A DNA stretch of 57,414 bases from an uncultured Clostridia bacterium (lineage in GTDB: Bacteria; Bacillota; Clostridia; Oscillospirales; Acutalibacteraceae). The notes under the pieces are model-generated. The model did no database searches, was not told the DNA's origin, and saw only the letters and a list, made by a program, of their open reading frames with translations. The stretch is taken from assembly GCA_947169745.1 (NCBI GenBank), contig CAMVQZ010000004.1, forward strand, positions 1 through 57,414, given 5' to 3'. The translations under genes were made by a program, and so were the position numbers. How positions within the stretch are numbered: the first letter of the stretch is position 1; every line of letters begins with the position of its first letter. Below, one piece after another: positions 1-57,414 of this stretch.

Positions 1-60
1 GGGGGGCGCAGCCCTCCTTTGTGGGTCCCCCTTTGACCCCGTGCCGGAGGCACGCACCGC

Positions 61-567
61 ACAGACTATCGCCTCAGAAAAACAAACCAGACACGAAAAA
101 AGCCTACTATAAAAGCAGCAGGTACAAAGATAACTCCTTTCAGGGAGAGGTCGAAGAGGTCTATACATAAACTTCTCTATATAGTATTTTTTAAAATTTT
201 GCCCTATAGCGACTTATAGATATGACCTCGTAGACCTCTCCCTTTTAGTCAATAATGTCAGTATTACAGAGCTTTACGCCCTGCACAGACTATCGCCTCA
301 GAAAAACAAAACAGATACGAAAAAAGCTTACTATAAAAGCAGCAGGTACAAGGATAACTCCTTTCAGGGAGAGGTCGAAGAGGTCTATACATAAACTCTT
401 CTATATAGTATTTTTTAAATTTTGCCCTATAGCGACTTATAGATATGACCTCGTAGACCTCTCCCTTTTAGTCAATAAAGTCAGTATCACAGAGCATTAC
501 GCCCTGCAGAGACTATCGCCTCAGAAAAACAAAACAGACACGAAAAAAGCTTACTATAAAAGCGACC
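61..567. repeat. Tandem array of 224-bp units (about 2.3 copies)
   Basis: The block starting ACAGACTATCGCCTCAG at 61 recurs at 285 and, with one change, at 508, so the period is 223-224 bp; the third copy stops near 567. Each full unit holds an inverted repeat: GGGAGAGGTC at 143-152 faces GACCTCTCCC at 233-242, and the same pair lies at 367-376 and 456-465. The copies differ by scattered single changes, so the array is not brand new. An open frame crosses it, but its codons merely follow the repeat and no known protein is suggested. Bases 1-60 are GC-rich with a small GTGCC/GGCAC hairpin. Function unknown; it may be a mobile or structural repeat. Confidence 0.85.
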
Positions 568-643
568 ACCACAATTTTCATTTTCAATTTTCCATTATAA
601 TACTCTTACTATAAATGGATCCGGCGGCTGCCACAACTATTAC

Positions 644-678
644 TATTAAAAATCGGCACGGGATAAACCGTGCCGATT
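644..678 (-). terminator. Rho-independent terminator of the 698-3847 gene
   Basis: An 11-bp perfect stem (AATCGGCACGG 651-661 with CCGTGCCGATT 668-678) has a 6-base loop. Read on the minus strand it is followed by a run of T, just past the stop codon at 698. Confidence 0.85.
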
Positions 679-697
679 GGTGGCTGTGAAGCCGGAA

Positions 698-3600
698 TTA
701 TTTAGGATAACCTGCAGTGACAGTGCCAGATTCTAATTCTGCTCTGTGACCTGCGCTGTCTCTTACTACTACCTTGAAGGTGTAATTTCCATTGAGGGGA
801 GCTTTTGCAGTAAATTCGGTGCTCTCAACAAATCCGTCGCTGAGTGCTCTCCAGGTGTTTCTGTTTGTGCTCTTGATAAAGTAAGCAAATTCATATCCGC
901 GACCTGTACCGCTGTTTTCGTCTGCCTGAGCCGTGATCGTGAAGTCCTCGCCGGTAAATATATGAGAATTTACCTGAATTGTCTTTACTGTAACAGGTGA
1001 GCAGGTGTCCTCGGTTACATTGATGGCTGAGGTCAGGGTCTCTCTTGCTGTATTGCCTGCGTTGTCCTTTGCGATAACAAGGAAATCATAAGTGCCTAAG
1101 GTTGCGAGCGTTACATTTGCTGTGTCGCCCTCTGCAAAATCATCCTCGACAGCTCTCCAGGTATTGGTGTTTGTCCGTCTGTAGAAATGTCTGAAGGTAT
1201 ATTTTGCGCTTGCACCGCCGCTGGTGCTGCATTCGAAAGCGACCTTCTCGCCGGAGATGATGGAGTTTGTTCCGGAATGTAAGCCGGATACCTTAAAGTT
1301 TACGGAAAGGGGAGTATTGGGCTCGCTCTTGACTGTAGTGGTCATTACCTTTTCAGCGGTTGTTCCTATCTCGTCCTTTGCGATTACCTTTGTTTTGTAT
1401 TTTCCGGCAACAGTTGTCCTGATGGATGCGCTGGTAGCGGTTACAAAGCCGTCTGTCAGAGGCTTGAAGGTTTGGGAGCCCGGCTTCTGATAGTAATAAG
1501 CGTATTTGATGTCTTCTCTTCCGGATGCCTCGCCGTTTATCACAAGGGGTTCGCCCTTGATGAGTTTTGTCGGTGCTGAGGAATTATTAACGAGTGCAGG
1601 AAGATTGTCTGCAACGTTTATGTTGATCTCGCATTTTTCTTCTTTTCCGGTATTGTCCTTGCACTTTACGATAAACCAGTGTGTGCCGCCCTTTACAGGT
1701 GTGAAGGATGCTGTTTTTGCTTCTGAGATAAGGTCATAGCCCTTGCCTGCGTCAACGTCATCCTGATGCTTTGCCATTATTCTGTAGGAATAGGGCTGTG
1801 AGCCGAATTGTGCATCAGCTGTGAGAATTATGGGATCGCCGCCTACTTCGTAGGAATCTGCATTTGCTTTAAGAGATACTGTGAATACGCCTGTTACAGC
1901 TACATCGACGCTGTCTGTAGCGCTGAGTCCGCTGGCATCCATGTATGTTACTGAAACATTGTATGTGCCATCCTCCTGGGGTATGAAGTTATAGGATCCG
2001 GTCTGACCTGTTGTTTCTGTTGTGGATGCACCGTCCGGGTCTGTGACAGTGAATTTGTATGTTCCGGATCCGCTGCCGCCGCTGGATGTTGCTGAGAAGT
2101 ATGCTCTGCTTCCGACAACAGGCGACGGTGTTGTGCATTCAAGGGATACAGACACTCCGTCGGTAAATGTTACCTCGCAGGAGTCATCGACTACTTCATC
2201 TCCGGCAGCATCGTATACTCTCACCTCTATAGCGTAGGATCCTTTGTCGGAGGAAGAGAAGTTGCATTCAAGTGAGGAATCACTTGTTTCTCCGCCTGCA
2301 TACAGACCGAAATCAGAATAAATATCATAAGTATAAGGAGCGGTGCCTCCGTGGATATCTACAGTGAGAGTACCCTCTTCGTCAAGGGCATAGGTGGACT
2401 TATCTGTGGAAACGTCTATTGAAAGACCATCTGTAACAGTGAAGGTTTTTGTGTCAGTGGCTGTGCCGTTTGCTTCGTCTGTGACAGTTGCAGTAACGGT
2501 ATATGTGCCGGAGGAAGCAGGCTCATAGGTAGCTTCAAAGGTGGAGGTCCTGATGGGATCTACTGTTGTTCCCTGGGAATCAGTACACTCAAAGCTGATC
2601 GTCCTTGTTCCTGTGCCGCCGGCGGCAGAGGCTGTGAATTTCAGGCTTTTTCCGAGAGGAATACTGTAGGAGGGCGCAGAAAGAGTTACGGAGAGGGGAT
2701 CAGCGGGCTTCTCTTCGATGGTGAATTCAAGGGATGCGGAAGCTCCCAGATAAGTTCCCATACCGTAGATGTTAGCCGTAGCTGTTCCGGGATTGACGTT
2801 ATTGCTGTAGGATACACGGAAATCTGTTCCCTCTGTAAGGGGTGATCCGGACTCAGTGGTTCCTACTACCTTAGGCTCAACGCCGCCGTCTACCCAATCG
2901 AATGCGGTTTTGCCGCCTTCAAAGGAGAAGGTGCAGCTGTCAAAAAGGTCGTTGCCCTTTACGGTAATGGATTTATTAAACTTTACAGCTCCGCCGTTGT
3001 TGCTGTTGTAAAGGTATGTATAAATAGTAGTTGTTCCAGCTGCAGCTGCAGTAAATTTGCCTTCAGCGGTATTTGGAGTGAGAACATCCGCCGGGTTGGC
3101 GTAGAAATTGGGGATAATATACGCAAAGTTCTCGGAGGGAGAATTCTTTCCGCACATAAGATAGGAGACTTCTGCGCTGTCTTCGACTTCATATTCGGAT
3201 GCCAGGATATCAACGGGAGTAGTATCAAAATCAACAAATTCGCTGGTTGCTTTTGTGGTGAGGGTCAATGTCTTGTCCTCGCTGAGCTCAGCGTCAGAAT
3301 ATCTGGTGATATTCTGGCCGAGTTTTGACTTCTCGTCTGTAACTCTCACGCAGACATATGTCATTCCCGGATGATATGCAGCCCGGACGATACCGATACC
3401 TATCTGGTTGTAATCCGGGCTGGCAAAATCAGCGTTATTGTCAGACACCAGCTCGTCTAGAAGAGCGGTGACATCTCCGTCTCCCCTGATGATGAATTCA
3501 TTGTAATGACAGTCTGAATAAGCGTTTTCATCGCTCTTGAAGACATAGTTGTCGCCCCAGAGGTCTGTGGTATCATAGCTGACCATGGTCTCGGCAGCTC

Positions 3601-3847
3601 TGACTACGCACTCCTCAGACAAGGTCTTATCCAGATCATAATCATGCGCAAAAGGAAAGTTGCTTACGTAAAAATCTGCCACGTCGGTGTAACAGACATC
3701 CACGTCACGGATCTTGACGGTATAATATGGATCTCCGCTGCCGGTGCCGTATGCATTGACTGTTGCAGCAGGAATAGCAAATGCCGAACCAGCCAGAGCA
3801 GCCGACATACCCAGACTTAGGATACGTCTAAGTCTTTTTGTTTTCAT
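698..3847 (-). CDS. Secreted multi-module protein with PKD/Ig-like and Y_Y_Y-like repeats
   Basis: A 1049-residue exported protein. The start at 3847 is chosen because AAAGGA lies just upstream and a clear signal peptide follows (MKTKRLRRILSLG..., cleavage near residue 32). Residues about 33-175 have a weak CAP/SCP-like look (SPDYNQIGIGIV); this is uncertain. Next come a bacterial Ig-like region, about four PKD-like modules and three C-terminal modules of about 90 residues with the pattern YAYYY...DGFV...G.Y...V.A.D..G. Those three resemble the five modules that end the amylase at 36317-40768, so both proteins may work on the same surface or substrate. No dockerin, sortase signal or catalytic domain is evident. 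Role inferred as adhesion or carbohydrate binding; the exact function is unknown. Confidence 0.8.
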   Translation of the reverse strand: MKTKRLRRILSLGMSAALAGSAFAIPAATVNAYGTGSGDPYYTVKIRDVDVCYTDVADFYVSNFPFAHDYDLDKTLSEECVVRAAETMVSYDTTDLWGDNYVFKSDENAYSDCHYNEFIIRGDGDVTALLDELVSDNNADFASPDYNQIGIGIVRAAYHPGMTYVCVRVTDEKSKLGQNITRYSDAELSEDKTLTLTTKATSEFVDFDTTPVDILASEYEVEDSAEVSYLMCGKNSPSENFAYIIPNFYANPADVLTPNTAEGKFTAAAAGTTTIYTYLYNSNNGGAVKFNKSITVKGNDLFDSCTFSFEGGKTAFDWVDGGVEPKVVGTTESGSPLTEGTDFRVSYSNNVNPGTATANIYGMGTYLGASASLEFTIEEKPADPLSVTLSAPSYSIPLGKSLKFTASAAGGTGTRTISFECTDSQGTTVDPIRTSTFEATYEPASSGTYTVTATVTDEANGTATDTKTFTVTDGLSIDVSTDKSTYALDEEGTLTVDIHGGTAPYTYDIYSDFGLYAGGETSDSSLECNFSSSDKGSYAIEVRVYDAAGDEVVDDSCEVTFTDGVSVSLECTTPSPVVGSRAYFSATSSGGSGSGTYKFTVTDPDGASTTETTGQTGSYNFIPQEDGTYNVSVTYMDASGLSATDSVDVAVTGVFTVSLKANADSYEVGGDPIILTADAQFGSQPYSYRIMAKHQDDVDAGKGYDLISEAKTASFTPVKGGTHWFIVKCKDNTGKEEKCEININVADNLPALVNNSSAPTKLIKGEPLVINGEASGREDIKYAYYYQKPGSQTFKPLTDGFVTATSASIRTTVAGKYKTKVIAKDEIGTTAEKVMTTTVKSEPNTPLSVNFKVSGLHSGTNSIISGEKVAFECSTSGGASAKYTFRHFYRRTNTNTWRAVEDDFAEGDTANVTLATLGTYDFLVIAKDNAGNTARETLTSAINVTEDTCSPVTVKTIQVNSHIFTGEDFTITAQADENSGTGRGYEFAYFIKSTNRNTWRALSDGFVESTEFTAKAPLNGNYTFKVVVRDSAGHRAELESGTVTAGYPK

Positions 3848-3880
3848 TTTCTTCAATCCTTTCTTGATAAAATAACAACC

Positions 3881-3941
3881 TGCGGTCTGACCGCAAACAA
3901 TATAGTACCATAATTTTAACACACAATTTGATAAAATTCAA
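3881..3941 (-). promoter_or_regulatory. Promoter and leader hairpin of the 698-3847 gene
   Basis: On the minus strand TTGAAT (3941-3936) and TAAAAT (3918-3913) are 17 bp apart. The leader then forms a stem TGCGGT/ACCGCA (3881-3895) near the predicted 5' end of the transcript, followed by the ribosome site. Confidence 0.6.
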
Positions 3942-4007
3942 TATTTTTTCATCACATATGCATTAAATAATTCTACTTATTGCCTATCTGCGGCAAGCTG
4001 GCTGGGC

Positions 4008-4037
4008 TTTACAGTGGGAGTGGAGGGGTGGTATAAT
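4008..4037 (+). promoter_or_regulatory. Promoter of the EamA transporter gene
   Basis: TTTACA (4008-4013) and a perfect TATAAT (4032-4037) are 18 bp apart. Transcription would start near 4044, which supports ATG 4073 as the start rather than the upstream TTG that overlaps the -10 box. Confidence 0.6.
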
Positions 4038-4072
4038 TGTTTTGTTATTTTGAATCAGAAGGTTTAGATGAG

Positions 4073-5038
4073 ATGAAGAATAAAAAAATACTGGGAAATA
4101 TCATACTTATACTTGTGGCGGCTATATGGGGAACGGCCTTTGTTTTTCAGAGGGTGGGAATGGATAGCATAGAGCCGATGACCTTCAATGCTGCCAGAAT
4201 GACCCTTGCGGCTATAGCTATAGGAATGGTGACAATGTTCCGCAGGAGGAGATCAACTCCGGATAAGACCGGGGAGAAGGAGCGGGGGAAAAAGACAATT
4301 ATTATCGGCGGTATCTGCTGCGGAGCATTTCTTGCGCTGGGAAGTCTGTTTCAGTAGATGGGCCTGGTATATACTACTGCCGGCAAAGCAGGATTCATTA
4401 CAGCGCTGTATATACTGATCGTTCCGGTGATAGGTTTTCTGGTTTTCAGAAAGCGTAATACGTGGCTTGTCTGGCTGTCTGTGCTGCTGGGCATAGCCGG
4501 GATGTATCTGCTGTGTATAAACGAGGGCTTCAGTTTTTCCAGAGGAGATATACTGATCTGCATCTGTGCAGTTATGTTCAGCGGACATATTCTCTGCTGC
4601 GACTATTTTGCTGAACGGGGAGACCCGATCCTGATTTCAGCGATACAGTTTGCAGCAGCGGCGCTGATATCCTGGGTAGCAGCCTTTGTACTGGAAGCTC
4701 CCTCTGTGGATAAGCTGGAGTCTGCTGTTATACCAGTTTTATATTGCGGAGTGGTTTCGGGAGGAATAGGATATACCCTACAGATGGTGGCGCAGAAGCA
4801 TACAGAACCGGCGACAGCATCTCTTCTGATGAGCCTGGAATCGGTTTTTGCTGTTCTGACCGGCAGCATATTCCTCGGTGAACAGATGAGCCTCAGGGAA
4901 ACAGTCGGCTGCATTATAATGTTTGCCGCAATAATCCTGGTACAGCTTCCCGGAATGCCAGGAAAGAAGAAAGGGACTGGGAACATTGAGAATGAAGGGA
5001 GCTGTCAGATTAACGGCGAGGGTAAGACGATAGAGTGA
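4073..5038 (+). pseudogene. EamA/DMT-family permease interrupted by an in-frame TAG
   Basis: Two halves in one frame, 4073-4354 and 4358-5038, are separated only by TAG at 4355-4357. Together they make a full-length (about 320 residues), ten-helix drug/metabolite transporter of the EamA type. The first half has the typical N-terminal helix motif AAIWGTAFVFQRVGM and the second continues with TTAGKAGFITALYI. The residues around the stop read GSLFQ-stop-MGLVYTT; relatives usually have a second Gln here, so one CAG to TAG change explains it. An ATG directly after the stop could allow re-initiation. Everything else is intact, so the change is recent, is a sequencing error, or is tolerated. The substrate cannot be told. 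Confidence 0.8.
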
Positions 5039-5112
5039 TGGTGTTATATAGAGTAAAAAAAGCAGTTGATTTATGCCGGAGAGATCCGGCGTTGTAAAAC
5101 AAAATAACTACG

Positions 5113-5141
5113 GAGCAAGGCTTTTCGGCCTTGCTTTTTTT
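5113..5141 (+). terminator. Rho-independent terminator after the EamA gene
   Basis: GCAAGGC (5115-5121) pairs with GCCTTGC (5128-5134) and is followed by seven T. It isolates the phage-type cluster from upstream transcription. A smaller hairpin GCCGGA/TCCGGC lies at 5075-5090. Confidence 0.85.
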
Positions 5142-5177
5142 ATGCCCAAAAAATTTTTTTCGGGAAATTTCTGAAAA

Positions 5178-5197
5178 TTGACCCATCTGAGGGTCAA
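5178..5197. promoter_or_regulatory. Perfect inverted repeat ahead of the phage-type cluster
   Basis: TTGACCC (5178-5184), a 6-base spacer and GGGTCAA (5191-5197) lie 42 bp before the first gene of the cluster. The left arm resembles a -35 box but no -10 box follows at a good distance. This could be an operator; no regulator gene lies nearby. Confidence 0.4.
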
Positions 5198-5238
5198 AAA
5201 ACAGGCCCCAGGGGGTATTGGTGAAAGGAGGTGTGAGA

Positions 5239-5739
5239 ATGAAGAAAAAATCTGTTAATCTCACGCAAAGAGAAAAGCTTTTTTGCAGTACATTTGTCAG
5301 CTGCGGAAATTATAAAGAGGCACTGGCTGCTGCAGGATACAGATGTCCGGAAAGATCTTTGTCGCAGCTTCTTTCAAGGGACGATATAAACGAGGAGATA
5401 GACAGACTTCTTGCTATTCGCAGCAGAACCTCGGCAATGCTTGCCAGGGCAGGCTACGAAAGGCTGGCCTTCGGAGATATAACAGACGCTGTAAAGCTTA
5501 TCTTCAGGGACAGCATAGACAGTCAGGAGCTGGAAGGATATGATCTGTTTAATGTTTCGGAGATAAAACGTCCAAAGGACGGAGCAATGGAAATAAAGTT
5601 TTTCGACAGGGCTAAGGCACTGGAAAAGCTGGAAAGCATGGGCTCCGAAAATAAAACTACGATCCCGGATTTCTACTCTGCTCTTCTTCAGGGAGCCGGA
5701 GATGAAGATGACCAGCCCGGGGTCGGTGGGGGTGATTAA
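5239..5739 (+). CDS. Phage terminase small subunit (Terminase_2-like)
   Basis: A 166-residue protein that would recognise DNA for packaging and hand it to the large subunit. The N-terminal half (LTQREKLFCSTFVSCGNYKEALAAAGY) is the helix-turn-helix typical of the Terminase_2 / XtmA family, and the later part (FFDRAKALEKLESMG) matches the oligomerisation region. ATG 5239 is chosen because AAAGGAGGTG lies just upstream; a TTG at 5218 lacks such a site. The stop overlaps the start of the large subunit gene, which implies translational coupling. It is the first gene of a one-strand cluster running to 15688. Confidence 0.85.
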   Translation: MKKKSVNLTQREKLFCSTFVSCGNYKEALAAAGYRCPERSLSQLLSRDDINEEIDRLLAIRSRTSAMLARAGYERLAFGDITDAVKLIFRDSIDSQELEGYDLFNVSEIKRPKDGAMEIKFFDRAKALEKLESMGSENKTTIPDFYSALLQGAGDEDDQPGVGGGD

Positions 5740-6986
5740 TGATAATCAGAAGCTTTTCAAAAAAACAGCTCGGGGTGCTGAGCTGGTGGTGCAGGGGGAG
5801 TAAATATTCTGACTGTGACGGTATTATCTGCGACGGCGCAGTCAGAAGCGGAAAGACCTTGTGTATGAGCATTTCCTTTGCGAGCTGGGCAATGGCAGAC
5901 TTCTGCGGCGGCAGCTTTGCTGTATGCGGAAAAACTATTCGTTCTGCCAAAAGAAATATAGTCAGACCGATGCTGGAAATACTCCGGGATATAGGCTTTG
6001 AGGTGTGTGACAGATCCTCAATGAATTACTTTGAAGTATCATACCGAGGCAGAAAGAACACATTTTATATTTTCGGCGGACGGGATGAAAGTTCGGCTGC
6101 TCTTATCCAGGGTATTACGCTCTGCGGTGTGCTTTTCGACGAGGCTGCTCTTATGCCGCGCTCTTTTGTGGAACAGGCTGTCGCAAGGTGCTCAGTCGAG
6201 GGGTCTAAGCTGTGGTTCAACTGTAACCCTGAATATCCCCAGCATTGGTTCTGCACCGAATGGATAAAAAAGACAAAGGAGAAAAACCTGTGCTACTTTC
6301 ATTTCAGAATGGAGGACAATCCCTCTCTTTCGGAAAGGATGCTGGAGCGCTACCGGAGGATGTACAGCGGAAGCTTTTACGAAAGATATGTTCTTGGAAA
6401 GTGGACTGCAGCTGAGGGTCTGGTTTATCCCTTTATGTCAGATGACAATATGCTATGGGACAAACCTGCAGGAGAAGCGGAGGAATATGTTATATCCTGC
6501 GATTACGGAACAGTAAACCCCTCATCCTTCGGGCTTTGGGGACTATTCGGAGGTATCTGGTACAGACTGGAGGAATATTATTATAGCTCCCGCAGAGAAG
6601 GTATGCAGAGGACGGATGAGGAACATTATGCCGGACTTTGCAGGCTTGCAGGGGACAGGAATATCCGGGAAGTGATAATCGATCCTTCTGCTGCAAGCTT
6701 TATGGAAACAGTCAGAAGACACGGCAGGTACAGCGTGAGTGCGGCACGGAACAATGTTATTGACGGCATACGTCAGGTGAGCACAGCTCTGAAAGAGGGA
6801 AGGATCCGTATATGCCGCAGCTGCAGTGACAGTGTCCGGGAATTCGGACTGTATCGATGGGACAGAGCCGGCAGGGATATGCCGGTAAAGGAGAACGATC
6901 ACGCAATGGATGATATAAGATATTTTGTTGCAACATATCTGATGGATCGCGGCGAATCATTTTTTGCTGTAGCCGCAAAAAGATAG
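5739..6986 (+). CDS. Phage terminase large subunit
   Basis: The DNA-packaging motor, 415 residues. It has an ATPase with a Walker-A motif GAVRSGKT (residues 33-40) and Walker-B VLFDE (131-135), then a nuclease half starting at about 250 with an acidic SCDYG motif and further acidic residues near the end (HAMDD). Length and motifs are normal for a PBSX/SPP1-type TerL and nothing is missing. The gene starts within the stop of the small subunit gene and ends in TAG, with the ribosome site of the portal gene right behind. That TAG shows the codon works as a stop here, which bears on the in-frame TAG found in the last gene of the cluster. Confidence 0.92.
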   Translation: MIIRSFSKKQLGVLSWWCRGSKYSDCDGIICDGAVRSGKTLCMSISFASWAMADFCGGSFAVCGKTIRSAKRNIVRPMLEILRDIGFEVCDRSSMNYFEVSYRGRKNTFYIFGGRDESSAALIQGITLCGVLFDEAALMPRSFVEQAVARCSVEGSKLWFNCNPEYPQHWFCTEWIKKTKEKNLCYFHFRMEDNPSLSERMLERYRRMYSGSFYERYVLGKWTAAEGLVYPFMSDDNMLWDKPAGEAEEYVISCDYGTVNPSSFGLWGLFGGIWYRLEEYYYSSRREGMQRTDEEHYAGLCRLAGDRNIREVIIDPSAASFMETVRRHGRYSVSAARNNVIDGIRQVSTALKEGRIRICRSCSDSVREFGLYRWDRAGRDMPVKENDHAMDDIRYFVATYLMDRGESFFAVAAKR

Positions 6987-6996
6987 GAGGTGAAAA

Positions 6997-8145
6997 ATGG
7001 GTCTATTCGGAAGAAAACAAAAAAAGACCTCTCCGGGCTTCCTCGCAGTGCAGACCTCCCCGCCCGTAAATGAGCTGAGACTGGGGAGCAGGATATCCGG
7101 CGGACGGGGAAGCATCTGGGAAAACAGACTGTACAGAAGTCTGAGAGAGTCTGTGCCGGTGATAGACGCTGCAATATACAAGATTGTCCGTCTTACAGGC
7201 GGCTTTCAGGTCAGATGCAGTGACAGCAGGGCACAGGAGGCTATGGACAGTTTTGTGAAAAATGTCCGGGTCAATGGGATATCCGCAGGTCTTGCCGCTT
7301 TTGTGAATATTTATCTTGAGCAGCTCCTGACCTATGGCACTGCTGTGGGAGAGATAGTGCTGGGAGAGGATATGACCATAAAAGCCCTCTATAACAGCAA
7401 TATAAATGATGTCAGGCTCAGCTGCGGGGAAAATCCCCTTGATGTGGAAATAGGAGTGAGAGACAGCGCAGGAAATTACTCCGGAATAAAGCATCCGGAG
7501 CTTGTGGTGTGCAGTGCAATAATGCCGGAGCCGGGAAGTATATACGGAACATCCATCCTCAGAGGCCTGCCCTTTGTTTCTGATATATTGATGAAGATAC
7601 TCGGAGCTGTGGGCACAAACTGGGACAGAGTGGGAAATGTCCGGTTTGCTGTGACATACAGACCCGGGGAAAACGAAAGGAGCTTCGGCAGGGAAAGAGC
7701 CGCTCAGATAGCATCTGAATGGAGCAAGGCTATGAAGAGCAGCGACCCCAGAGATTTCATCTGCGTCGGAGATGTGGATATAAAAGCCATTGGCGCGGAT
7801 AATCAGATACCTGACTGCGCTGTTCCTATCAGGCAGATAATGGAGCAGATAACAGCAAAGCTTTCCATACCGCCGTTTCTTTTAGGATTATCCTGGTCGA
7901 CTACCGAGAGGATGTCTACACAGCAGGCTGATATGCTTACAAGCGAGCTGGAATATTACAGAAGAATACTGGAAGCGCCTGTCAGAAAAATATGTTCCGG
8001 ATTTCTGAGACTGGAGGGCTTTGACGACAGCCTTGATATCATCTGGGATAATATCAACCTGCAGGATGAGGTCGAGCTTGCAAAGGCAAGGCTCTATAAC
8101 GCACAGGCTGAGGAAAAGGAAATAAATAACAGAAAGGAAGGATAA
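6997..8145 (+). CDS. Phage portal protein
   Basis: 382 residues, short for a portal but with the right content and position. It lies directly after the large terminase and before the capsid protease. The C-terminal part (IPPFLLGLSWSTTERMSTQQADML, then a long helix ending in AKARLYNAQAEEKEI) matches the crown and helical region of SPP1/Gp6-like portals. It would form the ring through which DNA enters the capsid. Ribosome site AGGAGGTG precedes ATG 6997. The family assignment rests on position and the C-terminal pattern, so the exact subfamily is uncertain. Confidence 0.8.
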   Translation: MGLFGRKQKKTSPGFLAVQTSPPVNELRLGSRISGGRGSIWENRLYRSLRESVPVIDAAIYKIVRLTGGFQVRCSDSRAQEAMDSFVKNVRVNGISAGLAAFVNIYLEQLLTYGTAVGEIVLGEDMTIKALYNSNINDVRLSCGENPLDVEIGVRDSAGNYSGIKHPELVVCSAIMPEPGSIYGTSILRGLPFVSDILMKILGAVGTNWDRVGNVRFAVTYRPGENERSFGRERAAQIASEWSKAMKSSDPRDFICVGDVDIKAIGADNQIPDCAVPIRQIMEQITAKLSIPPFLLGLSWSTTERMSTQQADMLTSELEYYRRILEAPVRKICSGFLRLEGFDDSLDIIWDNINLQDEVELAKARLYNAQAEEKEINNRKEG

Positions 8146-8146
8146 T

Positions 8147-9073
8147 TTGACAGGAGACATCAGAGAGGGAGAACTGGAGCTTATAAATAAGTATACAGGC
8201 AGAGAGCTGGGAGAAAATGAGGTCTATGCATTCAGCGTTGTCCTTTGCGACAATGAAATAGACAGAGACTTTGAAAGGTTTTCTCCGGAAGCTCTGGAAA
8301 AACTGGGTGAGCTGTTTGTTGGAGTTACAGGACTGATGGATCATGACCCGAAAAGCGGGAATCAGTCCGCAAGGATATTCTCCTGCAGCGTCAGGAAAAT
8401 AAGGGACAGAATGACTTCCGACGGAAAGCCATATGCAAGGCTGGAAGCAAGAGCCTATATTCCTGTGCACGAGGGAAGCAGGACTCTTATAAGCGAGCTT
8501 GACGGAGGAATAAAAAAGGAAGTCAGCGTTGGCTGCTCAGTGCGGAGAAGGATATGCTCTGTATGCGGAGGAGAATACGGCAGCTGTGGACATATCAAGG
8601 GCACAAAATATAAAAACAGGTTGTGCTTTGCAACACTGGAGGACCCTACAGACGCCTATGAATGGTCGTTTGTCGCAGTGCCTGCCCAGAAGCAGGCAGG
8701 GGTGATAAAAAACTATACGGGAGGAACTGAAATGGATATAGAAAAGAGACTGTTTGAGGGATGTCCTCAGACCTTTACGGCGGATGAGATGAATATTCTG
8801 GCTGAAAAATACAGGCAGCTTAATGAAAAGGCTGCGGATGGGGAAGCCTACAGAAGAAAGCTGGAGCGTATGATAAACAAAACAGCAGCTGTGGCTCTTC
8901 CGGGAATCAAAAAGGATATTTTAGACCTTATGATCAGAAATATGAATGCAAGCCAGCTGGAGGAGCTTTATTCCGCTTTTGCGGAAAAGGCCGGAGGAAC
9001 ATGGGGAAAGCCACAGCTTTCGGCCGTAGGCGGAGCAGCTGACTTATCAAACAGAGAATATACAAGTATTTAA
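8147..9073 (+). CDS. Capsid maturation protease with scaffold domain and zinc-finger-like insert
   Basis: 308 residues, TTG start at 8147 behind GGAAGGA. Residues about 25-200 look like the prohead protease fold: a His in LMDHD (H66) and a Ser in VSVGC (S127) sit at the usual catalytic spacing. Straight after the Ser is an unusual cluster CSVC...CGH (C137, C140, C147, H149) that could bind zinc. The C-terminal third is helical and charged, as in scaffolding proteins. An in-frame ATG with its own strong ribosome site at 8719-8724 suggests the scaffold is also made separately (see 8732-9073). It would cut the scaffold and the capsid N terminus during maturation. Confidence 0.75.
   Translation: MTGDIREGELELINKYTGRELGENEVYAFSVVLCDNEIDRDFERFSPEALEKLGELFVGVTGLMDHDPKSGNQSARIFSCSVRKIRDRMTSDGKPYARLEARAYIPVHEGSRTLISELDGGIKKEVSVGCSVRRRICSVCGGEYGSCGHIKGTKYKNRLCFATLEDPTDAYEWSFVAVPAQKQAGVIKNYTGGTEMDIEKRLFEGCPQTFTADEMNILAEKYRQLNEKAADGEAYRRKLERMINKTAAVALPGIKKDILDLMIRNMNASQLEELYSAFAEKAGGTWGKPQLSAVGGAADLSNREYTSI
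8732..9073 (+). CDS. Nested in-frame scaffolding protein
   Basis: An internal ATG at 8732 in the frame of the protease gene is preceded by GGGAGG (8719-8724) at 7-base spacing, as good a site as any in the cluster. It would give a 113-residue protein, mostly helical and charged (EKYRQLNEKAADGEAYRRKLERM). The arrangement copies the lambda C/Nu3 and related nested protease-scaffold genes, where the short product builds the procapsid and is then digested. It is inferred from the ribosome site and the family precedent. Confidence 0.6.
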   Translation: MDIEKRLFEGCPQTFTADEMNILAEKYRQLNEKAADGEAYRRKLERMINKTAAVALPGIKKDILDLMIRNMNASQLEELYSAFAEKAGGTWGKPQLSAVGGAADLSNREYTSI

Positions 9074-9086
9074 GGAGGAATTATTT

Positions 9087-9422
9087 ATGAATGTATGCTT
9101 TAACGGATTCAAGGAAAATACAGTAACATTTGAAGCAGGGGCAGCAATAGACAAGGGTGCTCCGGTAATGATAACGGACAACGGAACTGTTTCGGCGGCT
9201 TCGGGAAAATTCTGCGGCTTCTGTGCCGGATACAGGGACGGCTATGCAGCAGTCCAGCTCAGCGGCTATGTGAGAGCATCCTACAGCGGAACAGCTCCTG
9301 CAGTCGGCTTTACAAAGCTTTCGGCTTCCTCAGGCAAGGTGGCCGCAGACAACAGCAACGGCAGGGAATATCTTGTCACAGATGTGGATACAACCGGCAA
9401 AACAGTCGGAATAATTCTTTAA
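9087..9422 (+). CDS. Small capsid accessory or decoration protein (DUF2190-like)
   Basis: 111 residues, rich in Gly, Ala, Ser and Thr, with short beta-strand patterns (AIDKGAPVMITDNGTVSAASG). The composition and the place between scaffold and major capsid genes match the DUF2190 capsid-stabilising proteins. Ribosome site AAGGAGGAAT precedes ATG 9087, and the gene ends TAATAG. It probably trims or decorates the capsid surface. The assignment is by pattern and position only. Confidence 0.65.
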   Translation: MNVCFNGFKENTVTFEAGAAIDKGAPVMITDNGTVSAASGKFCGFCAGYRDGYAAVQLSGYVRASYSGTAPAVGFTKLSASSGKVAADNSNGREYLVTDVDTTGKTVGIIL

Positions 9423-9438
9423 TAGGGAGGAGAATAAT

Positions 9439-10449
9439 ATGGCATATTTTGATTCGATAAAACTTGAAAAGGGAATGTACACGAACGGTACAAAATCATT
9501 TTCGCAGATATTGGAGGAAATGGATCCCTCGGAAAACTACAGGAATACGGAGCTGGAGGGTCTGGACGCTTTTCAGAGACAGCTCAAGAGATTCGATATC
9601 AAGGTAGGGGGAAGTCGTTCTGACTGCGTTCAGAAATTTTTCCAGACCTCGGACAGCGCAGCACTTTTCCCGGAATATATTTCAAGAGCGGTTAAACAGG
9701 GAATGGAAGCTTCCGATGTGCTTTCGGATATTATTGCGGCAAAGACCATTATAGAGGGACTGGATTACCGCTCTGTAGTATCCGATCCTTCCGATGACGA
9801 AAAGTCTCTGAAGCCTGTGGCTGAGGGAGCTGCTCTTCCCAGCACCACTATCAGGACCGGAGATCACCTTGTAAAGCTTCAGAAGAGAGGCAGAATGCTG
9901 GTGGCTTCCTATGAGGCTGTCAAATTCCAGAAGCTGGATCTCTTTACTGTGGCTCTCCGACAGATCGGCGCACACATTGCAAGAGAACAGATAAAGGATG
10001 CTGTTGATGTACTTGTGAACGGCGACGGAAACAGCCCTGCGGCACAGACTATATCCGCACAGACCAGCGGAAGCATTTCATACGGAGATCTTATTTCTCT
10101 CTGGGGAGCGCTTTCACCCTATGAGCTGAATACTTTCCTTGCGCCAACAGGAGCAATGACCAAGCTTTTGTCCCTCAGCGAAATGAGAGATCCTCGTGCA
10201 GGTCTTGATTTTCACTCTACAGGAAAGATGATAACTCCTCTCGGAGCAGGACTTCATCACGTACCGGGAATCAGCGGCGATAAGCTTATTGCTCTTGATA
10301 AAAACTGCGCCCTTGAAATGGTACAGTCCGGAGAGGTTGTGACAGACCACGACAAGCTTATAGACAGACAGCTGGAAAGAGCATCTATCAGCACTATCAC
10401 CGGTTTTGCAAAAATCTTCCCCGATGCTGTCAGGGTGCTTACATACTGA
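9439..10449 (+). CDS. Phage major capsid protein (HK97 fold)
   Basis: 336 residues, the shell protein. It has an N-terminal arm (1-100), an E-loop region (GRMLVASYEAVKF), a helix with AREQIKDAVDVLVNGDG and a beta-rich end (AKIFPDAVRVLTY), all in normal order for the HK97 fold. It follows protease, scaffold and decoration genes as expected. Ribosome site GGGAGGAGAA precedes ATG 9439. The gene looks intact, with no stop or frameshift. An encapsulin is unlikely because terminase, portal and connector genes flank it. Confidence 0.85.
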   Translation: MAYFDSIKLEKGMYTNGTKSFSQILEEMDPSENYRNTELEGLDAFQRQLKRFDIKVGGSRSDCVQKFFQTSDSAALFPEYISRAVKQGMEASDVLSDIIAAKTIIEGLDYRSVVSDPSDDEKSLKPVAEGAALPSTTIRTGDHLVKLQKRGRMLVASYEAVKFQKLDLFTVALRQIGAHIAREQIKDAVDVLVNGDGNSPAAQTISAQTSGSISYGDLISLWGALSPYELNTFLAPTGAMTKLLSLSEMRDPRAGLDFHSTGKMITPLGAGLHHVPGISGDKLIALDKNCALEMVQSGEVVTDHDKLIDRQLERASISTITGFAKIFPDAVRVLTY

Positions 10450-10463
10450 CAGGAGGTCTGGGG

Positions 10464-10826
10464 ATGAATACGGAGAAGGTATACAGTATTTTCTCCCGTC
10501 TGTCCGGGCTCAGGGATACCGAGCTTTTAAGATATACATTTTTGTGCGAGACTTCCGCAGGCTATGTGGTTTCCCGGCTCAGGGATAAGACGGCGGCGGC
10601 CTGCAGCGGCGGCAAGGTGGAGTTTGCTGCCGCCGCTCTCGCATATTACAGATATATTCTTTGCCAGCTGACGGATGGGGAAACCGGCGAGGTGAAAGTT
10701 GGAGATATCGCTGTAAAAAAGGATGCCGTAAGCATACTGGGCTCGGCTGAGAAGATCTGCCGGGAAGCATTCAGGGATATCGGCGATCTTCTTACGACGG
10801 AGGATTTTTATTTCAGGGGGGTCTGA
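10464..10826 (+). CDS. Head-tail connector / head completion protein
   Basis: 120 residues, mainly helical (LRDTELLRYTFLCETSAGYVVSRL, then LAYYRYILCQL). It directly follows the major capsid gene, where phages of this type encode the adaptor that docks under the portal. Ribosome site AGGAGGTCTGGGG precedes ATG 10464. No catalytic motif is visible. The name rests on position and on helical content. Confidence 0.6.
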   Translation: MNTEKVYSIFSRLSGLRDTELLRYTFLCETSAGYVVSRLRDKTAAACSGGKVEFAAAALAYYRYILCQLTDGETGEVKVGDIAVKKDAVSILGSAEKICREAFRDIGDLLTTEDFYFRGV

Positions 10827-10827
10827 T

Positions 10828-11154
10828 ATGAAGGATATTGAAATGGCAATAAGCGTCCTGGGAACAGGTATGACAGCAAGAACAGCCAGGGGTACATACA
10901 GAGGTCTGGGAGTTGTGAGCCCGGTAAGAGAAATAAAGAATTCCGACTCGGGAGAAAATGTCATTCCGGAGGGAATATGCTCTCCGGAGGATGTCCTTAT
11001 ATACGCAGACCGGAATTTTATCGGCAGGCTTTCCAGAGGTGATAAGGTCACAAGCAGCGGAAATGAATATTATATATTGCGGGCATATGACCGGGTATGC
11101 AGATACGGAGATCATGTCATCTGTGTTGCGAGAAGGGGCGGTGACGTAAAGTGA
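10828..11154 (+). CDS. Head-closure-like protein
   Basis: 108 residues, beta-rich, with the segment RLSRGDKVTSSGNEYYILRAYD, a pattern common in head-closure (stopper) proteins. It starts one base after the previous stop and overlaps the next gene by 4 bp (GTGA). Its place between adaptor and tail terminator matches the usual order. The family is not securely recognised. Confidence 0.55.
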   Translation: MKDIEMAISVLGTGMTARTARGTYRGLGVVSPVREIKNSDSGENVIPEGICSPEDVLIYADRNFIGRLSRGDKVTSSGNEYYILRAYDRVCRYGDHVICVARRGGDVK

Positions 11155-11570
11155 CAGCTGCGGATATTTTTCTGGACAGACTGAGGGATGATCCTGAGAC
11201 AGGTGAGGTTACGTTTGTTTCTGCCGGCAGCGGGGATATCCTGCCTTATCCTGTCACCAGGGCTGTGGCTAGTATCGGAATGAAAAATCAGGACAGGAGC
11301 CGGCTTATAGGTGACGATCAGGGATATATGGCATCCGGAGAGATGGAGATGACAGTTCTGTCTCCGGAAAAGGGGGGAGCTGAAGCGTGTCTGGAGCATA
11401 CGGAAAGAATAGTGGACAGAATACGTCAGGCGGATGAGGAGGGGATGATCATATCAGTCTCCCTTGATAAATATAGCTACGACAAAGCTGCCGGAGCCTT
11501 CCGGATCGTAACAGGCTTCCGGCTTGCAGAAAAAAGAGTGTGCGGAGGTGACAGCTATATTGACAGATAG
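11151..11570 (+). CDS. Tail terminator / tail completion-like protein
   Basis: 139 residues from GTG 11151, overlapping the previous gene by 4 bp. The N-terminal helix (AADIFLDRLRDDPETGEVTFVSAG) and the alternating strands fit small tail-terminator proteins that cap the tube. In contractile phages the sheath gene normally comes next, but here the next gene is tube-like and only 127 residues, so no sheath is encoded. The gene ends in TAG (11568-11570), a second case of TAG acting as a real stop in this cluster. Confidence 0.5.
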   Translation: MTAADIFLDRLRDDPETGEVTFVSAGSGDILPYPVTRAVASIGMKNQDRSRLIGDDQGYMASGEMEMTVLSPEKGGAEACLEHTERIVDRIRQADEEGMIISVSLDKYSYDKAAGAFRIVTGFRLAEKRVCGGDSYIDR

Positions 11571-11943
11571 TCAGCGCATATATGCGAAGGATGTGAGTAT
11601 CAGCATTGACGGAAAAAAGCTTTTACAGGCGGAAGCAGCGGAAATAAGAAAAAAGTCGGTGCTGCATAGTATCAGAACGTGTTTTTCAGGTAATGATGTG
11701 GCACATATCAGAAAAAGCGAAGTATACAAGGCGAATCTGAGATGTATTGTTTTTAAAAAGCCCTTTGAAAACTGCGGCTTCTCCGATCTGGATAATTTTA
11801 CGATGGTGCTCACAACCGACAAGGAAAGAATTACCCTGTCAGGATGTATGTGGGATGATTTTTATTATACGGCAGACAAGGGGAAATTCAGTGAATTTAT
11901 CAGCGTTACAGCACTGAATATGAAAAGGGAGGTGTTGTTTTGA
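11560..11943 (+). CDS. Tail tube-like protein
   Basis: 127 residues. TTG 11560 is chosen because GGAGGTG (11544-11550) lies 9 bases upstream; it overlaps the previous gene. The sequence is beta-rich (KDVSISIDGKKLLQAEAAEI at the start, EFISVTALNMKREVLF at the end), as in tube proteins. It is in the tube position of PBSX-type clusters (xkdM place), directly before a tiny gene and the baseplate hub genes. It could instead be a tube-initiator protein of the baseplate. Confidence in the exact role is moderate. Confidence 0.5.
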   Translation: MTDSQRIYAKDVSISIDGKKLLQAEAAEIRKKSVLHSIRTCFSGNDVAHIRKSEVYKANLRCIVFKKPFENCGFSDLDNFTMVLTTDKERITLSGCMWDDFYYTADKGKFSEFISVTALNMKREVLF

Positions 11944-12080
11944 CTGAAAATGAAATACCGGATATACCGGAGGAAACAGATGACGGCGCAGTACTCAGGA
12001 GGATATCAGAGCTTCTGAGGGCTGATATTATGAGATACAGCAGAAAGCTGGATGCAGAGGAGGAGATATATGAGAACTGA
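11940..12080 (+). CDS. 46-residue helical protein in the tape-measure / chaperone slot
   Basis: From TTG 11940, overlapping the tube gene stop, a short frame runs to TGA 12078-12080 and overlaps the next gene. GGGAGG (11927-11932) is a strong ribosome site. The protein is acidic at the start (MTENEIPDIPEETDD) and then a helix (AVLRRISELLRADIMRYSRKL). In PBSX-like phages this slot holds a tail chaperone and a tape measure of many hundred residues; here only this small frame exists. It may be a chaperone remnant or a miniature tape measure. Function unknown. Confidence 0.5.
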   Translation: MTENEIPDIPEETDDGAVLRRISELLRADIMRYSRKLDAEEEIYEN

Positions 12081-12594
12081 CAGGAAAATGAGCTTCAGGG
12101 ATTTCATATTTCCGGTCAATCCGTCTGTAATCAAAATAGAAGGAAAGAGAAATCTCAGTATCTCCCCTGTCCCCGGAGGAATGGATAACATAAGTGATAA
12201 CGGCAGGCATTGTATGAGTATCAGGGGACAGGGTGAGTTTTTCGGAGAGGATTGCTGTGAAAGCTTCAACAGACTGAAAACTCTTTTTGAGGAGGGTAAG
12301 GCAGGTATGCTTTATATACCGTCCCAGAGACCGGTATTTGCATTTTTCAGCAGGCTTGAAATGACGGCGGAGGATATTGAGGATGTGATAGGCTACAGCT
12401 TTGAATTCCGGGAGATACCGGGAGGCTTTTCATATCACAGGGAACAGTCTGCTGAATACGGGGACGGGAAAAGCAGTCTGTGGGATATATCCTACAGGCT
12501 GGGGATACATATTGATCTTCTTGTCAGTCTCAATCCCCATATAAAGCGTCCGGATATCCCGGTAATGCCCTGGGAGAAGGTGATCCTTTGCTGA
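12070..12594 (+). CDS. LysM baseplate protein (XkdP-like)
   Basis: 174 residues. ATG 12070 is used because GAGGAGGAG lies right upstream. The C-terminal 45 residues form a LysM motif (SSLWDISYRLGIHIDLLVSLNP, then VMPWEKVIL), the peptidoglycan-binding module carried by XkdP and gp53-like baseplate proteins. The N-terminal 110 residues match the structural part of that family only loosely. It probably attaches the hub to the tube end. It overlaps the next gene by 7 bp and is the first of six genes in PBSX order (xkdP to xkdU). Confidence 0.75.
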   Translation: MRTDRKMSFRDFIFPVNPSVIKIEGKRNLSISPVPGGMDNISDNGRHCMSIRGQGEFFGEDCCESFNRLKTLFEEGKAGMLYIPSQRPVFAFFSRLEMTAEDIEDVIGYSFEFREIPGGFSYHREQSAEYGDGKSSLWDISYRLGIHIDLLVSLNPHIKRPDIPVMPWEKVILC

Positions 12595-13502
12595 GAATAG
12601 TATTATCTGATATCAGGGGCAGGGAAAAGCGTATGGATGAAACTGTTTCACTGAGTATTATTTCCTCCTGGGACGCCCCGGCGGACAGCCTGAGGGCAGT
12701 ATTCCCGGTAAGGGGATGCATTCGTGAATATACGGATATAAGTGTCTTTCTGGGAAATGAATTATTCTTCTCCGGAATTGTGGATGAGCAGAATGAGGAA
12801 ACGGGAGAAAAGGGTCATTTCCTTGAGATCAGGGCAAGAAGCAGAGAGGCGGTGCTCCTGGATAATGAGGCAAGACCGGAGACATTATGTCTGGCAGACG
12901 GAGAACTCATATTTGAAAGGCATTTCAGGGAGCTGGGTTTTTCGGGGATAAAGGGCGGAAAGTTACCTTGCGGCGGTGAACTGGTCATATCAAAGGGGAT
13001 GAGTGAATGGGATGTTCTGGAGGAATACTGCAATAAATTTACCGGTACAAGACCGGTGATACATAATGACGGAATGATAGATGTCAGCGGAGGGAACAAC
13101 AGCGCTCTGATAATGCTTTCCCCGGATAAGATAGGATATGTAAAGAAATGTCTGAGACGGAGCGGAGTTATCTCGGAAATATTTGCAAGGACATACAATG
13201 CCGGAGGATATGAAATGAGACTGACCGGGAATCTGGCGGAGAGGAAGAAAATCCGGAGAAGAAGATTTGTCAATGTCTTTGAAACAAAAGGAAGAAGCGT
13301 CGGGGCGGCCAGGGAACTGATAACAAGATCGGAAAAGGTTTATGAAAGCCGTATCATTGGGTACAGGGAACTTTTGTCCTGCAGACCGGGAGACCGGATC
13401 AGGATAAGAGGAGAAAAGAATGATCTGAGGATAAAGGAGGTGCATCTTTCGGTGGATGCAAAAGGATGCAGGACAAGAATATATGCGGAGGTGGAAAGCT
13501 GA
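12588..13502 (+). CDS. Baseplate hub protein (XkdQ / late control D-like)
   Basis: 304 residues from TTG 12588, behind GGGAGAAGG. The protein is beta-rich and ends in the pattern YRELLSCRPGDRIRIRGEKNDLRIKEVHLSVDAKG, typical of gpD/XkdQ hub proteins, where a small barrel precedes the C terminus. It would form the hub at the tube tip. The stop overlaps the start of the next gene by one base. Length is close to XkdQ. No lysozyme domain is fused to it. Confidence 0.7.
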   Translation: MLRIVLSDIRGREKRMDETVSLSIISSWDAPADSLRAVFPVRGCIREYTDISVFLGNELFFSGIVDEQNEETGEKGHFLEIRARSREAVLLDNEARPETLCLADGELIFERHFRELGFSGIKGGKLPCGGELVISKGMSEWDVLEEYCNKFTGTRPVIHNDGMIDVSGGNNSALIMLSPDKIGYVKKCLRRSGVISEIFARTYNAGGYEMRLTGNLAERKKIRRRRFVNVFETKGRSVGAARELITRSEKVYESRIIGYRELLSCRPGDRIRIRGEKNDLRIKEVHLSVDAKGCRTRIYAEVES

Positions 13503-13840
13503 TGTGGATATCAAGAAATATTCTTGACAGAAAAGCTACAGGAAAAATAGCAGCCGCCGGTTCAGTGGGATACGGGACTGATACCAGGGTCTCTTCTGTA
13601 ACATCGGAGGGGAAGGGACGATGCGAAATTGTCAACCCTCCCGGATATTACAGCATCCCGAAGCAGAATTCCGATGTGGCAGTTATACCTGCGAGAGAGG
13701 GTATGATGTGCATCGGGGTAAGGTCTCCGGTGGTGGAGGATGAGTTTGAACCGGGGGAAATAGTGTTGAGATCGGATGGAGGAGCTGTGATAAAGCTCTC
13801 AAATGACGGAAATGTTTATGTGAATGGAGAGGTGATCTGA
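13502..13840 (+). CDS. Baseplate spike / gpV-like protein (XkdR position)
   Basis: 112 residues. ATG 13502 follows GGAGGTGG (13486-13493). The sequence has an OB-fold-like run (SSVTSEGKGRCEIVNPPGYYSIPKQNSDVAVIP) and a short beta-helix-like end (GGAVIKLSNDGNVYVNGEVI), as in small spike proteins that close the tube. It sits between hub and gp25-like genes, where PBSX has xkdR. It stops at TGA 13838-13840, and the next gene continues in the same frame. Confidence 0.6.
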   Translation: MWISRNILDRKATGKIAAAGSVGYGTDTRVSSVTSEGKGRCEIVNPPGYYSIPKQNSDVAVIPAREGMMCIGVRSPVVEDEFEPGEIVLRSDGGAVIKLSNDGNVYVNGEVI

Positions 13841-14170
13841 ACGGATACTGCACTTGGTAATAACGGAGATTATAAAAAGGACAGCGGCGGAGCATATCTT
13901 ATCGGCGGAAGAAAAGAACTGCTTCAGAGAATATATATTGCCGTCTGCGCCCGCAGGGGAGGATTTATTTATGACCGGGAGCTGGGCAGCGGTGTTCCGG
14001 AGATAAACAGAAACGAACCAGGCGCTCAGGAACGTATTGAGGCTCTTGTAAGGGAAGCTGTCAGAGAAGAAAATCCGGAGGTGGATCTCGTTGTAATCAC
14101 CTTTGCCCATACAAGGATAAGGGTGGATATTAACGGCTCGAAATCATTTATTATTCTGAAGGAGGTATGA
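13841..14170 (+). CDS. gp25 / XkdS-like baseplate wedge protein with ACG start
   Basis: A 109-codon frame begins directly after the stop of the spike gene and has no ATG, GTG or TTG start near its beginning. The first codon after the stop is ACG (13841), preceded by GGAGAGGTGAT at normal spacing, so the ancestral start was probably ATG with a T to C change. The protein reads TDTALGNNGDYKKD, then KELLQRIYIAVCARRGGFIYDRELGSG, a gp25/DUF2634-like wedge pattern, and ends IRVDINGSKSFIILKEV. The frame is otherwise intact. Either ACG is used weakly, the spike gene is read through, or the gene is dead. It sits in the xkdS place, just before the baseplate J gene. Confidence 0.7.
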   Translation, partial: TDTALGNNGDYKKDSGGAYLIGGRKELLQRIYIAVCARRGGFIYDRELGSGVPEINRNEPGAQERIEALVREAVREENPEVDLVVITFAHTRIRVDINGSKSFIILKEV

Positions 14171-14171
14171 T

Positions 14172-15224
14172 ATGGGTATCAGTTATGATGAAATACTTGA
14201 AAGAATGTCAGATGAATTTGAACTGCAGAGCGGATATGAAGCCGCAAGCCAGTCTGATATCGGGATACGTCTGAAGCTTCTGGCCGGGGAAATATTTGCG
14301 CTGTCGTGCAATATAGAATGGCTGAAAAAAGAAATGTTCCCCGATACTGCTACCGGAGAAATGCTGGATAAGCACGGTGAGCAGAGGGGGATTTTCAGGG
14401 AGAGAGGAAACAAGGCCAGCGGAAATATTGCTGTCAGTGTGGATGTGCCTCTTGATTATGATATTGTTATCCCGGCAGGAACGGTGTTTACTACCTCGGA
14501 CGGCCGGCTGGATTTTGTATCAACGGAGGAGGCTGTTATATACAGGGGAACTTCTTTGTGTACCGTCAGCGCCGAAGCAGTAAAAAGCGGCAGACAGTAT
14601 AATGTTGCTCCCGGAGAAATAACTACAGTTGTTACATATTTTTCTATCGGAGTCAGCGTCAGTAATTCCGGGGCATTCAGAGGAGGCTCGGAGGATGAAA
14701 CGGATGAAAGTCTGAGAAAAAGAATTGCGGACAGAATAAGAAATATACCAAATGGAGTGAACAAAGCATTTTTCGAGGATATGATCAAAAATGTGGAGGG
14801 CGTGAATTCTGTGAAGCTCGTGGAGGATAATGCTACCGGTCTTTCCATATATCTCTGCGGCAGGGGCAGCGGTGTGGATATGGATGTTATCAGAGCTGTC
14901 CGGGGGCTGATAGATGAAAGAAAATGTATCGGCTATAATTACAGCGTCTACAGTTCCAATCCCTTCCAGCAGGATGTTACTGTCAGGATAACTGTCAGGG
15001 ACGGCTTTGTATATTCCGATGTGAGCCAGGAGGTAAGAGCAGTGATAGATGAATTCTTCCTTGATGCCAGAGCAGGACAGGGTCTTGTTTTAGCAGAGCT
15101 GGGAAGCAGGATTATAAGTGTTCCCGGGGTGGAAAACTATGAATTCGTAAATATGACCGACAGAAGCATCGGGAATAGTCAGTTCCTTGCTCCGGGAACA
15201 ATAACCATAGAAAGAAGGCAGTGA
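14172..15224 (+). CDS. Baseplate J-like protein (XkdT-like)
   Basis: 350 residues, normal for the family. It matches baseplate J in order: an N-terminal helical part, a central beta region (IPAGTVFTTSDGRLDF and YNVAPGEITTVV), the segment GGSEDETDESLRKRIADRIRN that is nearly diagnostic, and a C-terminal domain ending with a typical strand. It joins wedges around the hub in contractile-type baseplates. ATG 14172 follows AAGGAGGTATG, and the stop overlaps the next gene. Presence of this protein without any sheath gene is odd. Confidence 0.9.
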   Translation: MGISYDEILERMSDEFELQSGYEAASQSDIGIRLKLLAGEIFALSCNIEWLKKEMFPDTATGEMLDKHGEQRGIFRERGNKASGNIAVSVDVPLDYDIVIPAGTVFTTSDGRLDFVSTEEAVIYRGTSLCTVSAEAVKSGRQYNVAPGEITTVVTYFSIGVSVSNSGAFRGGSEDETDESLRKRIADRIRNIPNGVNKAFFEDMIKNVEGVNSVKLVEDNATGLSIYLCGRGSGVDMDVIRAVRGLIDERKCIGYNYSVYSSNPFQQDVTVRITVRDGFVYSDVSQEVRAVIDEFFLDARAGQGLVLAELGSRIISVPGVENYEFVNMTDRSIGNSQFLAPGTITIERRQ

Positions 15225-15226
15225 TT

Positions 15227-15688
15227 ATGGATGTTTTGACAATGCTCCGGGAAAAGCTGGATGGATGCGGTCTTTATGATCTGCAGCAGGGCACTGTCGT
15301 TTATGCAGAGCTTGCGGCATACGCTGCGGGACTGCAGATGATATATGACCAGCTGGAGGAACTGGAAAGAGAATTATTCATCACTACCGCTGAGGACAGG
15401 GGGCTTTAGGTATATGAAAAAATGCTGGGGGCATATAATACAGACAGCAGCCTTCAGGGACGAAGAAACAGTCTTATCAGTGCCTTTTCAATAACCAACA
15501 GCGATCATTCCCGGAATGGTATGGGGCTGATCCCGGGAATATATAATGTTGATGGAGAATTTACAATGGATAACGGAGATCTGGTGTTTACCTGCAGCGA
15601 TAGTCTTACACAGGAGCAGGCGGAAAGAATCGGCTCTCATATGGAAATATTCAGACCGCTTCTGCGGGGCTTCAGGTTTGAGACATAA
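15227..15688 (+). pseudogene. DUF2313 / XkdU-like tail protein interrupted by an in-frame TAG
   Basis: Two segments in the same frame, 15227-15406 and 15410-15688, are split only by TAG at 15407-15409. The join reads TTAEDRGL-stop-VYEKMLG, within the most conserved part of DUF2313 proteins, where relatives usually have a polar residue. The combined 153 residues are about the family length. AAGG (15215-15218) supports ATG 15227; a GTG at 15221 overlaps the previous stop. There is no ribosome site before the ATG at 15422, so the second part would not be made without read-through. It is the last gene of the cluster, with no tail fibre or lysis gene after it. Confidence 0.75.
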
Positions 15689-15717
15689 AAAAACGGCTGC
15701 CCGTTTATGGGCAGCCG
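15687..15717 (-). terminator. Terminator of the 15744-16514 gene, perhaps bidirectional
   Basis: CGGCTGCCC (15694-15702) pairs with GGGCAGCCG (15709-15717). On the minus strand seven T follow. It separates the convergent phage-type cluster and surface-protein gene. Confidence 0.85.
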
Positions 15718-15743
15718 AAACTGTTTATTCAGTTCTCAGGATA

Positions 15744-16514
15744 TCAGTCCTTAGCAGAAGCCTTCTTAGTCATAACAACTGCAGTACCGAGAGAAGCAAG
15801 AACTACAGCTACGAGAGCGATAGCAGATGTTGTGTCGCCTGTAGCAGGTGTTGTCTCGTCAGCGTCGCCTGTTGTATCAGCGGGAGACTCTTCTGTTGTA
15901 TCCTCAGCAGGAGCTTCTTCCTTTGACTCCTCAACAGGAGCTTCTTCCTTTGACTCCTCAACAGGAGCTTCTTCCTTTGACTCCTCAGCAGGAGCTTCGT
16001 CCTTTACGATCTCATATGTAACATAAAGGAATTCAAAGTCGAGATCCTCATAACCAGCTGCAACAGCTGCAGGATCGTTGTGCTTTGTATCGAAGAGAAC
16101 CTTGAACTTGATCGGCTCGCCTTCCTTAGCTTCCTTTACATATACGTTGGACTGGCTGTTCTGTGTACGAACGTGCTCAGGCTCATACATACCCCAGCTT
16201 GCATCCCAAGCGCCGTCAAGACGAACCTTGAACTGGAGATAGTTCTTGCCCTGGGGCTTATCGTCCTGGCTCCACTCTGTGATCCACTCTTTCTTTACTT
16301 CCTTGATGTCAACGATAGCCTCATAAACGCCGTCGCCGTCATCATCTGTCATAGCGATATCGTCTTTCCAATCGTTGAATCCACCAACAACACCGATCTT
16401 GTGCTTCGGAAGGTCTTCAAGTGTAGCAGCTGATACGCTGATTGATGCTGTTGCAGCTACTGAAGCTACGAGAGCTGTTGAAAGAGCTGCAGCTAAAATC
16501 TTTGACTTTTTCAT
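15744..16514 (-). CDS. Surface protein with one starch-binding-like (X25/E-set) module
   Basis: 256 residues: signal peptide (1-29), one module of about 130 residues (VGGFNDWKDDIAMTDDDGDG, FKVRLDGAWDASWG), three to four repeats of an 11-residue EESKEEAPVE unit, then TPATGD, a hydrophobic helix and a lysine-containing tail. The module resembles the X25/CBM48-like domains of pullulanases and the modules of the two larger genes downstream (18031 and 20860). The end looks like a sortase signal without the usual Leu-Pro. It is inferred to hold starch at the surface. Start chosen on AGGAGG 8 bases upstream. It is transcribed towards the phage-type cluster. Confidence 0.8.
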   Translation of the reverse strand: MKKSKILAAALSTALVASVAATASISVSAATLEDLPKHKIGVVGGFNDWKDDIAMTDDDGDGVYEAIVDIKEVKKEWITEWSQDDKPQGKNYLQFKVRLDGAWDASWGMYEPEHVRTQNSQSNVYVKEAKEGEPIKFKVLFDTKHNDPAAVAAGYEDLDFEFLYVTYEIVKDEAPAEESKEEAPVEESKEEAPVEESKEEAPAEDTTEESPADTTGDADETTPATGDTTSAIALVAVVLASLGTAVVMTKKASAKD

Positions 16515-16542
16515 TAGTAAATCCTCCTAAAAATTAATTAAT

Positions 16543-16607
16543 GAAACTTCAATGAAAACATAAGTTTCGTTAATAAAGATTATACTATGTTTGATCGTAA
16601 AAATCAA
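16543..16607 (-). promoter_or_regulatory. Promoter and leader hairpin of the 15744-16514 gene
   Basis: On the minus strand TTGATT (16607-16602) and TATAAT (16584-16579) are 17 bp apart. Ten bases later the leader forms GAAACTT/AAGTTTC (16568-16543) with a 12-base loop, followed by an A/T-rich stretch and AGGAGG. Confidence 0.75.
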
Positions 16608-17059
16608 GATAGATTTTATGAAAAAAATTACCATATAATACCTTTGTAAGATATTCTTTCCGGTACAGCTGTGAGCTGAAAACCCGGCAGGGAAAACAGA
16701 TTATTATTTTTTGTTGTAAATCACCAAATGAGCAAGGCTGAATTTAATAAAAATGCCGATGTACAAAAACCGCTGATGTGTTTCATTGTATAAAACAACG
16801 AAATAATAACGAAAATGATAAATCCGAAGCACGAAATAGCCTAAATGTAACAAAAAAGAAATAATTATTACAATAATGATGAGCGCACATCAGGTGCGGA
16901 TTGTATATTTTATACAAAAGTCTGAAAGTTGATTCTGACTGAATCAGGCGTATGGTTCCAGGGGTTGTGATGTACCAGAGAAAAAACTTACATTATAATA
17001 AGAAACACAAGGAATATAACAGTCAAAGTGTATACATCAGCCCCAGGTAAAGGAAGAAA
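16608..17059. other. Non-coding AT-rich spacer with three adjacent hairpins
   Basis: No gene is visible here. Three perfect hairpins follow one another: CGCAC/GTGCG (16884-16898), TTGTATA/TATACAA (16901-16917) and GATTC/GAATC (16931-16945). They lack a clear promoter or T-run, so whether they are transcribed is unknown. Confidence 0.5.
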
Positions 17060-17077
17060 GCCCCGGTCGGGGCTTTG
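17060..17077 (-). terminator. Short terminator after the zinc-ribbon gene
   Basis: GCCCCG and CGGGGC (17060-17073) form a compact stem with a 2-base centre, lying 9 bases past the stop of the minus-strand gene. The T-run after it is short on that strand. Confidence 0.5.
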
Positions 17078-17081
17078 ATTA

Positions 17082-17582
17082 TTATTTGAATAAATTCTGT
17101 ATCAGGGCGACAACAAAGTCTGTCAGGAATACCGCAGCTGCAATAAGTCCCAGAAAAAGTATGACTGAAAGGATGCGGATTGCTCTTGCCCGTCCGGATG
17201 AAAGATCTTCTTCAGGTGTCTTTTTTTCCTCCGGCTCCGGAATATCAGGTTCATCTGCGCCTTCTTCACCGATTGCTCCGATGCCGATAAGTGTATCCCT
17301 CGCCTCGTTGTAGAACCTCAGGGGTACGAATACATCGCAGTTTTCTATCGGGGCGCTGTTGAGTATCTGTATTCCGCCGTCTCTTCTTTCGTGCTGGTAA
17401 GAGCAGGGGATTCCCTCGCCCTTGAGGGCAGCGCAGATACGTTCCAGCTCAAAGCCGTTGGCGCTGAGCATTCTGACGGGTGAATCCTCGCTGGGGTCGT
17501 TTATCAGAGTCCTTGAGCAGAACCGGCAGCTTTCCGGGGCGTCGGCGGTAAATAATCTGTGGCATTTTGTGCAGTATCTCAT
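17082..17582 (-). CDS. Zinc-ribbon membrane protein of unknown function
   Basis: 166 residues. The N terminus holds CTKC and CRFC (CxxC pairs at residues about 4-7 and 19-22), a zinc ribbon. Residues 30-100 resemble the DUF2007-type signal-transducing fold (NGFELERICAALKGEGIPCSY and VFVPLRFYNEARDTL). An acidic linker and one C-terminal membrane helix (LSVILFLGLIAAAVFLTDFV) follow. It would sit in the membrane with the ribbon inside the cell. CAGGAGAG precedes ATG 17582. It is a single-gene unit and its role is not known. Confidence 0.75.
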   Translation of the reverse strand: MRYCTKCHRLFTADAPESCRFCSRTLINDPSEDSPVRMLSANGFELERICAALKGEGIPCSYQHERRDGGIQILNSAPIENCDVFVPLRFYNEARDTLIGIGAIGEEGADEPDIPEPEEKKTPEEDLSSGRARAIRILSVILFLGLIAAAVFLTDFVVALIQNLFK

Positions 17583-17925
17583 TGAAATTCTCTCCTGTGT
17601 TTTCCTTTTTCGGTATGTGTTTACCTTATTGATTATATAACAATTTGTATAAAAGTCAAATAAAAAACCCGGAGGATATCAACATAGGGCAAAAAAGTGT
17701 TGAAAACAAGGGACTTTCTGATAGACGGGCAGGAAAAAGTTGTAAAATGTTCTTGAATATATATTAGTTAGATTTACACAATATCAAATTACGAAAAAGT
17801 GCAAGATGCACAATATTTTATTTTTGGATTAATACATAAGAAAAATTCAGCTTCCAAAACATAGCAAAATGTACAAAAAGCAGACTAATTGGAAAATAAA
17901 AAAATAAAATAACGATACTTTTTGC
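17583..17925. other. AT-rich intergenic region without a gene
   Basis: Between the divergent genes at 17082 and 18031. No frame with a ribosome site is seen. The right part, with GGAAAATAAAA and the ACTTTT-CTTGCAA segment, has a close match upstream of the paralogue at 20860, so it probably carries shared regulatory sequence. Confidence 0.5.
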
Positions 17926-17992
17926 TTGCAAAATTTAATCTCAGGTTGTATAATCTAGTAAGATAAGGCGCAAAGGGTCAAGTTATACCCTT
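17926..17992 (+). promoter_or_regulatory. Promoter and leader hairpin of the 18031 gene
   Basis: TTGCAA (17926-17931) and TATAAT (17949-17954) are 17 bp apart. The leader forms AAGGGT/ACCCTT (17973-17992), and AGGAGG (18016-18021) precedes the start. The same hexamers occur ahead of the paralogue at 20860. Confidence 0.8.
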
Positions 17993-18030
17993 CGTTTTAT
18001 ACAATATTATCTTTTAGGAGGACGATATCA

Positions 18031-20490
18031 ATGCATACTAAGAAGCAAGCAAAAAAGATGATCGGTATTGCACTTGCAGCAGCTCTTGTCGGATCAATGG
18101 CAGCTGTTGCCGCTACATCTTCAGCTTCTGCTAAAACTGTTTCTGATTTCGGTTCATTCGGCGTTATCGGCGGCTTCAACAACTGGGCAGCTGACGTTGC
18201 GATGACAGATGAAGACGGCGACGGCGTATATGAGGCAGAAGTAACAGAGACTGGCACCTATGAGTTCAAGGTACGTGCAGACGGAGCCTGGGACTACAGC
18301 TGGGGCGTATACGAAGAGGAATATGACAGAACACAGAACAGCCAGACCAACTGCAGCGCAACTGTAGGAGATGGTCAGAAGCTCGTAGTTAAGCTCGACA
18401 CAACAAAGGTTGACGACGCAGCTACAGCTAACGCTGATTCTTATGTAAACGACGGTGACTTCGATTTCGAGACAGAGGGCTATGATTTCTGGCCTGTTAC
18501 CTTCGAGGTTATAGACGCAGAGGAGTCTGAGGAGTCAGAGGAGTCAAAGGGTGACGAGCAGTACAAGCCCTTCACAACACTTGGCGTTATCGGCGGCTTC
18601 AACAGCTGGGGCGGCGACGTTGAGATGACTGATGATGACGGCGACGGCATCTATGAGGCAGAGGTAACAGAGACTGGTTCCTATGACTTCAAGGTTCGTG
18701 CAGACGGCGCCTGGGACTACAGCTGGGGTGCATACGAAGAGGATTACGACAGAACACAGAACAGCCAGACCAACTGCAGCGCAACTGTAGGCGAGGGTCA
18801 GAAGCTGGTAGTTAAGCTTGACACAACAAAGGTTGACGACGCAGCAAAGGCTAACGCTGATTCTTTTGTAAATGACGAAGACTTTAACTTTGCAACAGAT
18901 GGTTTTGACTTCTGGCCTGTAACCTTCGAGGTTGTAGACGCAGAGGAGTCTGAGGATTCCGAGGATTCTGAGGAGTCAGAGGAGTCAAAGGGTGACGAGC
19001 AGTACAAGCCCTTCACAACACTTGGCGTTATCGGCGGCTTCAACAGCTGGGGCGGCGACGTTGAGATGACTGATGATGACGGCGACGGCATCTATGAGGC
19101 AGAGGTAACAGAGACTGGTTCCTATGACTTCAAGGTTCGTGCAGACGGCGCCTGGGACTACAGCTGGGGTGCATACGAAGAGGATTACGACAGAACACAG
19201 AACAGCCAGACCAACTGCAGCGCAACTGTAGGCGAGGGTCAGAAGCTGGTAGTTAAGCTTGACACAACAAAGGTTGACGACGCAGCAAAGGCTAATGCTG
19301 ATTCAGCTGTTAACGATGAAGGCTTCAACTTTGCAGCAGATGGTTATGAATTCTGGCCTGTAACCTTTGAGGTTGTAGACGCAGAGGAGTCTGAGGATTC
19401 ACAGGAGTCTGTAGTATCAGATGTATCAGAGGATTCTGAGGAATCTGAGGCATCTGAGGCTGGCCGTTGGACTGGTCCTGAAGAGTACATTTACTTCGAT
19501 AACAGCGAAGTTAAGTGGGATGAGGTTTATGCATACTGGTGGCATCCGGATTATGCAAGAACATATGATTTTGAAGACAACGATTACGGCTGGGAAGAGA
19601 GAGTAGACGATGAGGGTAACCCCGCAAACGGTCCTGTTGCATTCCCCGGAACAAAGATGACCCAGATCGAGGGCACAGATATCTGGCAGGCAAGAGTTCC
19701 GATGAACGCTCAGAAGATCATCTTCAACAGCGGTAAGTCAGACGAGCAGATCGCAGCCGGTGAGGAAGGCTTCCAGACAGAAGACCTCTCATTCAGCGAT
19801 ACAGAGAATGCTGGTCAGATCTATACAATCGACGTAGCTGCAGGCACAAAGAAGGGCAGAGGCGTTGAGAAGACAAAGATCAAGTATCAGGGTGGTGCAT
19901 GGTCAGATTATGATGGCGCCGCATTCATTTCTGAGTTTATACCTGATAAGGAGTCATCCGAGGAAAGCGAAGTATCTGAGGACAGCGACGTAAGCGAAGT
20001 ATCCGAGGATAGCGAAGTAAGCGAAGTATCTGAGGACAGCGACGTAAGCGAAGTATCCGAGGATAGCGAAGTAAGCGAAGTATCCGAGAATAGCGACGTT
20101 TCTGACACAGAGAGCGACGTTTCTGACACAGAGAGCGACGTTTCTGACACAGAGAGCGATGTTTCTGATACAGATAGCGACGTTTCTGACACAGAGAGCG
20201 ATGACAGCGTAGTTTCCGACGACGAGAGCGACGAGTCTGCTGAGTCAAGTGACGAGAGCTCAGAGGATGTTTCTGATATCGACGAGTCATCTGATGATAC
20301 TGATAATACAAGCAACGACACAGACGACAACACAGGCAACGACGGCAACACTGACGACAACAGCGGCGATTACAGTGACAACGACACTGTTAAGACCGGT
20401 GACGCTGCAATGGCTGTTGCATTCGTAGCAGTTGCAACTGCAGCTCTTGGCGCAGTAGTACTCGCTTCTAAGAAGAGAAGAGAAGACTAA
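18031..20490 (+). CDS. Large starch-adhesion-type surface protein: three X25-like modules, CBM26-like domain, anchor
   Basis: 819 residues. Order: signal peptide (1-35); three near-identical modules of about 125 residues starting near 40, 181 and 328 (GVIGGFN.W, DGDG.YEAEV, RADGAWDYSWG); a CBM26-like domain at about 483-625 (WDEVYAYWWHPDYA, then FPGTKMTQI and KIIFNSG); a Ser/Asp/Glu-rich repeat linker (about 635-780); and VKTGD, a hydrophobic helix and KKRRED. CBM26 domains bind starch through aromatic residues, many of which are present. The protein resembles the Sas starch-adherence proteins of R. bromii in design. It is inferred to tether starch at the cell wall. Modules 2 and 3 are identical over 314 bp of DNA, which means recent duplication. 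Confidence 0.8.
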   Translation: MHTKKQAKKMIGIALAAALVGSMAAVAATSSASAKTVSDFGSFGVIGGFNNWAADVAMTDEDGDGVYEAEVTETGTYEFKVRADGAWDYSWGVYEEEYDRTQNSQTNCSATVGDGQKLVVKLDTTKVDDAATANADSYVNDGDFDFETEGYDFWPVTFEVIDAEESEESEESKGDEQYKPFTTLGVIGGFNSWGGDVEMTDDDGDGIYEAEVTETGSYDFKVRADGAWDYSWGAYEEDYDRTQNSQTNCSATVGEGQKLVVKLDTTKVDDAAKANADSFVNDEDFNFATDGFDFWPVTFEVVDAEESEDSEDSEESEESKGDEQYKPFTTLGVIGGFNSWGGDVEMTDDDGDGIYEAEVTETGSYDFKVRADGAWDYSWGAYEEDYDRTQNSQTNCSATVGEGQKLVVKLDTTKVDDAAKANADSAVNDEGFNFAADGYEFWPVTFEVVDAEESEDSQESVVSDVSEDSEESEASEAGRWTGPEEYIYFDNSEVKWDEVYAYWWHPDYARTYDFEDNDYGWEERVDDEGNPANGPVAFPGTKMTQIEGTDIWQARVPMNAQKIIFNSGKSDEQIAAGEEGFQTEDLSFSDTENAGQIYTIDVAAGTKKGRGVEKTKIKYQGGAWSDYDGAAFISEFIPDKESSEESEVSEDSDVSEVSEDSEVSEVSEDSDVSEVSEDSEVSEVSENSDVSDTESDVSDTESDVSDTESDVSDTDSDVSDTESDDSVVSDDESDESAESSDESSEDVSDIDESSDDTDNTSNDTDDNTGNDGNTDDNSGDYSDNDTVKTGDAAMAVAFVAVATAALGAVVLASKKRRED
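18541..19295 (+). repeat. Perfect 314-bp direct repeat within the gene (441-bp period)
   Basis: Bases 18541-18854 and 18982-19295 are identical by eye over 314 bp, encoding the same starch-binding-like module twice. The period is 441 bp (147 codons), so the frame is kept. Synonymous changes are absent, which implies a recent duplication or gene conversion. Further short DNA repeats encode the acidic linker at about 19960-20190. Confidence 0.9.
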
Positions 20491-20532
20491 TTCCTGGTTA
20501 CAGTGAATTGATCTGATTAACAAAACAAGATT

Positions 20533-20565
20533 GGGATACATCGGTTCCGGTGTATCCCTTTTTTT
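20533..20565 (+). terminator. Terminator of the 18031 gene
   Basis: GGGATACA (20533-20540) pairs with TGTATCCC (20551-20558), followed by seven T. From here to 20761 no gene is seen; the region is AT-rich and leads into the next promoter. Confidence 0.9.
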
Positions 20566-20761
20566 ATGTAAAAAGTTGTAATATTTTTGTAACAAAAATA
20601 AAGTTATTATAAACAATTATATAGTTCTGGATTGGATAAAGTACACAATATGCTGTGGTACGAAAAGAAAACAAGCACGAATAAGGGGGTAAAATTCTGG
20701 CAAAATACACAAAATATCTCATATCAGGAAAATAAAAGAATCAAATAATAATACTTTTCTC

Positions 20762-20826
20762 TTGCAATTTCGGGCTATAAGATGTATAATCAAAAAAGAT
20801 AAAGTAATAGGTATACCTGTTGCTTT
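20762..20826 (+). promoter_or_regulatory. Promoter and leader hairpin of the 20860 gene
   Basis: TTGCAA (20762-20767) and TATAAT (20785-20790) are 17 bp apart, the same hexamers as for the 18031 gene. The leader folds as AAAGTAATAGGT against ACCTGTTGCTTT (20801-20826) with two mismatches. AGGAGG lies at 20845-20850. Confidence 0.8.
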
Positions 20827-20859
20827 ACGGACAAATCAGATTTTAGGAGGAAGATTAAT

Positions 20860-22659
20860 ATGCAGACAAAAAAATTAGTTGGCATCGCACTTGCAGCTGC
20901 TCTTGTAGGCTCAATGGCTGCTGTTGCCGCAACTTCTGTTTCTGCTGCTGGTGATCCTAAGACCGACGTCAAGGCTTATGGTATTGCTGGTGCAATGAAC
21001 AGCTGGGGTGGTACAGCTGATGAGCCCATCGACGATATCGCAATGAACGATGACGACGGTGACGGCATCTATGTTGGTTCTTTCAGGATCGACAGTGTTA
21101 CTGAGGATATGATCACAGAGCTCACCTCAGACGGCGAGCCCACAGGCAAGAAGGGTATCCAGTTCAAGGTTCGCGGCGATCATGCGTGGGATTTCAGCTG
21201 GGGCGCTTATGAGGAATCTTATGACAGAACTCAGAACAGCCAGACAAACTGCCTTATCGAGGGCGTAAATGTTGGCGACGCTATTGCAGTTACAGTTAAG
21301 CTGGATACAACAAAGGTTGACGACGCAGCTAAGGCTAACGCTGATTCTTATGTTAACGATCCTGACTTCGATTTCGATTCAGAGGGCTATGATTTCTGGC
21401 CTGTAACATGGGAAGTTAAGACACCTAAGAAGGTAGATAACTTCAAGACACTTGGTGTTATCGGTTCCTTCGTTGGTTCTGATTGGAAAACTGACATCGC
21501 AGCTATGACAGATGACGACGGAGACGGCGTATTCGAGGGCGTAGTAAAGGGCGTTGAGCCTGGCACATATGATTTCAAGGTTCGTGCAGACGGTGCCTGG
21601 GATCTCAGCTGGGGCGCATATGAGGCTGAGTATGACAGAACTCAGAACAGCCAGACTAACCTTACTGTTACAGTAACAGAGAAGTCTGACATCACAGTAA
21701 AGCTTGATACAAATAAGGTTGACGACGCTGCTACAGCTAATGCTGATTCAGCAGTTAAGGAAGCAGGCTTCAACTTTGAAGAGGATGGCGTTGAGTTCTG
21801 GCCTGTAACCTTCACAACAGCTGCAGCTAAGGAAGAGGAATCAGAGGTATCTACTGCTTCTGATACATCAGAGACATCTACTGCTTCTGAGATATCTGAG
21901 GATTCAGAGCAGTCAGAGATGCCTGAATTCTATGAGACACAGATCTCCGACTATATCTTCTTCGATAACAGTAAGACAAAGTGGGAGACAGTATGCGCTT
22001 ACTGGTGGCATCCGGACTATGCAAAGACAACTGACCTCGAGGGCAACCTCCACGGCTGTCACGAGACAGTAGGCGAGGACGGTACACCTGGCTTTGAGCC
22101 TGACAAGTTCCCCGGCACAGAGATGACTCAGATCCCTGGCACAGATATCTGGCAGGTAAGAATCCCCTTCAATGCTCAGAAGATCATCTTCTGTAACGGT
22201 TTCTCAGACGAAGAGGTTGCTGCTGGTGCAGAAGCTTATCAGACAGAGGATCTCCCCTTCAGCGCAACAGAGAATGCTGGTCAGATGTATGTAATCGACG
22301 TTGACGGCGGTCTCAAGGCTGGCAGAGGCGTAGAAAAGACAAAGAGCAAGTATCAGGTTGGTGAGTGGGTTGACTACACCGGCGAGTACATCAAGGAAGA
22401 GATCGGTGAGAAGGTTGAGCCTTCAGAGGATCCGGTAGAGTCTTCAGAGGAAGTTTCTGAGGTTGATTCAACAGTAGAGTCTTCAGATTCTGCTGAGGAA
22501 AGCGGCTCAGAAGAGAGCAACGTACCTTCAGGTGACGATGACAGCGAGATCGAAGTATTCAAGACTGGTGATATCGCTATGGCAGCTGCATTTATCGCAA
22601 TCGCAGCAGCAGCTCTCGGCGCAGTAGTTCTTGCTTCCAAGAAAAAGTCAAGAGTATAA
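20860..22659 (+). CDS. Starch-adhesion-type surface protein: two X25-like modules, CBM26-like domain, anchor
   Basis: 599 residues, paralogue of the 18031 product. Order: signal peptide (1-30, nearly the same as in the paralogue); module 1 (about 34-175) with a short insertion also seen in the 15744 product; module 2 (about 194-320); a CBM26-like domain (about 355-505: WETVCAYWWHPDYA, FPGTEMTQIPG, KIIFCNG); an acidic Ser-rich linker; and FKTGD, a hydrophobic helix and KKKSRV. It has one starch-binding-like module fewer and a shorter linker than its neighbour. It is inferred to bind starch at the surface. Each paralogue has its own promoter and terminator. Confidence 0.8.
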   Translation: MQTKKLVGIALAAALVGSMAAVAATSVSAAGDPKTDVKAYGIAGAMNSWGGTADEPIDDIAMNDDDGDGIYVGSFRIDSVTEDMITELTSDGEPTGKKGIQFKVRGDHAWDFSWGAYEESYDRTQNSQTNCLIEGVNVGDAIAVTVKLDTTKVDDAAKANADSYVNDPDFDFDSEGYDFWPVTWEVKTPKKVDNFKTLGVIGSFVGSDWKTDIAAMTDDDGDGVFEGVVKGVEPGTYDFKVRADGAWDLSWGAYEAEYDRTQNSQTNLTVTVTEKSDITVKLDTNKVDDAATANADSAVKEAGFNFEEDGVEFWPVTFTTAAAKEEESEVSTASDTSETSTASEISEDSEQSEMPEFYETQISDYIFFDNSKTKWETVCAYWWHPDYAKTTDLEGNLHGCHETVGEDGTPGFEPDKFPGTEMTQIPGTDIWQVRIPFNAQKIIFCNGFSDEEVAAGAEAYQTEDLPFSATENAGQMYVIDVDGGLKAGRGVEKTKSKYQVGEWVDYTGEYIKEEIGEKVEPSEDPVESSEEVSEVDSTVESSDSAEESGSEESNVPSGDDDSEIEVFKTGDIAMAAAFIAIAAAALGAVVLASKKKSRV

Positions 22660-22694
22660 TCCTGTAAGCAGGAATACACAATAAGTTTTTTCAG

Positions 22695-22727
22695 GGATAT
22701 GTCCTTTCGGGGGCATATCCTTTTTTT
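22695..22727 (+). terminator. Terminator of the 20860 gene
   Basis: GGATATG (22695-22701) pairs with CATATCC (22714-22720), extended by CC/GG inside, followed by seven T. Confidence 0.9.
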
Positions 22728-22816
22728 CTCCCGTTAATACACTGTAACCCATGCAGGAGATGATGAATATAGTGTAAAAAAGGGAGCTGATTGGAATAGA
22801 GATACTGATAGGATTA

Positions 22817-23557
22817 ATGATACCGTTTGCAGGCACTGTTTCCGGGGCAGCAATGGTATTTCTGATGAAAAACAGAATAAATGATTGGGTCAGATGTATT
22901 CTCACGGGATCCGCCGCAGGGGTTATGACAGCTGCATCGGTCTGGTCACTGCTGCTGCCCTCTTTGGAATTGTCCGGCAGCGGCTTTATGAAAGCTGTCC
23001 CGGCTTCATCCGGATTTCTTGCCGGCTTCGCTGTACTTCTATGTCTTGATAAGCTGGTGGGAAGGATCATTACAAAGCGCTCCGGAGCGACTGTGTCTCA
23101 GCAGACCTTTATGACTGCCCTCGCTGTAACGCTTCACAATATACCTGAGGGAATGGCTGTTGGAGTGGCTTTTGCAGCAGCCTCAGGAGGTTCTGCGGAT
23201 ATGACCTTTCCCTGTGCTGCGGCGCTTGCTATCGGCATTGGTATACAGAATTTTCCGGAAGGCGCTATTGTTTCCATGCCCCTGAAAAGTGATGGCAAGC
23301 CCAGGCTCAGAGCCTTTGCTGCCGGGAGCCTTTCCGGAATAGTGGAACCTGTGGCAGGAGGTATTACTGTTCTGATAGCGGGAATAGTATCTGTTATTAT
23401 GCCATATCTGTTATCCTTTGCTGCAGGCGCTATGATTTATGTTGTTGCGGCTGAGCTGATACCTCAGGGGGCAGGGGAAAAGCATCCTGATGTAGCTGTA
23501 GCAGGCTTTGCCTTTGGATTTACTCTGATGATGATTCTTGACACGGTAATGTCATAA
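22817..23557 (+). CDS. ZIP-family metal transporter
   Basis: 246 residues with about eight membrane helices. It carries the family signatures HNIPEGMAVGVAF and QNFPEGAIVSMPL, whose His, Asn, Glu and Gln residues form the metal site of ZIP proteins. It probably imports zinc or iron across the membrane. The start is doubtful: ATG 22817 begins inside the expected first helix (MIPFAGTVSG), and the frame is open upstream through EILIGL to near 22787, where only ATT or CTG codons follow the GGGAG site. The true protein is likely about nine residues longer. Confidence 0.88.
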   Translation: MIPFAGTVSGAAMVFLMKNRINDWVRCILTGSAAGVMTAASVWSLLLPSLELSGSGFMKAVPASSGFLAGFAVLLCLDKLVGRIITKRSGATVSQQTFMTALAVTLHNIPEGMAVGVAFAAASGGSADMTFPCAAALAIGIGIQNFPEGAIVSMPLKSDGKPRLRAFAAGSLSGIVEPVAGGITVLIAGIVSVIMPYLLSFAAGAMIYVVAAELIPQGAGEKHPDVAVAGFAFGFTLMMILDTVMS

Positions 23558-23562
23558 AAATT

Positions 23563-23597
23563 AGTCCGGTTTCAGTTCTGACTGATTCCGGACTTTC
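23563..23597 (+). terminator. Hairpin after the ZIP transporter gene
   Basis: AGTCCGG (23563-23569) pairs with CCGGACT (23588-23594), extended by CAGT/ACTG inside. Only three T follow, so termination strength is uncertain. Confidence 0.45.
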
Positions 23598-23612
23598 ATA
23601 CTAATATAGAAG

Positions 23613-23637
23613 AAAGGGACAGGTCTATGCCTGTCCC
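23613..23637 (-). terminator. Terminator of the AbrB-like gene
   Basis: GGGACAGG (23616-23623) pairs with CCTGTCCC (23630-23637); on the minus strand TTTCTTC follows. It lies 73 bases past the stop. Confidence 0.6.
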
Positions 23638-23710
23638 AGTGAAGATTATTCGTTTTTGCTTTGTTGTATTTCTGTATTGTTTGGTAGAACTAAGCGACAA
23701 TTACGACAGA

Positions 23711-23959
23711 TCAGATACCATTTTTCAGCTCATTAAGGCACGACTCGCAGACAGTCTGACTCTTGTAATTTACAACATTTTCTGCAGCGCCACAGAATAC
23801 GCAAGCGGGACGATACTTCTTGATGATAACGCTGTCACCATCAACAAAGAACTCTACGGAGTCAACACCATTGACGAGTGTGAGTGATTTTCTGATGTCT
23901 GATGGAAGTACCAGTCTTCCGAGCTTATCAATCTGTCGAACGCATCCGATAGCCCTCAT
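23711..23959 (-). CDS. AbrB/SpoVT-type transcription regulator with a zinc-binding tail
   Basis: 82 residues. The first 48 are a clean AbrB swapped-hairpin DNA-binding domain (VRQIDKLGRLVLPSDIRKSL, then VEFFVDGDSVIIKKY). Instead of a SpoVT-type GAF domain or a stop, a short tail with CVFCG and CESC (two Cys pairs) follows, likely a zinc finger. Such proteins act as dimers or tetramers on AT-rich promoters at the change to stationary phase or sporulation. GGGAGG precedes ATG 23959. It has its own promoter, and spmA-spmB are transcribed away from it, which suggests a link to sporulation. Confidence 0.85.
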   Translation of the reverse strand: MRAIGCVRQIDKLGRLVLPSDIRKSLTLVNGVDSVEFFVDGDSVIIKKYRPACVFCGAAENVVNYKSQTVCESCLNELKNGI

Positions 23960-23980
23960 AATAAAACCTCCCTTATATAT

Positions 23981-24045
23981 GCAGGTTTGGAAACACCTGC
24001 TACTTATTGTAATCTCATATTACTATGTTTGAGTGATTTTGTCAA
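23981..24045 (-). promoter_or_regulatory. Promoter and leader hairpin of the AbrB-like gene
   Basis: On the minus strand TTGACA (24045-24040) and TAATAT (24022-24017) are 17 bp apart. GCAGGT/ACCTGC (24000-23981) forms a leader stem before GGGAGG. Confidence 0.75.
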
Positions 24046-24235
24046 TACAATTTCTCGAAAAATAGTAACAATTTCGACCTGCTTAATTTGGTCGTTTTAG
24101 TACAAAAAATTAAAATAAAGTCTGTAAAGGCTGATTTTATGCGGTTTTTGTCGAATTGTGTCGTATGGATGTGATGAAAGCGGATTGTATAATAGTAACT
24201 TTTGGCAATGAGTTTCAGTTTTGGGGAGAATTGTA

Positions 24236-24820
24236 ATGCTTGATCTGATATGGTCTTTTATGATTATAATAAGTCTTGTTTGTGCTTTTGCTACCGGAAG
24301 AATGTCGGAGCTCAGTGCAGCGGCGACCCAGGGGGCTGACAAGGGAATAAAGCTTATCCTGTCCATAGCCGGTTCTATGGGGCTCTGGTCGGGCATTATG
24401 AAAGTAGCTGAAAAGGCGGGCCTGACGCAAAAACTGGCTCGTTTTCTGTCGCCGGCTCTCGGGAGGCTTATGCCGGAATACAGAGATGATCCGGGAGTTA
24501 TGGGAGCAGTCAGTGCGAATATCACTGCAAATATACTTGGTCTGGGAAATGCGGCAACGCCTCTGGGAATAGCCGCGGTGAAAAGAATGAAAAAGAGCTG
24601 TCCGTCTGCAGCAGCTCCTGACAGGTCAATGATAATGTTTATCGTGATCAATACAGCATCAATACAGCTGATACCCACCACGGCGGCCGCTTTAAGACAA
24701 AGCGCAGGAAGCCAGGAACCCTATTGGATACTTCCCTATGTATGGCTGACCTCTGTTGGAGCGCTGGCTGTGGGGATCGGTACAGCTGCTATTCTGGGGG
24801 CGGTAAGAAAAAATGGATAA
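24236..24820 (+). CDS. spmA: Spore maturation protein A
   Basis: 194 residues. The membrane protein contains the nucleoside-recognition-like Gate domain of SpmA, with SANITANILGLGNAATPLGIAA, a family signature, and IVINTASIQLIPTT. In Bacillus, SpmA and SpmB are needed for spore-core dehydration and heat resistance. ATG 24236 follows GGGGAGAA. The gene overlaps spmB by 8 bp, so the two are translated together. TATAAT at 24188-24193 lies upstream without a clear -35 box, so a sporulation sigma factor is possible but not shown. Confidence 0.92.
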   Translation: MLDLIWSFMIIISLVCAFATGRMSELSAAATQGADKGIKLILSIAGSMGLWSGIMKVAEKAGLTQKLARFLSPALGRLMPEYRDDPGVMGAVSANITANILGLGNAATPLGIAAVKRMKKSCPSAAAPDRSMIMFIVINTASIQLIPTTAAALRQSAGSQEPYWILPYVWLTSVGALAVGIGTAAILGAVRKNG

Positions 24821-25331
24821 TATCGGCACATTTGCTGTTCCTCTCCTTATAGTATCGGTGGTACTTTTTGGAACTATCACAAGGATATCCGTTTTTTCAG
24901 CTTTTACCGAGGGCGCAAGAGAGGGACTTTCTTCTCTTGTTTCATTGGCGCCGACTCTGCTTGGGCTTGCTTTTGCTGTAAATATGCTTTCAGCCTCGGG
25001 TTTTTTCGAGCTTGCGGCAGGCATCCTGTCTCCTGCCTTGTCTGTTGTGGGATTTCCTCCGGAGCTTCTTCCTTTAGCGCTTGTCAAGCCTGTTTCAGGC
25101 AGCGCCTCCACAGCAGTTCTTTCCTCCGTCCTTGAGACTTATGGTCCCGACAGTTTTATCGGCCGCGTAGGCTCGGTAATGGCTGGTTCCACAGAGACTA
25201 CCTTTTATGCGATTACGGTTTATTTTGGAGCGGCGGAAATGAAAAAGACAGGATACGCCCTGCCGGCAGCCCTTGCGGCTGACCTTTGCGGGATTATCCT
25301 GTCTGTATTAGTGGTTTCGGTTTTAAGCTAA
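24813..25331 (+). CDS. spmB: Spore maturation protein B
   Basis: 172 residues, about five membrane helices. It has the SpmB pattern KPVSGSASTAVLSSVLETYGPDS and GSTETTFYAITVYFGA. It works with SpmA in spore-core dehydration. Starts inside the end of spmA. No terminator is obvious before the convergent gene, whose stop lies 18 bases away. The pair supports a spore-forming host, as do gpr and spoIIP at 52-54 kb. Confidence 0.92.
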   Translation: MDNIGTFAVPLLIVSVVLFGTITRISVFSAFTEGAREGLSSLVSLAPTLLGLAFAVNMLSASGFFELAAGILSPALSVVGFPPELLPLALVKPVSGSASTAVLSSVLETYGPDSFIGRVGSVMAGSTETTFYAITVYFGAAEMKKTGYALPAALAADLCGIILSVLVVSVLS

Positions 25332-25348
25332 TGGATGGTCAGTAAATA

Positions 25349-27112
25349 TTATTTGATAAAGAATACAGTCCATCCGCTGCGAGTGCTGTTTCCTACAAAA
25401 CCTGCGCCGATCCTGTCGAACTTGGAATTGAGGATAGCAGCCGATGAGCTTGCTCTGTACATATAATCGAAGAAGGCAGAGACGCTCTTATAATTTACGC
25501 CGATCTGGACATAACCGTCTGCAAAGCTTACATTGTATTTCTTGAGGATCTGCTCGATGCTTCCGTATTTTGAAGAATACATTGAAAGGTTTTTGGTATC
25601 ATAAAGATCCTGAGCCTTGCATCTTGCTGCGCTGGAGGCTTTGGTGTCTGTCTTGAGAGGTGCGATACCCATATCAACTCTTGTGTCGTTTACGAGTTCT
25701 ATGATATCCTGCTCATGCTGAGCTGAAGTGGAAAGGCTGCCGCCCTTGACAATGACCTTGCACCAATTCATTTTACCGTTATAGCTCTTTACTGAAACAT
25801 ATGTGATACCGGGCTTCAATGCCTTAAATTTACCTTCCCAGTTTGTCTGAGTCATCTTTACAATGCTTGAATCAACGCTTGCATATGTTCTCTTCATTGA
25901 TGCTGCGCCGTCGTTAACATATGAGCTTACGGTAGCTGTATCGCCGACATTCATTGTGATAGTTTTCTTATTGGTCTTTATCCAAGAAGGAGCTGACTTT
26001 ACAGTAATTTTGCAGGAGCTTTCCTTGCCGTTATAAGTTCTGACGGTTACCCACGCAACGCCGGCCTTTACAGCCTGGAATTCGCCTGTCCAGTTTGTCT
26101 TTGTCATTTTTACGATACTGGGAGCGCTTGATCTGAAGGTACGCTTTGAAGCAGCAGCTCCGTCGTTAAGGTTGCTGCCCAGTGAGGAGGTCTCGCCTAC
26201 ACCCATTGAGAGGGAGCTTTTTGTGATCTTGACACTTGTGGGAGCCGGTTTTACAGTGATCTTACAGCTGGCTTCCTTACCGTTATGTGTCTTGACGGTT
26301 ACCCATGCAACGCCGGGTTTTACAGCCTTGAATTCACCTGTCCAGTTTGTCTTTGTCATTCTTATAACACTGGAATCACTGGTTCTGTAGGTTCTCTGTG
26401 AGGAAGCAGCACCGTCATTGAGGTAAGAACCGATGGAAGCTGTTTCTCCCACGCCCAGGGTCATAGATGTTTTTGTGACTGATACCTTTGTAGGAGCCGG
26501 CTTAACAGTTACTATACAAGCGTCACTCTTATAGTTATATGTGGATGCCATGATAACGCCTGTGCCGGTTTTTAATGTCTTGAATTTAAAATTCCAGCTT
26601 GTGGGTATCTGCTGGATGATAGAAGTATCATTTACTCTGTAATTTCTTGTCTGAGAAGCAGCACCGCTATTGACTGAGGAGGAAACCTCTTTGACTTCGC
26701 CAACGCCAAGGGTAAGCTTCTCGGGAGAAACTGTGATTTTATCAGGTGCATTCTTGACGGTTACCTTACAAGTAGCTTTTGCACCGCTCTTAGAAACAAT
26801 GGAAATCGTAGCTTTTCCGGGAGCTATAGCTTTCAGTCCCTGTTTGAAATCGAAGTATGCGATTTTTTTAGAGGTGGATCCTGCATTAAAACTGGTTTCT
26901 GCGATAGCCTTGCCTCCGGACAGGGTAAGATTGAAGTTCTCGCCAACGCCAAGAGTGACCTCTGACTTATTCAGCGAAAAAGTTGCAGCTGTAACGCTTG
27001 CAGCATTTACAACATCAGCAGGAGCCTGGAATGTGACCGCTCCGCAGGCACCGAGTGTTACCGCAGCAAGTCCCACTGCAGCTGCTTTACGAAATGTCTT
27101 TTTCTTGTTCAT
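25349..27112 (-). CDS. Secreted protein with five Ig-like (BIG2-type) repeats and a C-terminal CAP/SCP domain
   Basis: 587 residues. ATG 27112 follows GGAGG; the signal peptide is residues 1-38. Five modules of about 85 residues follow (repeated pattern TLGVGE...SYLNDGAAS...TKTNWTGEFKA). Residues about 460-587 are a CAP domain (IIELVNDTRVDMGIAPLKTD, ILNSKFDRIGAGFVG, WTVFFIK). The His residues that mark the CAP cavity seem absent: the usual S..H element reads SSSAAILN. No anchor is seen. CAP proteins in Firmicutes are exported and of varied role, so function is unknown. The middle modules are nearly alike at DNA level, which suggests expansion by duplication. Confidence 0.82.
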   Translation of the reverse strand: MNKKKTFRKAAAVGLAAVTLGACGAVTFQAPADVVNAASVTAATFSLNKSEVTLGVGENFNLTLSGGKAIAETSFNAGSTSKKIAYFDFKQGLKAIAPGKATISIVSKSGAKATCKVTVKNAPDKITVSPEKLTLGVGEVKEVSSSVNSGAASQTRNYRVNDTSIIQQIPTSWNFKFKTLKTGTGVIMASTYNYKSDACIVTVKPAPTKVSVTKTSMTLGVGETASIGSYLNDGAASSQRTYRTSDSSVIRMTKTNWTGEFKAVKPGVAWVTVKTHNGKEASCKITVKPAPTSVKITKSSLSMGVGETSSLGSNLNDGAAASKRTFRSSAPSIVKMTKTNWTGEFQAVKAGVAWVTVRTYNGKESSCKITVKSAPSWIKTNKKTITMNVGDTATVSSYVNDGAASMKRTYASVDSSIVKMTQTNWEGKFKALKPGITYVSVKSYNGKMNWCKVIVKGGSLSTSAQHEQDIIELVNDTRVDMGIAPLKTDTKASSAARCKAQDLYDTKNLSMYSSKYGSIEQILKKYNVSFADGYVQIGVNYKSVSAFFDYMYRASSSAAILNSKFDRIGAGFVGNSTRSGWTVFFIK

Positions 27113-27135
27113 TAGTATTACCTCCATTTTATATT

Positions 27136-27199
27136 TATGACACAATTACAATTCTGTCATATTTAACTTAATTATATATCATTTCACTTCAATAATCAA
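27136..27199 (-). promoter_or_regulatory. Promoter and leader hairpin of the 25349-27112 gene
   Basis: On the minus strand TTGATT (27199-27194) and TATAAT (27176-27171) are 17 bp apart, the same hexamers as for the 15744-16514 gene. A stem TATGACA/TGTCATA (27161-27136) with a 12-base loop follows 9 bases later. Confidence 0.75.
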
Positions 27200-27300
27200 C
27201 CCCTCACCACCCACCACCACGGAATTCAAGCCTGAGTGTAAAATAATAGTTGGAAATATTATACTGTTTGTCTGTGACAATTAAGCCAGTTTACACAAAG

Positions 27301-27482
27301 CAGGCGCTCGGGACCGAGGGAGTGGGATATCGGAAGTCAGAATAAACCAGCTGCAAGAAGCAGCCGGTACAGGCTGCGGCAGCGGAGGGTGGGAGTATTG
27401 TCTGAGGTACTGCGCGCCGGATGCCGCGCCACGATAGTATATGTATGCACGACAGAGCTAATGGAATGAGCGATAACGCGAA
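27301..27482. ncRNA. Structured repeat element, copy 1
   Basis: About 182 bp, from CAGGCGCT to GATAACGCGAA. It matches 31072-31254 in order and spacing and 57327-57414 over the first 88 bases. A nested stem is clear: GCTGC (27350-27354) with GCAGC (27379-27383) outside GCAGCC (27360-27365) and GGCTGC (27372-27377). Copy 2 has GCCGC/GCGGC at the outer stem, a compensatory change. A second part carries GCGCCGGATGCCGCGCC. A GC hairpin and TTTTTT follow at 27491-27519, so a transcript from the plus strand could end there. No promoter was found. The RNA class is not recognised. Confidence 0.65.
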
Positions 27483-27529
27483 CATGGGTGCAGCGTCGAC
27501 GCTGCCGCTGCTGTTTTTTAAAATATTGA

Positions 27530-27558
27530 TTGAAAAAAAGTAAAAGTTAGAGTATAAT
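27530..27558 (+). promoter_or_regulatory. Promoter of the decarboxylase operon
   Basis: TTGAAA (27530-27535) and TATAAT (27553-27558) are 17 bp apart, just after repeat copy 1. The leader can pair CTCC with GGAG near its start. Confidence 0.75.
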
Positions 27559-27633
27559 AAATATATATGTGCTCCGTCGGAGGATGGAATCCGGCGAGAG
27601 TGCGGCAAATCAGGAAAAGGCAGGAGAAAACTT

Positions 27634-28014
27634 ATGAACAATCAGATGACAGAAGCGCTGATACTTCTACTTGCAGGCTTTCTTGTTGTTTTCTGTGTGT
27701 TGATATTGCTTATTATCGTTGTGACGATATACAGCAGGATAATTTTTTCAGTACAGAATTCAGCTAAAAAGAAAAAAGAAGTGTTAAAGGAAGAAGTCAG
27801 CAGTGATGATCCTACACCGGCTTCAACTCAGACCGCATATATCCCTCGTACAGATGATGACGAGATACCGGGAGAGATAATTGCGGTAATTGCAGCTGCA
27901 GTGGATTCAATATATGGCGAAAAGCCTCATAAGCTCCGGGCTGTCAAAAAGTCCCGCTCTTCCAGATCTGCATGGGCAAGGGCAGGTCTCGCTGAAAACA
28001 CAAGGCCGTTCTGA
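27634..28014 (+). CDS. Sodium-pumping decarboxylase gamma subunit (OadG-like)
   Basis: 126 residues: one N-terminal membrane helix (LILLLAGFLVVFCVLILLII) and a polar tail ending in a short conserved stretch (IPGEIIAVIAAAVDSIYG), as in OadG and methylmalonyl-CoA decarboxylase delta subunits. These anchor the soluble carboxyltransferase to the beta subunit. GGAGAA precedes ATG 27634, and the beta gene starts 29 bp later. No alpha (carboxyltransferase) or biotin-carrier gene is next to it. Confidence 0.8.
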   Translation: MNNQMTEALILLLAGFLVVFCVLILLIIVVTIYSRIIFSVQNSAKKKKEVLKEEVSSDDPTPASTQTAYIPRTDDDEIPGEIIAVIAAAVDSIYGEKPHKLRAVKKSRSSRSAWARAGLAENTRPF

Positions 28015-28043
28015 GCCGCAGATCAATGAAAGGAAGTTAAGAA

Positions 28044-29291
28044 ATGGAAATACTAAACCAACTGTGGCAGATAATCTATCACCTGTTCAATGAATCCGGA
28101 CTGACGAAGCTTTCCTGGGAAAACTACGTTATGATCGGTATTTCATTTGTTCTGATGTATCTTGCTATAAAAAAGCAGTTTGAACCCCTTCTGCTTTTAC
28201 CCATAGCCTTTGGTATGTGTCTTGTTAACCTGTTTCCGGGAATTATGGGACTTCCCGCCACAGAGATGCTGACAAAGGCAGAGATGCTTAGCAAAAACCT
28301 GGATCCGGCATCATATCCCACAACTGTTGTGGATGGTGTTACATATTACAACCACACAGAATACGGCGGACTTTTCTATTATCTTTATCAGGGAGTAAAG
28401 CTGGGAATTTATCCTCCGCTTATATTCCTTGGTATAGGCTGTATGACAGACTTCGGTCCCCTTATTGCAAACCCGAAAAGCTTTATCCTTGGCGCAGCTG
28501 CTCAGGTGGGCATTTTCCTTACATTCATTACAGCAACTGCAATCGGCATTTTCCAGCCGGCAGAAGCAGGTTCAATCGCTATCATAGGCGGTGCCGACGG
28601 ACCTACAGCTATATTTGTAACTACAAAATTAGCGCCTCACCTTCTTGGCCCGATAGCTGTTGCGGCATATTCTTATATGGCGCTTGTTCCGATAATCCAG
28701 CCTCCGATAATGAGACTTCTCACAACAAAGAAGGAACGTTCTGTGGTTATGGGTCAGCTTCGTCCTGTATCCAAGCTTGAAAGGATACTCTTTCCTATAA
28801 TTGTTGTTGTTATCGTTGCTCTTTTACTTCCCGATGCGGCTCCCCTTGTTGGTATGCTTATGCTGGGAAATCTCTTTAAGGAGAGTGGGGTTGTTGAAAG
28901 AATAAATAAGACAGCCCAGAATGAGCTGATGAATATCATTACTATATTCCTGGGAGTTACAGTAGGTGCTACCGCAACCGGAAAGGTATTCCTTACCATT
29001 CAGACAGCAGGTATTATCGGACTTGGTCTTTTCGCCTTTTGTCTTGCAACAGCCTGTGGCGTTATGTTTGGAAAGCTTATGTATCTTTTTACAAAGGGAA
29101 AGGTCAATCCTCTCATCGGTTCAGCAGGCGTTTCTGCAGTTCCTATGGCTGCCCGCATCTCTCAGAAGGTCGGTCAGCAGGAAAACCCCGGAAACTTCCT
29201 TCTCATGCACGCAATGGGTCCCAATGTTGCCGGAGTTATCGGTTCTGCAGTAGCAGCCGGCGTTCTTCTCAGCGTGGTTACACCGATGTAA
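28044..29291 (+). CDS. oadB: Sodium ion-translocating decarboxylase beta subunit
   Basis: 415 residues, about eleven membrane helices. The family signatures are complete: GIGCMTDFGPLIANP, AIIGGADGPTAIFV and the C-terminal SAGVSAVPMAARISQ. These Asp and Ser residues carry Na+ during decarboxylation of carboxybiotin. The subunit exports Na+ using the decarboxylation energy of oxaloacetate, methylmalonyl-CoA or a related acid; the substrate is set by the alpha subunit, not found in the window. AAGGAAG precedes ATG 28044. A terminator follows. Confidence 0.92.
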   Translation: MEILNQLWQIIYHLFNESGLTKLSWENYVMIGISFVLMYLAIKKQFEPLLLLPIAFGMCLVNLFPGIMGLPATEMLTKAEMLSKNLDPASYPTTVVDGVTYYNHTEYGGLFYYLYQGVKLGIYPPLIFLGIGCMTDFGPLIANPKSFILGAAAQVGIFLTFITATAIGIFQPAEAGSIAIIGGADGPTAIFVTTKLAPHLLGPIAVAAYSYMALVPIIQPPIMRLLTTKKERSVVMGQLRPVSKLERILFPIIVVVIVALLLPDAAPLVGMLMLGNLFKESGVVERINKTAQNELMNIITIFLGVTVGATATGKVFLTIQTAGIIGLGLFAFCLATACGVMFGKLMYLFTKGKVNPLIGSAGVSAVPMAARISQKVGQQENPGNFLLMHAMGPNVAGVIGSAVAAGVLLSVVTPM

Positions 29292-29332
29292 CTGAGGCAA
29301 TACCGGATAATGGCAGTGCTCTCAACAAAATG

Positions 29333-29368
29333 AATTATCTCCCCTGCCGGAAGGTGGGGGAATTTTTT
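29333..29368 (+). terminator. Terminator of the decarboxylase operon
   Basis: AATTATCTCCCC (29333-29344) pairs imperfectly with TGGGGGAATT (29355-29364), then TTTT. A second hairpin, GCCGATGAA/TTCACCGGC, is at 29427-29452. Confidence 0.7.
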
Positions 29369-29509
29369 GCCCGAAAAAAATAAAGGGTGCTGGCGCAATA
29401 AGAAAAATTCAGTGACTCAAACAAAAGCCGATGAATTGTTGGATTCACCGGCTTTCTCTATTTTTCGTTTTTCCTCCGTCATTTTCTCACTTCGCATTAA
29501 AAATGACTG

Positions 29510-29664
29510 CTTTCTGTGGGTGGGAGAACACTTGTTATTTGCTGCCTGCGGCAGTTTGGGGATTTCGCACTCTGCCAAAGTGCGACCAGGCGCTATGGTC
29601 TCGCCTACCGGGCACCTGCGTCCCATGGACTCCGCAGCCTCCCAAAAGGCTGGCGAAACTTTTT
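29510..29664. other. GC-rich hairpin block between operons
   Basis: This block differs in base composition from its neighbours and holds several hairpins: CGCACT/AGTGCG (29567-29585), GACCA/TGGTC (29583-29601) and GCAGCCT/AGGCTGGC (29634-29655). A minus-strand frame crosses it with no recognisable protein and no good ribosome site. It resembles an interspersed repeat, but only one copy is in the window. Confidence 0.4.
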
Positions 29665-30381
29665 TTAAACTCCGACACATTCTCCCAGGACTTTTCCTAT
29701 GGGATCCCGGATGACTATATCTGCCTTTGAATCAAAACCAGTTTCTGATTTATTAAGGAGAACGATTTTACTGCCACGGAAATAATTCAGGAAACCGGCT
29801 GCAGGATAAACATTGAGGGAAGTTCCGCCTATAATGATTACATCCGCAGAGGCAATCGCTCTCAGCGCTCCGGATACGACATCATCATCGAGGCCTTCTT
29901 CATAAAGGACAACATCCGGCTTTATCGTACCACCGCAGGTGCATTTCGGAATATCCCGGCTTTCGGTTATTGCTTCAATACCGTAGAACTTCCGGCACTT
30001 CATACAATAATTCCGGAGCACCGAGCCATGTAGCTCATATACAGTCTTTGATCCTGCCATCTGATGCAGTCCGTCTATATTTTGTGTTACAACAGCTCTG
30101 AGCTTTCCCTGCTTTTCCAGCTCTGCCAGAGCGAGATGAGCCTTATTAGGCTTTGCGCTTGTGCAGATCATTTTGTCGCGATAAAAATCGTAGAAGTCAC
30201 GGGTTTTTGTCATGAAAAAGCTGTGGCTGAGTATGGTCTCCGGAGGGAATTTGTATTTTTGGTTATAAAGACCGTCCACACTCCGGAAGTCAGGTATACC
30301 GCTTTCTGTGGAAACTCCGGCACCGCCGAAAAATACTATGTTATCACTCTCTTCGATTACTTTCTTCAGATCCTCATACAT
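29665..30381 (-). CDS. NAD-dependent protein deacylase (sirtuin, SIR2/CobB type)
   Basis: 238 residues. All sirtuin motifs are present: FFGGAGVSTESGIPDFRS (NAD site), TQNIDGLHQMAGS, catalytic His in ELHGS, four Cys in two CxxC-like pairs (CMKC, CTCGG) for zinc, IKPDVVLYEE and GGTSLNVYPAAG. It removes acyl groups from lysines using NAD. ATG 30381 follows GGAGGATGC. It lies 31 bases after the LuxS-like gene on the same strand, so the two likely form an operon. Confidence 0.93.
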   Translation of the reverse strand: MYEDLKKVIEESDNIVFFGGAGVSTESGIPDFRSVDGLYNQKYKFPPETILSHSFFMTKTRDFYDFYRDKMICTSAKPNKAHLALAELEKQGKLRAVVTQNIDGLHQMAGSKTVYELHGSVLRNYCMKCRKFYGIEAITESRDIPKCTCGGTIKPDVVLYEEGLDDDVVSGALRAIASADVIIIGGTSLNVYPAAGFLNYFRGSKIVLLNKSETGFDSKADIVIRDPIGKVLGECVGV

Positions 30382-30412
30382 AATGCATCCTCCTTTGAAT
30401 TACCAGTTATAT

Positions 30413-30874
30413 TCAATAAAGCATATATTCGCTCCATCCGGAAAGAATCTGTACCATATCTGCGGCTACTTTTTTTGCGCCCTCAAGATCCTGAGAAAGG
30501 TAATTTCCGCAGCTGTTTTTTTCCGCTCCGGGAACAGATCCTGAAAAATTTGCGATATAATTCATACTGTCCTGAATCAGAGCGATTGCCTGGGAACTGG
30601 TGACGTTGTCTCTTGTCAGAAGATAAAAACCTGTGCGGCATCCCTTTGGACCAGTGTATACAATATCATCGGACAGTGGGGAGTTGCCGGCATAAAAGGA
30701 AAAGATAAGGTCAAGGGTATTTATCTCATCATCGGAAAGATAGTCACCGCCGTTTGGCGTTTTCATCAGGATATCATATGTAACGATATCTTTGTCAACT
30801 CCTGAAATATACATCCCTTTTTCAAGAGATCCGGTATCTGCAGCGTAATTTTCGGTCTTTTTCAAATTGATCAC
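30413..30874 (-). CDS. LuxS-like pseudoenzyme lacking the metal site
   Basis: 153 residues from GTG 30874. It aligns over its whole length with clostridial S-ribosylhomocysteine lyases: GMYISGVDKDIVTYDI at 20-35, TGPKGCRTGFYLL at 74-86 (Cys79 kept), VPGAEKNSCGNYL (Cys122 kept) and LEGAKKVA. The metal motif HTxEH is replaced by N52-T53-L54-D55-L56, so both His ligands and the acid are changed. The Arg of the usual FDIRM is Leu36, and the N-terminal DH motif is gone. The frame is intact, with no stops, so this is a kept protein and not simple decay. It should not make homocysteine and DPD. A different role is inferred; it may bind a related thiol sugar or be regulatory. Confidence 0.8.
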   Translation of the reverse strand: MINLKKTENYAADTGSLEKGMYISGVDKDIVTYDILMKTPNGGDYLSDDEINTLDLIFSFYAGNSPLSDDIVYTGPKGCRTGFYLLTRDNVTSSQAIALIQDSMNYIANFSGSVPGAEKNSCGNYLSQDLEGAKKVAADMVQILSGWSEYMLY

Positions 30875-31071
30875 CTCACAGTATTATCCGGGAAACTTCT
30901 GAATATCAGGCTCCGCCGAATGGCCTCTGATCTTTGCAGAATAATGATTATTACTGCATTGTATGATTTCCTTTACTTAAGTAAATTATAACTCAGAATA
31001 TCAGTGAAATCAACAAATAATTCCTCATACAGCGGCAGCGTCGGGTTAGTGTAAAATAATTCTGAGAGAAG

Positions 31072-31254
31072 CAGGCGCTCAGTGCCGAGAGAGTGAAATG
31101 CTTATTGTCAGAATAAACCAGCCGCGAAAAGCAGCCCGTGAGGGGTGCGGCGGCGGAGGGTGAGAGTGTTGTCCGGGGCAGTGTGCGCCGGATGCCGCGC
31201 CACGAGAGTATATGTACGCACGACCGAGCGAGTGCAAACGAGCGATAACGCGAA
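31072..31254. ncRNA. Structured repeat element, copy 2
   Basis: 183 bp, CAGGCGCT to GATAACGCGAA, matching copy 1 with conserved spacing. Outer stem GCCGC (31121-31125) with GCGGC (31150-31154); inner stem GCA-CCC (31131-31137) with GGG-TGC (31143-31148). The block GAATAAACCAGC before the stem is unchanged in all three copies. The element lies between the divergent LuxS-like and leuB genes and stops 30 bp before the leuB promoter, so it is not part of the leuB leader. Confidence 0.65.
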
Positions 31255-31284
31255 TTGCTCAGTGCGAGCACGCACCGGTTGCCG

Positions 31285-31313
31285 TTGACAGATCAGGGGG
31301 ATGGGGGTATAAT
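31285..31313 (+). promoter_or_regulatory. Consensus promoter of leuB
   Basis: TTGACA (31285-31290) and TATAAT (31308-31313) are perfect and 17 bp apart. The leader is only about 30 bases with AAGGAGCG, leaving no room for a T-box or leader peptide. Confidence 0.9.
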
Positions 31314-31347
31314 AGAGTGGTAATAAATAAGTAAGGAGCGTTCTGAA

Positions 31348-32427
31348 ATGAAAAGCTATAATATTACTCTGCTAAAGGGAGACGGTATCGGACCGGAGAT
31401 CGTTAATGAAGCAGTGAAGGTGCTGGATGCTGCTGCCGGGAAATTCGGATTTGAGGTAAAATATGAGGAAGCGCTTCTGGGCGGCTGTGCGATTGATGCA
31501 ACAGGAGTTCCCATTCCTCAGGAAACTATTGATAAGTGCAAGAGCAGCGACAGCGTGCTCCTGGGTGCTGTAGGAGGCCCGAAGTGGGATACACAGCCGG
31601 GAAATAACCGTCCTGAAGCAGGACTTCTGGGAATCAGAGGAGCTCTTGGTCTTTTTGCCAACCTGAGACCTGCGGTTATTTTCGAGCCCCTGAGAGATTC
31701 TTCACCTCTGAGAGCTGATATCATCGGAGACGCTATGGATATAATGATCGTCAGAGAGCTTACAGGCGGCATTTATTTCGGCAAGAGAGGAAACTTTGAA
31801 GAGGACGGCGTGGAAGCTGCCTACGATACTGAGAAGTATAATGTCAATGAGATCGAAAGGATCGGAAGAGTTGCCTTTGATATGGCTATGAAGAGAAATA
31901 AAAAGCTAACCAGCGTTGATAAGGCAAATGTACTGGATTCCTCAAGGCTCTGGAGAAAGACAATGATAAAGCTTTCGGAGGAATATCCGGAGGTCGAGTT
32001 GAACCACCTTTATGTTGATAACTGCGCTATGCAGCTTGTGAGAAACCCGAAGCAGTTTGACGTTATAGTTACTTCCAATATATTCGGAGATATCCTTTCT
32101 GATGAAGCTTCAATGATCAGCGGATCTATCGGAATGCTGGCATCTGCAAGCCTTAACAGCACAAAGCTGGGAATGTATGAGCCTATCCACGGCAGCGCAC
32201 CTGATATCGCAGGACAGGGAATCGCAAATCCCCTGGCTACTATTCTTTCTGTTGCGATGATGCTCCGCTATTCCCTGGATGAGCCGGAGGCAGCAGACGC
32301 TATCGAGGCGGCGGTCGCAGAAGTGCTGAAAACTACCCGTACACCTGATATCTATACTGAGGGTACCACAAGGGTATCTACAACAGAAATGGGCGACGCT
32401 GTATGCAAGGCTCTTTTGCAGGGTTAA
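31348..32427 (+). CDS. leuB: 3-Isopropylmalate dehydrogenase
   Basis: 359 residues, normal length. It oxidises and decarboxylates 3-isopropylmalate with NAD in leucine synthesis. Signatures: [25 protein letters not shown], the RxxxxxxxR and [13 protein letters not shown] substrate region, the metal-binding [14 protein letters not shown], and the NAD pocket [20 protein letters not shown]. No other leu gene is adjacent, which is unusual since leuB often follows leuCD. It has its own promoter and terminator. Confidence 0.95.
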
Positions 32428-32467
32428 GTGATCCTCCCAGGCTGAAAATTCACGAATAAAAGCATTT

Positions 32468-32507
32468 CTCTCCCGGAATCATTTTGTGTATCCGGGAGAG
32501 TTTTTTT
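32468..32507 (+). terminator. Terminator of leuB
   Basis: CTCTCCCGGA (32468-32477) pairs with TCCGGGAGAG (32491-32500), followed by seven T. Confidence 0.92.
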
Positions 32508-32565
32508 ATCTGAAATTTTCCCGTAAATTTTCTTTGTACATTTTGATCTGATTTGCCGGGATTGC

Positions 32566-32594
32566 TTGTATCTGAAGAGAATTTGTGGTATTAT
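32566..32594 (+). promoter_or_regulatory. Probable promoter of nadB-nadC
   Basis: TTGTAT (32566-32571) and TATTAT (32589-32594) are 17 bp apart, about 70 bases before nadB. No NadR/NiaR-like site was identified. Confidence 0.5.
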
Positions 32595-32661
32595 AAAATA
32601 AGTATGACCGTATTGTGAGATCATGTGTCAAGACGGATAAAGAAAAGGCAGGTCCTGATTT

Positions 32662-34134
32662 ATGAATAAATATTATGACGTACTCATAGTAGGCGCAGGG
32701 GCGGCAGGTCTCTATGCTGCGTTGCAGTTTCCGAAGGAGATAAATATCCTGCTTATATCAAAGAGGGAGCTTTCTCTTTCAAACAGCTCCCTTGCCCAGG
32801 GCGGAGTTGCGTGTGTTCTGGATACGATAAATGACGACTATAAGCTGCATATTGAGGATACTCTTACAGCCGGAAAAAATAAGAATAACCCTGAGGCTGT
32901 GGAGGTGCTTGTCCGGGAGGGACCCGGAGATGTCCTGAAAATAAAGGAGCTGGGCGTGGATTTTGATCTGGACAGCAAGGGCGAGCTGCAAAAGACGCTG
33001 GAAGCCGGTCATTCCCGTCACAGGATAGTGCATCACAAGGATTCTACAGGAAAGGCTATTACAGACGCTCTGATAGCTCAGGTGCTCAGGAGGAAAAATG
33101 TAGATGTGTGTGACAATACCCTGCTTTTCAGCCTTGAGAAGGCAGAGGGAGGATTTGTTGCAGGGCTTCTCACTTCCGGCGGAGAAAAGAGCTTTGCTTC
33201 GGCTAAATACTGCATTATGGCCTCCGGAGGTATAGGAAGGGTATATCAGTATACCACAAATTCCGCTATCGCTACAGGCGACGGTATAACCTTTGCGTAT
33301 AAGCTGGGCGCAGATATAAAGCACCTTAGCTGGATACAGTTCCACCCCACAGCCTTTGCAGCTGAAAACGACAGGGAAAGATTCCTTATCAGCGAGGCGG
33401 TCAGGGGTGAGGGCGCTTATCTTCTCAACTGCAATGGAGAACGCTTTGTGCATAAGTATGACAAGAGGGGAGAGCTTGCTCCCAGAGATGTGGTATCAAA
33501 TGCAATAATGCTGGAATCAGCTGCTACAAACAGTGAGAAGTTCTATCTTGATATTACCTATAAGGATCCGGAATTCGTAAAGAATCGTTTCCCGATGATA
33601 TTTGAAAATTGTCTCAAGGAAAATATTGATATCACAAAGGACAGGATCCCCATTTTCCCGTGTCAGCATTATCTTATGGGAGGCATAGATGTGGATCTTC
33701 ACGGAAGGACTTCGGTGGACAGACTTTATGCTGCCGGAGAATGCAGTCATACAGGAGTACATGGAGCTAACCGTCTGGCAAGTAATTCTCTTCTGGAAGC
33801 ACTGGTGTTTTCAAGGAGGGCGGCTCAGGATATTATCGCAAGGCTTGCAGATGACAGTACTCCTGCACCGGAAATACCGGAGGAAAAGCCCCGGACAAAG
33901 GGCAAGGAGCTTCCCCATGGCTACCGGACAGAGATCAGACGCCTGATGCAGGAATGTCATTTTGTCATTCCCAGACCGGAGCTGGTTCCCGGAAATCTCA
34001 GAAGGGCGCAGGAGATACTAGACGACCTGGAAAACGGAGGATATGAGCTGAGCCGTGATTATGTGGAGGCAAGAAGTCTTGCAACAGTTGCAGTTATTGT
34101 TCTGAAGGAGGTTCTGGAGGAAAATGATGCTTAA
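32662..34134 (+). CDS. nadB: L-aspartate oxidase
   Basis: 490 residues. FAD flavoprotein that turns aspartate into iminoaspartate for NAD synthesis. It has the dinucleotide motif VLIVGAGAAGLYAAL, SLAQGGVACV, the active-site HSRHRIVHHKDSTG region, QFHPTAF and the C-terminal GECSHTGVHGANRLASNSLLEALV. Length is slightly short because the C-terminal helical domain is compact. In anaerobes fumarate serves as the electron acceptor. ATG 32662. It overlaps nadC by 11 bp. nadA (quinolinate synthase) is not in the window. Confidence 0.95.
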   Translation: MNKYYDVLIVGAGAAGLYAALQFPKEINILLISKRELSLSNSSLAQGGVACVLDTINDDYKLHIEDTLTAGKNKNNPEAVEVLVREGPGDVLKIKELGVDFDLDSKGELQKTLEAGHSRHRIVHHKDSTGKAITDALIAQVLRRKNVDVCDNTLLFSLEKAEGGFVAGLLTSGGEKSFASAKYCIMASGGIGRVYQYTTNSAIATGDGITFAYKLGADIKHLSWIQFHPTAFAAENDRERFLISEAVRGEGAYLLNCNGERFVHKYDKRGELAPRDVVSNAIMLESAATNSEKFYLDITYKDPEFVKNRFPMIFENCLKENIDITKDRIPIFPCQHYLMGGIDVDLHGRTSVDRLYAAGECSHTGVHGANRLASNSLLEALVFSRRAAQDIIARLADDSTPAPEIPEEKPRTKGKELPHGYRTEIRRLMQECHFVIPRPELVPGNLRRAQEILDDLENGGYELSRDYVEARSLATVAVIVLKEVLEENDA

Positions 34135-34960
34135 CAGGTTTTATGTGGACGATATCATCCGCACCGCGCTGAAGGAGGATATCAATTATATAGACGTTAC
34201 CACTGATTTTCTTATCCCTGCCGCGCAGGAGGGAGAGGGCAGGCTTATGTCAAAGGCGGAAGGCATTGTCTGCGGAACAGAAGTGGCAGCCAGGGTCTTT
34301 GAGCTGATTGACCCGGATACCAGCGTGGATATACTCATCCCGGACGGAAGCGCTGTGAAATACGGCGATGATATAATGAAGCTCAGGGGAAAGACAGGAG
34401 CGCTCCTGAAGGGAGAGCGTACTGCCCTTAACCTGATACAGCATATGAGCGGAATTGCTACGGCAGCAAATAAATATTCCCGCCTCGTGGAGGGAACAAG
34501 AGCGACTATTGCGGATACGAGAAAGACGCTGCCCGGGCTTCGTCCACTGCAGAAATATGCAGTTTTCTGCGGAGGAGCAAGAAATCACCGCTATAACCTT
34601 TCCGACGCAGCAATGATCAAGGATAACCATATAGACGCTGCCGGCGGCATCACAAAGGCGGTCACGAAACTGAGATCAAAAACCGGGCATATGACAAAGA
34701 TCGAGGTGGAAACAAGAAGCCTTGACGAGCTCAGAGAGGCACTGGAAGCAGGAGCAGATATCATAATGCTGGATAATATGAGCCCGGAGCTTATGAAACA
34801 GGCTGTGGAGATAACTGACGGGAGGGCACTTTTAGAGGCTTCCGGAGGTATCACAGATGAAACACTGAGGGCTGTTGCAGAGACCGGGGTTGATATAATA
34901 TCTGTTGGCGCTCTTACACACTCTGTAAAGGCTTTTGACATTTCTATGTATATTAATTGA
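34124..34960 (+). CDS. nadC: Nicotinate-nucleotide pyrophosphorylase (quinolinate phosphoribosyltransferase)
   Basis: 278 residues, standard length. It makes nicotinate mononucleotide from quinolinate and PRPP. Signatures: ALKEDINYIDVTTDFL, LNLIQHMSGIATAANKY, IADTRKTLPGLRPLQKYAV, GGARNHRYNLSDAAMIKDNH, IEVETRSLDEL and IMLDNMSPE. GGAGG (34114-34118) lies within nadB. It is translated with nadB, and the methyltransferase gene follows almost at once. Confidence 0.95.
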   Translation: MMLNRFYVDDIIRTALKEDINYIDVTTDFLIPAAQEGEGRLMSKAEGIVCGTEVAARVFELIDPDTSVDILIPDGSAVKYGDDIMKLRGKTGALLKGERTALNLIQHMSGIATAANKYSRLVEGTRATIADTRKTLPGLRPLQKYAVFCGGARNHRYNLSDAAMIKDNHIDAAGGITKAVTKLRSKTGHMTKIEVETRSLDELREALEAGADIIMLDNMSPELMKQAVEITDGRALLEASGGITDETLRAVAETGVDIISVGALTHSVKAFDISMYIN

Positions 34961-34968
34961 GTTGTAAG

Positions 34969-36015
34969 ATGGATATAGTAAAAAAAGACATATATGAGCA
35001 TTTGTCCGCATCGGAAAAGCCTGTGATTATTTATGGCATGGGCAATGGTGCGGACAAAATTATGGATGAACTGGAAAAAAGACATATCCCGGTCAGAGGA
35101 GTTACAGCCAGTGACGATTTTGTCCGGGGTCAGAGCTTCCGGGGGTTTGAGGTCAGGGGTCTCTCCTGTATACTGAAGGAATATCCGGAGCCTCTTATTC
35201 TTACAGCCTTTGGCACAAGTTTGCCGGAGGTTATGGAGCATATCTGCGGGATAGAGGAGAAAACTGAGCTTCTCGCACCGGATGTTCCGGTATATGGGGA
35301 TAATATCTGGTGTATGGATTTTTTCCGGGAAAACCGTGACGATATAGAAAGGGCGTACTCCCTTTTGGCGGATGAGCAGTCCAGGCGTGTTTTTGAGGGT
35401 GTCATAAATTACAAGCTGAGCGGAAAGCTGTCGTATCTCCGGGAGGTGTATTCATCTAAGGAGGAAGTCTTTGAGGATATCCTGAAGCTGGGAAATGAGG
35501 AAAGCTACCTTGACCTGGGGGCGTACAGGGGAGATACCATTGATGAATTCCTACGCTATGCCGGCAGCTACAGACACATTACCGCCCTTGAACCGGACAG
35601 GAAAACCTTTGCCCGGCTGAAAGCCCATGTAAAGGGTATGGAAAATATAAAGCTCTTCAGGATGGGTATCTGGTCTGAGGATATGGATATGAGCTTTTCC
35701 GAAGGATACGGAAGGGGCAGCAGTATCAGAAGCGGCGGCGGAGAGCTTGCCGTGACGAAGATCGATACCCTGTACAGCGTCCGCAGGCTCACGTATCTCA
35801 AGGCTGATGTTGAAGGCTGCGAAAGACAGGCTCTTATCGGCGGCGTAAATACCCTGCGCCGCGACAAGCCGAAGCTGAATATTGCAGCATATCACCGCAG
35901 CGAGGATATTTTTTCCCTCCCCCTCCTTATCTCATCCATTGCGCCGGATTACCGCATATATATGAGGCAGCACCCCTACATCCCGGCGTGGGATCTGAAT
36001 ATATATGCAAAATGA
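34969..36015 (+). CDS. FkbM-family methyltransferase
   Basis: 348 residues. The C-terminal half (from about 165) is an SAM-dependent FkbM domain: YLDLGAYRGDTIDEFL, ITALEPDRKTFARLK, TKIDTL and LTYLKADVEGCERQALIGG. The N-terminal half has a nucleotide-binding-like segment VIIYGMGNGADKIMDEL, as in many sugar-modifying FkbM proteins. It probably O-methylates a glycan or small molecule. ATG 34969 is used; a TTG at 34957 overlaps the nadC stop, and neither has a good ribosome site. Its link to NAD synthesis is only positional. Confidence 0.8.
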   Translation: MDIVKKDIYEHLSASEKPVIIYGMGNGADKIMDELEKRHIPVRGVTASDDFVRGQSFRGFEVRGLSCILKEYPEPLILTAFGTSLPEVMEHICGIEEKTELLAPDVPVYGDNIWCMDFFRENRDDIERAYSLLADEQSRRVFEGVINYKLSGKLSYLREVYSSKEEVFEDILKLGNEESYLDLGAYRGDTIDEFLRYAGSYRHITALEPDRKTFARLKAHVKGMENIKLFRMGIWSEDMDMSFSEGYGRGSSIRSGGGELAVTKIDTLYSVRRLTYLKADVEGCERQALIGGVNTLRRDKPKLNIAAYHRSEDIFSLPLLISSIAPDYRIYMRQHPYIPAWDLNIYAK

Positions 36016-36085
36016 CCTGAGCATTGCTATCCGGAGCTTCGGGGACATTGTTCCTGATATCCGCTTCATAAAATAATAATATAAA

Positions 36086-36131
36086 GACTTGTTTTCTGAC
36101 TTATATCAGGCCAGAAAACAGGTCTTTTTTT
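36086..36131 (+). terminator. Terminator of the nadB-nadC-FkbM operon
   Basis: GACTTGTTTTCTG (36086-36098) pairs with CAGAAAACAGGTC (36112-36124) with one G-T pair, then seven T. Confidence 0.9.
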
Positions 36132-36267
36132 GTCCCTGAAAAATACTATCAGTAAAATATATGTAAACATTACTTATTGTATTAATACAAATAGTAATAA
36201 AATTTATATCTATACTATTTGCAATAAATATTCCCGGAAAAACCCATATCCTGTTTTTCAGACACAA

Positions 36268-36298
36268 CAAAAATGCGGCACAGGTTTTCCTGTGCCGC
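36268..36298 (-). terminator. Terminator of the amylase gene
   Basis: GCGGCACAGG (36275-36284) pairs with CCTGTGCCGC (36289-36298) around TTTT; on the minus strand ATTTTTG follows. Confidence 0.88.
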
Positions 36299-36316
36299 GG
36301 GTAGCAAGCTTATTGC

Positions 36317-39300
36317 TTATCTGGCTACGACCTGGAGATCCTTTGCTTTGGTAGCTCCGGTCTTGTCCTTAACGATAACTCTGATGTCATAGGTCGCATA
36401 TGCTGCTGTTGTAAGTGTTGCTGTTGTTGCTGTTGTGTTAGCGGTACCTATGAGGTTGTATGAATTCTTTGTGCTGAGCTTGTAGTAGTAGCTGTAGGTG
36501 TAGGGTGCTGTGCCGCCTGTTGCAACACCTGTGATAGTCACCTTTCCGCCTGCGCTAACTGTTGTTGCGCTCACCTTGGAGTTATTTGTAAGAACTGCCT
36601 TTGTTGATGTAAGCTTAAAGGTCTTTGTAGCAACGTTACCGTTGGAATCCATTACTTCTACCTTGAGGTCGTATTTGGTAACAGCCTCAGGTGTGAATTT
36701 AGCGCTTGTTGCTGAACCGAAGGGAGTGCCGATGGAGATCCACTTTGCATTGGCTTCTCTCTTGTAATAGAAAGCGTAGAAGTATTCAAGTGATCCTCCG
36801 GAAGCTGCGCCCTTCATAGTAACGGCTGTTCCCACGTTTGTCTTTGTTGCGCTTACTGTGGAGGTATTCTGGAGTGCTGTGAGCCTCTGAGAAGTTACCT
36901 TGAAGTATTTCTTTACGAATCCGCCCTTAGCGTCCTTGACATCTATTCTGATATCAAATTCCGCTGCTCCGGAGGGAGTGAAGGATGCGGATGTATTTGT
37001 TGTATAGGATTTGCCTATTGTGATCCAATTGGAGTTTGTAGCTCTCTTGTAACGATAAGCATACTGATAAGGCTTTGTACCGCCTACAGCTGCACCGTAC
37101 ATAACGATGGGGTTGCCTACGAGTACAGTTGTTGCTTTTACTGTAGATTTGTTTGTAAGTACAGTGGGTTCAACTGTAAGGGTGAAGGTCTTTGTCTTGA
37201 CTGTGCCCTTTGAATCCTTTACATCTACTCTTACGTCATATGTGCCGTCGGCGGAGATAGTGAGCTTATAGCTGGTGGAAGAAACAAAACCGTCTGTGCA
37301 TCTTGTCCAGCTGCTTCTGTCCTGTGACTTGTAGAAGTAAGCATAGGTGTAGGGCTTTGTACCGCCGGAAGCTGCACCTGTGAGTGTTACTGCAGTGCCG
37401 GGGGTTGTCTTTGCTGTGCTGATCTTGGAGTTGTTTACAAGACCTGTGTTTGTTGTGGTTACTGTGAGCTGTCTCTTTGCTGTCTGGTTTGCATTGTCAA
37501 GAGCCTTGACGAGAATGTAGTATGTTCCTGTATCCGGAAGTGTTACCTTGACAGATGTTGATGTAACATATCCGTCGGAAGCCTTAGTCCATGAATCGGC
37601 AGTGCTGAGCTTGTAGAAATATGCGAATTTATATGGCTTTGTACCGCCGGAAGCTGCGCCTGTTACTGTGACCTGTGAACCAGCAGCAACAGAGCTTGCG
37701 CTAACGCTGGAGTTGTTGGTAAGAGTTGAGGGGTTAGAAGAAACAGTGACAGTTGCTGTTGCTGTTTTTCCGTTATTTGATTTAGCCGTAATAGTAGCTG
37801 TACCTGCTGCGATACCCTTAACAACGCCGGCGCTTGTAACTGTAGCTATAGAAGTGTTGCTGGAGGACCATGTAACAGTCTTGTTTGTTGCATTGGAGGG
37901 AGTTATTGTTGCTGTGAGAGTTGTTGTTGCGCCTACAGCAACTGTTGCAGATGAGGGGCTTACTGAAATGCCTGTAACTGCTGTATCTCCGGTGCCCTGC
38001 TTGGTGTAGTTATAGGTAACTGTGATAGTTGCCTCTGTGAATTTGCCGCTTGCATTTGTGGGCTGAGCTGAAAGTGTGTATCCGGAGAAGGTCTTTGCGG
38101 TTGTGGTGTAGGTGTTTGTACCGTCTGCCATACCCTTGATGGTCTCAGAGCCCAGGGTGGTTCCGTCTGAGCCTACATACTTGACATTTACCTTACCTGT
38201 GGGATATACCTGGCCGCCCTTGATCCAGACCTCGCCCTCGCATTCATAGCCTGTCGCAGCTGTGCCGCCTGAAGGCTCCTGAGGACCGTTGAAGCCGGCA
38301 TTGAAGATAACAAGAGCCCATTCTGTGTCAGCGTCGCAGGAGAACCAGCCCTCACCGTCATCGGTCATTGCTGCTCCCGGCCATTTGCCGTTGAACTCTG
38401 TTGCTGTGCCGGATCTTTCGTCATATGAATACATATTAACGGGAGACCAGCTGTTGGAATTGTAATAGTGAACTCTTACATTGGTGGGCTCAACATATAC
38501 ATACTTGTATGTAACTGTTGTTGTTCCTGCTGTAACTGTACCTGAAGCATTTGCAGGTACTGTGTCTACTTCATAGTCCTTGATGGACTTTGCAGTTGTT
38601 GTATAGGTGGTTCCGATCTTGCCGACCTGTGTGTCGGGATCTGCGATCTGCGCTCCTGAGGTATCCTCATACTTTGTAACGATATAAGCGTAATTAGCGC
38701 TGTCGAAGGTGTAGTAGAAGGTTACAGAAGCGTCTGTCTCTGAATATGTGCCTGTTGTTGAACCAACTGTATTGGAAAGCCTGTAGCCCTCTGTTGAGAG
38801 AGGCTTAGCGGTATAGGAATCGCCGATGATACCCATCATTGTCTCTGTCTTGATGGTCTCGCCTGTATCCTTGTTGATGTGTGTTACCAATACCTTACCC
38901 TTTTTGCCCTGAGGCTCCTGCATAAGGATAGTACCGTTTGCGCCTGTATTGAAGGTGACCTTGCCGCCGCTTACCTTGCAGGTGGTTCCGTCATATGCGT
39001 TTGTGATCTCCATTCCGTCTGACCATACAGAGGATACATCGATAGTGAGAGAGGCGTTAGCCGGCGCGAAGAGCGTTACTACTACCTTATCGTCGATATC
39101 GCCCTTCTGATAGGTACGGGCAAAGGTGTAGCCGCTGCTGCTGTTGTAGGCGGTGAGCTGCTTGTGAGAGCCTGCGCCTATTGCAAAGTGATTGCGTCTG
39201 AACTGACCCAGCTTCTGCCAGTGAGAGAGGACTGCAGTGTCAATGTTACTCCAGTTCATAAAGGTCCTGAGCTGATGTCCTGCTCCCGGATCCGCATTTG

Positions 39301-40768
39301 CCTTTGCGCTGGTATCCTTGGGTCTGTTGGTCTCATCACCGTAATAGATCTGGATAGCTCCGGGGAGCATCAGCAGGAAGGAGCCTGCATATTTTCTGTC
39401 ACCGTTGATGAGGGTGGTATCGTGAGATGCGAGATAGCTGAGTACGTTGAAGGTGGGATCGCTGTTGATAGCGCCTGCATATCTACTGTAGGTGCTTTCA
39501 ACTGAGCTTGCTCCGGGGATATTGCTTGAATTTACTGCAGGAGCAAATTCGAAGTTGATCATTGAATCAAAGCCGTTGTCATAGTAGTAGCTTCTTTCCA
39601 TCTTGTGGCCGAAGCACTCACCTGTCATCCAGAAGTTATCTGTCCATGAAGCTGCCGGATCTGAGGGATTGTTCTGTCTCCACTCCTTGAGAGCAGCTAC
39701 GCACTTTGTCTTGAGCTGTGCCCATGCGGAAGGCTCTACGTGCTTTGCTGTATCGCAGCGGAAGCCGTCAACACCGTAGTCCTTTACCCACTCGGCAAGC
39801 CATGTGGATATATAACCTGTAACAGTATCAGAGCTGCCGTATTTTGACTGTTTTGCAGAGAGTGTACCCTCTTTTGACCACTTTGTCTGGAGTACCTTGG
39901 GGAGACTTACCTGAGTGCTGGAGCCTGTCTTGAAGTCGGGAAGACCTGCAAGGCAGCCTTCGATATCGCCGCTGCCCTGGGTATATCCGGGAAGTCCGCA
40001 GCGGATCCAGTCGGGACCCCACCAGTTTGACCATGAGGGATTTGCGTTGGCCTCATAGTTTACATAGCCGTGATATGTGGTATTGTTGATATTCTGGTGA
40101 GCATAGTAGTAATTCTGCCAGCCGCTCTTGAGCTCGCCGAAATTATACTCATACTGATCCTGGATGGTATTATATCCTGAGTGGTTCATAACGATATCCA
40201 TTACGATACGGATACCATGGTTATGAGCTGTGTTTACCAGTGTCTTGAATTCTTCCTTTGTACCAAAGTTCTTGTCAGACTCTGTGTAGTCCAGAACATA
40301 GTAGCCGTGGTAGGAATAATGAGCAAAGCTGTCGCCGTCGCCTGCAACGCAGTAGCCGTGGATCTGCTCGTAGGGAGCTGAAAGCCATATCGCGTCTACG
40401 CCCAGCTCGTCAAAATAGCCTTCGTTGATCTTCTTTGTGATGCCCGCAAAGTCTCCGCCCTGGAATGCGCCTGTTGTGTCGTAGCTTACATTCTGACCGT
40501 TGTTCTGACCTCTGCCGTAGCTGTGGTCATTTGAGGTATCTCCGTTATAGAAACGGTCGGTGAGGAGAAAGTACACTGATGCGTTATCCCATGTAAAAGG
40601 GGTATCCACAGTTGTGGTAACAGTACCGGCTGCGTTTGCCTTAATGGGTTCTGTAGTTGCCACAGTGGTCGCTACTGTTGCTCCGGCAAATGCTGTACCG
40701 GAAAGAACACAAGCGGCTGAAAGCACTCCGCTGAGTACTCTGCGGAAAGGAGTTGGTTTAGTTTTCAT
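36317..40768 (-). CDS. Giant secreted GH13 alpha-amylase with MucBP, CBM26-like, BIG2 and Y_Y_Y-like modules
   Basis: 1483 residues. Signal peptide to about 46; GH13 catalytic domain about 55-640. Catalytic motifs: DIVMNH (191-196), GFRCDTAKH with nucleophile D339, acid/base E384 in TGECFG, and ASHD with D450. This part resembles the MalS-like group (YFLLTDRFYNGDTSNDH). Next come two MucBP-like repeats, a CBM26-like module (NMYSYDE...WPGAAM...ALVIFNAG), a third MucBP-like repeat, a BIG2 domain and five modules of about 87 residues (LTNNS.VSA.., GGTKPY.YAYFYK). It hydrolyses alpha-1,4-glucan outside the cell. There is no dockerin or sortase signal, so attachment must come from the repeats. ATG 40768 follows GAGGG; a TTG 78 bases upstream also has a strong GGAGG. 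Confidence 0.93.
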   Translation of the reverse strand: MKTKPTPFRRVLSGVLSAACVLSGTAFAGATVATTVATTEPIKANAAGTVTTTVDTPFTWDNASVYFLLTDRFYNGDTSNDHSYGRGQNNGQNVSYDTTGAFQGGDFAGITKKINEGYFDELGVDAIWLSAPYEQIHGYCVAGDGDSFAHYSYHGYYVLDYTESDKNFGTKEEFKTLVNTAHNHGIRIVMDIVMNHSGYNTIQDQYEYNFGELKSGWQNYYYAHQNINNTTYHGYVNYEANANPSWSNWWGPDWIRCGLPGYTQGSGDIEGCLAGLPDFKTGSSTQVSLPKVLQTKWSKEGTLSAKQSKYGSSDTVTGYISTWLAEWVKDYGVDGFRCDTAKHVEPSAWAQLKTKCVAALKEWRQNNPSDPAASWTDNFWMTGECFGHKMERSYYYDNGFDSMINFEFAPAVNSSNIPGASSVESTYSRYAGAINSDPTFNVLSYLASHDTTLINGDRKYAGSFLLMLPGAIQIYYGDETNRPKDTSAKANADPGAGHQLRTFMNWSNIDTAVLSHWQKLGQFRRNHFAIGAGSHKQLTAYNSSSGYTFARTYQKGDIDDKVVVTLFAPANASLTIDVSSVWSDGMEITNAYDGTTCKVSGGKVTFNTGANGTILMQEPQGKKGKVLVTHINKDTGETIKTETMMGIIGDSYTAKPLSTEGYRLSNTVGSTTGTYSETDASVTFYYTFDSANYAYIVTKYEDTSGAQIADPDTQVGKIGTTYTTTAKSIKDYEVDTVPANASGTVTAGTTTVTYKYVYVEPTNVRVHYYNSNSWSPVNMYSYDERSGTATEFNGKWPGAAMTDDGEGWFSCDADTEWALVIFNAGFNGPQEPSGGTAATGYECEGEVWIKGGQVYPTGKVNVKYVGSDGTTLGSETIKGMADGTNTYTTTAKTFSGYTLSAQPTNASGKFTEATITVTYNYTKQGTGDTAVTGISVSPSSATVAVGATTTLTATITPSNATNKTVTWSSSNTSIATVTSAGVVKGIAAGTATITAKSNNGKTATATVTVSSNPSTLTNNSSVSASSVAAGSQVTVTGAASGGTKPYKFAYFYKLSTADSWTKASDGYVTSTSVKVTLPDTGTYYILVKALDNANQTAKRQLTVTTTNTGLVNNSKISTAKTTPGTAVTLTGAASGGTKPYTYAYFYKSQDRSSWTRCTDGFVSSTSYKLTISADGTYDVRVDVKDSKGTVKTKTFTLTVEPTVLTNKSTVKATTVLVGNPIVMYGAAVGGTKPYQYAYRYKRATNSNWITIGKSYTTNTSASFTPSGAAEFDIRIDVKDAKGGFVKKYFKVTSQRLTALQNTSTVSATKTNVGTAVTMKGAASGGSLEYFYAFYYKREANAKWISIGTPFGSATSAKFTPEAVTKYDLKVEVMDSNGNVATKTFKLTSTKAVLTNNSKVSATTVSAGGKVTITGVATGGTAPYTYSYYYKLSTKNSYNLIGTANTTATTATLTTAAYATYDIRVIVKDKTGATKAKDLQVVAR

Positions 40769-40870
40769 CTTATGCCCTCTTTCGTTAATAGATTTTTCAG
40801 GTCGTAAAATAACCCTTATGTTGTTTGTCGCCCTTTGATTTTTCAACACACCTCCAATTGACTGCACAGT

Positions 40871-40926
40871 AACCGCACAATAAACGGTTCTAATATAATA
40901 TTACAACAATTTGGGCATTAAGTAAA
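40871..40926 (-). promoter_or_regulatory. Promoter and leader hairpin of the amylase gene
   Basis: On the minus strand TTTACT (40926-40921) and TAATAT (40903-40898) are 17 bp apart. AACCG/CGGTT (40889-40871) forms a leader stem 8 bases later. From 40927 to 41120 nothing else was seen. Confidence 0.6.
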
Positions 40927-41120
40927 TTATTTAAAATATATATTACAATAAAATCGTTGGTTTTTTAATAAGATTGTATGATTGTACAAAGAGGGAGTGT
41001 TCTCGTTGTGCAGAATCAATATGACTTTTTGCACAATCAGAGCTAATTATTATTCGTCAAAATAACAATAGCCAATGCTCCGAAAGCCGGGACAGAACAG
41101 GGCTTTTTCAGTCGCCGGCA

Positions 41121-41178
41121 TAAAAAACCGCCGTTATCCCCACAGGCTCCGTAGACCGGAAGCCGGGAATAACGGCGG
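41121..41178 (-). terminator. Terminator of the ior/paaK operon
   Basis: CCGCCGTTATCCC (41128-41140) pairs with GGAATAACGGCGG (41166-41178) with one mismatch; on the minus strand TTTTTT follows. Confidence 0.88.
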
Positions 41179-41188
41179 AATCAACGCC

Positions 41189-41620
41189 TTACATAGCAGC
41201 TATGTCTTTTTCCTCCAGAAGCTTGATGCCATTTTCTACCAGGATCTTCTCTGCAGCTTCGTTGTCAGCAACACGGAGAACAACAGAGGCAAATTTCTTT
41301 GAAATAGTAATAAAAGCATACATATACTCGATATTGATATTGTATCTTGCGAGGATGCTTACCACCTTTGCCAGGGAGCCCGGCTCGTCCGGGATGGAAA
41401 CGCCCACAACATTTGTTATAGATACAAAGCAGCCGGAGGATTCCAGAGCCTCTCTTGCCTTTTCAGGATCTGTCACAATAAGACGGAAAATACCGAAATC
41501 CTGAGTATCGGCAACGCTCATTGCCCGGATGTCTATTCCGGCCTTTGCGATAGCGTCTGTTATCGTTACCAATTTGCCCTCTTTGTTTTCAACAAAAATA
41601 GAAATCTGTTTTACAGCCAT
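41189..41620 (-). CDS. Tandem ACT-domain protein
   Basis: 143 residues forming two ACT domains (ISIFVENKEGKLVTITDAIAKAGI at the start, GVSIPDEPGSLAKVVSILARYNI at about 73-95). ACT domains bind amino acids and sense their level. This type is often linked with indolepyruvate oxidoreductase and phenylacetate-CoA ligase genes, as here. It probably senses an aromatic amino acid or aryl acid. GGAGGC lies upstream. It is the last gene of the operon, 18 bases after the second ligase. Confidence 0.88.
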   Translation of the reverse strand: MAVKQISIFVENKEGKLVTITDAIAKAGIDIRAMSVADTQDFGIFRLIVTDPEKAREALESSGCFVSITNVVGVSIPDEPGSLAKVVSILARYNINIEYMYAFITISKKFASVVLRVADNEAAEKILVENGIKLLEEKDIAAM

Positions 41621-41638
41621 TGTTATAGCCTCCTTGTC

Positions 41639-42958
41639 TTAAATTGTTATACCGTAACGTCTGCGCTTGTCGATAAGGCGTACAGCTTTTCCTTCGGAGC
41701 GGGGGATGGTTTTTGGTGCGACCAGGTGTATCTTCGGGTTTATTCCCAGCATAGCCTTCATAGCATCCTGGAGCTTCTTTTCCTTTGCGGTGATGATCTT
41801 GGGGGAATCCGGGAAATCCTCGGTGCCCATTTCTACATTAATGTCAAAGGTATCAGAATTATTCACTCTGTCAAGAATGATCTGATAATTGGGAGCATAG
41901 CCGTTATTGAGAAGAACTGTTTCGATCTGGCTGGGGAATACATTTACTCCTCTGATAATCATCATATCATCGGAACGTCCCATAGGCTTTGTCATTTTAA
42001 CAAATGTACGTCCGCAGGAGCATTTTTCTCTCGACAGTACACAGATATCTCTTGTACGGTAGCGAATCATCGGGAAAGCCTCTTTGTCAAGAGCTGTGAA
42101 TACCAGCTCGCCCTTGCTTCCCAGAGGGAGCACCTCTCCTGTATCGGGGTCGATTATCTCGGCGATGAAGTGATCCTCATTGATGTGCATTCCCGACTGC
42201 TCGCTGCATTCATATGCAACTCCGGGACCGCTGAGCTCTGTCAGACCATAGATATCGTAGGCTTTGATTCCCAGAGCCTTTTCGATATCCCGTCTCATTT
42301 CCTCTGTCCAGGGCTCAGCGCCGAAGATACCTGCCTTGAGCTTGTTATCCTCCGGAGAATAGCCCTTTTCCTTCAGGTTTTCTCCCAGATAGGAGGCATA
42401 TGAGGGGGTGCAGCAGAGGAAGGTGGAGCCGAGATCCATCATAAACTGGATCTGCCTGTCTGTATTTCCGCTGGACATAGGAAGGGTAAGACAGCCCACC
42501 TTGTGAGAGCCGCCGTGAAGTCCTGAGCCGCCGGTAAAGAGACCGTAGCCGTAGCATACCTGGCAGACATCGTCGCTGCTTCCTCCTGCAGCCACGATAG
42601 CCCTTGCGCAGCATTCCTCCCACATATCAATATCATTCTGGGTATAAAAAGCCACAACACGCTTTCCGGTGGTACCTGAGGTGGAATGTATCCGCACACA
42701 GTCCTTCAGATCTGTAGCAAGGAGACCATAGGGGTAAGCTTCTCTCAGGTCATCCTTTTTGAGGAAGGGCAGCTTGCAGAGATCCTCAGTGCCCTTTATA
42801 TCCTCCGGTTTTACGCCTTTTTTATCCATAAGGTCACGGTAGTACTTAACATTATCATACACATATCTTATCTGTTTTACAAGCTTTTCATCCTGCAATT
42901 TTTTGATTTCCTCTACCGGCATTGTTTCGGCTTCCGGCTGAAAGTACTTGTTTTCCAT
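41639..42958 (-). CDS. paaK: Phenylacetate-CoA ligase-type AMP-forming enzyme, copy 2
   Basis: 439 residues. It activates an aryl acid with ATP and CoA. Motifs: HSTSGTTGKRVVAFYTQND (AMP motif), YGLTELSGPGV, YRTRDICVLSREKCSCGRT and the C-terminal KTIPRSEGKAVRLIDKR. ATG 42958 is preferred over TTG 42967 because GGAG lies 9 bases ahead. The IorB start is upstream in the same operon, and copy 1 (45322) is its paralogue. The two may differ in acid chosen, such as phenylacetate or indoleacetate. Confidence 0.9.
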   Translation of the reverse strand: MENKYFQPEAETMPVEEIKKLQDEKLVKQIRYVYDNVKYYRDLMDKKGVKPEDIKGTEDLCKLPFLKKDDLREAYPYGLLATDLKDCVRIHSTSGTTGKRVVAFYTQNDIDMWEECCARAIVAAGGSSDDVCQVCYGYGLFTGGSGLHGGSHKVGCLTLPMSSGNTDRQIQFMMDLGSTFLCCTPSYASYLGENLKEKGYSPEDNKLKAGIFGAEPWTEEMRRDIEKALGIKAYDIYGLTELSGPGVAYECSEQSGMHINEDHFIAEIIDPDTGEVLPLGSKGELVFTALDKEAFPMIRYRTRDICVLSREKCSCGRTFVKMTKPMGRSDDMMIIRGVNVFPSQIETVLLNNGYAPNYQIILDRVNNSDTFDINVEMGTEDFPDSPKIITAKEKKLQDAMKAMLGINPKIHLVAPKTIPRSEGKAVRLIDKRRRYGITI

Positions 42959-42990
42959 TTTTATCAACTCCTGAGATGAAATATATTCCG

Positions 42991-43563
42991 TTAATTTCCG
43001 AGTCCGAGTTCAAATGCTTTTTTGTTTATTTCGATAAATGCAGGTTTTACGCATTTTTCAATAGCAGCTTCCCATTTTTCTCCGGGAATATCAAAGTATT
43101 TTGCAAGTCTGCCCATGAGGACGATATTGCAGGCCTTTGCGGAGCCGGCCTCAGAGGCCAGTGACAGAGCGTCGATAGCGTCCACGTGGACTCCCTGCTT
43201 CTTCATCTCCTCAAGGACATTTTCCGGATAGACCGCATTGCCGATTATAACAGGCATCGGGTCTATCTGCTGGGTATTGACAATGACTGTGCCGCCCTTT
43301 TTCAGGTTCTTTATATATCTTGCGGCTTCGATCTTTTCAAAGCTGACGATGAAATCAGCCTCTCCCTCCTCGATGACCGGGGAATAGACCTTGTCTCCGT
43401 ATCTTACATATGTGACAACAGAGCCGCCTCTCTGGCTCATTCCGTGAACCTCGCTGACCTTGACGTCGAAGCCTTCATCTACAAGAAGTCTGCCCAGAAG
43501 CTTTGATGCAAGGAGAGAGCCCTGACCGCCGACACCGACTATCATTATATTCTTTGCTGCCAT
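42991..43563 (-). CDS. iorB: Indolepyruvate ferredoxin oxidoreductase beta subunit
   Basis: 190 residues, ATG 43563 with GAGGTGG upstream. It is the gamma-type subunit of 2-oxoacid oxidoreductases: IMIVGVGGQGSLLASKLLG at the start, then EVHGMSQRGGSVVTYVRYG and the long helix near the end. Together with IorA it oxidises aryl-pyruvates to aryl-acetyl-CoA with ferredoxin, or runs in reverse. One base separates it from the iorA stop. Confidence 0.93.
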   Translation of the reverse strand: MAAKNIMIVGVGGQGSLLASKLLGRLLVDEGFDVKVSEVHGMSQRGGSVVTYVRYGDKVYSPVIEEGEADFIVSFEKIEAARYIKNLKKGGTVIVNTQQIDPMPVIIGNAVYPENVLEEMKKQGVHVDAIDALSLASEAGSAKACNIVLMGRLAKYFDIPGEKWEAAIEKCVKPAFIEINKKAFELGLGN

Positions 43564-43564
43564 A

Positions 43565-45304
43565 TTATTCCACCTCGCTTTCAAAAGCGCCAAAGGGACA
43601 AAGTCCGGCACATACTCCGCAGCCTATGCAGAGAGTATTATCCACGACTGCGTGACCGTCTCTGAAGGAGATAGCAGGACAGCCGAATTTCATACATTTC
43701 TTGCAGCCTCTGCACTTATCCGGGTTTACGGACAGGGGCTTTTTGGGTTTGACGTATTTAAGGAGTACACAGGGTCTGCGGGAGATGATAACAGAAGGCT
43801 CGTTCTTTGCCAGCTCCTCCTTTACCACTCTGTCGCATTCCTCAAGATTATAGGGATCCACTACTCTCACGGAGTTTATTCCCACAGAATGGCAGAGACT
43901 CTCCAGATCCACCTTGCCTGCCGGGTCTCCCTTTATATTCAGTCCGGTAGTGGGGTTCTGCTGATGTCCCGTCATTCCGGTTATGGAGTTATCCAGGATT
44001 ATCATAGTTGAATTTGACTGGTTATAAGCTACATTTATAAGACCTGTTACGCCGGAATGGATAAATGTGGAATCTCCGATAACGCAGACAGTCTTTCCCT
44101 CTGTTTCCCCGCCGCCGGATTTATTGAAGCCGTGGAGACCGGAAACTGAAGCGCCCATACAAAGGGTCATATCCAGTGCATTGAGGGGAGGCATTGCGCC
44201 CAGGGTATAGCATCCGATATCGCCCAGAACAGTAAGCTTGTTCTTTGCGAGAACATAATACATTCCTCTGTGGGGACATCCTGCGCACATCATCGGAGGT
44301 CTGACCGGTATCTGAGAGCTGATGCTTACGCTTTCCTTGTTATCCAGACCAAATACCTGGGCAATGGTTTTCTGGGAAAACTCACCAAGAAGGGAGAATT
44401 TCTCCTTGCCTATAACTTTTAATCCGATGTTTTTGCAGTGGGTCTCAATTACCGGATCAAGTTCCTCGATAACATAGACGGTGCCGGCTTTTTCAGCGAA
44501 ATCCTTTATCAGTTTTACTGGAAGGGGATTGACCATACCTAATTTGAGCACTGAAACGCTGTCTCCGAATACCTCCTTGACATACTGATAGCAGGTGGAG
44601 GAGGTGATTATACCGAAATCTCTGGAGCCGTCGCCTTCTTCAATTCTGTTGAGGGGAGTAGTTTCGGCATATTCAGTAAGCTTTCTTGTTCTTTCCTCTA
44701 CAAAGGGATGTCTTGCAATAGCGTTTGCAGGAGCCATTATATATTTTCCGGGATTCTTGACATATTCCTTTTTGGTTTCTTTTCTTTCTCCGGTTTCCAC
44801 AATGCTCTGGGAATGAGCCACACGGGTGCACATTTTGATGAATACAGGTGTGTCAAATTCCTCGGAGATCTCATATGCTGTTTTTGCAAAATCAAGAGCT
44901 TCCTGGGAATCGGAAGGCTCCAGCATGGGAACCTTTGCTGCCACTGCATAATGACGGGAATCCTGCTCATTCTGTGAGGAATGCATTCCCGGATCGTCTG
45001 CAACACAGATTACCATTCCGCCGTTGACGCCGGTATAGGACATTGTGAAAAGAGGATCAGCGGCGACATTCAGGCCGACGTGCTTCATACAGCAGGCGGA
45101 GCGGCTGCCGCCCAGTGATGCTCCGAAGGCTGTTTCTGTGGCTACCTTTTCATTAGGTGCCCATTCGCAGTAAACATCGTCGTATTTTGCAAATTCCTCT
45201 GTTATTTCTGTGCTTGGGGTACCGGGATAGCTAGAAATTACCGAGCACCCGGCTTCATAAAGACCTCTTGCGAGAGCCTTGTTGCCTATCATTAGTTCTT
45301 TCAT
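43565..45304 (-). CDS. iorA: Indolepyruvate ferredoxin oxidoreductase alpha subunit
   Basis: 579 residues, normal size. It has a pyrimidine-binding domain (YPGTPSTEITEEFAKYD), a TPP-binding domain (CAGCPHRGMYYVL, GDIGCYTLGAMPPL, CVIGDSTFIHSGVTGLIN) and two C-terminal [4Fe-4S] motifs CRGCKKCMKFGCP and CIGCGVCAGLCP. All cysteines are present. It catalyses the reversible ferredoxin-linked decarboxylation of indolepyruvate and phenylpyruvate. Its operon partners fit interconversion of aryl acids and aryl amino-acid precursors. Confidence 0.96.
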   Translation of the reverse strand: MKELMIGNKALARGLYEAGCSVISSYPGTPSTEITEEFAKYDDVYCEWAPNEKVATETAFGASLGGSRSACCMKHVGLNVAADPLFTMSYTGVNGGMVICVADDPGMHSSQNEQDSRHYAVAAKVPMLEPSDSQEALDFAKTAYEISEEFDTPVFIKMCTRVAHSQSIVETGERKETKKEYVKNPGKYIMAPANAIARHPFVEERTRKLTEYAETTPLNRIEEGDGSRDFGIITSSTCYQYVKEVFGDSVSVLKLGMVNPLPVKLIKDFAEKAGTVYVIEELDPVIETHCKNIGLKVIGKEKFSLLGEFSQKTIAQVFGLDNKESVSISSQIPVRPPMMCAGCPHRGMYYVLAKNKLTVLGDIGCYTLGAMPPLNALDMTLCMGASVSGLHGFNKSGGGETEGKTVCVIGDSTFIHSGVTGLINVAYNQSNSTMIILDNSITGMTGHQQNPTTGLNIKGDPAGKVDLESLCHSVGINSVRVVDPYNLEECDRVVKEELAKNEPSVIISRRPCVLLKYVKPKKPLSVNPDKCRGCKKCMKFGCPAISFRDGHAVVDNTLCIGCGVCAGLCPFGAFESEVE

Positions 45305-45321
45305 AATTCAGCCTGCCTTTC

Positions 45322-46623
45322 TTATTTGTTTCGCAGATCTACTATTCTCTTTGCCTTTCCCTGGAAACGCTCGATGGTTTTCGGGGGAACGAGAGTAACC
45401 TTTGTTCTCAGACCGAGAATAGACTGCATTTTGGCTTCAATATGTTTTTTGAGATCGCTGAGTCTCTGATAGTTTTCAAGAAGCTCCACGTTTTCCAGCT
45501 CAACCTTTATCTCCAGGCTGTCTCTGAAGTTTTCTCTGGTGATAATGAGCATATAGTGGGGAGCGATATCCTTTATGTTTATAAGTATGTTTTCTATCTG
45601 TGTGGGGAATACATTTACTCCCTTGATTATAAGCATATCGTCTGTTCTGCCCATTGTCTTTGCCATTCTTGCGTGGGTTCTTCCGCAGGAGCAGGGCTCG
45701 TAGCTTATCTTTGTAATATCCTTTGTTCTGTATCTCAGTACCGGCATACCCCTTCTTGTGAGTGTGGTGATGACCAGTTCTCCCACCTCTCCGGCAGGAA
45801 GTCTCTCTCCTGTATCTGTATCGATTATTTCCGGGAGGAAGTGATCCTCAGCAAAGTGCATACCGTTTCTTGCCTCGCAGTCACCGGAAACGCCGGGACC
45901 ACCCAGCTCTGTCATACCGTAGTTGTCAGAAACACGGATTCCAAAATTGGATTCAATCTGGGATCTCATTGCAGGCGTGCAGGGCTCAGAGCCGAGTATT
46001 CCTAACTTGAGCTTGTAATCAGAGAGTGGATAGCCTGCATCCTTGACAGCCTCTGAAAGATAGAGAGCATATGAAGGAGTGGCAACAAGTCCTGTAACGC
46101 CGTAGTCGCGCATCATCATCAGCTGTTTTTCTGTATTGCCGGAGGACGCCGGGATGACAGTGGCTCCGATATTTTCAAGCCCGTAGTGCAGGCCGAGAGC
46201 GCCGGTGAAAAGACCATAGCCAAAGCTGATCTGGATGATATCATCGGCTGTTACGCCGCCTGCGACAGCTACTCTTGCCACCAGGTCTGCCCAGAGACGG
46301 ATGTCCTCTTTGGTATATACTCCTACGGTAGGCTTTCCGGTGGTGCCTGAGGAGGCATGGATACGGATTATATCCTTCATTGGTGCAGCCATAAGACCAA
46401 AGGGGTAATTATCCCGGAAATCATCCTTTGTGGTAAATGGAATATACTGGATATCTGAAAGAGTCTTGATCTTTGAGCCGTCCCCGACGCCTGACTCTGT
46501 AAGACGCTTGTTATAGAGGGGAACATTGTCGTAGCAGTATTTTACTGTTTCCTTCAGTCTTTCCAGCTGGAGAGCCTCTATCTGCTCTCTTGGCATAGTT
46601 TCAATTTCCTTTTGAAACATCAT
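45322..46623 (-). CDS. paaK: Phenylacetate-CoA ligase-type AMP-forming enzyme, copy 1
   Basis: 433 residues with the same motifs as copy 2: HASSGTTGKPTVGVYTKED, YGMTELGGPGV, YRTKDITKISYEPCSCGRT and PKTIERFQGKAKRIVDLRNK. ATG 46623 and 46620 are both possible starts. It lies between the symporter and iorA, so the order is uptake, activation, reductive carboxylation. The two copies differ enough to be old paralogues. Confidence 0.9.
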   Translation of the reverse strand: MMFQKEIETMPREQIEALQLERLKETVKYCYDNVPLYNKRLTESGVGDGSKIKTLSDIQYIPFTTKDDFRDNYPFGLMAAPMKDIIRIHASSGTTGKPTVGVYTKEDIRLWADLVARVAVAGGVTADDIIQISFGYGLFTGALGLHYGLENIGATVIPASSGNTEKQLMMMRDYGVTGLVATPSYALYLSEAVKDAGYPLSDYKLKLGILGSEPCTPAMRSQIESNFGIRVSDNYGMTELGGPGVSGDCEARNGMHFAEDHFLPEIIDTDTGERLPAGEVGELVITTLTRRGMPVLRYRTKDITKISYEPCSCGRTHARMAKTMGRTDDMLIIKGVNVFPTQIENILINIKDIAPHYMLIITRENFRDSLEIKVELENVELLENYQRLSDLKKHIEAKMQSILGLRTKVTLVPPKTIERFQGKAKRIVDLRNK

Positions 46624-46629
46624 TTTTTA

Positions 46630-48336
46630 TCATTTCCTTTTCTTGTTTTTTTTGCCGGAGCTTTTTGCTGCCGGTTTTTGTTTTGTGCTTGCGGGAGTTT
46701 TTGCCTGTGTGACTGTCTTTACAGGTGCCGGGGAGGAAGCAGCTTCCTCGTCGTCACCGATAGCTTCGCTTACCGGGACTGTTACCAGCTTTTTGTAGCA
46801 GGAGAATATCTTGTCAGTCCTGTCAGTATCCTTTGCCGGGAATAAAAGGGTTATGATCGGAGTCAGGATTATTCCTGTGAGCATAGCCAGCATACCGGCG
46901 TTTATGGGAGATCTGAAATATTCAAGCACCGGGTTATCAAATTTGATTCCTGCCAGGTTGAATACAAAGGAAGCAATGGAGATACCCAGACCTGTTACGA
47001 AATTGAACCATACAGCACATTTCGGAACTCTCTTCATATAAAGACCATACATAAAGGGAGCAAGGAATGCGCCTGCGAGAGCGCCCCAGGATACGCCCAT
47101 CATCTGGGAGATGAAAAGTACGGGCGAGCTTGCCTGGATAATAGCGATGACTGCTGAAATAGCGATAAAGAATACAATGAATATTCTCATGAAGAGAACC
47201 TTTTTCTTTTCCGAAAGAGACTTTTTAGAGCAGAATACCGGATCGATAAAGTCGATAGTAAGAACTGAGCTGGAGGTGAGAACAAGGCTTGAAAGTGTGC
47301 TCATTGAAGCGGAAAGCACAAGTATGACAACTATTCCGATGATGACCGGTGAAAGGTTTTCCAGCATCTGTGGGATAACAGCGTCATAGCCGCCCTCCGG
47401 CTTTACGCCGTCTGCGCTCATTTTGCCGAAAAGTCTGCCGAAGCCTCCGAGGAAATAGCATCCGCCGGCAACTATGATGGCAAATACCGTGGATACGATA
47501 GTGCCGGTGCTGATGGATTTTTCTGATTTGATGGCGTAGAATTTCTGCACCATCTGGGGAAGTCCCCAGGTTCCCAGAGAGGTGAGTATTACAACACCTA
47601 TAAGAGAAAGAATGTCGGGGCCGAAAAATGAGGTGTATGCTCCTCTGAACTGAGTGCCGGCAGGGGTGAGAGCTGTCTGCTTTGAAAGAAGTGCGATAGT
47701 CTCATTCAGCCCGCCGTTAACTCTCATAACAGCGGCAATGACTGCAATGATACCGCCCAGCATTATTATTCCCTGAATGAAATCGTTTATTGCTGTAGCC
47801 ATATATCCGCCGAGAACTACATACACACCCGTCAGGACTGCCATTCCGATAACACAGTATGTGTAGGGAATGCCAAAGGCCATTTCAAAAAGCCTTGAAA
47901 GACCATTGTAAAGAGAAGCGGTATAGGGGATGAGAAAAACAAAGATGATGACGGAAGAGGCTATTTTCAGAGCCTTTGAGTTATATCTCTTTGCAAAGAA
48001 GTCGGGCATGGTGGCTGAATCCAGATGCTGGGTCATTATCCTTGTGCGCCTTCCCAGAATATTCCACGCAAGAAGGGAGCCGATAAAGGCATTTCCAAGG
48101 CCGATCCAGGTGGATGCAAGACCAAAGCGCCAGCCAAACTGACCGGCATATCCGACGAAGATTACCGCAGAAAAGTAGGATGTGCCAAAGGCGAAGGCGG
48201 TGAGCCAGGGTCCTACAGAACGGTTGCCCAGAACAAAGCCGCTGACGTTTGTGGCCTGCTTGCGGCAGTAGATGCCTACTCCTATCATTATTCCGAAGAA
48301 AATGACCAGGAAAAGGACTTTGATGAACATATCCAT
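46630..48336 (-). CDS. Sodium:solute symporter (SSS family)
   Basis: 568 residues with about thirteen helices: GVGIYCRKQATNVSGFVLGNRSVGPWLTAFAFGTSYFSAV is the typical N terminus, and SASMSTLSSLVLTSSSVLTID the Na+ site region. A lysine-rich cytoplasmic tail (KQKPAAKSSGKKNKKRK) ends the protein. It is the first gene of the operon, 6 bases before paaK copy 1, so uptake of an aryl acid such as phenylacetate is inferred; the family also carries sugars, proline and other acids. GGAGG precedes ATG 48336. Confidence 0.9.
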   Translation of the reverse strand: MDMFIKVLFLVIFFGIMIGVGIYCRKQATNVSGFVLGNRSVGPWLTAFAFGTSYFSAVIFVGYAGQFGWRFGLASTWIGLGNAFIGSLLAWNILGRRTRIMTQHLDSATMPDFFAKRYNSKALKIASSVIIFVFLIPYTASLYNGLSRLFEMAFGIPYTYCVIGMAVLTGVYVVLGGYMATAINDFIQGIIMLGGIIAVIAAVMRVNGGLNETIALLSKQTALTPAGTQFRGAYTSFFGPDILSLIGVVILTSLGTWGLPQMVQKFYAIKSEKSISTGTIVSTVFAIIVAGGCYFLGGFGRLFGKMSADGVKPEGGYDAVIPQMLENLSPVIIGIVVILVLSASMSTLSSLVLTSSSVLTIDFIDPVFCSKKSLSEKKKVLFMRIFIVFFIAISAVIAIIQASSPVLFISQMMGVSWGALAGAFLAPFMYGLYMKRVPKCAVWFNFVTGLGISIASFVFNLAGIKFDNPVLEYFRSPINAGMLAMLTGIILTPIITLLFPAKDTDRTDKIFSCYKKLVTVPVSEAIGDDEEAASSPAPVKTVTQAKTPASTKQKPAAKSSGKKNKKRK

Positions 48337-48492
48337 ATTTTTTTGATTCCTCCGTTTTTTCTTGAATAGAAATATTATTTCAATAACATATGTTATATTC
48401 TGAGAGGTGCGCCGGGTCTCCGTATGGATATCGGGGGCACCGGAAACAAAACATACATTATTATAGACTGTTTATGAGGTGAGATTTACAAT

Positions 48493-49338
48493 ATGGTAAT
48501 TGATTTCCATACACACGTTTATCCCGAAAAAATAGCGGACAAGGCTATGAAGGCTCTTCTTGAAGCTGCGCCCCAGGTGCGGGCATACCGCAGGGGAGAT
48601 CTCTCCGGACTTCTGGATAGTATGGAGTTATCCGGAACCGACCTCAGCGTTGTACTTCCGGTAGCGACCAGAAAGGGGCAGTTCGATTCCATTACGAAGT
48701 ATGCCTCAGAGATCAACAAAAAATATGAAAACCTTGTCTCCTTCGGCGGGATACATCCTGACGATGAGGACAAAGAGGAAAAGCTTGGATACCTGAAGAA
48801 AACAGGATTTTGCGGGATAAAGATACATCCCGACTACACCGGGACTTTTATTGATGACGAACGATATATTGAGATCATCTCCATCTGCGCCCGTCTGGGA
48901 CTGATGGTAGTTACCCATTCCGGAGTTGATCCTGCCTTTGACGTAGTACACTGTCCCCCGGAAAAGGGAAGAAAGGTAATGGACAGGGTCGCCGCAGCAA
49001 CCGGAGTAAGTGAACCATTTATGATATTTGCCCATTTAGGAGGGATGCTTTCCTACGAGGATGTTATGAAGTACCTTGCAGGGAGCTGCTGCTACATTGA
49101 TATAAGCTGCAGCTTTGCTTCTCTGAGCAGCTACTGCGAGACCAGCGACGATCAGGTCGTGGAGCTGATAAAGGCTCACGGCGCTCACCGGATATTATTT
49201 GCCACAGACAGCCCGTGGAATGACCAGAAGGAATACATCCGGCACTTCAGGGGTATCCGTGGTCTCAGCGACAGAGAAAAGGATATGATCCTTTATGAGA
49301 ATGCGCAGCATATCCTGAAATCGGGAGGCGCAATTTAA
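48493..49338 (+). CDS. Amidohydrolase-family (TIM-barrel) metal hydrolase
   Basis: 281 residues. Metal ligands: HTH in DFHTHVYPEK, His in VVTHSG and HLGG, and Asp in FATDSPWND. This is the amidohydrolase-2 pattern, shared by gamma-resorcylate decarboxylase-like and uronate-type hydrolases; the substrate cannot be told. It is divergent from the aryl-acid operon, 156 bp apart, which may link it to aromatic compounds. Confidence 0.85.
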   Translation: MVIDFHTHVYPEKIADKAMKALLEAAPQVRAYRRGDLSGLLDSMELSGTDLSVVLPVATRKGQFDSITKYASEINKKYENLVSFGGIHPDDEDKEEKLGYLKKTGFCGIKIHPDYTGTFIDDERYIEIISICARLGLMVVTHSGVDPAFDVVHCPPEKGRKVMDRVAAATGVSEPFMIFAHLGGMLSYEDVMKYLAGSCCYIDISCSFASLSSYCETSDDQVVELIKAHGAHRILFATDSPWNDQKEYIRHFRGIRGLSDREKDMILYENAQHILKSGGAI

Positions 49339-49579
49339 AAGACTTTTTTATTATATCACTTTAAATGGTTAAAGTCAATCAAAACCTCTCCGCACACAGC
49401 CCAAATTTTATGCATATTATTTATGCATTTTGCGATATGGCTTATTTCCGGCGGCTGAAACGAATATGTCTTTTTTCTGATATGCCCACATACGCTCCGA
49501 AAAAAATATTTTACTTTTCTGTATCCTTTTTTTCGTACCCGGATTATAATAGTAGAAAAAGCTTAAGGAGCGGATGAGC

Positions 49580-50425
49580 ATGAAAATAAGAATTTGTTTC
49601 GGCATTTTGATAGCAGCAGGTATTATCAGCGCGGCAGCGTTTTCCGGATGTACTCCGGAGTCGCCTCCTCTGCCGGCAAGATCAGGGGACGAAAGCAGTG
49701 TTTCCCTGAACTCCGGGACTGAGAGCAGCGACACCTCCTCCAAGGCTGAGAGCGGCGTTAAAGACACCGAAAACGGCGGCTCTGCAAAAAAAGACAGCGA
49801 GTCCTCCCTTGATGCCTCGCAGAAGATATGGGACGAAAAGAAGGGCGAGCTTATCGAGGTCTCTGTGCGCTTCAAGGATGAGGATGGATACGTATATTAT
49901 AACGCTGATGAAAAGGACATCCTGAAAAAGCTGACCTCTGCCCTGAAAAAGCTGGAGCCGGGAGACCCGGAGAAGGCCTCAGGCAAAAAGGTGGTCTTAT
50001 TCTATACCGCAGATAATGATTCGGGAATGCTGGATTTTGAGGACGGCAGCCTTATGGGTAACGGAGAAAAGACCGCCCTGAATAATTACGGCGATCTGGA
50101 AAAGATATTTGAGGAAATAAAGAAAAATGCTCCGGAGCACAAGAAAAAATATTCGGATTATACTAATAAGCTTTCATATACAGGCAACAGGATAAAGGAG
50201 TTGACCTGCAGCTTTGAATATCAGAAGGCTGACAACAAGAAAAAGCTGGAAATGGCGGAAAAGCATCTGCGTCAGCTGGAAAGCGAGGGGCTTGTGAAGA
50301 AGGGCAGCATCTGTGTCAACGAGGATTCAGTGACCTTTACATATGATTGCGGCAAGGACGGTACAGCGCTCGGAGGCATTTCGGTCAGGGATTTCGAATC
50401 TGAGACAGACCTTGTTGTGAACTGA
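49580..50425 (+). CDS. Lipoprotein of unknown function
   Basis: 281 residues. A signal peptide ends in a lipobox (AAFSGC), so the protein is lipid-anchored outside the membrane. A Ser/Glu/Asp-rich linker (about 25-75) leads to a charged, mixed helical and strand domain (YVYYNADEKDILKKLTSALKKL, later NRIKELTCSFEYQKADNKKKL). No family is recognised. ATG 49580 is chosen over ATG 49574 because AGGAG lies 9 bases ahead. A terminator follows. Confidence 0.75.
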   Translation: MKIRICFGILIAAGIISAAAFSGCTPESPPLPARSGDESSVSLNSGTESSDTSSKAESGVKDTENGGSAKKDSESSLDASQKIWDEKKGELIEVSVRFKDEDGYVYYNADEKDILKKLTSALKKLEPGDPEKASGKKVVLFYTADNDSGMLDFEDGSLMGNGEKTALNNYGDLEKIFEEIKKNAPEHKKKYSDYTNKLSYTGNRIKELTCSFEYQKADNKKKLEMAEKHLRQLESEGLVKKGSICVNEDSVTFTYDCGKDGTALGGISVRDFESETDLVVN

Positions 50426-50444
50426 AAATAAAAATATAGTATAG

Positions 50445-50477
50445 GCCGTGTTTCGCATAATACGAAGCACGGCTTTT
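50445..50477 (+). terminator. Terminator of the 49580 lipoprotein gene
   Basis: GCCGTGTTTCG (50445-50455) pairs with CGAAGCACGGC (50463-50473), followed by TTTT. Confidence 0.8.
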
Positions 50478-50484
50478 CTGATAC

Positions 50485-50514
50485 AAAAGGCAGACCCCCG
50501 AAAGGAGATCTGCC
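50485..50514 (-). terminator. Terminator of the 50534-51781 gene
   Basis: GGCAGA (50489-50494) pairs with TCTGCC (50509-50514); on the minus strand TTTTG follows. Confidence 0.7.
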
Positions 50515-50533
50515 GGAATAACTAATATATATT

Positions 50534-51781
50534 TTATGAAAGGCCCCAGAGGCTTCTGTAGCCGGTCACGAAGTTTGCGCCGAAGCATATCTCATAGAAG
50601 CCGTCGATATCGGTGTATTCCGTCTTTTCAAGGTCGCTCTTGATGGAGGCCTTGTTGACTACTCTTACCGGAACGGACTGTATATCCGGGAGCTTTTTGC
50701 CTCCCAGTACCCTGAGTGAGTAATCCACCATTGAATAGGCTATCCATTCATAGCTCTGGGCGACCAGCATATCTATCTTTCCGTTTTCAGCAGCAGTAAA
50801 GGCTGAGGTGCCGCCGCCGGTGGCGATGATATGGATCTTCTTTCCGGACTGCTCGACAGCGCTGATAGCGTCGTTTATCATTGTTTCGTCAAGCACTACG
50901 ATATAATTGAGATTGGGATCCTTGTCGATGGCCTGCTTTATCTTTGTAGAAAGACCGTTTCCTGTTTCGATGGCAGAGCCGCTGAGGACTGTGCAGTAGC
51001 CCTGAGTGATATACTTTTTGAATTCATCTGCAAAGCCCTCGTATATCGAGGTGGAAAGGGTGGAATCCGAATTATTGAGAGCAAGGGCGTTGACCTTGCC
51101 TTTTTTTCTTGTTATCGTCCAGTCTGCCATAAGCTTACCGCAGAGCTGGTAATCTATCGGGATAGTATAATCAACATAATGATCCTTTGTATCCTTGCCC
51201 ACATATCCGGCTGAAAGTACCTTGATACCGTTTGCCTGAGTTGTCTCGATCTGTGTTGCAACGGAATCCTTGTTGATATCTCCGTACATTACGGCAATAT
51301 TGCTCTTTTTCTCTACTGCCTTTGAAAGAGCGGAATTATATGAAGCAGGCGTACCGTCTGACTTATCTGAATAGACGTTCTTGAAGCCTGCGGATTTAGT
51401 CGCCGTAACGAACTGCTTTGTCACGAGCTGAGTAAATACATCGTTTGAATTATCAGGAACGAAGGAAATGCTCTTGTTCTTGGAAATAGACGCGGCGTCT
51501 ATTTTTTCGCTCTTTACATTGAAATCCGGAATGTTATTGTACTTGGAAATAAAGTTATTGAGCTGAGCCAGCTTTTCGCTGGAAATATCCGGCTTTGATT
51601 CTGTTGCGCTGATATCAGAGACAGTATTCTCTGAGGTCTGGGAAGCGTCCGCAGAAGATTCAGAGTTTGATTCCTGAGAGGTCTCTCCTCCGGACTGTTC
51701 ATTGGATTCGCTGCAGCCTGAAAATGCGAAAACTCCTGCCAGCATTGACAGCGCAAGTAAAAGTGCCGTATACTTCTTCAT
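50534..51781 (-). CDS. Periplasmic-binding-protein-like (sugar-type) lipoprotein
   Basis: 415 residues. Lipobox FSGC at about residue 23, Ser/Glu-rich linker, then a two-lobe substrate-binding domain of the Peripla_BP_4 / LacI-like type (SFVPDNSNDVFTQLVTKQFVTATKSAGFKNV, VMYGDINKDS, DYTIPIDYQLCGKLMADW, YIVVLDETMINDAISAVEQSG). It would bind a sugar, nucleoside or related ligand. No ABC permease or ATPase lies near, so it may serve a remote transporter or act as a sensor. Its promoter is overlapped by a perfect palindrome. Confidence 0.85.
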   Translation of the reverse strand: MKKYTALLLALSMLAGVFAFSGCSESNEQSGGETSQESNSESSADASQTSENTVSDISATESKPDISSEKLAQLNNFISKYNNIPDFNVKSEKIDAASISKNKSISFVPDNSNDVFTQLVTKQFVTATKSAGFKNVYSDKSDGTPASYNSALSKAVEKKSNIAVMYGDINKDSVATQIETTQANGIKVLSAGYVGKDTKDHYVDYTIPIDYQLCGKLMADWTITRKKGKVNALALNNSDSTLSTSIYEGFADEFKKYITQGYCTVLSGSAIETGNGLSTKIKQAIDKDPNLNYIVVLDETMINDAISAVEQSGKKIHIIATGGGTSAFTAAENGKIDMLVAQSYEWIAYSMVDYSLRVLGGKKLPDIQSVPVRVVNKASIKSDLEKTEYTDIDGFYEICFGANFVTGYRSLWGLS

Positions 51782-51832
51782 TTATATCCCCCATAATCTT
51801 TTTTCTTATTATTTTTCTTATTACAATAGTCC

Positions 51833-51869
51833 AGCAATAATTATACAATTATTGCTATATAACTGTCAA
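51833..51869 (-). promoter_or_regulatory. Promoter with overlapping operator-like palindrome
   Basis: On the minus strand TTGACA (51869-51864) and TATAAT (51845-51840) are 18 bp apart. AGCAATAATT (51833-51842) and AATTATTGCT (51847-51856) form a perfect 10-bp inverted repeat around ATAC, covering the -10 box and part of the spacer. Binding there would block transcription. The regulator is not in the window. From 51870 to 52125 no gene is seen. Confidence 0.7.
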
Positions 51870-52125
51870 CAAGCATTTTTGCCGGATTTGATTTTTCTAT
51901 TGACAAAAATTTTGTGTGATAGTATCCCATCTCCGGGGATAATACTTATATCCGATAAGATGCATTAATCAGATTTTAGCGGTATATTTCGCAGAACGAG
52001 GCAGAGGACGCCAGACAAGGACGATAACGAAGTAATGCGGAATTCAATGCCAATAAAGTATTCTATCGAATATCAGTATATAATCCTGTTCCGGGAGAAG
52101 AATAATATAAGGAAGGGATGACAGA

Positions 52126-52977
52126 ATGGAAATAAGGACAGATCTTGCCCTTGAGGCAGGAGGACAGGAAAATATCAGGGGAGTTTCCTGGGAAACTGTG
52201 AGCAGGGATGGATTCACTGTCCACAGGATGAGGGTCGCAACAAAGGAAGCAGCTGAAAGACTCCGTAAGCCGGTAGGGAAATATATAACTCTCAGGGAGA
52301 TACCGGATAATTACAGAGAGGATAAAATAAGGAGCTTTGCAGATATAGCAGCAGAAGAGATTGCTTCCATGCTGCCGGAGGATGGCTGCGTTCTTGTGGC
52401 AGGAGTGGGAAATCCGGATATAACTGCGGATTCCCTGGGACCTCTCAGTGCCGGAAAGGTCATCGCTACAAGGCATCTGCGCAGCACACCGGCTGCAGCC
52501 CGGTGCTTTGAGGGATTCCGCAGTACAGCGGTTATCGCTCCCGGTGTTCTGGGACAGACGGGAATAGATATTCTGGAAATGATCAGAGGCATCTCCCCGG
52601 AAATTTCCCCCGCTGCCGTAATAGCTGTTGACGCTCTGGCTGCCAGGGATATATCTCATCTTGGGAAAACACTGCAGATAAGCGACAGCGGAATGATACC
52701 GGGTTCTGGTATCGGAAACAGAAGGATGGAGCTGAGCCGGAAAACTCTGGGAATACCGGTCATAGGAATAGGAGTTCCCACTGTTGTAGACGCCGCCACT
52801 TTTTCCTATGACCTTACCGGAAGGGATATTTCGGGGCGCATCGGAGAGGGTATGACCGTTACCCCGGGAAATATAGATATATTGGTAAAGGATTCCTCCG
52901 CTATTATCGGAACAGCAATAAACCTTGCGCTGCACAGGGTATCAGACCGGGATATGATAATATCCCTGATGTCATAA
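52126..52977 (+). CDS. gpr: Spore germination protease GPR
   Basis: 283 residues. It degrades the small acid-soluble proteins that protect spore DNA, giving amino acids at germination. The family start MEIRTDLALEA (normal zymogen cleavage site region), VAGVGNPDITADSLGPLSAGKVIATRHL, APGVLGQTGIDILEMI, VDALAARDI and QISDSGMIPGSGIGNRR are all kept. AAGGAAGGG precedes ATG 52126. It is slightly shorter than Bacillus GPR. spoIIP follows, as in Bacillus. Confidence 0.95.
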   Translation: MEIRTDLALEAGGQENIRGVSWETVSRDGFTVHRMRVATKEAAERLRKPVGKYITLREIPDNYREDKIRSFADIAAEEIASMLPEDGCVLVAGVGNPDITADSLGPLSAGKVIATRHLRSTPAAARCFEGFRSTAVIAPGVLGQTGIDILEMIRGISPEISPAAVIAVDALAARDISHLGKTLQISDSGMIPGSGIGNRRMELSRKTLGIPVIGIGVPTVVDAATFSYDLTGRDISGRIGEGMTVTPGNIDILVKDSSAIIGTAINLALHRVSDRDMIISLMS

Positions 52978-53115
52978 AACAGACGGGTCGGGAATATATA
53001 TTTATCGTGGGGCATTTCTCCGGTCATATGATTCGCATAATGAATGCTGTCCGGGAAAGGCTTCATCTGTAAGGGATCATTCCGGGAGAGAATAACAAAA
53101 GAGAGGGAGTGGGGT

Positions 53116-54276
53116 ATGCTTCCTGCTAAGGTTAAAGGAATCGGATTTCTCAGGAGGATCGGAGCTTCTGCTCTGGGGGCTGTGCTTGTTGCGCTGGGAA
53201 TATGCTGTACTGCCGGCAGATCGGGAGAGCTTTCTTTTCTGGGGGATATTCCTGCTCTGACAGCCAGGGGGACAATGCCGGGACTGTACCGGGAGACCTC
53301 CTCCGCCGATAAAGGGGAAGAAAATGGAAACGGAGAAGAGAAAAGCATCAGCCGTGAAGCCTCATCTTCCGGAAACAGGGACGCCGGAAAAAAAGAGGAG
53401 GCAAAAAAAGAAGAAACGAGCCGGAAAGGTTTTGTATCCATGGAGCCCACAGATGAGGAAAAGGAAAAATATATATCAGACCACCGGGGCGAGGACAGTT
53501 ATCCTGTATATGAGTTTACATCCACGATGGGAAATCAGGCAGGCGCCGGAGTGCAGATAAAAAATACATCCTCCTATGACCCGGATATAGAAAAGGAGCT
53601 GGAGCTGCCTCTGGGCTTCAAAACGGAAAAAACAGACAAGCCCCAGGTACTTATTTATCATACACATACTACAGAAGCATTTCTTACCTATGATACCGGT
53701 TATTATTTTGAAAGCTATACTGCCAGATCAAAGGACAGCAGGAAAAATGTCTGCGCTGTGGGTGAGGAGATAGTCAGAAGTCTTGAAAACCGGGGTATAA
53801 AGGCTGTCCACGATACTACCATCCACGATTCCCCCAGTTATTCCGGAGCCTATTACCGCAGTGCTGATACAGTCCGGGAATATCTCAGGAAATATCCCTC
53901 GATAAAGGTGGTTATCGATATCCACAGGGATGGTATCGGAAATGAGGAGCAGAGGTCAAAGCCTGTGTTTGAATATAAGGGGAAAAAGGCTGCGCAGCTT
54001 ATGATACTTGCAGGATATAACAGTAGCGGAGATCCGGAATTTGAACATTGGGAATATAATTTCCGCTTTGCACTGAGGCTGCAGAAAAAAGCCAATGCCC
54101 TTTATCCGGATATGGCAAGGCCTGTGAACTTCGGGGATTTTGTCTATAACTCAGATATAAATACCGGCTCGCTGCTTGTGGAGATAGGCGCGGATTCAAA
54201 TACCCTGGAGGAGGTAAGGTATACAGGATATCTTTTTGGCAATGTTTTATATGAGACCCTGAAGGAAAACGCTTAG
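53116..54276 (+). CDS. spoIIP: Stage II sporulation protein P
   Basis: 386 residues. Together with SpoIID and SpoIIM it digests septal peptidoglycan so that the mother cell can engulf the forespore. An N-terminal membrane segment (about 10-40), an acidic linker, then the amidase/endopeptidase domain with YHTHTTEAFLTYD, VIDIHRDGIG and LLVEIGADSNTLEE. ATG 53116 follows GAGGGAG; an earlier start at 53044 lacks a ribosome site. The stop is TAG. The gpr-spoIIP order is conserved in spore formers. Confidence 0.93.
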   Translation: MLPAKVKGIGFLRRIGASALGAVLVALGICCTAGRSGELSFLGDIPALTARGTMPGLYRETSSADKGEENGNGEEKSISREASSSGNRDAGKKEEAKKEETSRKGFVSMEPTDEEKEKYISDHRGEDSYPVYEFTSTMGNQAGAGVQIKNTSSYDPDIEKELELPLGFKTEKTDKPQVLIYHTHTTEAFLTYDTGYYFESYTARSKDSRKNVCAVGEEIVRSLENRGIKAVHDTTIHDSPSYSGAYYRSADTVREYLRKYPSIKVVIDIHRDGIGNEEQRSKPVFEYKGKKAAQLMILAGYNSSGDPEFEHWEYNFRFALRLQKKANALYPDMARPVNFGDFVYNSDINTGSLLVEIGADSNTLEEVRYTGYLFGNVLYETLKENA

Positions 54277-54285
54277 GGCGGTATT

Positions 54286-54300
54286 TGTGCGGTGTTGCCT
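54286..54300. repeat. Isolated copy of the MITE-like element end
   Basis: TGTGCGGTGTTGCCT is identical to 57204-57218, the right end of the 179-bp element at 57043. No left end lies nearby. It may be a relic of an excision or deletion. Confidence 0.55.
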
Positions 54301-54337
54301 AAAAAAATCCGCAGCGGAAAGCTTTATCCGCTGCGGA
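54301..54337 (-). terminator. Terminator of the foldase gene
   Basis: TCCGCAGCGGA (54308-54318) pairs with TCCGCTGCGGA (54327-54337); on the minus strand seven T follow. Confidence 0.88.
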
Positions 54338-54345
54338 GAAACTAT

Positions 54346-55974
54346 TTACTGATCTGCAAGATTTGCGCCTGACGAAGCTGCGCTGCTCTCAAGCCCCGGC
54401 TGTTCAACCAGCTTGAAGGATTTCATTGCTTCATCGTCAAACTGAACCGGATATTTTTTCTTGAATTCCTCGAACTTTTTATTGAGATCTTCCTGACGGA
54501 GAGATGAGTCAACGGTGATTTTCCAGACCGTCATTCCCTCGCCTACATAATACATATCATGATATCCGTAGGTGGTCTTGACTATTCCTACATCGCCGAC
54601 CTTGCGGTTTTTGTCAAACAGCCAGTCATTGAAGGTATCTACCATCTGCCCCTCCTGAACGTTCTCGTAGAGGCCGCCCTTGTCCTTTGAGCCGGGATCC
54701 TGGCTGTATTTTTTTGCAAGCTCTCCGAAGAATTCCTGGGTTGCCTTGCCGTCCTTCCACTCCTGAAGGATATCCTTTGCCTTCTTTTCAGCCTTGGCAT
54801 TTGCTTCTGTCTTTGCCTTGTCATCGGCGTTGCTGTCCACATCGGGAGTTATCAGGATGTGGCGGACATTCTTTGTGGGGGATTCATCCCTGTAAGCAGG
54901 CTTCGTACACATTATAACCACATAGGAATTACTTGTTTCCAATACTGTGGTCTCGTTTTCCTTGCGTCCCTCGCCGAATACCCATTTGGAAATATCAGAG
55001 CTATCGCTGTAGGGGGTTTTTGGATGCTTTGTGTAGTTTATCGTATCATCTACAGCGTGATTGAAATCTTCTTCTGTGACAGATGACTCGCTGGATTCCT
55101 TCTGAACGGAAACAAGTGAAGGATTTGATTTAAGATATTTTCTCAGATATTCTTCAAATTCTTTCTGATTTTTTGAATTTGCAAGACCATCTGCATATTC
55201 CTTGGCTTTCTTTTTTGTTTCCTCATCCTCGACTGTGGATGTGCCGTCCTCGTTCACCTTTGTGCACGGGAAATCATATGAAAGATAATCCGCGATAAGA
55301 TATTTGGTCTTATCCTTGTTGAAATGATCCTCATACTGCTTGTCGTCATATTTAAAGCCGTCATATATCGAATTGCTGTACTTCTGAGCCAGAAGAGTGG
55401 TTTTCTGGACGTTTTCAATATCGTCCTTTGTGACGCCCTTTCCGTAGATGCTCTCGATATATTCTTCAGTGGACATACTTCTTTCCTTTGCAGTGGATTC
55501 CACCGCTGAGAAGCCGTCTGAGATGGTTTTTAACTCCTCGTCTGAGAGGGAAACGCCGGCGGCCTTTGCGGCCTCAGCAAAAACAAGGATTCTTTCAATG
55601 TAGCTTTTTGTGTTATTGACGAAATAATCGTGCCAGGTGATATTTTCGCTTTCATTATAATACTGCTCATCGAGAGACTTTGAAGAGTCAAACATTGAGG
55701 TTCCGTTATTGCTTACAAAGCTCTGATAAACATAAGTGTACAAATACTGCATTACCTGATATGAGATTTTGTAGTTTTCTGAAACAGCAACGGTGTCGCC
55801 TCCGAATTTTGTCTCAGGAACAGAGGTCTGCTCGGAAACGGCTGTGCTCTGTGTTTTTGAATTTTCTTTCTTTTTGTTGTCGTCGTTGCAGCCGGCAAGC
55901 GGCAGGGCAGCCAGCATTGTGCCGGCTATAACAGCGGCAACAAATTTTTTTGTTGCTTTTCTGAATTTAGGCAT
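54346..55974 (-). CDS. prsA: PrsA-type peptidyl-prolyl isomerase lipoprotein (foldase)
   Basis: 542 residues, longer than Bacillus PrsA (about 290). ATG 55974 follows AAGGAG. Lipobox LPLAGC; an N-terminal SurA/PrsA-like helical domain; then a parvulin domain (VRHILITPDV, FGELAKKYSQDPGSKDKGGLYENV, VGIVKTTYGYHDMYYVGEG). It should help exported proteins fold outside the membrane, plausibly including the large surface and amylase proteins. A charged insert (about 230-330) lies between the domains. A terminator follows. Confidence 0.88.
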   Translation of the reverse strand: MPKFRKATKKFVAAVIAGTMLAALPLAGCNDDNKKKENSKTQSTAVSEQTSVPETKFGGDTVAVSENYKISYQVMQYLYTYVYQSFVSNNGTSMFDSSKSLDEQYYNESENITWHDYFVNNTKSYIERILVFAEAAKAAGVSLSDEELKTISDGFSAVESTAKERSMSTEEYIESIYGKGVTKDDIENVQKTTLLAQKYSNSIYDGFKYDDKQYEDHFNKDKTKYLIADYLSYDFPCTKVNEDGTSTVEDEETKKKAKEYADGLANSKNQKEFEEYLRKYLKSNPSLVSVQKESSESSVTEEDFNHAVDDTINYTKHPKTPYSDSSDISKWVFGEGRKENETTVLETSNSYVVIMCTKPAYRDESPTKNVRHILITPDVDSNADDKAKTEANAKAEKKAKDILQEWKDGKATQEFFGELAKKYSQDPGSKDKGGLYENVQEGQMVDTFNDWLFDKNRKVGDVGIVKTTYGYHDMYYVGEGMTVWKITVDSSLRQEDLNKKFEEFKKKYPVQFDDEAMKSFKLVEQPGLESSAASSGANLADQ

Positions 55975-56212
55975 AAAGTGTTCTCCTTCCGTTTTTCCGC
56001 AGAATCGTCCGTCTGACATTTTTGCGGACATAGGACTTTTTCATCCGTCAGAAGCGGATAATATAAAACAAATTAAAAAAATCCAAATTAATAATATCAA
56101 ATACATGGGATTATTTCAACACTTATTTTAAAAAAATTCCAAAACTCCTTGACTTTTTTTGCTGATATACTAAAATTAAGGAAAACTATATTTCCAGTAC
56201 AGGAGCTTTTTT

Positions 56213-57004
56213 ATGGATAAGATCGTCAGCTTTAAAAGATATATCTGCGGTTATGAGGATATTGATTTTTCCTCAATGTACAGGCTATGCAAAAAGGGCG
56301 CGCGGCGGATGCCTGTGAATGTATTTCTTACAGAGCATAAAAAACAGGGTACAGTCCTTATCAATACAGGCTGCAGCAGGCTTCTGAAGCATAACCGGGC
56401 AGCCTTTGCAAAACTTCTGACAAAACACAGGCTCAGTTTTTCAAATGATGACGATATCACAAAACGTCTGATTGATGAAAAAATGGATCCGGTGTGTGTG
56501 CGTAAGGTACTTCTGACTCATACAGATCCGGAATGCTGTGGAGGACTCCCCTTGCTTCCCAGGTATGAGCTTATCTCAACGCCCAGGGTGCTTTCTCTTC
56601 TTGCAACCGGAGATCCCGGTTCGGGAATAATGAAATCCACTCTTCCTCCTGCGTCTGTGCCCAGAAGGGCTCCGGGGATATTTCAGGGAAAGACCTTCTT
56701 GAAGAATTATTTCAAATGGGTTTTTGATGTTTTCGGGGACGGGAGCATCCTTGCGGTGGATATCAGCGGACACTCCCAGGCTATGGCAGGATTTTATTTT
56801 CCTGAAAAGAAGATTTTTGTTTTAGGGGACGCTTCCATAGACATCACAGCTCTGGAGGAAAATCTGATCCCGTCAGAGAAGCTTCTTTCAAGACAGGCAT
56901 ATCCGGACGACTATCTTTCTGTGCTGATTACTCTGAAAAAGCTGCACAGGGAACACCCGGAGATAAGAATGATTTTTTCCCATAGCGAAGAAATAAATAA
57001 TTAA
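56213..57004 (+). CDS. Metallo-beta-lactamase-fold protein with altered metal motif
   Basis: 263 residues. The order of strands and the motifs TVLINTGCS, VLLTHTDPECCGGL, AVDISGHSQAMAGFY, VLGDAS and IFSHSEE match lactonase-type proteins of this fold. The usual HxHxDH reads H103-T-D105-P-E107-C108, so the second His is Asp, the Asp is Glu and the last His is Cys. Other ligands (His in SGHS, Asp in LGDAS, His in FSHSEE) seem present. It may bind another metal or be inactive. It starts at ATG 56213 after CAGGAGC. Substrate unknown. Confidence 0.7.
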   Translation: MDKIVSFKRYICGYEDIDFSSMYRLCKKGARRMPVNVFLTEHKKQGTVLINTGCSRLLKHNRAAFAKLLTKHRLSFSNDDDITKRLIDEKMDPVCVRKVLLTHTDPECCGGLPLLPRYELISTPRVLSLLATGDPGSGIMKSTLPPASVPRRAPGIFQGKTFLKNYFKWVFDVFGDGSILAVDISGHSQAMAGFYFPEKKIFVLGDASIDITALEENLIPSEKLLSRQAYPDDYLSVLITLKKLHREHPEIRMIFSHSEEINN

Positions 57005-57042
57005 AGAAAAGAACGGCAAAGGATTATTTAATGGACAACTTC

Positions 57043-57221
57043 TTAAGGCAACACCGCTGGGCGACCGCCTGACGGCTTTGCACGCCATCTTTCGGCAAAT
57101 TTTCCGTCATTTTCGCCAAAATCTCCTTGAAATACGTCAGTATTCCTGCGTCGATTTTGTCAATCTGACAAAAAATTATGCTCGAAATCTGACGCGCAAT
57201 CTCTGTGCGGTGTTGCCTTAA
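57043..57221. mobile_element. MITE-like element with 15-bp perfect inverted ends
   Basis: TTAAGGCAACACCGC (57043-57057) and GCGGTGTTGCCTTAA (57207-57221) are exact inverted repeats bounding 179 bp. No transposase is encoded. A minus-strand frame through it (ARQISSIIFCQIDKID, then YFKEILAKMTENL) is open but has no family. The outer TTAA could be a target-site copy. One end is repeated at 54286-54300. Confidence 0.75.
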
Positions 57222-57326
57222 ATTGAAAGCGGAAAATGGAAAATTTTGGTTGTTGCTTCTACTTAACATAGTAAGTTTTTGCGAAAACATAGTTTTATCG
57301 GCTTTCAATTAATATGTACATAAAAA

Positions 57327-57414
57327 CAGGCGCTAACTATCAGGGGAATGGAATACAAGAAGTCAGAATAAACCAGCCGCACTTAGCAGCCCGTAAGGGG
57401 TGCGGCGGCGAGGA
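57327..57414. ncRNA. Structured repeat element, copy 3 (cut by the window edge)
   Basis: CAGGCGCT at 57327 and GTCAGAATAAACCAGC at 57362 have the same 35-base spacing as in copies 1 and 2. GCCGC (57376-57380) and the GCAGCCC hairpin follow. Bases between 57335 and 57361 differ most from the other copies. The right half lies outside the window. Confidence 0.6.

What the first reader, a model, noticed from the sequence alone, without database searches (positions are those of the whole stretch)
5239..15688. Compact phage-particle locus without sheath, full tape measure, fibre, lysis or integration genes
Sixteen genes on one strand, many overlapping, run in PBSX order from small terminase to DUF2313. 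Yet the sheath place (between tail terminator and tube) and the tape-measure place (between tube and LysM protein) are closed by overlapping genes, so nothing was simply cut out in the middle. There is no repressor, integrase, replication, holin, lysin or fibre gene, and base composition is like the host's. A gene-transfer-agent-like or other domesticated particle is possible; a decaying prophage is the alternative.
Basis: partly seen in the sequence, partly recalled or inferred. Interest (0 to 1): 0.75.

Follow-up and report, generated by a model that had tools for sequence, protein, structure and literature searches.

The report
Stub-tailed domesticated phage particle cluster
A ten-kilobase set of phage head and tail-base genes has been kept and passed down by a large group of gut bacteria instead of behaving like a virus; it lacks the parts for a long contracting tail and probably makes small particles that carry pieces of the bacterium's own DNA.

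Summary
In detail: one strand, TerS to DUF2313, no sheath, no tape measure, no integrase or lysis gene found beside it. It is not one strain's decaying prophage. Its terminase is in 63 of 64 genus genomes; 129 of 133 loci with six or more cluster genes share order and strand. The capsid gene is in 58 of 345 order genomes, one locus each except one genome, and in 1 of about 279 genomes outside the order. The head-gene tree contains all 12 strong rpoB splits, with no strong conflict. dN/dS is 0.03-0.08 for TerL and capsid. In 126 distinct loci, 29 with a sheath have 0.5-1.9 kb in the tape-measure place; 97 without have 0.04-0.25 kb, bar one. So sheath and tape were lost together while tube, terminator and a Mu-type baseplate stayed. 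Best reading: a gene-transfer-agent-like viriform with a stub tail that works like Faecalibacterium FpGTA (PMC12946183); homology to FpGTA could not be tested. Packaging and delivery of DNA are inferred. In this assembly the last gene has an in-frame TAG absent from 99 comparable loci. A conserved palindrome lies just upstream.

The parts
5178..5197 (.). Palindrome TTGACC-N-GGTCAA, 42 nt 5' of the TerS ATG; candidate operator or attenuator hairpin of the cluster
   Evidence: position; motif within 250 nt 5' of TerS in 30 of 37 genus loci, window included; 9 of 12 pairs change on both sides in 38 selected relatives
5239..5739 (+). Small terminase TerS
   Evidence: PF03592, E 5.7e-14
5739..6986 (+). 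Large terminase TerL
   Evidence: PF03237 E 2e-13; phrog_2 E 9e-48; match in 63 of 64 genus genomes
6997..8145 (+). Portal
   Evidence: phrog_30703 E 1.6e-124
8147..9073 (+). Probable head maturation protease / scaffold (role inferred from place and sequence)
   Evidence: phrog_16951 (unknown function) E 1.4e-90
9087..9422 (+). Head decoration-like protein; not found in some relatives
   Evidence: phrog_4588 virion structural protein E 1.1e-20
9439..10449 (+). Major capsid protein
   Evidence: PF25209 E 8e-15; phrog_3922 E 1.6e-96
10464..10826 (+). Head-tail connector candidate (g7)
   Evidence: Place only; found in 130 loci, duplicates included
10828..11154 (+). Head-tail connector candidate (g8)
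   Evidence: Place only; found in 122 loci, duplicates included
11151..11570 (+). Tail terminator (g9)
   Evidence: AlphaFold pLDDT 88; Foldseek top hit an unassigned Salmonella protein, then phage terminators (R4C, T5 p142, lambda gpU), E about 1e-3
11572..11943 (+). Tail tube protein (start uncertain, ORF from 11524)
   Evidence: pLDDT 90; best PDB hits phage 812, Mu and diffocin
11940..12080 (+). 46-codon ORF in the tape-measure place (g11); candidate tape or chaperone remnant
   Evidence: found in 97 loci, duplicates included; its profile weakly (E<=0.01) marks a longer ORF at this place in sheath-bearing L242
12070..12594 (+). LysM tail/baseplate protein
   Evidence: PF01476 E 6e-4 (just below cut-off), PF07157 E 0.006 (below cut-off)
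12588..13502 (+). Baseplate hub
   Evidence: phrog_177 E 1.9e-7
13502..13840 (+). Small baseplate protein, spike-like by eye (not tested)
   Evidence: phrog_25991 unknown function E 5e-12
13841..14170 (+). gp25-like baseplate wedge (start codon unclear)
   Evidence: phrog_120 E 1.5e-5, phrog_43 E 0.002
14172..15224 (+). Baseplate J wedge
   Evidence: PF04865 E 1.1e-39, phrog_6 E 4.6e-60
15221..15688 (+). DUF2313/Gp48-like baseplate gene, split here by in-frame TAG at 15407-15409
   Evidence: frame; one ORF in 99 of 99 loci with both halves; the matching gene of L118 hits PF10076 E 9e-14; the window halves themselves have no strong family hit

Best explanation
The cluster is a domesticated, vertically inherited phage-particle operon, a gene-transfer-agent-like viriform of a gut/rumen clostridial order. 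Mechanism, step by step. (1) TerS-TerL fill a small procapsid (portal, protease-scaffold, capsid, decoration) with host DNA [inferred from gene content and from FpGTA]. (2) The terminator and tail tube make a very short neck-like tube, because the tape-measure space shrank to 46 codons and the sheath is gone [loss shown; particle shape inferred]. (3) A Mu-type baseplate (LysM protein, hub, spike-like, gp25-like, J, DUF2313) sits almost directly under the head and docks on the recipient without contraction [inferred]. (4) Fibre and lysis functions come from other loci or from host enzymes [not found]. (5) The particle delivers host DNA to kin, and that benefit, not self-spread, keeps the genes under purifying selection [selection shown, benefit inferred].
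For: Near-fixation: TerL in 63 of 64 genus genomes, 26 of 26 good ones; 202 of 300 family genomes at E<=1e-10, of which I count 171 at E<=1e-140 in the table; capsid in 28 of 34 family genomes and 30 of 311 others of the order (membership list), 1 of about 279 outside the order. Order and strand alike in 129 of 133 loci with six or more genes. rpoB and head-gene trees of 29 genomes: 15 of 26 splits shared (shuffles mean 0.24, max 4), 12 of 12 strong rpoB splits recovered, 10 of 11 strong head-gene splits in rpoB, no strong conflict. Low dN/dS. A sheath lies at the matching place in 14 of 20 loci from other families and is absent from 64 genus and 25 family genomes. Sheath and tape space vary together in 126 distinct loci. 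The best 80 of 446 IMG/VR relatives lie on contigs of at most 31 kb. FpGTA, a 10.5 kb operon of Faecalibacterium, goes with about 40 nm particles without identifiable tails and about 9 kb of DNA (PMC12946183, section 9 read).
Against: No particle, packaged DNA or transfer was observed. DUF2313 is broken by TAG in this assembly. No fibre gene in the genus: profile 0 of 64, without an independent positive control; lysis genes were not searched genome-wide. The capsid is missing from 6 of 34 family genomes and most sampled genomes of the order, so it is dispensable. Capsid relatives without other cluster genes exist: L107 (64%) and L121 (45%, on a 71 kb record), perhaps real phages. TerL alone is common in phages, up to about 52% in named ones. 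PBSX keeps a head yet does not inject DNA (stated in PMC12946183). Neighbouring genes differ between clades.
Confidence: 0.68

Rival explanations
1. Domesticated particle with another job: a killer particle like PBSX, or a device that releases or protects DNA, without delivering it to recipients.
For: Same conserved genes and selection; PBSX is described as acting as a tailocin in PMC12946183; no fibre gene found in the genus.
Against: A tailocin needs no head, yet TerL and capsid have among the lowest dN/dS; sheath and tape, the machinery of contractile tailocins, are the parts lost.
Confidence: 0.22
2. Decaying prophage remnant.
For: In-frame TAG in DUF2313 here; no integrase or lysis gene among flanks scanned, no fibre gene found.
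Against: Same set present in dozens of species, low dN/dS, congruent trees.
Confidence: 0.04
3. Active small phage, satellite or helper-dependent element that still moves between hosts.
For: Different chromosomal neighbours between clades; IMG/VR holds 446 such stretches as viral; capsid relatives L107 and L121 occur without the cluster.
Against: No mobility or replication gene found in the cluster or scanned flanks; single locus in nearly all genomes; 12 of 12 strong rpoB splits recovered.
Confidence: 0.03
4. Sheath and tape measure are supplied in trans from another locus, so the particle has a normal contractile tail.
For: Own genome has a contractile-injection-system-like locus on contig C28; GTA genomes are often spread over several loci.
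Against: The cluster-type sheath is absent from 64 genus genomes while the same profile finds it in four genomes outside its own alignment; tape space shrinks with sheath loss. A distant sheath would be missed by this profile.
Confidence: 0.03

Closest known systems
FpGTA of Faecalibacterium (PMC12946183)
   Same: About 10.5 kb operon with TerS, TerL, portal, scaffold and capsid genes; no replication genes; [quoted passage not shown] hosts of related families (my recollection); particles without identifiable tail
   Different: FpGTA has a second operon with baseplate, fibre and lysis genes; here a baseplate set is in the main cluster and no second locus was found. Sequence homology untested. 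Accession numbers RCH50851 (portal) and RCH50849 (capsid) suggest one gene between them; the window has two
PBSX of Bacillus subtilis
   Same: Gene order (recalled); GTA-like element of a Gram-positive host
   Different: PBSX has sheath, tape measure, fibres, lysis and regulators (recalled); none of these was found here
Mu-like phage FP_Mushu (MG711460)
   Same: Order of tail genes: terminator region, tube, LysM/GpU place, hub, gp45-like, wedge, J, gp48-like (annotation)
   Different: Mushu has a sheath (1446 nt), tape measure (2388 nt), transposases, endolysin and holin
Alphaproteobacterial RcGTA-type GTAs
   Same: Vertical inheritance, head-tail cluster derived from phage
   Different: Independent origin expected; siphovirus-type tail with tape measure (recalled); different hosts

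Membership tests
Gene transfer agent (definition in PMC9662315) | Caudoviricete-derived proteins that form particles | tested here: inconclusive
   Protein similarity met; particle formation not testable
Gene transfer agent (definition in PMC9662315) | Mostly random host DNA is packaged | not testable with these tools
   Needs purified particles
Gene transfer agent (definition in PMC9662315) | Genome fully endogenized in the host | tested here: met
   TerL match in 63 of 64 genus genomes, cluster among host genes in the window
Gene transfer agent (definition in PMC9662315) | Own genome not fully packaged because the head is small | not testable with these tools
   Head size unknown
Gene transfer agent (definition in PMC9662315) | Vertical inheritance and co-diversification with host | tested here: met
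   12 of 12 strong rpoB splits in the head-gene tree, no strong conflict, 29 genomes, one host marker
Gene transfer agent (definition in PMC9662315) | DNA delivered to other cells | not testable with these tools
   Needs a transfer assay
FpGTA lineage | Sequence homology of capsid and portal to RCH50849.1 and RCH50851.1 | tested here: inconclusive
   No Faecalibacterium sequence reached; phage Mushu transposase and a recalled 16S probe (0 of 345) did not identify one
FpGTA lineage | Second operon with fibre, holin, endolysin | tested here: inconclusive
   Fibre profile 0 of 64; lysis genes not searched genome-wide; 798 kb of own genome sampled with cluster profiles only
Functional temperate phage (PBSX- or Mu-type) | Integration/transposition, repressor, replication, lysis genes | tested here: not met
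   None among the cluster genes or the 20 other window ORFs scanned
Contractile-tailed (myovirus-type) particle | Sheath and tape measure | tested here: not met
   No cluster-type sheath in 64 genus genomes; tape place holds 46 codons

The most novel reading that the evidence does not exclude
A single ancient GTA lineage has co-diversified with a whole order of gut clostridia. Its ancestor had a short contractile tail. In the window's family sheath and tape measure were lost together, giving a podovirus-like particle built from myovirus parts: tube and terminator reduced to a neck, with a complete Mu-type baseplate docked under the head. Other branches went further, to hub-only or head-only clusters, and FpGTA is one branch. 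A dedicated palindrome upstream of terS gates the operon by attenuation or by its own regulator.
Probability: 0.5. Interest if true: 0.85.

Novelty: new variant of a known kind. Interest (0 to 1): 0.75.

Why it matters
GTAs are known from few lineages and, outside Alphaproteobacteria, mostly without an evolutionary record. If this is one, several families of gut and rumen bacteria share an inherited DNA-packaging machine, and the series sheath-bearing, sheathless, tube-less, hub-only shows how a phage tail is dismantled under host control. It would also mean that many of the 446 IMG/VR stretches with this capsid (only the best 80 were listed) are host gene clusters rather than viruses.

Tried and rejected
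First rpoB tree used wrong-strand ORFs in some genomes and was discarded; one search replaces it. Genetic recoding of TAG was considered, because two neighbouring genes (EamA transporter, DUF2313) have in-frame TAG. It was rejected: relatives have mixed residues at the DUF2313 site, no readthrough excess in 457 kb of own genome, no CUA tRNA in 400 kb. A LexA-type box upstream of TerS: three patterns, 0 of 138 regions. A second GTA locus marked by the same palindrome: the only other match in 798 kb lies inside a coding gene of a contractile-injection-system-like locus, so chance. Finding Faecalibacterium through phage Mushu's transposase (best 80% identity) and through a recalled 16S probe both failed. 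No capsid relative in the PDB by sequence. PADLOC: no hits for 6 cluster proteins. Rfam: no hits in 5000-15800. Fibre scan of IMG/VR: 49 loci, no separate fibre-plus-lysis locus was worked out from it.

Limits: the tree uses one host marker and three cluster genes in genomes chosen because they carry the cluster; dN/dS pairs overlap in species and are often saturated at synonymous sites; many relatives are metagenome-assembled; counts on loci depend on contig ends and, where said, include duplicates. The 38 palindrome regions and the T-runs were picked by a script that demanded a hairpin and T's, so pairing and T excess there are partly by selection; one search repeats the count without that demand, though with a motif read from some of the same sequences. 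Literature searches: (open-access PMC only); only PMC12946183 was close. Papers: PMC12946183 abstract, passages and sections 9, 10, 26; PMC9662315 passages and section 3; PMC11150451 abstract and section list.
Full report
WHAT IS THERE. The window is contig 4 of a 2.53 Mb, 177-contig genome. Between 5239 and 15688 one strand carries TerS, TerL, portal, a protease/scaffold candidate, a decoration-like protein, the major capsid protein, two connector candidates, tail terminator, tail tube, a 46-codon ORF, a LysM protein, hub, a small baseplate protein, a gp25-like wedge, baseplate J and a DUF2313-like gene. Two are named here by fold: the terminator (the top Foldseek hit is an unassigned Salmonella protein, followed by R4C, T5 and lambda terminators at E about 1e-3) and the tube (pLDDT 90; phage 812, Mu and diffocin). 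Twenty other window ORFs scanned give host families or, for two, nothing: EamA and ZIP transporters, starch-binding and amylase proteins, oxaloacetate decarboxylase, quinolinate metabolism and so on; none is an integrase, repressor, holin or lysin. The last cluster gene is split by an in-frame TAG at 15407-15409.

HOW WIDE. TerL finds a match in 63 of 64 genus genomes and 26 of 26 of the good ones. The missing one is 80% complete. Six genomes gave two matches: in two these are pieces of one gene (G013 at contig ends, G029 adjacent with stops), and in four the second match is another terminase at 50-56% identity whose locus shows no other cluster gene (L021, L022, L038, L039). I read 40 genus loci; apart from those four, all 36 have the cluster genes in the same order and strand, five of them cut by contig ends. 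Over all mapped loci with six or more genes, 129 of 133 keep the order; the four others (L177, L199, L200, L202) have the capsid before the protease; L248 and L239, mapped, are also rearranged in the head part. In the family, 202 of 300 genomes match TerL at E<=1e-10; by my count of that table 171 are at E<=1e-140, and the weaker ones may be other phages' terminases, since named phages reach about 52% identity. The capsid profile is more specific: 58 of 345 order genomes, being 28 of 34 of the family and 30 of 311 of other families, one locus each except G278 with two. In the class draw 1 genome outside the order matched, of about 279 (291 less the 12 of the own order that head the table). Names from genome contigs: uncultured Ruminococcus and Clostridia from rumen and gut, Faecalispora, Clostridium sporosphaeroides, Anaeromassilibacillus (best 80 of at least 581). 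The family name Acutalibacteraceae is my recollection for these hosts, not a tool result. Among 12 phage records with the capsid, five unannotated human-faecal 'Bacteriophage sp.' have 56-65% identity and the seven named phage records at most 28%. Against a purely domesticated family stand L107 (capsid 64%) and L121 (45%, 71 kb record), where no other cluster gene was found in the 10-12 kb read, and L251, a distant portal-protease-decoration-capsid set in another setting.

VERTICAL DESCENT. I compared rpoB with three concatenated cluster genes (protease, capsid, g7) in 29 genomes (15 genus, 6 family, 8 other families; a 30th, G044, gave no rpoB match). 15 of 26 splits are shared against a shuffle mean of 0.24 and maximum 4. 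All 12 rpoB splits with support of at least 95 are in the cluster tree, 10 of its 11 strong splits are in rpoB, and no strong conflict exists. Neighbouring genes recur within groups of loci but differ between groups, so the locus has moved or its surroundings were rearranged on occasion.

SELECTION. In the eight closest pairs by capsid, Nei-Gojobori dN/dS is 0.034-0.075 for TerL, 0.034-0.058 for capsid, 0.105-0.178 for baseplate J (six pairs); the loosest genes reach about 0.3. The pairs share species, and several dS values exceed 1 or are infinite, so the ratios are rough. In the window itself the DUF2313 stop stands against full function: 99 of 99 loci with both halves have one ORF (duplicates included).

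HOW THE TAIL WAS LOST. The key comparison is with other families. L118 has the same order plus a sheath gene between terminator and tube (PF17482 E 2e-5, PF04984 E 4e-4, both below Pfam's cut-off). So do 14 of 20 loci fetched from other families. A profile of these sheaths finds it in G412, G440, G558 and G629, none of them in the profile though of the same genus as one of its rows, and in G634, which is a row; it misses G644, G373 and G395; it finds it in 0 of 25 family genomes and 0 of 64 genus genomes. Over 132 distinct loci with capsid, hub and J (14 duplicates dropped), 29 with sheath have 539-1860 nt between tube and LysM hits, 97 without have 39-253 nt save L352 at 547, whose ORF-level gap is 79; six more gave no tube hit, three of them (L190, L336, L349) no terminator hit either. 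Sheath and tape space thus go together. Some loci are reduced further: L248-L250, L199 and L202 keep head genes, small tail proteins and hub; L158, L189 and the faecal record L234 keep the head and connector part only, L158 running into nusA-infB. A short fibre-like gene follows DUF2313 in 27 loci, none of them a genus locus; its profile matches 0 of 64 genus genomes (no independent positive control).

MECHANISM. Shown: gene content, predicted folds of tube and terminator, losses, descent, selection. Inferred: small heads filled with host DNA by TerS-TerL; a tube of one or two rings, since a tape of 46 residues at about 0.15 nm per residue (recalled rule) would span some 7 nm; a Mu-type baseplate placed under the neck; delivery without contraction; release through lysis genes elsewhere. 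FpGTA supports the inference: its operon is 10.5 kb, particles are about 40 nm with no identifiable tail, DNA runs at about 9 kb, and 8.4-8.9 kb Faecalibacterium fragments are seen in faecal particles (PMC12946183, section 9). That paper also reports 4.6 kb packaging in Ruminococcus callidus without naming an operon for it, and says delivery is unproven. I could not test homology to FpGTA.

UPSTREAM SIGNAL. A palindrome, TTGACC-N-GGTCAA, lies at 5178-5197, 42 nt before the TerS ATG. The motif occurs within 250 nt 5' of TerS in 30 of 37 genus loci, window included; seven lack it. In 798 kb of the own genome it occurs once more, inside an unrelated coding gene. In 38 aligned regions, chosen because a hairpin had been found, 9 of 12 pairs change on both sides, 45 cells against 13.2 shuffled, 0 of 500 shuffles as high, and sliding the partner loses it. 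In the wider set 62 of 139 upstream regions have a perfect hairpin with T's, against 0-3 in shuffles and 10 of 417 random stretches. After the motif T makes 5.9 of 8 bases, before it A makes 3.5 of 8. That resembles an intrinsic terminator, but the window's copy has no T-run, so an operator is equally possible. Caulobacter GTA is controlled by an activator and anti-termination (PMC11150451, abstract), which makes the attenuator reading worth a test.

VERDICT. Domesticated and vertically inherited: about 0.93. Gene transfer as the function: about 0.68. Known kind (GTA), new variant: myovirus parts without sheath and tape, across several families of an order, with graded reduction. Prior art found in nine searches: only FpGTA is close.

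Noticed in passing
window 4037-5038: The EamA-type transporter gene just upstream is also split by an in-frame TAG (4355-4357). Two TAGs in 11 kb are odd because TAG ends only 14 of 325 long ORFs sampled, but no sign of recoding was found.
   Followed up: partly
L427 (G000:C28) 407-18743: A contractile-injection-system-like locus in the same genome: LysM protein, VgrG-like hub and spike, two large J-like proteins, PAAR-like protein (named by eye; J profile E 1e-6 and 2e-5).
   Followed up: partly
L248, L249, L250, L199, L202: Strongly reduced relatives: TerS, TerL, portal, protease, capsid, connector, small tail proteins and one hub-like protein, about 7 kb.
   Followed up: partly
L107 7341-8363; L121 1-273 and 6444-7382: Capsid relatives (64% and 45%) with no other cluster gene found around them; L121 lies on a 71 kb viral record with two capsid-like ORFs and may be a true phage.
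   Followed up: partly
L158 9473-20430: Head-and-connector-only relative placed directly before nusA and infB.
   Followed up: no
IMG/VR loci L090-L122, L318-L372; GenBank MT835952, MT836604, MT835508, MT835769: Many database 'virus' records hold this chromosomal cluster or part of it; useful to know for virome counts.
   Followed up: partly
L021, L022, L038, L039: Second, different terminases in four genus genomes, probably ordinary prophages elsewhere.
   Followed up: no
window 18031-22659 and 36317-40867: Starch-binding and alpha-amylase proteins with CBM26 and X25 modules near the cluster, suggesting a starch-degrading host.
   Followed up: no
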